Shown one piece after another: positions 1-34,415 of a DNA stretch of 34,415 nt. Numbering within the stretch: position 1 is the stretch's first letter; every line of letters starts with the position of its first letter. The notes under the pieces were generated by a model. It did no database searches and was not told where the DNA came from. It saw only the letters and a list, made by a program, of their open reading frames with translations. Source of the DNA: Bacteroidales bacterium (lineage in GTDB: Bacteria > Bacteroidota > Bacteroidia > Bacteroidales > UBA10428); assembly GCA_016936215.1 (NCBI GenBank), contig JAFGPL010000059.1, positions 1 through 34,415 on the forward strand, written 5' to 3'. A program made the translations under genes and the position numbers.

Positions 1-942
1 CATAACCCCGATACCTTTATCTGGGGACAGGACATTGCCAATAAAGAAAAAGGCGGGATTTTCAATGTTACCAAGGGCATGCAGAAGGAGTTTGGCATTG
101 ACCGTGTTTTCAATGCCCCTATTGCAGAAGATTATATCCTGGGCACAGCCAACGGCATGTCACGGTTCGACCCTAAAATAAGGGTTGTCGTTGAAGGCGC
201 CGAATTTGCCGATTATTTCTGGCCTGCCATGGAACAATTTGTTGAAACCAGTCACGATTTCTGGAGGTCTAAAGGACAATTCTCACCCAATATTATCATC
301 AGACTTGCATCAGGAGGATATATCGGGGGAGGGCTTTATCACTCGCAGACGATTGAAGGGGCGTTGACAACCTTTCCAGGCGTAAGGGTGGTGTACCCGT
401 CATTCGCAGACGATGCTGCCGGCTTGTTGCGTACCTCTTTGAGATCGCAGGGGACAACATTGTTTCTCGAACCCAAGGCGCTGTACAATGCCCCGATAGC
501 AGCTACCCCCATACCCGATGATTTTGAAGTGCCTTTCGGCAAAGCCCGTATCAGGAAAGAAGGTGACGACCTTACCATTGTTACCTATGGCAACACCACG
601 CATATGTGCCTTGAGGTTGCAGAAACCCTGGGCAAAGACCCGGGTTACAGCATCGAAGTGGTTGACCTTCGCTCGCTGCTGCCCCTGGATAAAGATACCA
701 TTATTAATTCGGTAAAAAAGACAGGAAAACTGCTGATTGTGCATGAAGATAAAGTCTTTTCGGGGTTTGGCGCAGAAGTGGCAGCCACCATTACCGACGA
801 AGCATTTGAATATCTCGACGGACCGGTGAAAAGGGTAGGGTCGGCTTTTACGCCTGTGGGTTTTAACAGGATTCTCGAAAAAGCCGTTCTTCCTGATAAA
901 GAAAAGATAATGGCTGCTGCTAAAGATTTATTGGCTTATTGA
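1..942 (+). CDS. 2-oxoacid dehydrogenase E1 component, beta subunit/domain (5'-partial)
   Basis: The reading frame is open from base 1, so the gene starts outside the window and 313 residues are visible. The sequence follows the transketolase-like beta fold of thiamine-diphosphate 2-oxoacid dehydrogenases. An N-terminal stretch with GQDIA and KEFGIDRVFNAPIAED is followed by RVVYPSF, LEPKALY and a C-terminal domain with VVDLRSLLPLDKDTI and IVHEDKVFSGFGAE. It matches branched-chain 2-oxoacid or pyruvate dehydrogenase E1 beta, which decarboxylates the 2-oxoacid and passes the acyl group to the lipoyl E2. In Bacteroidota the alpha and beta parts are often fused in one protein of about 690 residues; whether that holds here cannot be seen. 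The exact substrate is uncertain. A flavodoxin gene follows 15 bp downstream. Confidence 0.9.
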   Translation, partial: HNPDTFIWGQDIANKEKGGIFNVTKGMQKEFGIDRVFNAPIAEDYILGTANGMSRFDPKIRVVVEGAEFADYFWPAMEQFVETSHDFWRSKGQFSPNIIIRLASGGYIGGGLYHSQTIEGALTTFPGVRVVYPSFADDAAGLLRTSLRSQGTTLFLEPKALYNAPIAATPIPDDFEVPFGKARIRKEGDDLTIVTYGNTTHMCLEVAETLGKDPGYSIEVVDLRSLLPLDKDTIINSVKKTGKLLIVHEDKVFSGFGAEVAATITDEAFEYLDGPVKRVGSAFTPVGFNRILEKAVLPDKEKIMAAAKDLLAY

Positions 943-957
943 AAATATGTTTTGGAA

Positions 958-1464
958 ATGAAAAAAGTAGGAATATTTTATAGCTTTAATACTGTAAAAA
1001 CAGGACAGGCAGTGAAGTTGCTGGTTGAAGCACTGGGAGAAAAGAATGTTGAACCGGTAAATGCTGAAACTGTTACCGAAGGGCAGTTTGAAAAATTCGA
1101 CAACCTGGTTCTGGGTGTGCCCACATGGTTCGATGGCGAACTACCTAACTATTGGGATGAATTTGTCCCGGCTCTTGAAGATATGAACCTGAAAGGGAAA
1201 CGTATCGCCATTTTTGGCAACGGGGACCAGAAGAATTATCCCGAAAATTTTGTTGACGGTATTGGCCTGATGGCCGGTCTGCTTGAAGGCAGAGGGGCTA
1301 AGATAGTTGGTTTTACTTCCGCAAAAGGATACTCTTTTGAAAGTTCACGCGCATTAAGGGGGGATGAGTTTTGCGGACTGGCACTCGATTTTGAAAACCA
1401 GGCCAGACAAAACAAAGAAAGGATCAGTAAGTGGGTTGAACAGCTTAAAAAAGAATTTGCTTAA
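958..1464 (+). CDS. fldA: flavodoxin
   Basis: A 168-residue soluble FMN-binding electron carrier of the long-chain flavodoxin class. The N-terminus MKKVGIFYSFNTVKTGQAVK is the first beta strand plus phosphate-binding loop. The central LGVPTWFDGELPNYWDEF and the IFGNGDQKNYPENFVDGIG segment match the two loops that sandwich the flavin ring. An in-frame TTG six bases upstream is possible, but ATG at 958 places the first strand as in the family. Flavodoxins replace ferredoxin in low-potential electron transfer. The stop codon overlaps the next ATG by one base (TAATG), so translation with the thioredoxin-like gene is probably coupled. Confidence 0.9.
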   Translation: MKKVGIFYSFNTVKTGQAVKLLVEALGEKNVEPVNAETVTEGQFEKFDNLVLGVPTWFDGELPNYWDEFVPALEDMNLKGKRIAIFGNGDQKNYPENFVDGIGLMAGLLEGRGAKIVGFTSAKGYSFESSRALRGDEFCGLALDFENQARQNKERISKWVEQLKKEFA

Positions 1465-1967
1465 TGTGCAGGGGTCTGTTTGTATTATTTCTTTTCTTGT
1501 ACGTCCTTGTTGTAGTTAATGGCCAGGATACATACCATAACCTTTACAATCCTAATGCTGATGCAAAAATCCAGCTTGACAGTGCAATATCAGTTGCAAA
1601 TAACGGAAACAAACATGTACTGGTTCAGGTTGGGGGCAACTGGTGCAAATGGTGTATAAAGTTACACCGGTTCTTAAATGATGAGCCGGTTCTCGATTCA
1701 ATGCTTACAGCCGGTTATATTTTTGTGCCGGTAAACTACAGCAAAGAAAACCGGAATTTTGCAGTTATGGAACAACTCGGGTATCCCCAGCGGTTTGGTT
1801 TCCCTGTGCTTGTTATACTTGATTCACAGGGCAGGCGTTTGCATACACAGGATACCTGGTTTCTCGAGGAAGGGGAGGGCTACAGCAGGGAAAAGATAAA
1901 ACGTTTTCTCGAAAGCTGGAATGTGAGGGCAGTTTCTAAAGATACATATCAGAACAGGCTGCCCTGA
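1464..1967 (+). CDS. secreted thioredoxin-like protein
   Basis: A 167-residue protein with an N-terminal hydrophobic signal segment (about residues 4-19, ending VVVNG-Q), so it is probably periplasmic. The active site is WCKWC (C61 and C64), followed about 50 residues later by GFPVLVILD with the cis-proline typical of thioredoxin folds. This arrangement fits the Thioredoxin_7/DUF255-like group more than classical TrxA. The likely role is disulfide exchange or reduction in the envelope; the partner is unknown. It overlaps the flavodoxin stop by one base and converges with the SRAP gene on the other strand, overlapping it by 19 bp. Confidence 0.8.
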   Translation: MCRGLFVLFLFLYVLVVVNGQDTYHNLYNPNADAKIQLDSAISVANNGNKHVLVQVGGNWCKWCIKLHRFLNDEPVLDSMLTAGYIFVPVNYSKENRNFAVMEQLGYPQRFGFPVLVILDSQGRRLHTQDTWFLEEGEGYSREKIKRFLESWNVRAVSKDTYQNRLP

Positions 1968-2623
1968 CCATAGGTTCCGGGTTCTGTTATTCTCTCAGCG
2001 GTCATCAGGTTTTCGTCAAAAGGTCTTAAAATCGCATTTATCTCATTTGCCGAAAGAGTTTCTTCCAGCCATTTTTTTTCCGAAAACGGTGCGAGTATGG
2101 CCGGCATCCTTTTTTTGGTATTGTGTATAACCTCCATCATGGCATTGGCAGGTGTGGTGATGATGGTAAAGGTGCGAAGCAGCTCCCCTGTGCCTTTATC
2201 GGCCCACTCATCATAAAGCCCGGCGAGGCCGAATATTTCGTTGTCTTTAAGGGTTATGTGGTAAGGTATCTTCTCTTTGCCTGCATGCTGCCATTCATAA
2301 AAACCGTTCACAGGTACAATGCACCTTTTACTTTTAAACGAATTTCTGAAGGCCGGTTTTTCATGCAGTGTTTCTGCTTTTGCATTAAAGGTCTTCATCC
2401 TTATGGCTTTTGCATTTTCATTATCCCGGGCCCATGACGGGATGAGACCCCATATCATTGATTGTGCTTCTTCAGGATGCGTGGAAGGGATCACCGGCAC
2501 TTTGGGCAAACTAAATGCCGTAACTTTTTTACCCCGTGTGTATTCGTCGGCAGTGTTGAATTTTACCCCGAAACGTTTTTCAATCTGTTCCCTAGTGAGG
2601 TTTATGTTTATCGTGTAGCACAT
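1949..2623 (-). CDS. yedK: SRAP family protein (abasic-site DNA-protein crosslinker, YedK/HMCES type)
   Basis: About 224 residues of the SOS response-associated peptidase family. The start is set at the second Met of MQMCYT, because the family exposes Cys2 after Met removal; this Cys forms a thiazolidine crosslink with abasic sites in single-stranded DNA. Other family motifs are present: FNAKAET, RCIVPVNGFYEWQ (catalytic Glu), GLYDEW, FTIITTPAN and IHNTKKRMPAIL (catalytic His). Its role is protection of abasic DNA during replication or SOS. It starts 11 bp after the histidine kinase stop on the same strand and may be cotranscribed with it. Confidence 0.9.
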   Translation of the reverse strand: MCYTININLTREQIEKRFGVKFNTADEYTRGKKVTAFSLPKVPVIPSTHPEEAQSMIWGLIPSWARDNENAKAIRMKTFNAKAETLHEKPAFRNSFKSKRCIVPVNGFYEWQHAGKEKIPYHITLKDNEIFGLAGLYDEWADKGTGELLRTFTIITTPANAMMEVIHNTKKRMPAILAPFSEKKWLEETLSANEINAILRPFDENLMTAERITEPGTYGQGSLF

Positions 2624-2634
2624 TTGCACAGGGA

Positions 2635-4572
2635 TTATGTGCCCAAAGGGATCTTCAAAATAAAAGTTGTCCCTTTGCCCGGCTCGCTTTCAACATCAAT
2701 AGCGCCTTTGTTCATGGTTACGAAATCGTAGGCAAGTGACAATCCCAATCCTGTTCCTTTTTCATGCGCCGTGCCCCAGGTAGATTTATCCCCTTTTAGC
2801 CTGAAAATGTCTTTTAACCGGTCTTTTTCAATACCTACACCATAGTCTTTGATGGTTACTTTGGCAAATTCTTTGTTCTTTTCGGATAAGATTTCAATTT
2901 TCCCCCCCTTATGGCTGAATTTGATGGCATTGTTGACAAGGTTTCTGAAAACAGTCATCATGCTGTTCTTATCGGCAGTGACTTTCAGTTTTGGTTGTAT
3001 TTCGTTTATAATTTCAATATTTTTTGCCAAAGCCATAGGTGTTAAATTCATCACGGTTTCGTCAATAATATCCGATAACAAAATTCTCTCAGGTGTATAG
3101 GGAAACCGCCCCTGTTGGGCCAGCGCCCAGTTGAGCAGGTTGTCAAGGAGCGAAGATACGTTGTTGATAGAATTATTCAGCTCGTCTGTGAGCATCAGAA
3201 GTTGCCCGTGTTTTTTATTTTCAAGCAGTTCTTTTAAAACAACCGAATACCCATGCATCGAACTCACAGGGCCTCTTAAATCGTGGGAGATAATAGAAAA
3301 AAACCGGTCTTTTGTCTGATTGAGTTCGGTAAGTTTATCATTCTGGGTTTCCAATTCTTCTTTCTGTTCCTCCAGCAGGTCGCGTTGGGTTTGCAGCTCT
3401 TCTTTCTGCTCGGCAAGTTGTTTGTTTACCCGCTTGTTACGTTTGTTATAGCCCAACAATATACAAACCAATGCAATAGACAGGAGAATAATAACTGCAA
3501 GTGAAGCCGAAATAATGGTTTGTGCCTGTTTCTTTTTCTTTAGCAAATCAACCTCAGTTTGTTTCTGGGCCACTTCATATTCTGTCCTTAAGTCGGCTAT
3601 CTGAAGAATTTTCTCTGTGTTGATGATGCTGTCGCGAATGGATATGTACTCAGCCTGGTATTTAAGCGCTTTTTTATAATCTCCCGCGGATTCATATAAT
3701 TCAGAGAGTATTTTGGATGCATCGCGAACCTGCTGGGTAAGCCCATGGGCATAGGCCGATTTATAACTGCCATGTGCATAGGTAATTGCTTTATTCAATT
3801 CTCCTTTTTGTTTGTACATCCAGGCTAACCCATACTGATAGGATGCAATGGCATACATATCGTGCAACTCCTTAAGCAATTCAATAGCCCTGGTAAGATT
3901 ACGCTCTGCTTCCTGATAATTTTTTAATTGTGAATAAGCCAGTCCCTTGTTACCCAGGCTATAGGCAATGCCGGAAAGGTTGTTTAATTTCTGGTAGTAA
4001 AATTCTGAATTACTAAAAAAGAATAGTGCGGAATCAGGTTTTTGAGAGTTCAGGTATTCACTACCGATGTTGAAGGTTGTTGCTGAAATTAATATACTGT
4101 CTTTCAATATGTTAAAAATCTCATATGCTTTATGATAATATCTTAATGAATTTTTATGATCCTTAGCGGAAAGATATAGATCACCGAGTAATGCGTATGC
4201 ACATCCTACACCTCTTTGATCATTAATTTTTTGAGCCTCAGAAGCACATTCAAAAAGAACTTGTGCCGCTTCTTCAAATTTTCCTTTTAGACGTAATGCG
4301 TTTCCTTTTTGTAATAATCCTCTGTATAGATAGAAAGAATTTGATTTTTGAATACCAAAATCTATCAACTTTTCTGAGAATTTTAATATTGTATCTGGTT
4401 TTGAATCATAGTAGGTTATATTATATAGTAATTCTTGATAGGCCGAATCATTTATTTGCTTTTCATTATAATAAATCCAGTTTAAGCTGTCAGCAATTCT
4501 TTGATCCTGAGCCTGTATAGTTAAGAATAAAATGGTATTAGTTAGAATAATAAAAATTAAACCTAATCTCAT
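2635..4572 (-). CDS. TPR-containing membrane sensor histidine kinase
   Basis: A 645-residue orphan sensor kinase. In order: signal peptide (residues 1-21, ending IQAQ); a long periplasmic region of tetratricopeptide repeats to about residue 320 (for example YALLGDLYLSAKDHKNSLRYYHKAY); one membrane helix near 350-370; a coiled coil rich in EEQKEELETQ; a HisKA domain with ISHDLRGPV (phospho-acceptor His near residue 430); and a C-terminal HATPase with N, G1 and G2 boxes (NAIKFSHKGG, DYGVGIE, GTGLGLSLAYDF). This build is common in Bacteroidota. No response regulator or receiver domain lies next to it, so its partner is unknown. It begins 5 bp after the small gene upstream. Confidence 0.92.
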   Translation of the reverse strand: MRLGLIFIILTNTILFLTIQAQDQRIADSLNWIYYNEKQINDSAYQELLYNITYYDSKPDTILKFSEKLIDFGIQKSNSFYLYRGLLQKGNALRLKGKFEEAAQVLFECASEAQKINDQRGVGCAYALLGDLYLSAKDHKNSLRYYHKAYEIFNILKDSILISATTFNIGSEYLNSQKPDSALFFFSNSEFYYQKLNNLSGIAYSLGNKGLAYSQLKNYQEAERNLTRAIELLKELHDMYAIASYQYGLAWMYKQKGELNKAITYAHGSYKSAYAHGLTQQVRDASKILSELYESAGDYKKALKYQAEYISIRDSIINTEKILQIADLRTEYEVAQKQTEVDLLKKKKQAQTIISASLAVIILLSIALVCILLGYNKRNKRVNKQLAEQKEELQTQRDLLEEQKEELETQNDKLTELNQTKDRFFSIISHDLRGPVSSMHGYSVVLKELLENKKHGQLLMLTDELNNSINNVSSLLDNLLNWALAQQGRFPYTPERILLSDIIDETVMNLTPMALAKNIEIINEIQPKLKVTADKNSMMTVFRNLVNNAIKFSHKGGKIEILSEKNKEFAKVTIKDYGVGIEKDRLKDIFRLKGDKSTWGTAHEKGTGLGLSLAYDFVTMNKGAIDVESEPGKGTTFILKIPLGT

Positions 4573-4577
4573 ATTTA

Positions 4578-4964
4578 CTATTTAATCCTAATAACAGGTG
4601 GTGGTGGTGGGTCATCCCCGTTTTTCCCTGATTTCATGTTTGGTTTTGTCTCACCGGTATTACAGGCCTGGTAAGCAACGTGGTATGGGTATTCCCCTTT
4701 GGCATCCTTGCTTACAATCCCTTTCCATGCCATGCACCAGCCTTTGGATACGCCTTTTGAAAACGGGTCTTTGTCTTTCTGGAATTCAATGCGGTTAACA
4801 CTTTTTATCCCCGAACATTTATCACGTTTCCATACAACGAGGTCGCCGGGGGATACTTCTGTTACAAGGCTGTCGTCCTTACATTTTCTGTTCGAATCGC
4901 GCATGTGCAGGTGTCTTTTGCCGTCTCTTTCAACAACACTGAGGTAGATGGTAACTTTTGCCAT
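4578..4964 (-). CDS. conserved hypothetical protein, possibly cupredoxin-like
   Basis: A 128-residue protein that I do not firmly recognise. It starts MAKVTIYLSVVERDGKRHLH and has no signal peptide. The segment VSPGDLVVWKRDKCSGIKSVNRIEF followed by PYHVAYQAC resembles the edge strands of cupredoxin-like beta sandwiches, but I do not see a convincing type-1 copper set. Four cysteines are present. The C-terminus is a proline run (DDPPPPPVIRIK), which may be a linker or docking tail. It is the first gene of the minus-strand group with the histidine kinase (5 bp gap), so it may be functionally tied to that sensor. The function is unknown. Confidence 0.65.
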   Translation of the reverse strand: MAKVTIYLSVVERDGKRHLHMRDSNRKCKDDSLVTEVSPGDLVVWKRDKCSGIKSVNRIEFQKDKDPFSKGVSKGWCMAWKGIVSKDAKGEYPYHVAYQACNTGETKPNMKSGKNGDDPPPPPVIRIK

Positions 4965-5098
4965 TGTTGGTTGGTTTTAAGATTAACTTATGTTGATAAA
5001 AGGATAAAAATAACACTTTTGAAGCATATTGTAAAAATTGTAGACAAATTTTATTGTTCCTGACCAAATATCTTGATTGTTATATTGGATAAATCAAA

Positions 5099-5243
5099 AG
5101 TGGCTGTGTAAAAAGACAATTTGTTACGTCATTGCGAGGGAGGCACGACCGAAGCAATCTACTGAATAATAGGAGATTGCTTCTCCCGCTGAACCGGGAT
5201 CGCAATGACGGTTTCAAAACAGTTGTCTTTTTACACAGCCACT
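5099..5243. repeat. MITE-like nested inverted-repeat element
   Basis: Two perfect 21-bp arms (5099-5119 and 5223-5243) face each other. Inside them are a second pair (CGTCATTGCGA at 5127-5137 with TCGCAATGACG at 5200-5210) and a third (GAAGCAATCT at 5151-5160 with AGATTGCTTC at 5174-5183). The whole 145 bp could fold into one long hairpin. It lies in the 304-bp gap between the peroxiredoxin stop and the hypothetical gene at 4578-4964, where I see no gene. This looks like a dispersed non-coding element; it could also act as a terminator for flanking transcripts. Confidence 0.8.
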
Positions 5244-5268
5244 ATATAATAGCCGTTAGATGATTACA

Positions 5269-5976
5269 CTATTTCTTCAGCACGGCTTTCATCACCTTTT
5301 CTTTTTCGAGCTGTTTGGTGCAGAAAAACCAGTCGTAACACTTTATATCCCCTTTGCTTTCCATTCTTTCTTTGGCAACACCGCATGATCCGGCTGTAGG
5401 AACGATTACCTCATCGCCCGGTCTCCAGTCGGCAGGCGTGGCAACAGAAAACTCATCTGCTGTCTGCAATGCAACCACAACACGGTACAGTTCATCAAAA
5501 TTACGGCCAAGGCTCAGCGGGTAGTAAATAATTGTCCTGATAATTCCCTTCGGGTCAACTACAAACACCGCACGAACCGCTTTGGTATTGCTTTCGCCCG
5601 GCATCATCATGCCGTACTTTTTCGCCACTTCCATGGTGATGTCTTCTATCAGCGGGAATTTTACCTCCACATCTTTCATGCCCTTGTACTCAATCTTTTC
5701 TTTGATGGTACGCAGCCATGCAATGTGGCTGTATAAACCGTCAACTGAGAGTCCGACCAGCTTACAATTCACATCGTTGAATTGTTTTTCCATAGATGCA
5801 AAGGTCATAAACTCAGAGGTACACACGGGCGTGAAATCGGCAGGGTGGCTGAACAATATCACCCAGCTTCCCTTGTAATCACCCGGGAAATTGATTTCAC
5901 CCTGTGTTGTAACGGCTTTGAACTCCGGCGCTTTTTCACCAATTCTCGGTAACGAAATAACTTGATTCTCTTCCAT
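5269..5976 (-). CDS. peroxiredoxin (AhpC/TSA, Prx6-like)
   Basis: A 235-residue cytosolic thiol peroxidase that reduces hydrogen peroxide and organic hydroperoxides. The peroxidatic site is HPADFTPVCTSEF with C52. The length and the C-terminal extension (RPGDEVIVPTAG) place it in the Prx6 group. Further cysteines near the C-terminus (GSCGVAKER, IKCYDWFFC) resemble those of archaeal and anaerobe homologues and may act as resolving cysteines. It lies 76 bp downstream of catalase on the same strand, so it may be the last gene of the fur-DUF454-catalase-peroxiredoxin group or have its own promoter in the AT-rich gap. Confidence 0.93.
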   Translation of the reverse strand: MEENQVISLPRIGEKAPEFKAVTTQGEINFPGDYKGSWVILFSHPADFTPVCTSEFMTFASMEKQFNDVNCKLVGLSVDGLYSHIAWLRTIKEKIEYKGMKDVEVKFPLIEDITMEVAKKYGMMMPGESNTKAVRAVFVVDPKGIIRTIIYYPLSLGRNFDELYRVVVALQTADEFSVATPADWRPGDEVIVPTAGSCGVAKERMESKGDIKCYDWFFCTKQLEKEKVMKAVLKK

Positions 5977-6052
5977 AATTAAAAATTTAATTTAAGTTAA
6001 TACTTGTTTGAATTATTGCTAAAATTTTTCATTTTCTCAATTACTCTTGATT

Positions 6053-7525
6053 TCAGGGTTTAAAGTTTACTTTAAGCCCTTCGGCCACTTTTTGTGCCAG
6101 CTCTTTGTCGGCTTTATAAAAATGCTGTAACTGGCGCTGAATGATCTCCTCCCTTTTCGGTCCGGTAATCCCGCTCATAGAACCTACGATATTACTAATG
6201 GTATTGGCACGTTCCTGTTCGGCCATTACTTTTCTGAAGAGCATACCAGGCTGTGTGAAATGATCGTCGTCGTTTTCGTTGCGGTCGAAATAATCGGCCC
6301 ATTCCGAATCCATCTTCTGTGGAGGGTCTTTGTAAGATTTATCTGCAACAATATCATCGAAACTGTTAGGGGCATAATTAGGCTTGTCATCGCCATTGCT
6401 GTCAGTACGCATATAACCATCTCGCTGATAATTGTTCACCTCGGTTATCGGCCTGTTAACAGGTATCTGTTCGTAGTTTACGCCCAAACGGTAACGATGG
6501 GCATCGGGATAGGACAGCAATCTCCCCTGCAACATTTTGTCGTACGAATACCCGATGCCGTCAACAACATGTGCAGGGGCAAAAGCTGCCTGTTCCACAT
6601 CGCGGAAATAGTTTGAAGGTATTTCGTTCAGCTCGAGGATACCAATATCCATCAGGGGGTAATCGCTGTGCGGCCAGACTTTTGTAAGGTCGAAAGGGTT
6701 CCAGTGGAACGATTTGGCCTGCTCGTCTGTCATTACCTGTATTTTCATGGCCCATTTCGGAAACTCTTTTCGCCCGATTGCTTCAACAAGGTCGCGTTGT
6801 GCCCAGTCCATGTCTTTGGCTTTCATTGCCTCGGCTTCGGGACCGGTAAAATTCTTAATGCCCTGTTGTGTTTTCAGGTGAAATTTCACCCACACCCGCT
6901 CGTTTTTGGCGTTGACCATCGAAAAAGTATGGCTTCCATAACCGTTGGTATGCCTGTAGCTGTATGGTGTCCCCCTGTCGCTGAAAAGTATCATCACCTG
7001 GTGAAGGCTTTCGGGGTTGAGTCCCCAGAAATCCCACATCATGGTCGGGCTTTTCAGGTTGGTTTTTGGGTCGCGTTTCTGTGTGTGAATAAAGTCACTG
7101 AATTTTTTCGGGTCTTTGATAAAGAAAACCGGGGTGTTATTGCCTACCAGGTCCCAGTTGCCATCTTCGGTGTAAAACTTAACTGCAAAACCCCGCGGGT
7201 CCCTTTCGGTATCAGCACTGCCTTTCTCACCACCTACGGTTGAAAACCTGATGAAAATACGGCATTTGTTACCGACTTTGCTAAAGATTTTTGCTTTGGT
7301 ATATTTTGTAATGTCATGGGTAACGGTAAAGGTGCCAAAAGCACCGGTACCTTTCGCATGCACCACTCTTTCGGGTATCCGTTCCCGGTTGAAATGGGCC
7401 ATTTTTTCATGCAGTATGTAATCCTGCAGTAAAATCGGGCCATGCGGGCCGACGGTCATACTATCTTCGTGCTCGAAGTATGGTTTGCCCGAAGCTGTAG
7501 TTAGTTTTTTCTTTTTCTCTGCCAT
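6053..7525 (-). CDS. katA: heme catalase (small-subunit, clade 3 type)
   Basis: A 490-residue monofunctional catalase that converts hydrogen peroxide to water and oxygen. The distal His lies in RERIPERVVHAKGTGAFG (H56), the conserved Asn in GNNTPVFF (about N129), and the proximal heme Tyr in LLSYPDAHRYRLG. The length is normal and nothing is missing. It starts 21 bp after the DUF454 stop, on the same strand as fur, so it is very probably under control of the Fur-family regulator two genes upstream. A catalase in a genome rich in labile Fe-S proteins suggests an anaerobe that meets transient oxygen. Confidence 0.97.
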   Translation of the reverse strand: MAEKKKKLTTASGKPYFEHEDSMTVGPHGPILLQDYILHEKMAHFNRERIPERVVHAKGTGAFGTFTVTHDITKYTKAKIFSKVGNKCRIFIRFSTVGGEKGSADTERDPRGFAVKFYTEDGNWDLVGNNTPVFFIKDPKKFSDFIHTQKRDPKTNLKSPTMMWDFWGLNPESLHQVMILFSDRGTPYSYRHTNGYGSHTFSMVNAKNERVWVKFHLKTQQGIKNFTGPEAEAMKAKDMDWAQRDLVEAIGRKEFPKWAMKIQVMTDEQAKSFHWNPFDLTKVWPHSDYPLMDIGILELNEIPSNYFRDVEQAAFAPAHVVDGIGYSYDKMLQGRLLSYPDAHRYRLGVNYEQIPVNRPITEVNNYQRDGYMRTDSNGDDKPNYAPNSFDDIVADKSYKDPPQKMDSEWADYFDRNENDDDHFTQPGMLFRKVMAEQERANTISNIVGSMSGITGPKREEIIQRQLQHFYKADKELAQKVAEGLKVNFKP

Positions 7526-7546
7526 AGTTTTGTGTTTTAATTTGTA

Positions 7547-7927
7547 CTAATTTTTTGAAATTGTGGGTAATATATATCCCATAACAACCGTTCCGATAAT
7601 ACCGGTAACCAGAACCAGAATTTTTACATAACCGGGTCGGATCAATAGTGTTACAGATACAAAGATCATTGCCCACATGAGTATAATAGAGTATATTTTT
7701 ACTTTTAGCGTCAATCCTTTTTTCTTTTGAAATTCAGAAATATAGCTTCCTATATAATGGTTATTTACCAGCCTTGAGTATAACTTATCAGAACTTCTGA
7801 TATATAAACCTGCAGTAAGCAAAATGAAAGGCGTTGTTGGCAAACCGGGTATAAAAATACCGGTAATGCCCAGCCCCAGCGAAAGGGTCCCCAGCACCAG
7901 ATAAATACCCTTAAGCATTTGGTTCAT
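7547..7927 (-). CDS. DUF454 (YbaN) family inner-membrane protein
   Basis: A 126-residue membrane protein. Near the N-terminus is the family signature LGTLSLGLGITGIFIPGLPTTPFILL, and further hydrophobic helices lie near residues 75-95 and 100-120. DUF454 proteins have no firmly assigned biochemical role. The gene overlaps the end of fur by four bases (ATGA), which implies translational coupling, and precedes catalase by 21 bp. Membership of a Fur-controlled peroxide-defence operon is therefore the main hint to its function. Confidence 0.85.
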   Translation of the reverse strand: MNQMLKGIYLVLGTLSLGLGITGIFIPGLPTTPFILLTAGLYIRSSDKLYSRLVNNHYIGSYISEFQKKKGLTLKVKIYSIILMWAMIFVSVTLLIRPGYVKILVLVTGIIGTVVMGYILPTISKN

Positions 7928-8355
7928 AAAGAATTCCTCTTTGTTTTAAATTTTCCGATGATCTGAAGTTTTAAATCTTCAATTTCAAAATTGGGGATAT
8001 GCTTCTTTTTAAAATAGTTAAAAAGCATTTCATTCAGGTCATTGTCAAAATAGTCTTCAATAATGTCGGAATCTGAACAATACAGGTGATGGTGGTTATT
8101 GATCACCGCATCGTAACGCATCACATCCTTATCGGTCTTAACCTTCTTGATCAGCCCTATTTCCACGTATGTTTCAAGAATCTTATATACAGTCCCGATA
8201 GCAATATTGGGATGATTATCTTTAATAAAATTGATGACCTCTTCGGCTGTGGGATGATTTTTAAGTTTGATCACGGCATCAAAAACAGCAATCCTTTGCG
8301 GCGTCACTTTTAAGCCGTTTCTGATAAGTTTCTCCCGTACTTCTGAAACACTCAT
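7924..8355 (-). CDS. Fur-family transcriptional repressor, PerR-like by context
   Basis: A 143-residue Fur-fold regulator. The winged helix spans about residues 15-85 (LKVTPQRIAVFDAV, HPTAEEVINFI, IAIGTVYKILETYVEIGLI). The metal-binding hinge has NNHHHLYCSDSD. The two CxxC pairs of the structural zinc site in many Fur/PerR proteins are absent, as in many Bacteroidota homologues. It heads a group with DUF454 and catalase, which suggests peroxide-responsive (PerR-like) rather than iron-uptake control. A palindrome 21 bp upstream, shared with the dps promoter, is its probable operator, implying autoregulation. Confidence 0.9.
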   Translation of the reverse strand: MSVSEVREKLIRNGLKVTPQRIAVFDAVIKLKNHPTAEEVINFIKDNHPNIAIGTVYKILETYVEIGLIKKVKTDKDVMRYDAVINNHHHLYCSDSDIIEDYFDNDLNEMLFNYFKKKHIPNFEIEDLKLQIIGKFKTKRNSL

Positions 8356-8375
8356 AATTTGAATGTGTATTAAAT

Positions 8376-8391
8376 AATAATAATTCTTATT
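8376..8391. promoter_or_regulatory. candidate Fur/PerR operator upstream of fur
   Basis: The sequence AATAATAATTCTTATT is a near-palindrome of the form AATAA-N-AATT-N-TTATT. An almost identical 16-mer lies in front of dps at 9425-9440. An overlapping second symmetry, ATTCTT-N4-AAGAAT, spans 8383-8398. The position just upstream of the fur start fits repression of the fur-DUF454-catalase operon. It resembles AT-rich Fur-family boxes, but binding is inferred. Confidence 0.6.
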
Positions 8392-8457
8392 AAAGAATAT
8401 ATAAATTTACGATATTTCTTATCAAAAGTCAAGTTTTGTCCAACAAATAATTCAGGG

Positions 8458-8511
8458 AAAAAAATGCCGGCCATCTTATGAATTGGATAAGCCATTCAAA
8501 AGTGACCGGCA
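8458..8511 (-). terminator. intrinsic terminator of the dps-nifX-like operon
   Basis: Read on the minus strand, about 36 bp after the stop of the NifX-type gene, an imperfect stem of some 20 bp pairs 8490-8511 with 8465-8487. The stem base is TGCCGG at 8465-8470 with CCGGCA at 8506-8511. Seven T residues follow (A run at 8458-8464 on the plus strand). Stem plus T tract is a standard Rho-independent terminator and separates this operon from fur. Confidence 0.75.
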
Positions 8512-8547
8512 AGATTATAGTTACAAAAACCGGAGATTCACAAAAAA

Positions 8548-8892
8548 CTAATGATGATGCGCGCAAGTTTCACCAGAGTCGGTAACAGTGCCTTGCAGGT
8601 ATGCATTGACAACTTCATGTACATTGCCGGTGCATCCGCGTACAACCTGAATACCTGCTGCCCCGATTTTATTCACCGCGCCCTCTCCCATATTTCCGGC
8701 AAGCAGTAATGTTACACCCATATTTCTAAGCACCGTGGCAATATCAGATTTACAACCGCAACCTTCGGGTGAAGGAAGCAATTCAGTTTTTTCAATTGCA
8801 TTATCAACCGATACCGTGAAAATGGTGTAGTATTCACAATGGCCGAAATGTTCGTCAATCTTGTTATTTCTTGTCGGAAGCGCTATTTTCAT
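8548..8892 (-). CDS. NifX/NafY-fold (COG1433) putative metal-cluster-binding protein
   Basis: A 114-residue single-domain protein of the dinitrogenase iron-molybdenum cofactor family, to which the Mo-Cu orange protein of Desulfovibrio also belongs. It shows MKIALPTRNNKIDEHFGHCEYYTIF, then SPEGCGCKSDIA, a LLAGNMGEGA loop, GCTGN, and a C-terminal CAHHH. The extra Cys and His residues, more than in the two plus-strand paralogues, could ligate a metal or cluster. It follows dps by 18 bp on the same strand and precedes a strong terminator, so the two probably form one operon. No nitrogenase gene is present. Confidence 0.88.
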   Translation of the reverse strand: MKIALPTRNNKIDEHFGHCEYYTIFTVSVDNAIEKTELLPSPEGCGCKSDIATVLRNMGVTLLLAGNMGEGAVNKIGAAGIQVVRGCTGNVHEVVNAYLQGTVTDSGETCAHHH

Positions 8893-8910
8893 ATAAAGGA
8901 TTAAAAAGGT

Positions 8911-9384
8911 TTATTTTAAAAACGAGCGGTACATCCAGAGGTCTTTTTCCTGGGCGGCAATCATCCCGGTTACCAGGTCAACTGTTGCATCATCGCCGGC
9001 ATCACCGGCCAGTGAACTTATTTCGCGCTCCTTTTCTAGCAACATATTAATACCGTCAACCACATGTTTTACGGTCTCCTGTCCGGTTGATACGTTTTTA
9101 ATTTCTTTTATATCCGATTTCTTGATATAATCTGAAAAGGCGTGCAGGGGGGCACCTTCAAGCATTAAAATCCTCTCAGCTATTTCATCGGCGTTGTCGG
9201 CCAGGGTGTCATATAATTTTTCAAATTTTTCGTGCAGCATAAAAAACTGGTTTCCTTTTATGTTCCAGTGAAACCCACGTGCATTCATATAAAATAGCTG
9301 AACATCAGATAATAAGCCGTTTAGTTTGTCAACCATTGACTTTACATACTTTTGATCCTGATTAAAATTATTTGTTTTTGACAT
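8911..9384 (-). CDS. dps: Dps family ferritin-like DNA-protection protein
   Basis: A 157-residue Dps that oxidises ferrous iron with hydrogen peroxide and stores it in a dodecamer. The ferroxidase set is complete and correctly spaced: H39 in GFHWNIKG, H51 in LHEKF, D66 and E70 in DNADEIAERI (offsets 12, 27 and 31, as in Listeria Dps). The N-terminal tail is short with few lysines. A palindrome shared with the fur promoter lies about 40 bp upstream, so peroxide- or iron-dependent repression is likely. The downstream partner is a NifX-type protein. Confidence 0.93.
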   Translation of the reverse strand: MSKTNNFNQDQKYVKSMVDKLNGLLSDVQLFYMNARGFHWNIKGNQFFMLHEKFEKLYDTLADNADEIAERILMLEGAPLHAFSDYIKKSDIKEIKNVSTGQETVKHVVDGINMLLEKEREISSLAGDAGDDATVDLVTGMIAAQEKDLWMYRSFLK

Positions 9385-9424
9385 AGCTAAAAATTTATTT
9401 TTTTAATATTAATTATTCCTAAAT

Positions 9425-9440
9425 AATAACAATTCTTATT
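9425..9440. promoter_or_regulatory. candidate Fur/PerR operator upstream of dps
   Basis: AATAACAATTCTTATT matches AATAATAATTCTTATT in front of fur at 15 of 16 positions and has the same two-fold symmetry (AATAA-N-AATT-N-TTATT). It lies 41 bp upstream of the dps start codon in the 76-bp gap to the persulfide reductase stop. This is consistent with one Fur-family protein controlling both operons. Confidence 0.6.
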
Positions 9441-9460
9441 AAGATTTGTTTATAAATATG

Positions 9461-11149
9461 TTATTTTTCACGTGGATAATACCATGCGCTTAAACCGCCT
9501 TCCATAAGCTTAACATTTTTATATCCATGGGCTTGCAAAAGAACGGCGGCTTCATAACCCCTGAGTGATATTTTACAGTAAGTGATGATTTCTTTGTTTT
9601 TATCTTCAGGCAACTCATTCAGACGTTTACGCAGCATGCCAACAGGTATCTGTGTTTCTCCGGCACCCAGGCGCATCGCTTCGAATTCATCTGCACCACG
9701 TGTGTCCAACAGGAATATATCTTCTTTTTTATCAATCTTTTCCTTTACTTCCCTAACAGAAATACCTTTGAACAATCCCCTTATTTTATTCTGCATAATA
9801 TGAGCGGTGGCAATGCTGTGGTCAATCGCGAGAGAGAAGGGCGGGGCGTATGGCAAATCTGCATTAACCATATCTTCGACTTTAAGATTACCTTTGATAG
9901 CTGTAGCCCATATAGCTATTTGTTTGCTTACATCGCCGGGACCAACACATTGTGCACCAAGTATTTTACAAGTTTCCTTTTCAACAACCAATTTGGTAAC
10001 AAGAAGTTTACCCTGCATAAACCCCGGTTTATCTGGACTTGCGTTTACCACGGTTATTACTTCTTTTCCGGCTTTGGCAGCCCAGCATTCAGACAGGCCG
10101 GTAGCGCCGACATGATAATCAAATACTTTACAAATACCGGTTTGTATGGTTCCCGGAAACTTCACTTTATTGCCCAGAATTGCATTTTCACCGGCAACAC
10201 GGCCTTCAAGGTTTGCCAGGTCGCCATAGGGTGCAAGTACATTGTGCCCGGTAATAGTGTTCTTTATTTCGGTACAATCGCCCACCGCATAAATATCCTG
10301 ATCGGATGTTTGCATGTATTCGTCTACGAATATGCCACCTGCTTCACCGATTTTTAGTCCGGCATCTTTGGCAAGCATTGTATTGGGAAGAACACCGATT
10401 GCTACAACGGCCAGTTCACATGGTATCTCGGTTCCATTCTGGAGTTTAACAGCCGTTAACTTTCCGTTTTCCCCGATAAATTTTGCTACCCCATTGCCGG
10501 TAATCACATTGGCTTTGGTTTTTACATAGTTTTCAACCAGTTTGGCCAGTTCATAGTCGAGGAAAGCCAAAAGTTGTGGAAGAAGTTCTATAACGGTGAT
10601 TTCAATTCCTGCAAGGTTGAGCGCTTCGGTAGTTTCTATTCCAATCAGCCCGCCGCCGATCACCACTGCTTTTTTAATCTTTTTTTCATCGCGGATTTTT
10701 CTCAGGTAATCGGCATCCTGCATTGACTGCAGTGTCGTGATCCCGTCGAGGTCTATACCTTCAATCGGCGGCAGCTTTGGCCTGGCACCGCTAGCTATAA
10801 TAAGTTTATCATATTCGATGGTACCTGTTTCACCTGATTGCAAATCTTTAAATTCCACTGTTTTTTTATCCCTGTTGATCTTTGTTGCCTCGGTATTTAC
10901 TTTGGCTACAATACCCTTGGCATTCCAGTAAAACTTCGGATCGCGGACAACCCCGGTCGGAGTGCTTAACAACATATTTCTGTCATCAAAAAACCCCCCG
11001 ATATAGTAAGGGTACCCACACGATGCCATTGAAAGGTCAGGGCTTTTCTGCAAGAGGGTGATTTCAGCAAATTCATCCATTCTACGTGCCCTTGCGGCAG
11101 CTTTTGGCCCTGCCGCCGATCCGCCTATTACAACAATTTTTTTGTTCAT
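9461..11149 (-). CDS. CoA-disulfide/persulfide reductase with C-terminal rhodanese domain (CoADR-RHD)
   Basis: A 562-residue FAD protein. An N-terminal FAD Rossmann motif (VVIGGSAAGPKAAARARR) is followed by the single redox cysteine C44 in SMASCGYPYY, as in CoA-disulfide reductases and NADH oxidases. An NAD(P) motif (VVIGGGLIGIETTEAL), the FAD-binding YAVGDC and a dimerisation domain follow. Residues from about 460 form a rhodanese domain with active-site C525 in YCKISLRG. This fusion is known as NAD(P)H-dependent persulfide or polysulfide reductase, which reduces CoA persulfide and elemental-sulfur-derived species. The palindrome GAACATATGTTC lies 45 bp upstream of its start, between it and the divergent lipoprotein-DUF134 genes. 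Confidence 0.92.
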   Translation of the reverse strand: MNKKIVVIGGSAAGPKAAARARRMDEFAEITLLQKSPDLSMASCGYPYYIGGFFDDRNMLLSTPTGVVRDPKFYWNAKGIVAKVNTEATKINRDKKTVEFKDLQSGETGTIEYDKLIIASGARPKLPPIEGIDLDGITTLQSMQDADYLRKIRDEKKIKKAVVIGGGLIGIETTEALNLAGIEITVIELLPQLLAFLDYELAKLVENYVKTKANVITGNGVAKFIGENGKLTAVKLQNGTEIPCELAVVAIGVLPNTMLAKDAGLKIGEAGGIFVDEYMQTSDQDIYAVGDCTEIKNTITGHNVLAPYGDLANLEGRVAGENAILGNKVKFPGTIQTGICKVFDYHVGATGLSECWAAKAGKEVITVVNASPDKPGFMQGKLLVTKLVVEKETCKILGAQCVGPGDVSKQIAIWATAIKGNLKVEDMVNADLPYAPPFSLAIDHSIATAHIMQNKIRGLFKGISVREVKEKIDKKEDIFLLDTRGADEFEAMRLGAGETQIPVGMLRKRLNELPEDKNKEIITYCKISLRGYEAAVLLQAHGYKNVKLMEGGLSAWYYPREK

Positions 11150-11193
11150 GCTTTTGCTTTTTGTTTATTGTATAATTAAGTATTTAAGAAAAT

Positions 11194-11205
11194 GAACATA
11201 TGTTC
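11194..11205. promoter_or_regulatory. GAACATATGTTC operator, persulfide reductase/DUF134 divergent region
   Basis: A perfect 12-bp palindrome between the divergent start codons of the CoADR-rhodanese gene (11149, minus) and the small lipoprotein gene (11243, plus). The same 12-mer recurs at 25267-25278 and 33856-33867, with variants at 15741-15752 and 22957-22968. For the plus promoter it sits about 23 bp upstream of the -7 box, over the -33 region. Confidence 0.75.
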
Positions 11206-11218
11206 TTTTATATTTTAT

Positions 11219-11226
11219 TAAATTTG
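11219..11226 (+). promoter_or_regulatory. Bacteroidota-type -7 box (TAAATTTG) for the lipoprotein-DUF134 genes
   Basis: TAAATTTG is an exact match to the Bacteroidota -7 consensus TAnnTTTG. It is 17 bp upstream of the lipoprotein ATG and about 23 bp downstream of the centre of the palindromic operator, so the operator would cover the -33 element. Confidence 0.5.
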
Positions 11227-11242
11227 TAATTAAAAGTAAAAA

Positions 11243-11380
11243 ATGAAAATAAGAAAAATATTGACCATTCGAACCTTTTTGATGTTTTTTCTTTTGATAT
11301 TTTTTATATTGGCAGCAGGGTGCAGCCAGCAGAACAAATACAAATCTGTTCCCTGCCCCTGTGAAAAAAGAAATCGTTGA
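11243..11380 (+). CDS. small cysteine-containing lipoprotein (45 residues)
   Basis: A very short ORF: basic N-terminus MKIRKILTIRT, a hydrophobic stretch of about 13 residues, and the lipobox LAAGC with C27 as lipidation site. The mature part is only 19 residues (beginning CSQQNKYK) and ends CPCEKRNR. The paired cysteines (C38, C40) could bind a metal or form a disulfide. It has its own -7 box and operator and stops 9 bp before the DUF134 start, so it appears to be the first gene of that operon. The lipobox in the right place argues that it is real; the function is unknown. Confidence 0.6.
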   Translation: MKIRKILTIRTFLMFFLLIFFILAAGCSQQNKYKSVPCPCEKRNR

Positions 11381-11389
11381 TTGATATTT

Positions 11390-11809
11390 ATGCCAAACAG
11401 GAGAAGATACCGAAGAATCACCATGCCCCCGCCAATGGAGGGCTTTAAACCATTTGGGGTTCCTATGCGTAACCTTGAGCCTGTAGTGCTGCTTTTTGAA
11501 GAATATGAATCCTTAAGACTTGCAGATTATGAGAACCTTACACAGGAGGAAGCAGCTCAAAAAATGAATATTTCAAGGCCTACCTTTACAAGACTATACG
11601 ATAAAGCAAGAAAAAGCATTGCAAAAGCATTTGTTGAAGGAAAAGCAATTTTTATACAGGGAGGGAGCTATATTACTGATGATTACTGGTACCGTTGTCA
11701 TAACTGTCATGAAACAATGATAACCATGAAGCCTGCAAAAAGCTGCAGAAAGTGCGATTCTGAAGACATCATCCAGCTAAATGACAAAAAAGATGCAGAA
11801 GGAATTTAA
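11390..11809 (+). CDS. DUF134 (COG1342) predicted DNA-binding protein
   Basis: A 139-residue protein. ATG at 11390 gives the family-type start [15 protein letters not shown]. It continues with FKPFGVP and a sigma-70 region-4-like helix-turn-helix ([48 protein letters not shown]). The C-terminus adds a zinc ribbon with CHNC and CRKC. DUF134 proteins are often found next to COG1433 NifX-type genes in anaerobes and are assumed to regulate them. It is the only regulator encoded close to a GAACATATGTTC site in this window, so it is a candidate for controlling that regulon. It overlaps the next gene by 29 bp. Confidence 0.9.
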
Positions 11810-11966
11810 ACCGGATGAGTTTTGCATCTGCGTGCATTGTAATACGAAGATACCTCATGAAAAAGGGGTTCCTTGCAGAGAAAACAAATGTCCCAAATGC
11901 GGCCGCATAATGTTTAAAGAGGGCTCATACCATCATATGCTCTATCTTAATAAGGAAAAACGCTAA
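11781..11966 (+). CDS. small zinc-ribbon protein
   Basis: A 61-residue protein (57 if the internal ATG at 11793 is used). It has four cysteines in two knuckles, CVHC and CPKC, plus C14 and another Cys in VPCRENKC, and ends with [14 protein letters not shown]. This is a rubredoxin- or zinc-ribbon-like fold. Small proteins with the CPKCG...EGSxHH pattern are often encoded beside DUF134 and COG1433 genes. The start lies inside the end of DUF134, implying translational coupling. The metal and role are unknown. Confidence 0.75.
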
Positions 11967-11992
11967 CATAATTGCTTCGGGTACTTAATATA

Positions 11993-12021
11993 TTTCAACC
12001 AAACAATATCTTTGGTTGAAA
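11993..12021. other. perfect 11-bp hairpin downstream of the DUF134 operon
   Basis: TTTCAACCAAA (11993-12003) pairs exactly with TTTGGTTGAAA (12011-12021) around a 7-base loop. No T run follows on either strand, so it is not a textbook terminator. It lies 27 bp after the zinc-ribbon gene and about 90 bp before the next ORF. It could be an RNA 3'-end structure or a protein-binding site. Confidence 0.5.
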
Positions 12022-12111
12022 AACAGAACGAACCATTAACAGTTCATATGCAAAATATTTGTAAATTTAACTGAGCCTTAGGTTAAATGATAATTTAATA
12101 ATGCAAAATAT

Positions 12112-12513
12112 ATGGAGAGAAAGACTGTATATCAAGACAAAAACCTGAAACTGGAGTATGTTGCTGATGGAAATTATTTGCATGAAACATGGTGGGGCAG
12201 GACACCCGGGGAGGTTTTTATTAAACTGCTGAATGTTATTGTCAGGGAGCTAAAAGCCAACGACGCAGACGGACTTCTCCTTGATGCCCGTGAACATAAG
12301 GGACTGGGGCCTGACATGCAAAAACTGGCAGCCGAAACGATTGGGAAATATGCCAAGGAACATGGCCAATTAAAAGAAGCTATCATCGTTCCCAAAGATG
12401 TTTTCTCACAGTTTTCGGTTGAGAATTATTCGAAGAAGGTTGCTGAAGCAAGTCCGAACCAGACTCGTTTTTTTGATAATATACCCGAAGCCGAGGAGTG
12501 GTTGAGATCGTAA
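12112..12513 (+). CDS. SpoIIAA/STAS-like hypothetical protein
   Basis: A 133-residue soluble alpha/beta protein. The alternation of strands and helices (LKLEYVADGNYLHETWWG, DADGLLLDAREHKGLGP, LKEAIIVPKDVF, and the C-terminal TRFFDNIPEAEEWLR) is typical of the SpoIIAA-like group, a STAS-related fold of unclear role. I see no catalytic motif. It starts 145 bp after the zinc-ribbon gene with a hairpin between, so it may be an independent unit. Its own regulator or ligand is unknown. Confidence 0.65.
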   Translation: MERKTVYQDKNLKLEYVADGNYLHETWWGRTPGEVFIKLLNVIVRELKANDADGLLLDAREHKGLGPDMQKLAAETIGKYAKEHGQLKEAIIVPKDVFSQFSVENYSKKVAEASPNQTRFFDNIPEAEEWLRS

Positions 12514-12784
12514 TTCTAAGCAGTATTGAATGCCGGTTTGAATTTAATGTGTATATACCTCGCATAAATCCGGGGGCTATTCTTTAATGCATCTGTAATC
12601 AATTGAATATTCAGATAAGTTACAACAACGGGGTTTTCTTAAAGCAGACAAAACAGATAGTTATGTTTAACCGGATGGGCTTTGCTAAAAACAATCCCAT
12701 TGCTGTACCTTATCATATTATTTCTGACTTTATAATAAATAAAATCATTGCAGGTGCTTTGGTCCTGCTGTTTCAGAGATGCGT
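12514..12784. other. 271-bp intergenic region without a convincing gene
   Basis: The region lies between convergent genes. A 61-codon plus-strand reading frame (12603-12788) runs into the 3' end of the TonB receptor gene and shows no family features, so I do not call it. A weak stem (GCAGG at 12750-12754 with CCTGC at 12764-12768) just beyond the receptor stop could serve as a terminator. Nothing else stands out. Confidence 0.5.
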
Positions 12785-15250
12785 TTAAAACGGTCTGTTC
12801 ATGTGCCGGCCTTTCATACGGTGCCGGCGTCCCCTATGCATTACCGGTTCATCATCATTTTCTCTTACCACAACTGTTTTGTAATTTAACATGTTCCCGA
12901 TTTTTATGCCGAAGTAAACAGTCCGGGGTGAAACAGGTCCGTAAATATAAGCTGGATCTCGGTTTTCACTGACATCAAAATCATCCTGGTAAGCATTAAA
13001 GATATTCTTAATGCCACCGGAAAATTCAACAGAAGCCCCGTTAAGCTTAATTCTGTATGTGAGTTTTGTCCCCAGGTCAAAAAAACTCTTTGATTCCCTG
13101 AGTTCACCTGCAGGATTTTCAGTGCCAAAATATGGTATTAACATGCTTCCGGTGTATGTGCCGGTGGCTGAAAAGCACAGGTTTTGGTAAATATCATAAT
13201 CAAGAACTACATATCCATACTGGTTGGGAGTGCGGAAAAACCTTTTTTCCGGAAATTCCTCCTGTGGGGATTCATAAGCGCTTTTCTGAACAGTAAACCC
13301 CGATGTTATGTTAAGTTCTTTACGGGGCTTTAGCTTCAATTCCATATTGATACCCTGGACTATAGCCCCGTCTTCTGCATTTATCCTGTATTTGGTGTAA
13401 ATACCATCAGTAAATTCAGCCGAATCGCTAAATGCATTTACCAGCCGGGTATAAAACCCTTCGAGCAGGAACCCTGCATAAACCTTACCGATGAGTTTAT
13501 TGAAATCTATTGATGCCATTATACTATGACTTGTTTCCTGTTTCAGGTCTGTGGCATTTTTATGTATAACCTGGCGAGAGCGCGATGTTAATATATGCAG
13601 GTCTTCGTCAAATATCTGTGGGGCGCGGTAACCCTGCGAGTAACAAAGGCGCGCCTGTAATTCGGGTAGAATATTATACATAAAACTTAACCTGGGACTG
13701 AACACGTTACCCGATGAGAGCACCCCTTCATCTGCCAGGTTGTTGACTTTATAGTGGTCAAACCTTGCACCGGCTGCGAACTTAAACTTATTTAGCCTGA
13801 TATCGTACTGCGCAAAAATTCCTGAAGTGATCAATGACTGGTCAGACACTATCGTATTGTTCGTATGGGTGTAATGAATGGTAGAGTCCGAAAAGTCAAT
13901 TTCTGCATTTTCAAGATCGGGAAACCCTAATTTTTTGTCAAGAAGAAAATCCCCGGTATGTTCAATACCAATAATAAACGATGAGGTATTGAGCAGGGTT
14001 TTATACTGTATGCCTAAATTATACGTATTGTCGGTTGATTTGCCGTAATCGCCGAGTGATTTACCAGCCCCATAATATGAATCACGGTCCAGGAACTGAC
14101 CGGATGCATATACCGTTAAGAGATTGTACTGCCTGAAATATCTTTCGTAAGTTATTCCGGCAACTTTCATATTATGTTCTACGGCTTCGGCCACATCTCT
14201 TTCGTGAAGCGGATATTCCTGCTTATTACCGCCGTTTCTTTCTTCGTTTATGGTGAAAAAATCTACAGAAAGTTTGTCGCGGTAACCGAACCTGTGAAAT
14301 AACCTTGCCCCGAAAGTAAGGTTTTCAAGTGGTGCAATTTCTGAAAAACCATCATTATTGGCATCGAACATTTCCCGGTCGCGTGTAAAACCGTATAATG
14401 ATATTCCCGATTTATGGTCGTCAGAAACAATTGAAGTATTAAAATTAACGGAATAATCAGGCACCATGGCTTCGCTGCCATCCATACCAATGCCTGTTAA
14501 AGCATAATTGGCCCCGCCTTCATACGAATTTAATTTCGGGTCTTTAAGTATAATATTTATAGTTCCTGCTATGGCATTGCTCCCGTATAGTGCAGAACCG
14601 CCGCCACGAACAATTTCAACTTTCTCTATCATATTAGAAGGAATAAGTTCTAAGCCGTATACACCGGCCAATCCGCTAAATATTGGCCGGCTATTTATAA
14701 GTATTTGGCTATAAGGTCCTTCCATGCCGTTCATGCGTACCTGCGAAAACCCGCAATTCTGGCAATTGTTTTCAAGGCGCAGGCCGGGTGAAAAATTCAG
14801 TCCTTCTCCCAATGTTGCCGATTGAGTGGTATTAAAAAGCTTCGGGGAAATTGTATTTACAATTACAGGGGCATCTGTTCTTTTTTGTTCTGCACGGTCG
14901 GCCGAAACAATAACTTCATCAATGTTTAAAACATCCTGTTGAAGCTCAAATTTAACTTCTGTGGTTTTTCCAGCCTCCAGAATTACAGTTTGTTCTTTTG
15001 GTTTATAGCCCAGAATGCTCACAAAAATGGTTTGTTCACCTGTTGGCAGGTTTACAAGCTGGTAATGTCCGGTTTCGTCAGTTACAGTTCCGATAGTTGT
15101 ACCCTTTAACCCTATAGTTGCAAACGGAAGGTGCTTTCCGCAACATACCACATGCCCGATTATATTGGCATCGGTTTTTGTTTTTTGGGAAAAACTTATA
15201 AGCGTAAATGAAGAGACTATTATGGTAATGATAAAATGAATATTTTTCAT
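12785..15250 (-). CDS. TonB-dependent outer-membrane receptor, probably for a metal
   Basis: An 821-residue receptor: signal peptide (1-21), a CarboxypepD_reg-like domain (about 29-105, GTTIGTVTDETGHYQL), a TonB box (IDEVIVSADR, about 110-119), a plug (about 125-240, VEIVRGGGSALYGSNAIAGTINI) and a beta-barrel to the end. The plug carries ENNCQNCGFSQVRMNG (C163, C166), and the first domain has a CC pair (C36-C37). The last residues are His/Met/Arg-rich (MHRGRRHRMKGRHMNRPF). Such Cys and His/Met features suggest copper, zinc or a metal chelate rather than sugar; no SusD partner is present. It follows a His-rich membrane protein by 103 bp on the same strand, behind a GAACATATGTTC-like site. Confidence 0.88.
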   Translation of the reverse strand: MKNIHFIITIIVSSFTLISFSQKTKTDANIIGHVVCCGKHLPFATIGLKGTTIGTVTDETGHYQLVNLPTGEQTIFVSILGYKPKEQTVILEAGKTTEVKFELQQDVLNIDEVIVSADRAEQKRTDAPVIVNTISPKLFNTTQSATLGEGLNFSPGLRLENNCQNCGFSQVRMNGMEGPYSQILINSRPIFSGLAGVYGLELIPSNMIEKVEIVRGGGSALYGSNAIAGTINIILKDPKLNSYEGGANYALTGIGMDGSEAMVPDYSVNFNTSIVSDDHKSGISLYGFTRDREMFDANNDGFSEIAPLENLTFGARLFHRFGYRDKLSVDFFTINEERNGGNKQEYPLHERDVAEAVEHNMKVAGITYERYFRQYNLLTVYASGQFLDRDSYYGAGKSLGDYGKSTDNTYNLGIQYKTLLNTSSFIIGIEHTGDFLLDKKLGFPDLENAEIDFSDSTIHYTHTNNTIVSDQSLITSGIFAQYDIRLNKFKFAAGARFDHYKVNNLADEGVLSSGNVFSPRLSFMYNILPELQARLCYSQGYRAPQIFDEDLHILTSRSRQVIHKNATDLKQETSHSIMASIDFNKLIGKVYAGFLLEGFYTRLVNAFSDSAEFTDGIYTKYRINAEDGAIVQGINMELKLKPRKELNITSGFTVQKSAYESPQEEFPEKRFFRTPNQYGYVVLDYDIYQNLCFSATGTYTGSMLIPYFGTENPAGELRESKSFFDLGTKLTYRIKLNGASVEFSGGIKNIFNAYQDDFDVSENRDPAYIYGPVSPRTVYFGIKIGNMLNYKTVVVRENDDEPVMHRGRRHRMKGRHMNRPF

Positions 15251-15353
15251 AAAATGCTTTGTTTAAAATATATTTAAAGTATTAAAAATGAAAGTAATAA
15301 TTTCCATTATTCATGGTGGAAATTATTCCATGAAATAAGAGCGTACTTTTAAA

Positions 15354-15716
15354 CTAAATTGCGGGTGGGGCCCTGCCATTCTGAAGATGCAGAATAAAGG
15401 GGTTTTGAAATGAAGGGGAATGAAGAAAAAAATTTGTAACGGAAAAAACAATGGTACTGATAAGCAAAAGAAAAACAGCCATATAAAGTATCTCGGCCTG
15501 TTGAATGCAAAAAAGTTCATTGCCGGAATGATGATGGGATTTTGTTGGCCCTGAATCGTTTGATTTATCGTACGGGTGTGCATGGACAAACACCGAACCG
15601 TTTGCATCCCTGTGCACATGTATATTTAAACTTTTGTTGACAATGACCACACCGGTAAGCAGGATAAGCAAAACGGCAACAATACGGATAATGGTATTTT
15701 TAAAGCTGTGGTTCAT
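15354..15716 (-). CDS. small His-rich membrane protein upstream of the TonB receptor
   Basis: A 120-residue protein with two hydrophobic helices (about residues 10-28 and 77-98). The loop between them contains IHVHRDANGSVFVHAHPYDK and SHHHSG, about eight histidines, probably facing the periplasm. Similar small proteins occur beside TonB receptors of this type in Bacteroidota; I know no assigned function. The His-rich loop suggests metal sensing or handing a metal from the receptor. Its promoter region carries a 10-of-12 match to GAACATATGTTC. The ATG at 15716 is the only plausible start and lies unusually close to the -7 box. Confidence 0.7.
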   Translation of the reverse strand: MNHSFKNTIIRIVAVLLILLTGVVIVNKSLNIHVHRDANGSVFVHAHPYDKSNDSGPTKSHHHSGNELFCIQQAEILYMAVFLLLISTIVFSVTNFFLHSPSFQNPFILHLQNGRAPPAI

Positions 15717-15723
15717 TGGACGT

Positions 15724-15752
15724 CAAAAGTAAAAACAAATTATCATATGTTC
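15724..15752 (-). promoter_or_regulatory. promoter with degenerate GAACATATGTTC operator for the His-rich protein/TonB receptor operon
   Basis: On the plus strand, TATCATATGTTC (15741-15752) matches the GAACATATGTTC palindrome at 10 of 12 positions. On the minus strand the -7 box TACTTTTG (CAAAAGTA at 15724-15731) follows, about 19 bp from the operator centre. The transcript would begin at or just before the start codon at 15716, so the mRNA may be leaderless. This is weaker than the other four sites. Confidence 0.45.
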
Positions 15753-15776
15753 AATACCTAGAAATGTGTATTTTTA

Positions 15777-16409
15777 TTGAAATTTTCAACCGCTTTAAAA
15801 GTGAATCAGGAAATAGATATACGTAACAGTGAACTTAAAAGTTTATATGAAGAAGTAATAAATTGTAACAAGTGTGCGCTTTCAAAAATGCGTAACCATG
15901 TAATATTTGGAGAAGGCAATCCTGCAGGGGGAATTTTGATTATTGGCGAGGCCCCCGGACGCGATGAAGATATACAGGGCAGGCCTTTTGTGGGCAAATC
16001 GGGCCAGTTGCTCGATAAAATCCTTGCGGCATGCGGATTTAGCCGAAAAGAGCATGTTTTTATCAGCAATATTGTTAAATGCCGGCCCCCGGACAACAGG
16101 GTACCTTCACCCGAAGAGGCAAAAATTTGTATGCCATGGCTGATCAGGCAAATAGAATTGATTGATCCGAAGATAATGATACTACTGGGGGCTACGGCGC
16201 TAAAGTACATGGCCGGTAATGATTACCGCATTACGCGCGTACGCGGTAAATGGCTGAATATAGAAGGCAGGTTGGCAATGCCGGTTTACCACCCTGCAGC
16301 GCTGCTCCGCGATCCGGCCCTGAAACGTGATACCTGGAGTGACTTTAAACAAATAGTATTTAAATACCGCGAACTGGTAAACCCACAGCATTACTCTGCC
16401 CATGTTTAA
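15777..16409 (+). CDS. family 4 uracil-DNA glycosylase (4Fe-4S type)
   Basis: About 210 residues. The enzyme removes uracil from DNA in base-excision repair. Motif A is GEAPGRDEDIQGRPFVGKSGQLL, and the C-terminal motif is VYHPAALLR with His near residue 172. Four cysteines (C30, C33, C102, C118; CNKC and KCRPPDN...ICMPW) match the iron-sulfur cluster of family 4 enzymes. There is no ATG in a suitable place: TTG at 15777 or GTG at 15801 must serve as start, and the frame is closed by TAG at 15759-15761. It converges with the SulP gene, 16 bp apart. Confidence 0.9.
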   Translation: MKFSTALKVNQEIDIRNSELKSLYEEVINCNKCALSKMRNHVIFGEGNPAGGILIIGEAPGRDEDIQGRPFVGKSGQLLDKILAACGFSRKEHVFISNIVKCRPPDNRVPSPEEAKICMPWLIRQIELIDPKIMILLGATALKYMAGNDYRITRVRGKWLNIEGRLAMPVYHPAALLRDPALKRDTWSDFKQIVFKYRELVNPQHYSAHV

Positions 16410-16425
16410 ATTTATTTACACAGGG

Positions 16426-18132
16426 TTATTCTGAAGGTTGCGTGATTAAAGGCTTATCCGTTTTAAGAGTGACTAATTGCTTTGCAATTTCAATTGCATC
16501 GCTGAATTTTTCAAAAACATTGGCCTTACCAATTAAGAATACTATGCGGCCCCTTACAAGATCTTGTCTTACAATTTCGTTTACGCCCGAGAGCATAACT
16601 TTTGTTCCTCCTGCCTGGATGTTTTTAATAGCCTCCCTCAAATTATGAATTCCTGTAGAATCAATAAAAGGTACATGCCTCATACGAATAATCAGTACTT
16701 TAGATTTTTGTCCGGTTGATTTCATTAATTCGCTGTATTCTTTAGCAGAACCGAAAAAGAATGGTCCGCTAACCTCAAATATCCCAATGCTTTTTGGAAT
16801 GTCTGAATAGTTTTCAGCAAGGTCAATATCGGGTTCGGCAATTGAATATTTACCTGCATCGGCCATACGTTTCATGAACAACAATGAAGAAAGGACTACA
16901 CCTATCTCAATGGCCACAGTGAGGTCTACCAAAACGGTTAAAAAGAAGGTGGTAAGCAGCACAATAATATCGAATACCGATCCGCGCAGGATGGAAACAA
17001 ATGACTTCCATTCACTCATGTTGTAAGCCACAACCATAAGGATTCCTGCAAGGCACGACATGGGTATAAGCCCTGCATATTTCCCGAAAAAGAGCATGAT
17101 AAGCAACAGGGTCAAAGCATGAACAATTCCTGCCACAGGCGTCCTTCCCCCGTTTTTTACATTGGTAGCTGTGCGTGCAATGGCCCCGGTGGCTGGTATA
17201 CCGCCAAAGAAGGGGGTCAGGACATTTGCTATCCCCTGGGCAATCAGCTCGGTATTTGACCGGTGTGTACTGCCAATCATGCCGTCTGAAACAACTGCGG
17301 AGAGCAAAGATTCAATGCCGCCCAGAAGTGCAATTGTGAGCGCAGGGCCCATGTATTCAGCTATATTTTCAATTTTTATCTGCGGAAGTGTTAATTTAAA
17401 ACCCGACGGGATATCACCAAAAACAGACCCAATGGTTGCAACATCAGCGCCCGAAAGATACACTCCTGTTGAGACCAGTATAATGGCAATAAACGAACCG
17501 GGGATTTTGGCGGTTATTTTTTTTGAAAACAAAGTAATAATGATGGTTACAAGGCAGATAAGAATTGATGACCAGTTCATATTACCGGCACTTGAAAAAT
17601 AATATGCCCATTTTTCAATAAATCCTGAAGGTACAGAACCGGTAAGGCCCATGGCATCTTTTACCTGGATGGAGAAAATAACCAGTGCAATACCGCTGGT
17701 AAAACCTATTACAAGCGGATGAGGGATGAATTTAAGAAGGGTGCCGAGTTTCAGTAACCCGAAGATAATTAATATTATTCCTGCCATCACGGTGGAAATA
17801 ATCAGCCCGTCAATGCCATATTTTTGGATAATGGTGTAAACAATAACCACAAAGGCCCCCGTGGGTCCGCCAATCTGAACACGGCTTCCCCCGAGAAGTG
17901 AAATGATAAAGCCTGCAATTACTGCCGTAACCAAACCTTTATCAGGAGATACGCCCGATGCCACTGCGAAGGCAATGGCGAGGGGCAATGCAACAATTCC
18001 TACTACAACTCCAGCGAAAATATCCGTGGTTAATTGTTTCCTGCCTATCAGATCATGCTGTACAAGGCTGATAATTTTTGGTTTAAAAATATATTTCACT
18101 TGTTTATTATTTAATCCTTTTTTTCCGGGCAA
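16426..18132 (-). CDS. SulP family anion transporter with STAS domain
   Basis: Up to 568 residues. The membrane domain (about residues 30-435) has SulP signatures: DIFAGVVVGIVALPLAIAFAVASG, GPTGAFVV and GGIPATGAIARTATN. The C-terminal cytoplasmic STAS domain contains MRHVPFIDSTGIHNLREAI. SulP proteins move sulfate, bicarbonate, molybdate or other anions; the substrate cannot be read from the sequence. The start is unclear: TTG at 18132 gives the longest form, and GTG at 18099 would put the start closer to FKPKI. It lies 99 bp after DUF169 on the same strand and may be a separate unit. Confidence 0.92.
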   Translation of the reverse strand: MPGKKGLNNKQVKYIFKPKIISLVQHDLIGRKQLTTDIFAGVVVGIVALPLAIAFAVASGVSPDKGLVTAVIAGFIISLLGGSRVQIGGPTGAFVVIVYTIIQKYGIDGLIISTVMAGIILIIFGLLKLGTLLKFIPHPLVIGFTSGIALVIFSIQVKDAMGLTGSVPSGFIEKWAYYFSSAGNMNWSSILICLVTIIITLFSKKITAKIPGSFIAIILVSTGVYLSGADVATIGSVFGDIPSGFKLTLPQIKIENIAEYMGPALTIALLGGIESLLSAVVSDGMIGSTHRSNTELIAQGIANVLTPFFGGIPATGAIARTATNVKNGGRTPVAGIVHALTLLLIMLFFGKYAGLIPMSCLAGILMVVAYNMSEWKSFVSILRGSVFDIIVLLTTFFLTVLVDLTVAIEIGVVLSSLLFMKRMADAGKYSIAEPDIDLAENYSDIPKSIGIFEVSGPFFFGSAKEYSELMKSTGQKSKVLIIRMRHVPFIDSTGIHNLREAIKNIQAGGTKVMLSGVNEIVRQDLVRGRIVFLIGKANVFEKFSDAIEIAKQLVTLKTDKPLITQPSE

Positions 18133-18231
18133 ACTTTTATCAAATATGGGGACTAAGTAATTTTTTAGCGTGAGAGCATACCCAGTCCATTTCTTTTAAA
18201 ATAATTAAAAAAGTGGGCAAAGATAATTTGT

Positions 18232-18846
18232 TTAGTTGTATAAACTTATCAGTTGCCGTGCAAATTTAAATGGAATTCCGATTACAACTTCACCGGGTTC
18301 AATACCACCATGAATGCGGGATTCGGGACATCCAAAAGAAATACTTATGGTATTGCCGCTGTAACAACGTGAAAAAACATTTCCGCAAACAGATAATAAC
18401 GAGTAGGGCGGCAGCATGGGCATGACTTCAAATTTTGCCTGGCTGTGAATAATCCCGGTTATATGTTCGGGTTTTAAATACATAATATAAAGATCGGGAG
18501 GTGTATCTTTCTCCATTAATTCTGTAATTCCGAGATTTATATGGGTAATATTTTTCAATACAGGGATTTGTGCCAGCGCTTTGTAAATATACTTTACAGG
18601 AATATCGTTGTTTTCAGCTATGGTCCCGGCAAGTGTGTTTTCATCCTTGTCAAAACCCATACACCTTCTGGCGCCCGGGCATACCAGGTTGTCGGTGTTA
18701 ATTCTTACAGGGATATCAAAAGAATGGAACACGGCCTCACAAAACTTCATTTTTTTTGTTGGCAGGTTAATAAATTCGTTCACCTCACCATTGACTTTAA
18801 CAGCAGTACATTTCGGTCCAAAGATTCGCTTTAATTCCTGTATCAT
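18232..18846 (-). CDS. DUF169 family protein
   Basis: A 204-residue protein with DUF169 features: an N-terminal TAVKVNGEV, FCEAVFHSF, and the cysteine motif VCPGARRCMGF, followed by HINLG and a conserved YSLLSVCGN...SFGCPESR segment with two more cysteines. Conserved Cys residues suggest metal or cluster binding, but the biochemical function of the family is unknown. It begins 15 bp after the KAS III gene, so it belongs to the same minus-strand operon as the disulfide oxidoreductase and TrmO. Confidence 0.85.
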   Translation of the reverse strand: MIQELKRIFGPKCTAVKVNGEVNEFINLPTKKMKFCEAVFHSFDIPVRINTDNLVCPGARRCMGFDKDENTLAGTIAENNDIPVKYIYKALAQIPVLKNITHINLGITELMEKDTPPDLYIMYLKPEHITGIIHSQAKFEVMPMLPPYSLLSVCGNVFSRCYSGNTISISFGCPESRIHGGIEPGEVVIGIPFKFARQLISLYN

Positions 18847-18861
18847 TTTATAATAATACCT

Positions 18862-19854
18862 TTAGTTATATGCCCATTTCAGATAAATGGTCCCCCAGGT
18901 AAAACCACCGCCAAATGCCGAAAGTATTAGTTTGTCACCTTTTTTCAGTTCTTTTTCTTTTTCCCACAGGCACAAAGGTATGGTTGCTGCTGTGGTGTTT
19001 CCGTATCTGTTTATGTTAATCATTATCTTGTCTTTGGTTAGTCCCATGCGGCGCCCTACCGATTCTATTATTCTCATATTTGCCTGGTGGGGGACAAGCC
19101 ATGCGAGTTCCTCATTGGAAATTCCGTGTTTTTTCATCATTTCCACAGAGGTATCAGCCATTTTTGAGACAGCCGTTTTAAATACGGGCTGTCCATCCTG
19201 GTAAATAAAATGTTCTTTTGCGTCAACAGTGGCATGTGATGCGGGCTTATAAGACCCTCCAGCCTTTAAATAGAGAAAATCTTTACCAGATCCGTCTATC
19301 TGAAGGTGATGGTCTATTACTCCCACATCTTCGGTGGTTACCTCAAGCAGCATTGCAACTGCCGCATCGCCAAAGAGTACACATGTAGAACGATCGGTAT
19401 AGTCGGTAATGGAAGACATTTTATCTCCTGCGACTACGATTACTTTTTTATTCCTTCCCGATTCGATAAACTGGGATGCCGTCTGCAATGCAAAGATAAA
19501 ACCTGAGCAGGCTGCACTGATATCGAATCCCCAGGCATTCTTAATACCGGCCTTTTCAGAAATTAAACAGGCAGTAGAAGGAAACATCATGTCGGGTGTT
19601 ATGGTAGCTACAACAATTAGCTCGATACTATCGGGATTTGTACCTGTTTTTTTTAAAAGCTTCTTTACAGCTTCAGCTCCCATGTCTGATGTGGCAAGTC
19701 CTTCACCCTTAAGTATCCTTCTTTCTTTGATGCCTACCCTTTGGGTTATCCATTCATCAGAGGTGTCTACCATCTTACTGAGTTCTTCATTGGTAAGAAT
19801 ATATTCAGGAAGAAATGCTTCTATACCTGTAATTTTCGCTCGAAATTTTTCCAT
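18862..19854 (-). CDS. fabH: beta-ketoacyl-ACP synthase III (KAS III)
   Basis: A 330-residue thiolase-fold enzyme that condenses acetyl-CoA or another acyl-CoA with malonyl-ACP to start fatty-acid synthesis. The catalytic triad is intact: C116 in DISAACSGFI, H256 in LVPHQANMR and N286 in NRYGNTTAATIPL. The length is normal. It is not beside plsX, rpmF or other fab genes; its neighbours are a DUF4405 membrane protein (16 bp upstream) and DUF169. It may therefore be a second, specialised copy; FabH homologues also start other acyl condensations. Confidence 0.93.
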   Translation of the reverse strand: MEKFRAKITGIEAFLPEYILTNEELSKMVDTSDEWITQRVGIKERRILKGEGLATSDMGAEAVKKLLKKTGTNPDSIELIVVATITPDMMFPSTACLISEKAGIKNAWGFDISAACSGFIFALQTASQFIESGRNKKVIVVAGDKMSSITDYTDRSTCVLFGDAAVAMLLEVTTEDVGVIDHHLQIDGSGKDFLYLKAGGSYKPASHATVDAKEHFIYQDGQPVFKTAVSKMADTSVEMMKKHGISNEELAWLVPHQANMRIIESVGRRMGLTKDKIMININRYGNTTAATIPLCLWEKEKELKKGDKLILSAFGGGFTWGTIYLKWAYN

Positions 19855-19870
19855 AAGTTCTATAAATCTA

Positions 19871-20626
19871 TCAGTTTTGTTTTCTTTGTTGTACCTGTAT
19901 AATTATTTCTTTTAATATTTCCATTTCAAAACCATATCTTTTTTTTAACCTGCCGATTTTTTCTGTTGAGGATGAAAGTGGTATATTCAGGGCGTTTGCA
20001 AGTTCTTCAGCCCGAACAGAATATTTTATGGCAGCTTCATTCAAGGTCATATAGCCGAATATTTCAATTTCGGAGTGTGCATGTGCTTTTTCCGGCAACT
20101 GCCGGTTTTGTGCAATTCTCCCTTCTTTTAATTCCCGGTGTACCTCTTTTGCCTTTTGTGCTACCGTATCTTTCAGAATTACCTCTTGTGCAGGGGAAGG
20201 TACTTCAATACCCCGTTTGTGGGCGTGTTGCCTTTCCAAGGCTACTACCTCGGGTTTTACAAAGAACGGTCCCACTGCAAAAATCATAATAATAGCAAGG
20301 ATAAAAATAATGATAACACCACGGGCCTTCTTTCTGGTGACCATTTTTTTGAATATAGCAGTAATAATTTTCCAGTGCAGGATGATATGCAGCAGGATGA
20401 AAAAAACAAACACGATACCGAGTACCAGGTGTATATCTCCCCATCCGTGCCGCGTAAGCCCCAGGAAATACAACTCATCATTGCTGCTGTAAAGCAAATT
20501 GCGCTTATAACCGGGAATAAGTGAATACTTTATCAGGAACCCAAGGGCTGTAATGGCCATTAACAATATCAGCAAAATGGCATCAATTGTCAGGTTTAGT
20601 CTTGATTTATCTTTTCCGGAAATCAT
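19871..20626 (-). CDS. DUF4405-type membrane protein, possible b-type cytochrome, with C-terminal soluble domain
   Basis: A 251-residue protein. Three hydrophobic helices lie in the first 125 residues: near 13-33, 66-86 (GDIHLVLGIVFVFFILLHIILHW) and 102-120. Histidines in helix 2 (IH and HIILH) could ligate heme as in DUF4405/cytochrome b561-like proteins. A charged linker (about 125-190) precedes a small C-terminal domain, IFGYMTLNEAAIKYSVRAEELANALNIP...RLKKRYGFEMEILKEII, like the helical module attached to redox membrane proteins. The likely role is membrane electron transfer, inferred. It lies between trmO and fabH with gaps of 18 and 16 bp. Confidence 0.7.
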   Translation of the reverse strand: MISGKDKSRLNLTIDAILLILLMAITALGFLIKYSLIPGYKRNLLYSSNDELYFLGLTRHGWGDIHLVLGIVFVFFILLHIILHWKIITAIFKKMVTRKKARGVIIIFILAIIMIFAVGPFFVKPEVVALERQHAHKRGIEVPSPAQEVILKDTVAQKAKEVHRELKEGRIAQNRQLPEKAHAHSEIEIFGYMTLNEAAIKYSVRAEELANALNIPLSSSTEKIGRLKKRYGFEMEILKEIIIQVQQRKQN

Positions 20627-20644
20627 TTGTAAATGATAGTATTA

Positions 20645-21130
20645 TCAGAAATCAAATCTTTTGTCAGCCTTTTGGGACGAAAAGCGATGTTTTGAACCGG
20701 TTAACCATCCCAACCGGATATTTTCAGCCGCATCAAAGTCCGGTATATAGGGTTTTATATCAAGAAGCGGTGTGCCATTTATAATATCCATATTCTCCAA
20801 ATGCAGGATATTTTGATCAACCTTCAACAACCTGACTACTGAAATGCCAATATTATTAGGTCTTCGCGGGGCACGGGTTGCAAAAACGCCATGTTTATTT
20901 TCATCAAGAAAAGGTTTTACTTCAAGCTGAAAAGCACCAGACAGGTGAAAGCAATACAGCAGCATAATGTGAGAGAACCCGTCTAAGTCTTTCAGTCCCC
21001 CTGCATATTCAGGATAGATTTCTGCGCTTCCTTTAATTCCTGTTCCTGATGAAGGTTGTATTGGTACATTTTCATTCTTGTCAAACGGTGAATGGATAAT
21101 GCCAATGGTATTAAACGTGAACGCTTTCAT
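20645..21130 (-). CDS. trmO: TrmO (TsaA/UPF0066) tRNA t6A37 N6-methyltransferase family
   Basis: 161 residues from the ATG at 21130 (FTFNTIGIIHSPF). A start at 21181 would overlap the upstream gene by 29 bp and add a non-family tail. The diagnostic motif is GVFATRAPRRPNNIGISVVRLL, followed by DGTPLLDIKPYIP-like sequence (NGTPLLDIKPYIPDFD). The family uses S-adenosylmethionine to methylate N6-threonylcarbamoyl-adenosine 37 of tRNA in Escherichia coli. Homologues in anaerobes and archaea often sit in metal or redox clusters, so a different substrate is possible here. It is 22 bp downstream of the disulfide oxidoreductase. Confidence 0.88.
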   Translation of the reverse strand: MKAFTFNTIGIIHSPFDKNENVPIQPSSGTGIKGSAEIYPEYAGGLKDLDGFSHIMLLYCFHLSGAFQLEVKPFLDENKHGVFATRAPRRPNNIGISVVRLLKVDQNILHLENMDIINGTPLLDIKPYIPDFDAAENIRLGWLTGSKHRFSSQKADKRFDF

Positions 21131-21152
21131 AGAAACAGGTTTATGAAGATGC

Positions 21153-22514
21153 TCAGGCTGAATAACTAATTTTATAGACAATATCCTCTGCAGCCCTTAT
21201 TATCGGGTTATTGACCGGTGAGGAGGTTAACAGCGGATGGGTGCCCACCTGGAATGAAACCAGTTCAAATACAGTTATAGACTTTTGAATAGCCAGGCTG
21301 ATAATGTTAATAATTTCACCAACCGATTTACCACCCCATGCTTCACCACCAAGTATGCTGCCATCTACCGGAGAAGCATACAGTTTTACCGTGAGGTCTG
21401 AAACTCCCGGAAGTGAACCGGGATGACGATCGGGGGATGAAAATTTCGCCGATACAACCTCGACGCCCGAATCTGAAGCATTTTTTTCATTAGCGCCGGC
21501 GGCTGCCATAGCAAGGCCGTTAATCTCGGTTGAGAATACGCCCAGTGTACCTCCTGTACATTTTTTTATGCGAATGCCAAAAATATTATGGCCAAGTGTG
21601 CGTGCCTCGGCTGTGGCCGTTGAGGCAAGTTTTATCATATCGCTTCTGCCGGTAAGGAAACCAAAAGTCTGCGCACAATCTCCTACTGCACTTATATCTT
21701 TTAATGTTGTCCGTCCGTAATTATCAACGTGTATATCACCATATCTGTTTAACTCAAGGCCGGCTTCTTTTGCAAGCTCTGTATTAGCCTTATAGCCTAT
21801 GGAAAGGATCACGGCTTCCGCTTCAATTTTTTTACCATCCGAGAGCAATACATGTTTTACAGTATTGTTTTCACCTAACAACTCTTTTACCAGGGTGGAT
21901 GTTAATATATTAACTCCAGATTCCTTTAATGCATTGGTTGCTATAGCGCTCAACTCGGCAGAAAAGGCTTTTGAAAAACAAAATGGTTCGCTTTCAATAA
22001 GGGTTACATTTTTGCCTGCTGCTGTAAGCTGCTCTGCAACTTCTGCACCAATAAAACCACCCCCGACGATTACAATTTTTTTGAAATTGTTTAAGTTGAC
22101 AGTTAATTCATGAATATACTGATAACTTTTTTTAATATAGAATACATTTTTAAGATCATTACCCGGAATAAATGATGGCACAACCGGTAGTGAACCGGTG
22201 GCAAAGACCAGCCTGTCATATTGAAATGTTTCGCCTGATTTAACGGTAACCTCTTTGGAGTTTTTGTCTACCTTAACAGCAGTATTTATGATGACTTCAC
22301 CACCTAAGTCAATAAACGGTTTGGGCCCCATTTTGTTTTTGCCTGCATCATTGCCGAGCAGGTTAAAAATATAGGGAATACCACAAGGGACAAGACCTTC
22401 AGTATCTTCTTTGATCATAAGGACTGTTTTGTCTTTGAAAAACTTCTTTACTGTAATTCCCGTTACTATTGCTGCCGGGCCTCCTCCGATAATGATTACG
22501 TCAAATTTTTTCAT
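21153..22514 (-). CDS. NAD(P)H/FAD disulfide oxidoreductase, CoA-disulfide reductase/NADH oxidase type
   Basis: A 453-residue flavoprotein. FAD motif DVIIIGGGPAAIVTGI; a single redox cysteine C44 in GLVPCGIPYIF, the position used by CoA-disulfide reductases and NADH oxidases; NAD(P) motif IVIVGGGFIGAEVAEQL; FAD-contact motif ISAVGDCAQ; and a C-terminal dimerisation domain. It has no rhodanese domain, unlike the paralogue at 9461-11149. The probable reaction is NAD(P)H-dependent reduction of a low-molecular-weight disulfide, persulfide or oxygen. It follows the VOC gene by 29 bp and belongs to the operon behind the palindrome at 22955-22970. Confidence 0.88.
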   Translation of the reverse strand: MKKFDVIIIGGGPAAIVTGITVKKFFKDKTVLMIKEDTEGLVPCGIPYIFNLLGNDAGKNKMGPKPFIDLGGEVIINTAVKVDKNSKEVTVKSGETFQYDRLVFATGSLPVVPSFIPGNDLKNVFYIKKSYQYIHELTVNLNNFKKIVIVGGGFIGAEVAEQLTAAGKNVTLIESEPFCFSKAFSAELSAIATNALKESGVNILTSTLVKELLGENNTVKHVLLSDGKKIEAEAVILSIGYKANTELAKEAGLELNRYGDIHVDNYGRTTLKDISAVGDCAQTFGFLTGRSDMIKLASTATAEARTLGHNIFGIRIKKCTGGTLGVFSTEINGLAMAAAGANEKNASDSGVEVVSAKFSSPDRHPGSLPGVSDLTVKLYASPVDGSILGGEAWGGKSVGEIINIISLAIQKSITVFELVSFQVGTHPLLTSSPVNNPIIRAAEDIVYKISYSA

Positions 22515-22543
22515 TCTTCATTTACTTTTTAATTCCTAGAATA

Positions 22544-22924
22544 TTAAGCTTCTATTATATCTTTAATTTCGAACATGTTCCCACTTTTATCCCAGATAAA
22601 ATAGGTGTTATGACTGACATTTTGCTTAACAAATGTTTTATAGCCGCGATCAAGGGCATTATGATATGTAATTTCTGCTTTCCAATATGCAAGACAAACA
22701 TGTGCGAATAATTTATTCTCTTTTTCTTCGCAGACAAATAATTCAAAATCAGTGTTCTGATGGTTCATGAAGTAAACATCAGTTGATCCTTTCAGGTTAA
22801 AAATATTCAAGGAATTTTCTTCACTGAGTGAGTATTTATTTTTATAACTGAATAGCAGAACACCTTCGTAGAAATCTTCAATTTCTTCCTGGTTATTTAT
22901 TGTAAGCGCAATATGTTGTAACAT
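22544..22924 (-). CDS. VOC-fold (glyoxalase-like) protein
   Basis: A 126-residue single-module protein. It begins MLQHIALTINNQEEIEDFYEGVL, the first half of a vicinal-oxygen-chelate repeat, and ends with YFIWDKSGNMFEIKD, the matching C-terminal strand. Candidate metal ligands are H4, E62-E67 region residues, H75 and the late E122. VOC proteins include lyases, dioxygenases and binding proteins, so the reaction is open. It is the first gene of the long minus-strand operon, with a -7 box (TAATTTTG) about 20 bp upstream and the operator just behind it. Confidence 0.7.
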   Translation of the reverse strand: MLQHIALTINNQEEIEDFYEGVLLFSYKNKYSLSEENSLNIFNLKGSTDVYFMNHQNTDFELFVCEEKENKLFAHVCLAYWKAEITYHNALDRGYKTFVKQNVSHNTYFIWDKSGNMFEIKDIIEA

Positions 22925-22945
22925 TTTTTTAAAAAATTAAAGGCT

Positions 22946-22995
22946 CAAAATTAAATGAACTTTTGTTCATATTAAAATTATTTAGACTAATTTTG
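22946..22995. promoter_or_regulatory. divergent promoter pair around the operator ATGAACTTTTGTTCAT
   Basis: The operator at 22955-22970 has the same half-sites as the GAACATATGTTC palindromes (ATGAAC and GTTCAT) but a TTTT core. A minus-strand -7 box TAATTTTG (CAAAATTA at 22946-22953) faces the VOC operon. A plus-strand -7 box TAATTTTG (22988-22995) faces the MBL-permease-panD operon, 14 bp before its ATG. One regulator at this site could control both operons. Confidence 0.7.
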
Positions 22996-23008
22996 AATAA
23001 AAAAATTC

Positions 23009-23788
23009 ATGAATATTTCAGTACTTGTTGATAATACTGCGGGCGGAAAAACGGAAGCAGAACATGGGTTGTCATATCTGGTTGAATTTCAAGAGAAGAG
23101 GATACTTTTCGATAGCGGCCAGAGCAATCTTTTCATGAGAAACGCCGCAAAAATGGAAGTGGATATCTCGCAGCCTGACGTCATTGTTCTTAGTCACGGT
23201 CATTTCGACCATGGTGACGGTCTTGGATATTTATCCGGGGGCAGGATGATTTGTCATCCTGGTTGTTTCGTAAAACGTTGCAGGAAAGCAGATCATTCAT
23301 ATATTGGCCTTAAGGATACACGCGAAACTTTTGAAGCTAAGTTTGATCTTAAAACCAGCAAAGAACCTTTGAAAATATCTGATGGTTTTTACTTTCTGGG
23401 CGAGGTGCCGCGCGTTACAGATTTTGAATCAAAGTCTACATCTTTTGTTTTTGAAGATAATTCCCCCGATTTTGTTATGGATGACAGCGCAATCTCTATG
23501 CAGCTTGATAATGGCATTTTTGTAGTGACAGGTTGTGGACATTCAGGAATCGTCAATACACTTGAGCACGCTAAAAGGGTAACGGGTGAAAACAGGATAT
23601 ATGGTATCATGGGAGGGTTTCATCTGAAAAGAGCAGACATACAGACGGCAGAAACAATTAAATACCTGAAAGAGAACAATGTAAAACATGTATTGCCGTC
23701 TCATTGCACAGAGTTGCCTGCATTATCTGAGTTTTACAGAGAATTTAAATTCAATACGGTTAAAACCGGAAATATCCTGAATTTTTAA
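23009..23788 (+). CDS. MBL-fold metallohydrolase (COG1237)
   Basis: A 259-residue metallo-beta-lactamase-fold protein. The metal site is LSHGHFDHGDG (H63, H65, D67, H68), with TGCGHSGIVN (H178) and GGFH (H205) further on. This pattern is typical of COG1237, related to archaeal 7,8-dihydropterin-6-methyl-4-(beta-D-ribofuranosyl)-aminobenzene-5'-phosphate synthase. In bacteria these proteins recur next to COG1433 NifX-type and ferredoxin-MinD genes with no proven role. A CHPGC motif near residues 82-86 is an added possible metal site. The permease ATG follows 9 bp downstream. Confidence 0.88.
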   Translation: MNISVLVDNTAGGKTEAEHGLSYLVEFQEKRILFDSGQSNLFMRNAAKMEVDISQPDVIVLSHGHFDHGDGLGYLSGGRMICHPGCFVKRCRKADHSYIGLKDTRETFEAKFDLKTSKEPLKISDGFYFLGEVPRVTDFESKSTSFVFEDNSPDFVMDDSAISMQLDNGIFVVTGCGHSGIVNTLEHAKRVTGENRIYGIMGGFHLKRADIQTAETIKYLKENNVKHVLPSHCTELPALSEFYREFKFNTVKTGNILNF

Positions 23789-23797
23789 TCATTGACG

Positions 23798-24823
23798 ATG
23801 CTTGATTTTATTCTCCCTACATTTAAACAAACATTAATGATAACAGCTTTCGTGTTGTTTATGATGGTTGTTATTGATTATATTAACGTACAAACCAAAA
23901 GTCTCTGGTCAGACAAATTGCAGAAATCGCCTTTCCTGCAGATTATTATCGCGGCCATTCTCGGAATCATCCCCGGTTGTATGGGGGCTTTTACTGTAGT
24001 TTCACTTTATTCACATGGTATAATGGGCATAGCAGGCCTGGTTACAACAATGATTGCCACATCTGGGGATGAAGCATTTGTTATGTTCGCCCTTTTTCCC
24101 GGAAAGGCTGCTTTGCTGCATGTATTGTTATTCATCGTGGCTGTAATTACGGGTTTGATCGTAAATTATTTTACCGGTAAAAAAAAGAAAACTGTTCAGG
24201 CTTTTGGATTTATTGTACACCAGGAAGACCAGTGTAAATGCTTTGTTAAACAATTAATTATTCCGCAACTAAGGAATATTTCATTCGAAAGGGCACTGCT
24301 GGTTATTTTCACATCGGTGTTTGTATTTTTTCTTGTCATCGGCCAGATTGGCCCTGATAACTGGGACTGGAAGAAGATCACATTTTTAACCGGTAGTGCA
24401 TTCCTGTTATTCGTTTTAATAACAGTACCCGATCACTTTTTAAAAGAACATTTGTACCATCACATCATCAGGAAACATCTTTTGCGTATCTTTCTCTGGA
24501 CCTGGGGTGCGTTTATTGCCCTTTATTTTATTCAATCAAGCCTGGTAATGAATAATTTAATGGAGAACAACAGGTATTTAATTATGCTGATAGCTGTTTT
24601 AATGGGAATTATCCCGGAATCCGGGCCACATCTTATTTTTGTAACCCTGTTTTCCCAAAACCTTTTGCCATTCAGCATTCTTTTTGCGAATTCCATTGTA
24701 CAGGACGGACATGGAATGTTGCCTCTTTTAGCCGAATCACGCAAAGATTTTGTTAAAGTCAAAATTATTAACATGGTGGCCGGTCTGATAATAGGTTATA
24801 TTTTACTCTTTATTGGTTTTTAA
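23798..24823 (+). CDS. putative 10-TM heavy-metal/manganese exporter (ArsP_2-like)
   Basis: 341 residues from ATG 23798; a TTG six bases earlier is possible. The protein is almost entirely hydrophobic with about ten helices in two halves. Each half carries a related motif: LGIIPGCMGAFTVVSLYSHG near residue 55 and MGIIPESGPHLIFVTLFSQN in the second half, suggesting inverted internal symmetry. The segment TTMIATSGDEAFVMFALFPGK is characteristic of this predicted permease family. A cytoplasmic loop contains HQEDQCKCF (near 141-149), a possible metal-binding site. The cargo is not known; the context of cluster-assembly genes suggests a metal or sulfur-metal species. Confidence 0.8.
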   Translation: MLDFILPTFKQTLMITAFVLFMMVVIDYINVQTKSLWSDKLQKSPFLQIIIAAILGIIPGCMGAFTVVSLYSHGIMGIAGLVTTMIATSGDEAFVMFALFPGKAALLHVLLFIVAVITGLIVNYFTGKKKKTVQAFGFIVHQEDQCKCFVKQLIIPQLRNISFERALLVIFTSVFVFFLVIGQIGPDNWDWKKITFLTGSAFLLFVLITVPDHFLKEHLYHHIIRKHLLRIFLWTWGAFIALYFIQSSLVMNNLMENNRYLIMLIAVLMGIIPESGPHLIFVTLFSQNLLPFSILFANSIVQDGHGMLPLLAESRKDFVKVKIINMVAGLIIGYILLFIGF

Positions 24824-24838
24824 TTTAATTATTCAATT

Positions 24839-25183
24839 ATGGAGATAGAAGTTCTTAAATCAAAGATACACCGCGCCAGGGTAACCGATGCAGACCTGAA
24901 TTATGAAGGCAGCATCACCATAAACAAAAAAATGATGCAACTTGCTGATATGTATGAATTTGAAAAGGTTCAGGTTTTAAATATCAACAATGGCGAGCGT
25001 TTTGAAACTTATGTTATCAAAGGTAGCGAAACAGGTGATGAGATCATTCTTAATGGCGCAGCAGCAAGAAAAGTGCAGGTGGGTGACCTGGTTATTATTA
25101 TGGCCTATACCCGTATTGATGTAAAAAATATCGGGGCTTTTAAACCCCGGATTGTTCTGGTTGATGATATAAATAACAAATAA
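24839..25183 (+). CDS. panD: aspartate 1-decarboxylase (pyruvoyl-dependent)
   Basis: A 114-residue PanD. The self-processing site G24-S25 is intact in YEGSITIN and would yield the pyruvoyl group at Ser25. Other conserved parts are the N-terminal KSKIHRARVT, the middle VQVLNINNGERFETYVI and LNGAAARKVQVGDLVIIMAY. The enzyme makes beta-alanine from aspartate, for pantothenate and CoA. No panB, panC or other pantothenate gene is nearby; instead it follows the metal permease by 15 bp and ends before the operator at 25263. Supply of CoA for the CoA-persulfide enzymes of the same regulon is an inference. Confidence 0.93.
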   Translation: MEIEVLKSKIHRARVTDADLNYEGSITINKKMMQLADMYEFEKVQVLNINNGERFETYVIKGSETGDEIILNGAAARKVQVGDLVIIMAYTRIDVKNIGAFKPRIVLVDDINNK

Positions 25184-25262
25184 TTTTCATTGGCTTTCCG
25201 GTCTAAATCGCCATATTTAATGCCCTTCTCATGAAATGTTAAAAAATGAAAAAAAGTCATTA

Positions 25263-25297
25263 AAATGAACATATGTTCATTTATTTTGTTATTTTTG
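25263..25297 (+). promoter_or_regulatory. promoter with perfect 20-bp palindromic operator before the COG1433/MinD/Mrp operon
   Basis: AAATGAACATATGTTCATTT (25263-25282) is perfectly symmetrical and the best of the five GAACATATGTTC-type sites. The -7 box TATTTTTG (25290-25297) lies about 21 bp from the operator centre, so the operator covers the -33 region. The ATG of the first NifX-type gene is 26 bp downstream of the box. It separates the MBL-permease-panD operon from the downstream assembly genes. Confidence 0.75.
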
Positions 25298-25322
25298 TAC
25301 CATAATTTTTAATGTTTAAAAT

Positions 25323-25637
25323 ATGAGGATTGCTATACCTGCCGCGACAAATAAGACTGACGGAATGCTTGATGACCGTTTCGGGCGTTGTCCGTACTTT
25401 TGTATATTCAATACCGAGACGGGGGAAATTGTATTTAAAGAAAACAACCATAGAAATGGAGCCGGTGGGGTAGGGCCACAGGTTTCAGAATTTTTGGCAG
25501 GCAATGAAGTTGCCAAAGTCTTTGCTGTTGAGGTTGGGCCTAAAGCCAAAAGTGTTTTGGATAAATTTAACATACAGGTTCAAACGATTAAATACGGACA
25601 AACAATAAAACAAATTATAGAAACAATAAATCAATAA
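25323..25637 (+). CDS. NifX/NafY-fold (COG1433) protein
   Basis: A 104-residue single-domain protein. MRIAIPAATNKTDGMLDDRFGRCPYFCIF is the family N-terminus, with two cysteines, followed by a glycine loop (NHRNGAGGVGPQVSEFLAG) and the C-terminal FNIQVQTIKYGQTIKQIIETI. Family members carry or hand over metal-sulfur clusters, such as FeMo-cofactor precursors in nitrogen fixers and Mo-S-Cu in orange protein. With no nitrogenase gene here, the ORP-like role is more likely. It is the first gene behind the palindromic promoter, and DUF5320 follows 11 bp later. Confidence 0.9.
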   Translation: MRIAIPAATNKTDGMLDDRFGRCPYFCIFNTETGEIVFKENNHRNGAGGVGPQVSEFLAGNEVAKVFAVEVGPKAKSVLDKFNIQVQTIKYGQTIKQIIETINQ

Positions 25638-25648
25638 ACATTAATAAT

Positions 25649-26011
25649 ATGCCAGCAGGAGATCGTACCGGGCCAATGGGACAAGGTTCCAGGACCGGAA
25701 GAGCATTAGGTTTATGCACAGGATATGATTCGCCGGGTTACACAAAAGGATTTGGCGGAGGTATGGGCCGTGGTTTTGGTTCTGGCCGCGGTGCCGGAAT
25801 GGGCAGAGGATTTGGAATGGGCAGAGGTCGTGGAATGGGCAGAAACTGGTTTACAGGTTCGCCTTTTTCCGGTTTTTCAAATTTTTTTCCTTTTAACCAG
25901 GGAGGTAACAGGGAAGACGAAATTAAAATGCTTAAATCCCAGTCAGAAGCTTTAATCCGTGCACAGAAAGATATCGAAAAAAGGCTTGAAGAACTGGAGA
26001 ACCAAAAGTAA
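25649..26011 (+). CDS. DUF5320 Gly/Arg/Met-rich protein with coiled-coil tail
   Basis: A 120-residue protein. The N-terminal signature is MPAGDRTGPMGQGSRTGRA-LGLC, followed by low-complexity repeats of the GMGRGFG/GRGRGMGR type (about residues 30-67). A short aromatic stretch (FSGFSNFFPF) and a predicted coiled coil (EDEIKMLKSQSEALIRAQKDIEKRLEELE, in two parts) complete it. DUF5320 proteins are regular neighbours of COG1433 genes in anaerobes; no function is assigned. A flexible basic part plus a helical oligomerisation tail would suit a scaffold. A shorter paralogue is at 31441-31629. Confidence 0.85.
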   Translation: MPAGDRTGPMGQGSRTGRALGLCTGYDSPGYTKGFGGGMGRGFGSGRGAGMGRGFGMGRGRGMGRNWFTGSPFSGFSNFFPFNQGGNREDEIKMLKSQSEALIRAQKDIEKRLEELENQK

Positions 26012-26066
26012 AAAATTGAGTCTTTTACGTTAAAAATCTGATCTTTAACCTCGTTAAAATTTATCA

Positions 26067-26096
26067 TGCAGGATTTTTTACTCGAAAAAACCTGTA
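26067..26096. other. hairpin in the gap between DUF5320 and the second COG1433 gene
   Basis: GCAGG plus six T (26068-26079, one bulged A) pairs with six A plus CCTGT (26085-26095) around a 5-base loop. It sits in the 112-bp gap, the longest inside this operon downstream of the promoter. It could attenuate, process or stabilise the transcript. There is no clear T tract after it on the plus strand. Confidence 0.4.
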
Positions 26097-26123
26097 AATA
26101 GTATTTTAATAATTTAAACAATA

Positions 26124-26462
26124 ATGAAGCATAAAGTAGCTATTCCTGTAAGTAATGATTGTCTTTGCCAGCATTTTGGGCATTGTGAAAGTTTTGCTGT
26201 TTTAGAAACCGATAACGCCCAAATAGTAAGTGAAACATATCTTAAACCCCCTCCACATGAACCAGGGGTGCTGCCTTCATGGCTTGCTTCTATGGGAGTA
26301 ACCCATATACTTGCGGGAGGTATGGGTCACCGCGCCATTTCTTTGTTCACCGAGCAGAACATACAGGTTATTATCGGAGTACAGGAAAAACCGGTAAAAC
26401 AGATTGTTAACGAGTTCCTGCAAAACAAACTTCAAACGGGTAAAAATACCTGTGACCATTAA
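26124..26462 (+). CDS. NifX/NafY-fold (COG1433) protein, ORP-like
   Basis: A 112-residue protein with the motifs seen in orange-protein relatives. It has KVAIPVSNDCLCQHFGHCESFAVLE (C13, C15 and C21), LKPPPHEPGVLPSWLA, the glycine loop ILAGGMGHRAISLF, and a C-terminal TCDH. It probably binds or delivers a metal-sulfur cluster. The DUF89 gene follows 5 bp later, then the ferredoxin-MinD ATPases. It differs from the paralogue at 25323 by the extra Cys and His residues at both ends, so the two may play different parts (carrier and receptor). Partner and cluster are inferred. Confidence 0.92.
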   Translation: MKHKVAIPVSNDCLCQHFGHCESFAVLETDNAQIVSETYLKPPPHEPGVLPSWLASMGVTHILAGGMGHRAISLFTEQNIQVIIGVQEKPVKQIVNEFLQNKLQTGKNTCDH

Positions 26463-26467
26463 AAGCT

Positions 26468-27376
26468 ATGCACACCAATTGTATTAAATGCCTTATTCTT
26501 CAGGCTAATAAACTATTAGATAAACATCGCATTCACGATGAAGATGCAAGGGATATAATAGTCCGCTTCAGGCTCTTTATAGATGAGCATAAAAACAATA
26601 ATCTTACGGCTCCCGAGGCCGCATGTCTTTTGCACAGGATGGTAAAAAAGGTTACAAATACCAATGACCTTTATGCCCGTGAAAAAAATGATTATAATAA
26701 CCTGATGCTTAGTTTCGAAGAGAATACAAGAGATATCATTTCAAGGTCTGATGACCCGTTCCGTACAGCATTGAGATTTGCCCTCGCGGGAAATATTATT
26801 GATTTTGGCCCGCCCGAACCGTTTGATGTTTTTAAGGCACTTTCTGCTGCCGCGCAGTTGCAGCCTGCTATTGACCATTCCCGTTTATTATATAAAGAAC
26901 TAAAGAAAGCATCCACTGTTTTGTACCTGGGTGACAATGCCGGTGAAATTGTCCTTGATAAACTCTTTATCGAAACCATCAAACACCCGAACCTTTGGTT
27001 TGCAACCAGGGGGGGAAACGTCATCAATGATATCACCCTTGTAGATGCCAAAAAAGTAGGGATTGACAAAATTGCCCATGTAATTTCAAATGGTTACGAT
27101 GCACCATCCACCATATTGGACAGGTGCTCGGATGAATTCCGGAAAAAATTTGAAGAGGCCGATATCATTATTTCAAAAGGACAAGGCAACCTTGAAGGAC
27201 TGATCGGCAATACTCGTAAGAAAATATTTTTTCTGCTTATGGTTAAATGTGATGTAATTGCCGAGATGATCGGGGTTAAAGAGAAAAGCACTGTTGCTTT
27301 TTTTAACCAAAAAGTTGCATCGAAACCGGAAAATCATTCTTTGGATTTTCAGCGGTACACCGTTTCAATGAATTAA
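26468..27376 (+). CDS. DUF89 / ARMT1-like family protein
   Basis: A 302-residue protein. It starts HTNCIKCLILQA with C5 and C8, characteristic of the bacterial/archaeal DUF89 branch. The metal-phosphatase core has VLYLGDNAGEIVLDKLFIE (catalytic Asp and Asn), FATRGGNVINDITLVDA and IISKGQGNLEGL. DUF89 proteins are metal-dependent phosphatases thought to act in metabolite damage control; the human member is ARMT1. Those in anaerobe COG1433/MinD clusters have no known substrate. It lies 5 bp after the COG1433 gene and 22 bp before the first ferredoxin-MinD ATPase. Confidence 0.88.
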   Translation: MHTNCIKCLILQANKLLDKHRIHDEDARDIIVRFRLFIDEHKNNNLTAPEAACLLHRMVKKVTNTNDLYAREKNDYNNLMLSFEENTRDIISRSDDPFRTALRFALAGNIIDFGPPEPFDVFKALSAAAQLQPAIDHSRLLYKELKKASTVLYLGDNAGEIVLDKLFIETIKHPNLWFATRGGNVINDITLVDAKKVGIDKIAHVISNGYDAPSTILDRCSDEFRKKFEEADIIISKGQGNLEGLIGNTRKKIFFLLMVKCDVIAEMIGVKEKSTVAFFNQKVASKPENHSLDFQRYTVSMN

Positions 27377-27398
27377 CCGCACATTTTTTTTATGATAG

Positions 27399-28259
27399 AT
27401 GAAAATAGCTGTAACAAGCGGTAAAGGGGGGACCGGAAAAACCACGGTCAGTACAGGTCTTTTTCATGTGCTAACCAAATACATGAAATACAATGTACAG
27501 CTTTTAGACTGTGATGTGGAAGAACCCGATTGTCATATTTTTATTAAAGCTTCCGAAACGGAGAGCTTTCCGGTTTATTTGTCAGTACCTGAAATTGTGG
27601 CAGATAAATGTACTTTTTGCGGAAAGTGCAAGGCTGTATGTGCCTTTAATGCCATTGTGATGCTGCCGCCTATAAAATTTATCGAGGTATCAAAAGAGTT
27701 GTGCCACGGTTGCGGTGCATGCACTTATGTTTGTCCGGAAGGTGCTATAACCGAGCACAATGAGGAGATCGGAAAGATAACCCACTATGATTACTATACC
27801 AGGGATGAGTTTATTGAAGGAAGAATGAGTGTTGGAAAAGCCCTGCAAACACAGGTAATAAGGGAGACGATCAGACATTCGGAAGAAAGGTCTGTCGTTA
27901 TTTTCGATTCTCCCCCGGGTACTTCATGCCCTGTGGTTGCAACCGTTTCAAAGGCTGATTATGTGATTATGGTTACAGAGCCGACGCCATTTGGTTTTCA
28001 CGACCTTAAACTTATGGCCGAGACTGTTAAACAACTTGGCAAAAGAACAGGTATTGTGATTAACAAAGCTGGATTGGATTATAAACCTTTGTATGATTAT
28101 ATCCATACCAATAAAATAACCATACTTGCCGAAATACCATTTAAAAAAGAATTGGCCGAAGCATATTCAAACGGCAGGATTATTGCTGAATCGGATAACG
28201 GGATGAAAACGATATTTCAGGGGATCATTCAAAAAATATTAAATGGACAAACCAATTGA
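27399..28259 (+). CDS. MinD-superfamily P-loop ATPase with inserted 2x[4Fe-4S] ferredoxin domain (first copy)
   Basis: A 286-residue protein. It has a deviant Walker A GKGGTGKTT (residues 8-16) and a switch region LLDCDVEEPDCH. A ferredoxin insert carries two complete cluster motifs (C71, C74, C77, C81 and C102, C105, C108, C112). A second half has FDSPPGTSCPV and the IVINKAGLD nucleotide motif. Such proteins (COG1149) form part of the orange-protein complex in Desulfovibrio and are widespread in anaerobes, probably using ATP to drive cluster assembly or electron transfer. Its stop overlaps the next start by 17 bp, so the two are made together and may form a heterodimer. Confidence 0.93.
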   Translation: MKIAVTSGKGGTGKTTVSTGLFHVLTKYMKYNVQLLDCDVEEPDCHIFIKASETESFPVYLSVPEIVADKCTFCGKCKAVCAFNAIVMLPPIKFIEVSKELCHGCGACTYVCPEGAITEHNEEIGKITHYDYYTRDEFIEGRMSVGKALQTQVIRETIRHSEERSVVIFDSPPGTSCPVVATVSKADYVIMVTEPTPFGFHDLKLMAETVKQLGKRTGIVINKAGLDYKPLYDYIHTNKITILAEIPFKKELAEAYSNGRIIAESDNGMKTIFQGIIQKILNGQTN

Positions 28260-29139
28260 AATAGTAATATTGAGTGGTAAAGGAGGCACCGGAAAGACAT
28301 TTGTTACCTCTGCATTGGCTTCGCTTGCTGAAAATGCGGTATTCACAGATTGCGATGTGGACGCTGCCGACCTGCACCTTGTGTTGACCCCTGATATTTA
28401 TAAGACAGAAGATTTTGCGAGCGGGTCAAAAGCCATCATTGAACAGGAAAGGTGTACTTTGTGTGGCTTATGCAAGGACTTGTGCCGTTATCAGGCCATA
28501 AATTTCAAAAACAATCAGTTCGAAATTGATGAATTTGCATGCGAAGGCTGTGGCCTGTGTGCCGTTGCATGTCCTGCAGAGGCCATCAGGATAGTAAGTT
28601 ACAATAACAACAAAATATATCACGCCACTACCCGTTTCGGGCCTATGGTTTATGGCAAACTGGGAATTGCTGAAGAGAATTCCGGCCGCCTTGTATCGAA
28701 GATAAGACAATATGCCAAAGAACTTGCAATGCAGAAAGGGGCAGATTATATCATCACAGACGGCCCGCCAGGCATTGGTTGTCCGGTAATTTCCTCAGTT
28801 ACAGGAGCTGACCTTGTGATAGCTGTAACAGAACCTACGCTTTCGGGGTGGCACGACCTCGAGCGGCTGCTGGGGTTAATAAATGGCTTTAAAACCCCTG
28901 TAAAGGTTATCATCAACAAGTATGACCTTAATAAGCAGATGGCTGACAATATTGAGCGTAACCTTGAAAAATCAGGGGTTACGGTAATTGGTAAAATACC
29001 TTATGATGAAAGTATAGTTTATGCACTGATAGAAGGAAAAACAATCAGGGAATATAGTCCCGATAGTCAATTGGCAAAACAATTTAATGTAATCTGGAAC
29101 CAGGTAAAATCTTCAATATATGAACCCGACAGCATTTGA
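28243..29139 (+). CDS. MinD-superfamily P-loop ATPase with inserted 2x[4Fe-4S] ferredoxin domain (second copy)
   Basis: A 298-residue paralogue of the preceding gene. It has Walker A GKGGTGKTF (residues 12-20, last residue F rather than T or S) and FTDCDVDAADLH. Two cluster motifs sit at C71, C74, C77, C81 and C100, C103, C106, C110, followed by TDGPPGIGCPV and VIINKYD. The Walker A ends in Phe where Thr usually aids magnesium binding, so hydrolysis may be altered. Tandem pairs like this are the hallmark of ORP-type loci. It overlaps the genes on both sides (17 bp and 20 bp). Confidence 0.93.
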   Translation: MDKPIEIVILSGKGGTGKTFVTSALASLAENAVFTDCDVDAADLHLVLTPDIYKTEDFASGSKAIIEQERCTLCGLCKDLCRYQAINFKNNQFEIDEFACEGCGLCAVACPAEAIRIVSYNNNKIYHATTRFGPMVYGKLGIAEENSGRLVSKIRQYAKELAMQKGADYIITDGPPGIGCPVISSVTGADLVIAVTEPTLSGWHDLERLLGLINGFKTPVKVIINKYDLNKQMADNIERNLEKSGVTVIGKIPYDESIVYALIEGKTIREYSPDSQLAKQFNVIWNQVKSSIYEPDSI

Positions 29140-29932
29140 AAAAATAAAAATTCCCGAAGTAAAAAATATTATTGTGGTTGCCTCAGGTAAAGGAGGCGTG
29201 GGAAAATCAACCATTGCAGCAAATCTAGCGGTTTCGCTGGCACGACAGGGGTTTAAAACAGCCCTTGCAGATGCCGATCTTTACGGCCCTTCAATCCCCA
29301 TGATGTTTGGCGTGCAGAATGAGAAGCCGGCAGGTGGCAACAAAAACGGAAGGGATGTGATGTACCCGGTTGAAAAATTCGGTGTAAAATTAGTTTCAAT
29401 CGGTTTTTTTGTTTCCCCCGGACAATCGCTGATCTGGAGGGGCCCCCTGGCCTCAAATACCATGACCCAGTTTTTCAGGGATACTGAATGGGGGGAAACA
29501 GATTTTATGATCGTTGATTTTCCCCCGGGCACTGGTGATATTCAGCTTACAACCATACAAAAACTAAACCTGGCAGGTGCAATAATTGTCACTACCCCAC
29601 AGGATGTCGCTGTGGCGGATGCACGTAAAGCAGCAGCAATGTTCGCCAACCGCGACCTGAATGTCCCGATTATTGGTGTGGTAGAAAACATGTCGTGGTT
29701 TACTCCTGCCAAACATCCCGATGAGAAGTATTATCTCTTTGGTAAAGGAGGTGGTGAAAAACTGGCGCAGGAATTCAAAACCCAGCTTCTCGGCCAGATA
29801 CCTTTCGTAATGGAAATAGGGGAGGTATCAGATAACGGACGCACTATTTATAACCAGTCCAATGGCTCAGTGGTAAAGGTTTTTGATACAATTTCAAACA
29901 AGGTTGTTGAATCAGTTCCTGTAAAAATATGA
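29120..29932 (+). CDS. Mrp/NBP35-type P-loop ATPase (short form)
   Basis: A 270-residue Fe-S carrier-type ATPase. Walker A is GKGGVGKST (23-31), followed by ALADADLYGPSIPMMFG, the RGPLAS segment, IVDFPPGTGD and VENMSWF. It lacks the N-terminal MIP18 (DUF59) domain of the housekeeping Mrp and also the CxxC that bridges a cluster in ApbC/NBP35 (the segment after VENMSWF has no Cys). A Mrp-type ATPase is also part of the Desulfovibrio orange-protein operon. It probably moves or helps load clusters in concert with the two preceding ATPases, but how it would bind one without CxxC is unclear. It overlaps both neighbours. Confidence 0.92.
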   Translation: MNPTAFEKIKIPEVKNIIVVASGKGGVGKSTIAANLAVSLARQGFKTALADADLYGPSIPMMFGVQNEKPAGGNKNGRDVMYPVEKFGVKLVSIGFFVSPGQSLIWRGPLASNTMTQFFRDTEWGETDFMIVDFPPGTGDIQLTTIQKLNLAGAIIVTTPQDVAVADARKAAAMFANRDLNVPIIGVVENMSWFTPAKHPDEKYYLFGKGGGEKLAQEFKTQLLGQIPFVMEIGEVSDNGRTIYNQSNGSVVKVFDTISNKVVESVPVKI

Positions 29933-30867
29933 TCGCATTTGGCCCCATACCGTCCCGGAGACTTGGTAAGAGTTTGGGCATAAACAATATTGCCTCCAAA
30001 AAAGCATGTTCATACGGTTGTGTTTATTGCCAGGTTGGTGACACTTTAAAGAAGAATATAAACAGGCAATCTTTTTATGAACCGGCGGTGTTGATTGAAT
30101 CTGTTTATAATCACCTTAAAAAACTTGACCCGGGGCACAAACCCGATTATCTTACTTTTGTTGCGAATGGAGAACCAACGCTCGACATTAACCTGGGAAA
30201 GGAAATTCAGGGGTTGAAACAATTTGGTATCCCTGTTGCCGTAATTACCAATGCATCATTAATATATCTTGAGGAGGTGAGGGAAAACCTTATGTATGCC
30301 GATTGGGTTTCGGTCAAGGTAGATTCGGCTGATGAGAATGCATGGAAGAGGATTAACAGGCCACAGGAAAATCTTGATCTGGCAAAAATTTTTGATGGCA
30401 TTAGAGCCTTTTCGTCTAAATATAAAGGCAAATTAAATACTGAAACCATGCTTGTGGCCAATTACAACGATTCGCCCGGACAGATTGCCGATACTGCTGC
30501 TTTTATTGCTTCAATCAAGCCTGAAACAGCTTTTCTGTCATTACCTATCCGCCCGCCGGCAGTTAAAGGAATCAAACCGGTAGATGAGGGTAAACTGGCA
30601 ATGGCATGGCAGGTATACAAAGATGCTGGAATTAATACTGAACTGCTCGCGGGTTTTGAAGGGACTGATACCGGGTATACCGGTAATGCATACGAAGACA
30701 TATTAAATATTGCTTCGGTTCATCCTATTCGCGAAGATACCATGTCAGTATTGCTCAGGAAAGAAAATACCAGTGATTCGGTCGTTCATTCACTTATATC
30801 ACAGGGCCTTATCAAATCTGTGAAACATAATGGACTTGCCTATTTTGTGCGGAGTTATAAAGTATAA
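29929..30867 (+). CDS. radical SAM protein (COG0731, TYW1-like)
   Basis: A 312-residue radical S-adenosylmethionine enzyme. It starts IAFGPIPSRRLGKSLGINNI, then the cluster motif CSYGCVYC (C27, C31, C34), FVANGEPTLD and VITNAS. The core fits COG0731, related to the TYW1 wybutosine enzyme. The C-terminal part (from about residue 240) looks like a small winged-helix domain (SVLLRKENTSDSVVHSLISQGLIKSVKHNG). The substrate is unknown; these proteins are often encoded near COG1433 and MinD genes. The start overlaps the Mrp stop by four bases (ATGA). Confidence 0.9.
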   Translation: MIAFGPIPSRRLGKSLGINNIASKKACSYGCVYCQVGDTLKKNINRQSFYEPAVLIESVYNHLKKLDPGHKPDYLTFVANGEPTLDINLGKEIQGLKQFGIPVAVITNASLIYLEEVRENLMYADWVSVKVDSADENAWKRINRPQENLDLAKIFDGIRAFSSKYKGKLNTETMLVANYNDSPGQIADTAAFIASIKPETAFLSLPIRPPAVKGIKPVDEGKLAMAWQVYKDAGINTELLAGFEGTDTGYTGNAYEDILNIASVHPIREDTMSVLLRKENTSDSVVHSLISQGLIKSVKHNGLAYFVRSYKV

Positions 30868-30871
30868 TAAA

Positions 30872-31384
30872 ATGGTTTACCCGATTTTAATATATGGTTC
30901 GCCTGTACTTAGAAAAAAAGCATTTGATTTGGATATAAACGATAACCCGGGAGACATTGCAGCCAATATGTTTGCAACCCTTAGTTATGCTGAGGGTATT
31001 GGCCTTGCGGGCCCCCAGGTTTCTATTTTAAAAAATATTTTTATTATTGATACATTACCGGTGCAGCAGGATGGTTATGACCTTGTTCAAAAGGCATTTA
31101 TAAACCCAGAAATAATTACTTGCAGTGAGGATAACGGTTATCTTAGGGAGGGATGCCTGAGTATCCCGGGAATTGTTGAAGAAGTTAAGAGGCCTGAAAG
31201 TATCCAGGTACGTTATCGCGATAAAAATTTTAAACTGCATGAGGAGTGCCTGAGCGGATTAACAGCCAGGATATTTCAGCATGAATATGATCATTTGCAG
31301 GGAATTTTATTTATTGACAGGATCAGCCTTTTGAAAAAGAAATTAATACGCAGAAAACTTCAGCTTATCAAAAGAAAAAAATAA
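30872..31384 (+). CDS. def: peptide deformylase
   Basis: A 170-residue enzyme that removes the formyl group from new protein N-termini. All three motifs are present: GIGLAGPQV, REGCLSIPG (C95) and QHEYDHLQG (H137, E138, H141), which bind the catalytic ferrous iron. ATG at 30872 is preferred over an earlier in-frame start at 30830, which would overlap the radical SAM gene. The gene is 4 bp after the radical SAM stop and thus part of the operon. Whether this is the only deformylase in the genome cannot be told. Confidence 0.95.
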   Translation: MVYPILIYGSPVLRKKAFDLDINDNPGDIAANMFATLSYAEGIGLAGPQVSILKNIFIIDTLPVQQDGYDLVQKAFINPEIITCSEDNGYLREGCLSIPGIVEEVKRPESIQVRYRDKNFKLHEECLSGLTARIFQHEYDHLQGILFIDRISLLKKKLIRRKLQLIKRKK

Positions 31385-31440
31385 GAATAGCATTAACAAA
31401 TAAAGATAGTAGTACTATTTAATAACCAAATATTACAATT

Positions 31441-31629
31441 ATGCCACAAATGAACGGAACCGGCCCAGAGGGCAAAGGCCCCGGTACGGGTAGGGGGTTG
31501 GGCAGATGCCAGAAAGACCCGAAAGATAATGCCGAAAATAAATTAGGAAAAGGAATGGGGAAACGTCGTAAAGCCCCGGGTGGCGGCGAAGGAAGAGGCA
31601 AGAGGCTGAATTACGGCCCTCAAAAATGA
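31441..31629 (+). CDS. small DUF5320 Gly/Lys/Arg-rich protein
   Basis: A 62-residue basic protein. Its start, MPQMNGTGPEGKGPGTGRGL plus GRC, is a clear relative of the DUF5320 N-terminus at 25649 (the -GTGP-GKG-TGRG-G-C pattern). It ends with glycine- and lysine-rich sequence (GKRRKAPGGGEGRGKR) and has no coiled coil. It lies 56 bp after the deformylase and overlaps the end of the convergent OMP gene by 10 bp. The function is unknown; the repeated association of DUF5320 with COG1433 genes suggests a structural or carrier role. Confidence 0.75.
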   Translation: MPQMNGTGPEGKGPGTGRGLGRCQKDPKDNAENKLGKGMGKRRKAPGGGEGRGKRLNYGPQK

Positions 31630-32546
31630 AAATCTCTTGAAAGGCCGAGCGTGATTCCCGCTTTTGTTCCTATCTGAATGCCATTCAGATATTGGTACAG
31701 GGGTATATCACCCATGAGCGAAAGGTTCCAGGCTTCCCTGATTGTATAATTAATCTGGGGGGAAAGAAAGAAAAGGTTGCCACCTGAGGCTGACACAGTT
31801 TTTCCTTCCCTGGTGTTTTTTGCCCTTAATTCATTTCTCAATTGCAGAATTGTTGTCCAGTCGCCTTTTAACCATTGGAACATTAAATGTTTTGAAACAA
31901 AAAGCGAGGTAAATAAAGATGATCCCGGCCTGAAACCCTGGTTATTTGTCCGGTTGGTTTCAAAACGATTGGTAAAAAAGAACCTTAATCCCCTGAATGA
32001 GTATTCTTTAACCAGAAAAGACTGGAAAACCAAACCATAACTTCCCAATGTCGGCTGCACCTCATCGGGAAGTTCAACCCCTTGTGAATATTGGAATTTA
32101 TTAGATGAAGGCACTTTTACTCCCGCGCTCAGGGAATGAAATATCCTTTTTTGATTGTTGATCAGAACCCCGTACCTGGCCGAAAGAACAATATTGGAAA
32201 AGCCATAGCCGCGAAGTTTCTGCTCAGGCACCAAATTATAGATTTGTGTCTTATTTATAAAATAACCCGCCTCTGTTTCAAATGTAAACCTTGAGGCGAT
32301 ACCATAGGCTGCTATGGTCCCGATGTAACTGTAGTTGGCATTTTTAATCAGGTTGAAGTCAGATGGGTGGTCTTCTTCAAAATATTGATTGCCGTAATTA
32401 AATTTATAAAATGTGATAATCCTCAGGGCTTTTGGCTGCAGGACCAGCAGGTTATTTGTGCCGCCAACCGGGTTAACCGACGACAGGCACTGGGGCATTG
32501 CTCGTACCGCAAGAAAGATAAAAGCAAGTGTAACAAATGCTTTCAT
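31620..32546 (-). CDS. outer-membrane beta-barrel protein, uncharacterised
   Basis: A 308-residue protein with a signal peptide (about 1-18, ending RAMPQ). The rest is alternating beta strands with many Tyr and Phe residues, and the last residue is Phe (SRDFHF), the usual C-terminal signal of outer-membrane barrels. I recognise no specific family. Its start overlaps the upstream lipoprotein stop by four bases (ATGA), so it is the last gene of a three-gene operon with two lipoproteins. The role, for example porin or adhesin partner, is unknown. Confidence 0.75.
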   Translation of the reverse strand: MKAFVTLAFIFLAVRAMPQCLSSVNPVGGTNNLLVLQPKALRIITFYKFNYGNQYFEEDHPSDFNLIKNANYSYIGTIAAYGIASRFTFETEAGYFINKTQIYNLVPEQKLRGYGFSNIVLSARYGVLINNQKRIFHSLSAGVKVPSSNKFQYSQGVELPDEVQPTLGSYGLVFQSFLVKEYSFRGLRFFFTNRFETNRTNNQGFRPGSSLFTSLFVSKHLMFQWLKGDWTTILQLRNELRAKNTREGKTVSASGGNLFFLSPQINYTIREAWNLSLMGDIPLYQYLNGIQIGTKAGITLGLSRDFHF

Positions 32547-32896
32547 TCCACCACAATAAAAATTTCTTTTGATTCTGAACGGTTGTTGCCGTCATTTACA
32601 GTGCAGGTGATCCTGTTTCTTCCTGTCTGACATTTAGATGCAGCATAAACAACCTGGGCACCCGACCCTAAGATATCACCGGCAGATTTTGACCATTTAA
32701 ACCTTATCTTGTAACCGGTTGCCACTGCTGTTATATTTGTATAATCCCCGGCGAATATGGTGTCTTTATCTGCCTGCAGCGAGCTGAAAACAAGCAGTTC
32801 GCCTGGGTTCCCCGGATCATCGTTTTTATCGCATGCCACAAATAACAAGGTTGTAAACAGTAATGCTAAAAGATAAAATATTCGAAACCGATACAT
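32543..32896 (-). CDS. lipoprotein with Ig-like/PKD-like fold
   Basis: A 117-residue protein with a lipoprotein signal (LLFTTLLFVAC, lipidated C22) and an acidic linker (CDKNDDPGNPGE). One beta-sandwich domain follows, with TDIFAGDYTNITAVATG-like sequence and FKWSKSAGDILGSGAQVVY. The end (NRITCTVNDGNNRSESKEIFIVV) resembles PKD or Ig-like domains. It is probably a surface-exposed or periplasmic binding domain. It lies 22 bp after the FISUMP lipoprotein and overlaps the next gene by four bases. Confidence 0.78.
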   Translation of the reverse strand: MYRFRIFYLLALLFTTLLFVACDKNDDPGNPGELLVFSSLQADKDTIFAGDYTNITAVATGYKIRFKWSKSAGDILGSGAQVVYAASKCQTGRNRITCTVNDGNNRSESKEIFIVVE

Positions 32897-32918
32897 TTGA
32901 ATTTTATTTTTTTACAGA

Positions 32919-33797
32919 CTATTCATCTTTGATACACCTTACCGAGAATGCATAGGTTTTTGGAAAAGTATTCCATCTTCCTACTTTGTCGTCCATAATA
33001 TTAAGGCACCGGCGCCATGCATTTTCACCGTATTCGGTTGATGTCCACATGTATTCAAATTCATTCAGAAGGCTGTAATAACCGGCACTGTTCCTTCTTC
33101 CTGACAAAAGCGCTTCATACCCCGAATCCCCTCCTCTGATCATCGAGGTCCCTATACCGTCACCCCTCCATGTGTTTACCTTGTTCGCATCCTGTTGTGT
33201 CATACCGAGGTTCATTTCAAGTTCTTTCCATTCTTCGTCTGAGGGTATATGCCAGCCGTCGGGACAAATACCCTGTGCCATTTCCACTACAGAACCATTC
33301 ATTGCAACATCCCAGGTGTAAAGCCTTCCATAGGTTGATGCGTAGTTGGTATCGTTGCCGTAGCAGTAACTGGTAATCTCAGCTCCCTGTGGATTTCTCG
33401 TCACACGCAGGTTTTCTTTCATCCATAACTGGCCGGTAATTTTTACTGTCCGGTATGCATTTCCCTCAATATCAAAAACCAAAGTATCTGAGGAAGGTTG
33501 TGTCACTGCAAAATCAGCCTTTGCAGTTGAATCGCCTGCATCGGTTACAGTTACAGAATATTCACCGGCAGGAATGTTTGTGATATCTTCTGCAGTAATG
33601 CCGTCAGACCAGTTGTATGAGTATGGCATTAAACCGCCTTTAACCGTAATGTCTATGGCGCCATCTGAAAGGCCATGTGATGAGACATGTGTGATTTCAT
33701 ATTCAATGATGAGCGGTTTTGTTTCTTCCGCTTCTTTATTGCACCCAAACGCAATAAGAATTATCATCAATTGGATTGTATTCTTACAGCCTGACAT
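32919..33797 (-). CDS. lipoprotein with SprB-like repeat and FISUMP domain
   Basis: About 292 residues from ATG 33797. An upstream ATG at 33830 overlaps the -7 box and would spoil the signal peptide. The lipobox is LIAFGC. A SprB-type repeat follows (YEITHVSSHGLSDGAIDI, GGLMPYSYNWSDG, GEYSVTVTDAGDST). The Fibrobacter-succinogenes-major-paralogous domain is then seen: TGQLWMKENLR, YGRLYTWDVAMN, GICPDGWHIPSDEEW, and a final SVRCIKDE. It is probably surface-exposed; the binding partner is unknown. The operator copy at 33856-33867 suggests co-regulation with the metal/persulfide genes. Confidence 0.88.
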   Translation of the reverse strand: MSGCKNTIQLMIILIAFGCNKEAEETKPLIIEYEITHVSSHGLSDGAIDITVKGGLMPYSYNWSDGITAEDITNIPAGEYSVTVTDAGDSTAKADFAVTQPSSDTLVFDIEGNAYRTVKITGQLWMKENLRVTRNPQGAEITSYCYGNDTNYASTYGRLYTWDVAMNGSVVEMAQGICPDGWHIPSDEEWKELEMNLGMTQQDANKVNTWRGDGIGTSMIRGGDSGYEALLSGRRNSAGYYSLLNEFEYMWTSTEYGENAWRRCLNIMDDKVGRWNTFPKTYAFSVRCIKDE

Positions 33798-33829
33798 ATA
33801 ATGTTTGCTTTTATCCGTTGATGTACCCA

Positions 33830-33867
33830 CAAATTTAAGGATTTCCCGGAAAAACGAACATATGTTC
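33830..33867 (-). promoter_or_regulatory. promoter with GAACATATGTTC operator before the lipoprotein operon
   Basis: On the minus strand, the perfect 12-bp palindrome (33856-33867) is followed by the -7 box TAAATTTG (CAAATTTA at 33830-33837), about 28 bp from centre to centre. The start codon at 33797 lies about 32 bp beyond the box, which supports that start over 33830. Confidence 0.65.
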
Positions 33868-33990
33868 TTACGTTAAAACTATCAAATGTGAATAATAAAG
33901 CAATAATGACCGGACATATTATAAAAATGTTATAAACCTGTCCGCCGTTTCGCTATTGCAGGCGGAGGTTCAGCGTTTTGCTTAGCTTCA

Positions 33991-34168
33991 TTAAAAAAAA
34001 AGATGCTCCTTAAATCCGCAAGTTAAATAGTAAATAATTGGTAATAAACACCCTTCGACTTCCCGCCTGCCTTAGCAGCGCCTGCCCGCCGCACTGCTAA
34101 GGCAGGCGGGAAGTCGAAGCCTAATGGGAAAAGGAAAATTAACTTGCGGATTTAAAGATGTTTTTTAA
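33991..34168. repeat. nested inverted-repeat element
   Basis: An outer pair TTAAATCCGCAAGTTAA (34010-34026) and its exact complement (34139-34155) extends outward through imperfect A/T runs. Inside, a perfect 26-bp pair (34053-34078 and 34094-34119), rich in GC and containing CCGCCTGCCTTAGCAG, encloses a 15-base loop. The element lies in a 585-base stretch without a gene at the right end of the window. The form is typical of dispersed non-coding repeats in Bacteroidota. Confidence 0.75.
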
Positions 34169-34299
34169 AAGATTGAGTCAATTTGTTAGCTTTTTTAATT
34201 TACGCAGGAATCTAAAGATATAAATAATCGGCTGAACCTGGTATCCCATTTTATGAAAACTTCCGATTATATATAGTGTTTGTCCATAAAGTCGTGTGG

Positions 34300-34415
34300 C
34301 TGTTCTTTAAAGTTCGCAGACGAGGCGAGTGAAGTCCGAAAAAAGGGAGTTTACCATACGTAAATGACCTTTTTGAGGACGAGCGCAACGAAGTATGATG
34401 ACTTTAAAGACAGAC
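34300..34415. repeat. long imperfect hairpin element, cut by the window end
   Basis: CTGTTCTTTAAAG (34300-34312) faces CTTTAAAGACAG (34402-34413). GTCCGAAAAAAGG (34334-34346) faces CCTTTTTGAGGAC (34368-34380). The tip is TTTAC-CATAC-GTAAA (34350-34364). Together these make a roughly 115-base fold-back with mismatches. It may be part of a larger repeat continuing beyond the window. No gene is visible in it. Confidence 0.6.

Follow-up and report, generated by a model that had tools for sequence, protein, structure and literature searches.

DUF134 as a predicted repressor of its own gene and of a metal- and Fe-S-related regulon in Bacteroidales

The DUF134 protein encoded in a 34,415-nt stretch of a Bacteroidales genome (GCA_016936215.1, contig JAFGPL010000059.1; the whole stretch is referred to as the window) is, with high probability, a dimeric repressor that would control its own gene and a regulon through the palindrome ATGAAC-N4-GTTCAT (here GAACATATGTTC). 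That DUF134 is the protein acting at the GAACATATGTTC sites, as the original prediction had suggested, is very probable and strongly supported by comparative data, namely the sites upstream of 82/151 DUF134 genes, the co-occurrence of site and family across genomes, and the joint changes of helix and operator. The sites, their positions, their co-occurrence and the covariation were computed, and from these we infer binding, dimerisation and repression rather than activation. In the proposed mechanism, a dimer of DUF134 (UPF0251/COG1342) would read the ATGAAC half-sites of the 16-bp palindrome with a sigma-region-4/DeoR-type HTH. It would occupy the promoter in the spacer of the -33 and -7 elements, or overlap them, so that RNA polymerase is blocked. 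Its own gene would be repressed in this way together with COG1433, DUF5320, MinD/Mrp-type Fe-S ATPase, MBL/ArsP-permease and PanD genes. As a hypothesis, a metal, Fe-S or thiometallate signal, received by the Cys4 ribbon, a COG1433 partner or both, could lead to de-repression.

We thus propose DUF134 as a one-component repressor, composed of a DeoR/sigma-4-type HTH and a ribbon, of a new regulon, parts of which resemble the orp (orange protein) locus. The family, detected in 155 of the 295 genomes sampled from the order and also in other phyla, would gain a putative binding site and a set of listed targets, and with them a likely mode of action and a tentative code of recognition. In its listings, the literature search, which covered neither RegPrecise nor subscription journals, found no function, regulator role or operator for DUF134/UPF0251/COG1342/PF02001 and no match for GAACATATGTTC; judged by title, the papers that name DUF134 do so incidentally. 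One apparent mention, in PMC10434189, concerns DUF1349 and not DUF134.

The DUF134 gene and the palindromic sites of the window

The open reading frame list gives three ORFs, all on the plus strand, at 11243-11380, 11381/11390-11809 and 11781-11966. The features at and around them are as follows.

9461-11149, minus strand: CoA-disulfide-reductase-like protein with a rhodanese domain, divergent from DUF134 (Pfam/NCBIfam)
11194-11205: exact 12-mer GAACATATGTTC, predicted operator of the DUF134 unit
11219-11226, plus strand: predicted -7 box TAAATTTG (TAnnTTTG) of the DUF134 unit, 25 bp from the operator start
11243-11380, plus strand: 45-aa ORF with lipobox-like LAAGC, conservation not seen
11390-11809, plus strand: DUF134 (PF02001), predicted regulator of 139 aa (Pfam, ATG start)
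11570-11614, plus strand: recognition-helix stretch, residues 61-75 of DUF134 (sequence and AF2 model)
11696-11755, plus strand: Cys4 ribbon of DUF134, C103-C106...C119-C122, candidate sensor (alignment)
11781-11966, plus strand: 61-aa protein with a second ribbon, its ORF sharing 29 bp with the 3' end of DUF134

The DUF134 start is most likely the ATG at 11390, because MPNRRR... resembles the MPRPKR... of relatives. The protein matches PF02001 over profile positions 7-97 of 98 (E 9.9e-25, 87.4 bits against a cut-off of 27), and the Sigma70_r4 model barely above its threshold (24.4 versus 24.1 bits). C103, C106 and C119 are invariant across 66 aligned sequences, with C122 as the fourth Cys, so the earlier description of a sigma-region-4-like HTH followed by a CxxC...CxxC ribbon holds. 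A single DUF134 gene was detected in the source genome. The window gave no Rfam match at the gathering threshold and no tRNA.

The three genes had been predicted to form a lipoprotein-DUF134-ribbon mini-operon. The arrangement of three plus-strand ORFs stands, the lipoprotein as a conserved gene does not: a short lipobox ORF lies immediately 5' of just 2/151 DUF134 genes, the window's own included, and the closest relative (L184) has an in-frame stop within the stretch matching the 45-aa ORF. This candidate component was therefore rejected and left out of the mechanism; the ORF is probably a leader or a remnant. The 61-aa ribbon protein has no Pfam family and only a weak, below cut-off NCBIfam match to RNA polymerase subunit P. 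It seems to be part of the DUF134 system, as predicted, since 33/151 relatives carry such a second ribbon within DUF134 itself, as a fusion (pattern match).

A palindromic site beside DUF134 had also been predicted, and GAACATATGTTC is found as an exact copy 37 bp 5' of the 45-aa ORF and 184 bp 5' of the DUF134 ATG. The window contains three exact copies (11194, 25267 and 33856) and two near copies (22957, GAACTTTTGTTC; 15741, TATCATATGTTC), which most likely correspond to the five sites of the original prediction. Allowing up to 2 mismatches to GAACATATGTTC, nine matches are found against 1.69 expected, a number reached in 0/100 shuffles. The three exact copies are the only ones in the 5.3-Mb source genome (reversed control, 1). 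The pattern GAACNNNNGTTC is not enriched genome-wide (65 versus 57 for the control), with 4/65 occurrences in the window. The remaining sites and the units next to them are listed below.

8548-8892, minus strand: COG1433 (Nitro_FeMo-Co) protein of a neighbouring unit (Pfam)
15741-15752: half-degenerate site GAACATATGATA on the minus strand, before a DUF2946-like gene; box offset 21, uncertain
16426-22924, minus strand: likely target unit of site 22957, extent inferred
22957-22968: predicted operator GAACTTTTGTTC, 16-mer ATGAACTTTTGTTCAT, between divergent units (box offsets)
23009-25183, plus strand: likely target unit of site 22957, with MBL-fold hydrolase, ArsP_2-type permease and PanD
25267-25278: predicted operator of the COG1433 operon, in the 16-mer ATGAACATATGTTCAT from 25265
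At 25290: -7 box TATTTTTG of the COG1433 operon, offset 23 from 25267
25323-31384, plus strand: predicted target operon of site 25267
33856-33867: exact 12-mer with poor flanks (AC..TT), box offset 30

The 33856 copy is a possible, though uncertain, operator of a Fib_succ_major lipoprotein gene. Further downstream, an intergenic hairpin at 34053-34119 (29-nt arms, 97% complementary, 9-nt loop) is nested in a 20-nt inverted repeat (34007-34026/34139-34158) and is possibly a REP-like element. On other contigs of the source genome, further 16-mer sites were found in a cluster with COG1433, PanD and Mrp (Pfam, BLAST) as well as NadA and FeoA/FeoB by eye (L370), near TrmO and a ChrR-cupin protein (L369) and near a contig end (L368).

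Recurrence of the site and its link to the DUF134 helix

The sample comprised 151 distinct DUF134 genes of the order Bacteroidales with at least 150 bp upstream, from 150 loci (one pair overlaps), in which all exact inverted repeats with arms of 4 and spacers of 0-12 were counted, with no motif preset. GAAC-N4-GTTC was the top inverted repeat in the 150 bp upstream, found at 82/151 genes, versus 1/149 in windows 600-750 bp downstream and a shuffle mean of 0.1. With arms of 5, TGAAC-N4-GTTCA ranks first (76/151), and these counts together lead to the 16-mer ATGAAC-N4-GTTCAT as the consensus. A second set of named records, partly from the same genomes, has GAAC-N4-GTTC within 250 bp in 46/80 DUF134 loci. 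Six further genomes from other groups were considered: all six DUF134 genes of four of them (Neomarinimicrobiota, Calditrichia, Cloacimonadota and Ignavibacteriales) carry the repeat, while those of the Chloroflexota (L283) and Spirochaetota (L284) genomes lack it. None of five site forms, four of them picked post hoc, occurs within 200 bp of 39/151 DUF134 genes. Among the 14 closest relatives (L184-L197), GAAC-N4-GTTC lies 5' of DUF134 in four, within the stretch examined, and six of the other ten have it 0.5-3 kb downstream. A clear palindrome of the proposed kinds precedes 4/16 Chloroflexota and about 10/30 Spirochaetota DUF134 genes; the Spirochaetota PTLT/PTFT proteins L284, L313, L314, L318 and L321 have no such palindrome upstream. 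Two DUF134 copies contain an in-frame stop (L132, G172:C11:348167-348460, TAA; L286, G299:C82:5818-6042, TGA) and are probable pseudogenes or sequencing errors, the second keeping its operator upstream.

The co-occurrence of motif and family was assessed in 295 genomes of the order, of which 155 have DUF134 (153 over the cut-off) and 98 the exact 12-mer. The 12-mer is found in 69/155 genomes with and 29/140 without DUF134, and was dropped as a stand-alone test in favour of the 16-mer, because most inspected copies sit in coding sequence: 23 of 30 loci fall inside ORFs of at least 100 aa and seven are intergenic. All nine inspected loci from genomes without DUF134 are inside ORFs, and all seven intergenic copies are in DUF134-positive genomes, where they lie near DUF134 in five cases, near the ribbon gene in one and near a MinD gene in one. 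In 11 of the 30 loci (L005, L010, L011, L013, L016, L018, L020, L021, L024, L030 and L032), the site is within an ORF of about 800-835 aa, which may be one conserved coding stretch. The 16-mer ATGAACWWWWGTTCAT, in turn, has 88 sites versus 6 for the reversed pattern, and is present in 58/155 genomes with DUF134 versus 6/140 without (Fisher p 4.5e-13). When 30 loci were picked by the 16-mer alone, DUF134 was within 450 bp in 16 and some protein family of the window in 21, with four sites inside ORFs.

The presence of the motif in genomes lacking DUF134 had been named beforehand as an observation that would speak against the regulator. Such genomes do hold the 12-mer, but the inspected copies are coding; the 16-mer is rare there, yet it is present. 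Four of the six DUF134-negative genomes with a 16-mer were inspected (G157, G199, G019 and G010). In G157, it precedes a Cys/Met-metabolism enzyme gene, and a similar gene is the target in the DUF134 locus L211; in G199, a small gene that is COG1433-like by eye; and in G019, a MarR gene. In G010, no ORF above 60 aa begins within 300 bp.

It is very improbable that the 12-mer copies of the window are chance or coding coincidences without function. The many copies inside ORFs, 11 of them in the 800-835-aa ORF, would fit this explanation, as would the weak flanks or spacing of 33856 and 15741, for which it is possible. For the class of 11194, 22957 and 25267, it is contradicted by the upstream enrichment (82/151 versus 1/149) combined with fixed promoter spacing, and the gene neighbours of the seven intergenic copies also argue against it.

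DUF134 genes were further grouped by the residues of the recognition helix SRxTxxR, with variant site forms defined after viewing the sites. GAACn4GTTC is upstream of 53/73 genes with a PTFT helix, 18/27 with PTLT and 6/8 with PTFS. GAGCATATGCTT-type sites accompany ATFG (6/6) and QTFG (2/4), GAGA or GAGC forms some PTFA/ATFA helices, and GCACATATGTGC the STFS helix in 2/5 Bacteroidota genes. In Chloroflexota, ATGAGCATATGCTCAT-type sites occur in 4/16 genes, each with an xTFQ helix. In Spirochaetota, QTFG goes with TTGGGCATATGCCCAA-type sites (4), PTFT/PVFT/PTLS with GAACn4GTTC (5) and STFS with ATGCACATATGTGCAA (1). The trend across phyla thus pairs PTFT/PTLT with GAAC, xTFA/G/Q with GAGC, GGGC or GAGA, and STFS with GCAC.

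Among symmetric sites, from a set of 199 genes of which 115 have a candidate site, base 3 of the half-site is A in 82/85 cases where helix position 6 (T67 in the window) is T or S, and G in 12/12 where this residue is A, G or Q. After clustering at 60% identity, the pairings are 24/26 and 4/4 (p 5.5e-4). A helix-masked tree shows five changes of helix class against 11 of operator class, with a G half-site in six T/S-helix proteins; three supported independent pairs go mostly in the expected direction and never in the opposite one (sign test p 0.25, where 0.05 is unreachable). Operator and helix therefore appear to change together, as a tendency that extends across phyla.

This tendency bears on whether the palindrome is read by a different regulator (LexA-like, Crp/Fnr-like or the Fur-family protein encoded nearby) and DUF134 is only a frequent target. 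GAAC-N4-GTTC resembles the Gram-positive LexA box, a Fur-family gene is present at 7924-8355, and in L193 DUF134 follows an ORF that by eye resembles a Crp-type HTH end. An operator that tends to track the DUF134 helix would not be expected of another binder, nor would the rarity of the 16-mer in genomes without DUF134, its proximity to DUF134 in 16/30 loci, and the presence of the site at DUF134 genes of Bacteroidota, Spirochaetota and four further groups. We consider this explanation quite improbable, and LexA as the binder was set aside with it.

A search of PDB sequences gave no full-length DUF134 match; the best relative, at a weak E of 0.016, is the B. subtilis DeoR DNA-binding domain, whose helix NISRPTVSRL aligns with the DUF134 recognition helix. 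The original prediction had regarded an HTH of this type on a palindrome as unusual, a view that DeoR does not bear out, since it has a very similar helix and its DNA-binding domains bind TTGAACA half-sites (PMC11229326). According to the same source, DeoR is a repressor, its operator is ATTGAACAAAATTTCAATTACCAATTTACATATGTTCAA and overlaps the promoter, the base contacts lie in 5'-TTGAACA-3', and R34 and R39 are named; by spacing, their equivalents in DUF134 would be R63 and R68. In an AF2 model from 66 sequences (mean pLDDT 86.1, pTM 0.70), the alignment of the HTH with DeoR-DNA 7bhy covers 39 residues at 0.7 A (36% identity), and that with sigmaE region 4 bound to DNA (2h27) covers 43 residues at 0.5 A. 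Foldseek found no match to the model at E 0.001 or better, its top rows (MCM, HypA) being discarded at rmsd of about 9-13 A, and all VIA Z-scores were below 8. On its own, the fold match would be weak evidence; what counts is that helix and half-site are shared.

DUF134 shares the HTH fold and the SRPT helix with the DNA-binding domain of DeoR (SorC family; PDB 7bhy, 8r7y) and a half-site similar to TTGAACA, the DUF134 half-site coming from comparative genomics and not from binding. Unlike DeoR, it lacks the C-terminal sugar-phosphate effector domain (no Pfam/NCBIfam match over cut-off in the 139 aa) and instead has a ribbon after the HTH; a conserved N-terminal region, together with the Cys4 ribbon or a COG1433 domain, sets it apart. 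Its 16-bp palindrome contrasts with the 39-bp two-part operator of DeoR, and the regulons differ. The HTH fold is likewise shared with ECF sigma region 4 (E. coli sigmaE, 2h27; VIA Z 6.7 at 4.2 A/62), and the sigmaE -35 motif is GGAAC. However, DUF134 has a palindromic operator and no region 2: only region-4 models were found, and the 139 aa consist of N-terminal region, HTH and ribbon. It is thus not a sigma factor.

Promoter geometry and direction of regulation

In 79 instances with a relaxed -7 box, and in 73 with the strict TAnnTTTG and enough flank, the distance from the operator start to the box downstream is exactly 14 bp. These 73 were selected for their -7 box, and the -33 TTTG-like element upstream is largely retained in them (T.64 T.74 T.84 G.51); their logo agrees with the Bacteroidota -33/-7 promoter consensus. 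Further classes are found at offsets of 22-25 (second) and 31 (third). DUF5320 targets with a box show offsets of 14 and 23, and other window-family targets 14/15, 23 and 31. No -7 box was found for 14/59 DUF134, 3/16 DUF5320, 5/18 other-window and 24/47 unlabelled target sides. In the window, the 22957 site is at offset 15 to a minus-strand box (22946-22953) and 31 to a plus-strand box (22988-22995), a bidirectional layout that recurs in L188 and L373. The 11194, 33856 and 15741 sites, at 25, 30 and 21, fit the offset classes less well. The 9461-11149 side of the 11194 site has no TAnnTTTG box, and whether this divergent gene is controlled by the site is uncertain.

An operator in the spacer of an otherwise normal promoter, with the -33 element kept, is in a repressor position, and the fixed distance, mostly between -33 and -7, points to DUF134 as an auto-repressor. 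Alternatively, DUF134 could bind the palindrome and activate transcription in a class II or MerR-like manner. The 13 sites at offsets 22-26 extend over the position of the -33 element, and only one of them has a TTTG/TTG-type word upstream; sites lacking a -33 word resemble activator-dependent promoters, and fixed spacing would fit a contact with RNA polymerase. Activation is nevertheless unlikely, given that the main class of 73 sites largely keeps its TTTG-like element at the usual distance from the -7 box, the operator lying between the two, that 22957 and four of the six offset-31 window-family targets have TTTG inside the operator, and that auto-repression is the simplest reading.

Predicted regulon, candidate sensors and relation to the orp locus

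For the repressor thus proposed, a regulon was counted from 139 distinct sites in L184-L263 and L338-L387. The 119 intergenic ones have 140 first genes next to them, which are DUF134 (59), DUF5320 of both types (16), other window families (18) and unlabelled genes (47). The DUF134 share is inflated, since L184-L263 were chosen for DUF134, and the 16/30 of the loci picked by the 16-mer is the fairer figure. The 18 other-window genes comprise MBL, ARMT1-like and COG1433 (3 each) and nine further families once each. The Pfam scan of 30/43 distinct unlabelled targets revealed thioesterases in five cases, often encoded divergently next to DUF134, phosphoribosyltransferase-domain proteins in three and Fer4_8 proteins in two, besides single cases of MoeA, FeoA, radical SAM/BATS and others; no recA/lexA-type family is among the matches listed (25 of 46 Pfam families). 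By annotation, the theme of the predicted regulon is Fe-S, metal and sulfur handling, and the putative targets elsewhere match families of the window (DUF134, DUF5320, COG1433, ARMT1-like, MBL/ArsP and PanD).

The predicted operon at 25323-31384 encodes COG1433, DUF5320, COG1433, ARMT1-like, two MinD-type ATPases with Fer4, Mrp, radical SAM and peptide deformylase (PDF) proteins. The best NCBIfam match of the radical SAM protein (29929-30864, plus strand) is the viperin model, at E 4.9e-15 and 55 bits against a cut-off of 180. The unit at 16426-22924 encodes a 126-aa uncharacterised protein, a pyridine nucleotide-disulphide oxidoreductase, TrmO, DUF4405, FabH-like, DUF169 and SulP proteins.

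With a COG1433-type protein, paired MinD-Fer4 ATPases and Mrp (25323-29932), the operon is like the orp locus of Desulfovibrio vulgaris, which, according to PMC6345978, has two proteins with two Fer4 motifs each and an Mrp/MrpORP partner, and whose operons run from sigma54-dependent promoters. In contrast, the window operon has putative DUF134-type operators at ordinary Bacteroidota promoters, and DUF5320, ARMT1-like, radical SAM and PDF genes in addition. No adjacent sigma54-dependent regulator was found among the 40 window proteins scanned, which are part of its ORFs. DUF134 would thus supply a candidate regulator for COG1433/MinD-Fer/DUF5320 clusters beyond the sigma54-controlled Desulfovibrio case, which makes the signal of orange-protein-like systems directly testable.

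The Cys4 ribbon and COG1433 are the candidate signal sensors. The ribbon follows the HTH in 136/151 DUF134 proteins and is absent from 10/10 ATFG/QTFG members; eight of these ten still have a site, so it is probably dispensable for the predicted DNA binding. COG1433, which in known relatives binds Mo-Cu-sulfide or Fe-S clusters (PMC6345978), neighbours DUF134 in 96 of 121 cases, counted in loci that extend about 3 kb to either side and less far at contig ends, bearing out the claim that the two are commonly found together. It is fused to DUF134 in 6/151 (HFG pattern), as confirmed by Pfam in the three candidates scanned (L208, L256 and L347). The window COG1433 genes are those at 8548, 25323 and 26124. 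That DUF134 would be a cross-phylum master repressor of an orange-protein-like metal-sulfide/Fe-S system, with COG1433 as cluster sensor in cis or in trans and a two-residue code, is a tentative and rather doubtful extension. If true, so simple a code would make operators predictable from sequence across bacteria and perhaps archaea. The PF02001 search also matches two methanogen control genomes, three of the four matching controls being over the cut-off.

Two other gene groups of the window are worth describing. At 12785-15716 (minus strand), the DUF2946-like gene (E 7.8e-4, below cut-off) is followed by an ORF that is TonB-dependent-receptor-like by eye; with the half-degenerate 15741 operator in front, the two may make up a unit for metal uptake within this regulon. 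The peroxiredoxin, catalase, DUF454 and Fur-family genes at 5269-8355 (minus strand) form a peroxide-defence cluster, adjoining the metal/Fe-S cluster of Dps-like ferritin, COG1433 and CoA-disulfide-reductase-like genes.
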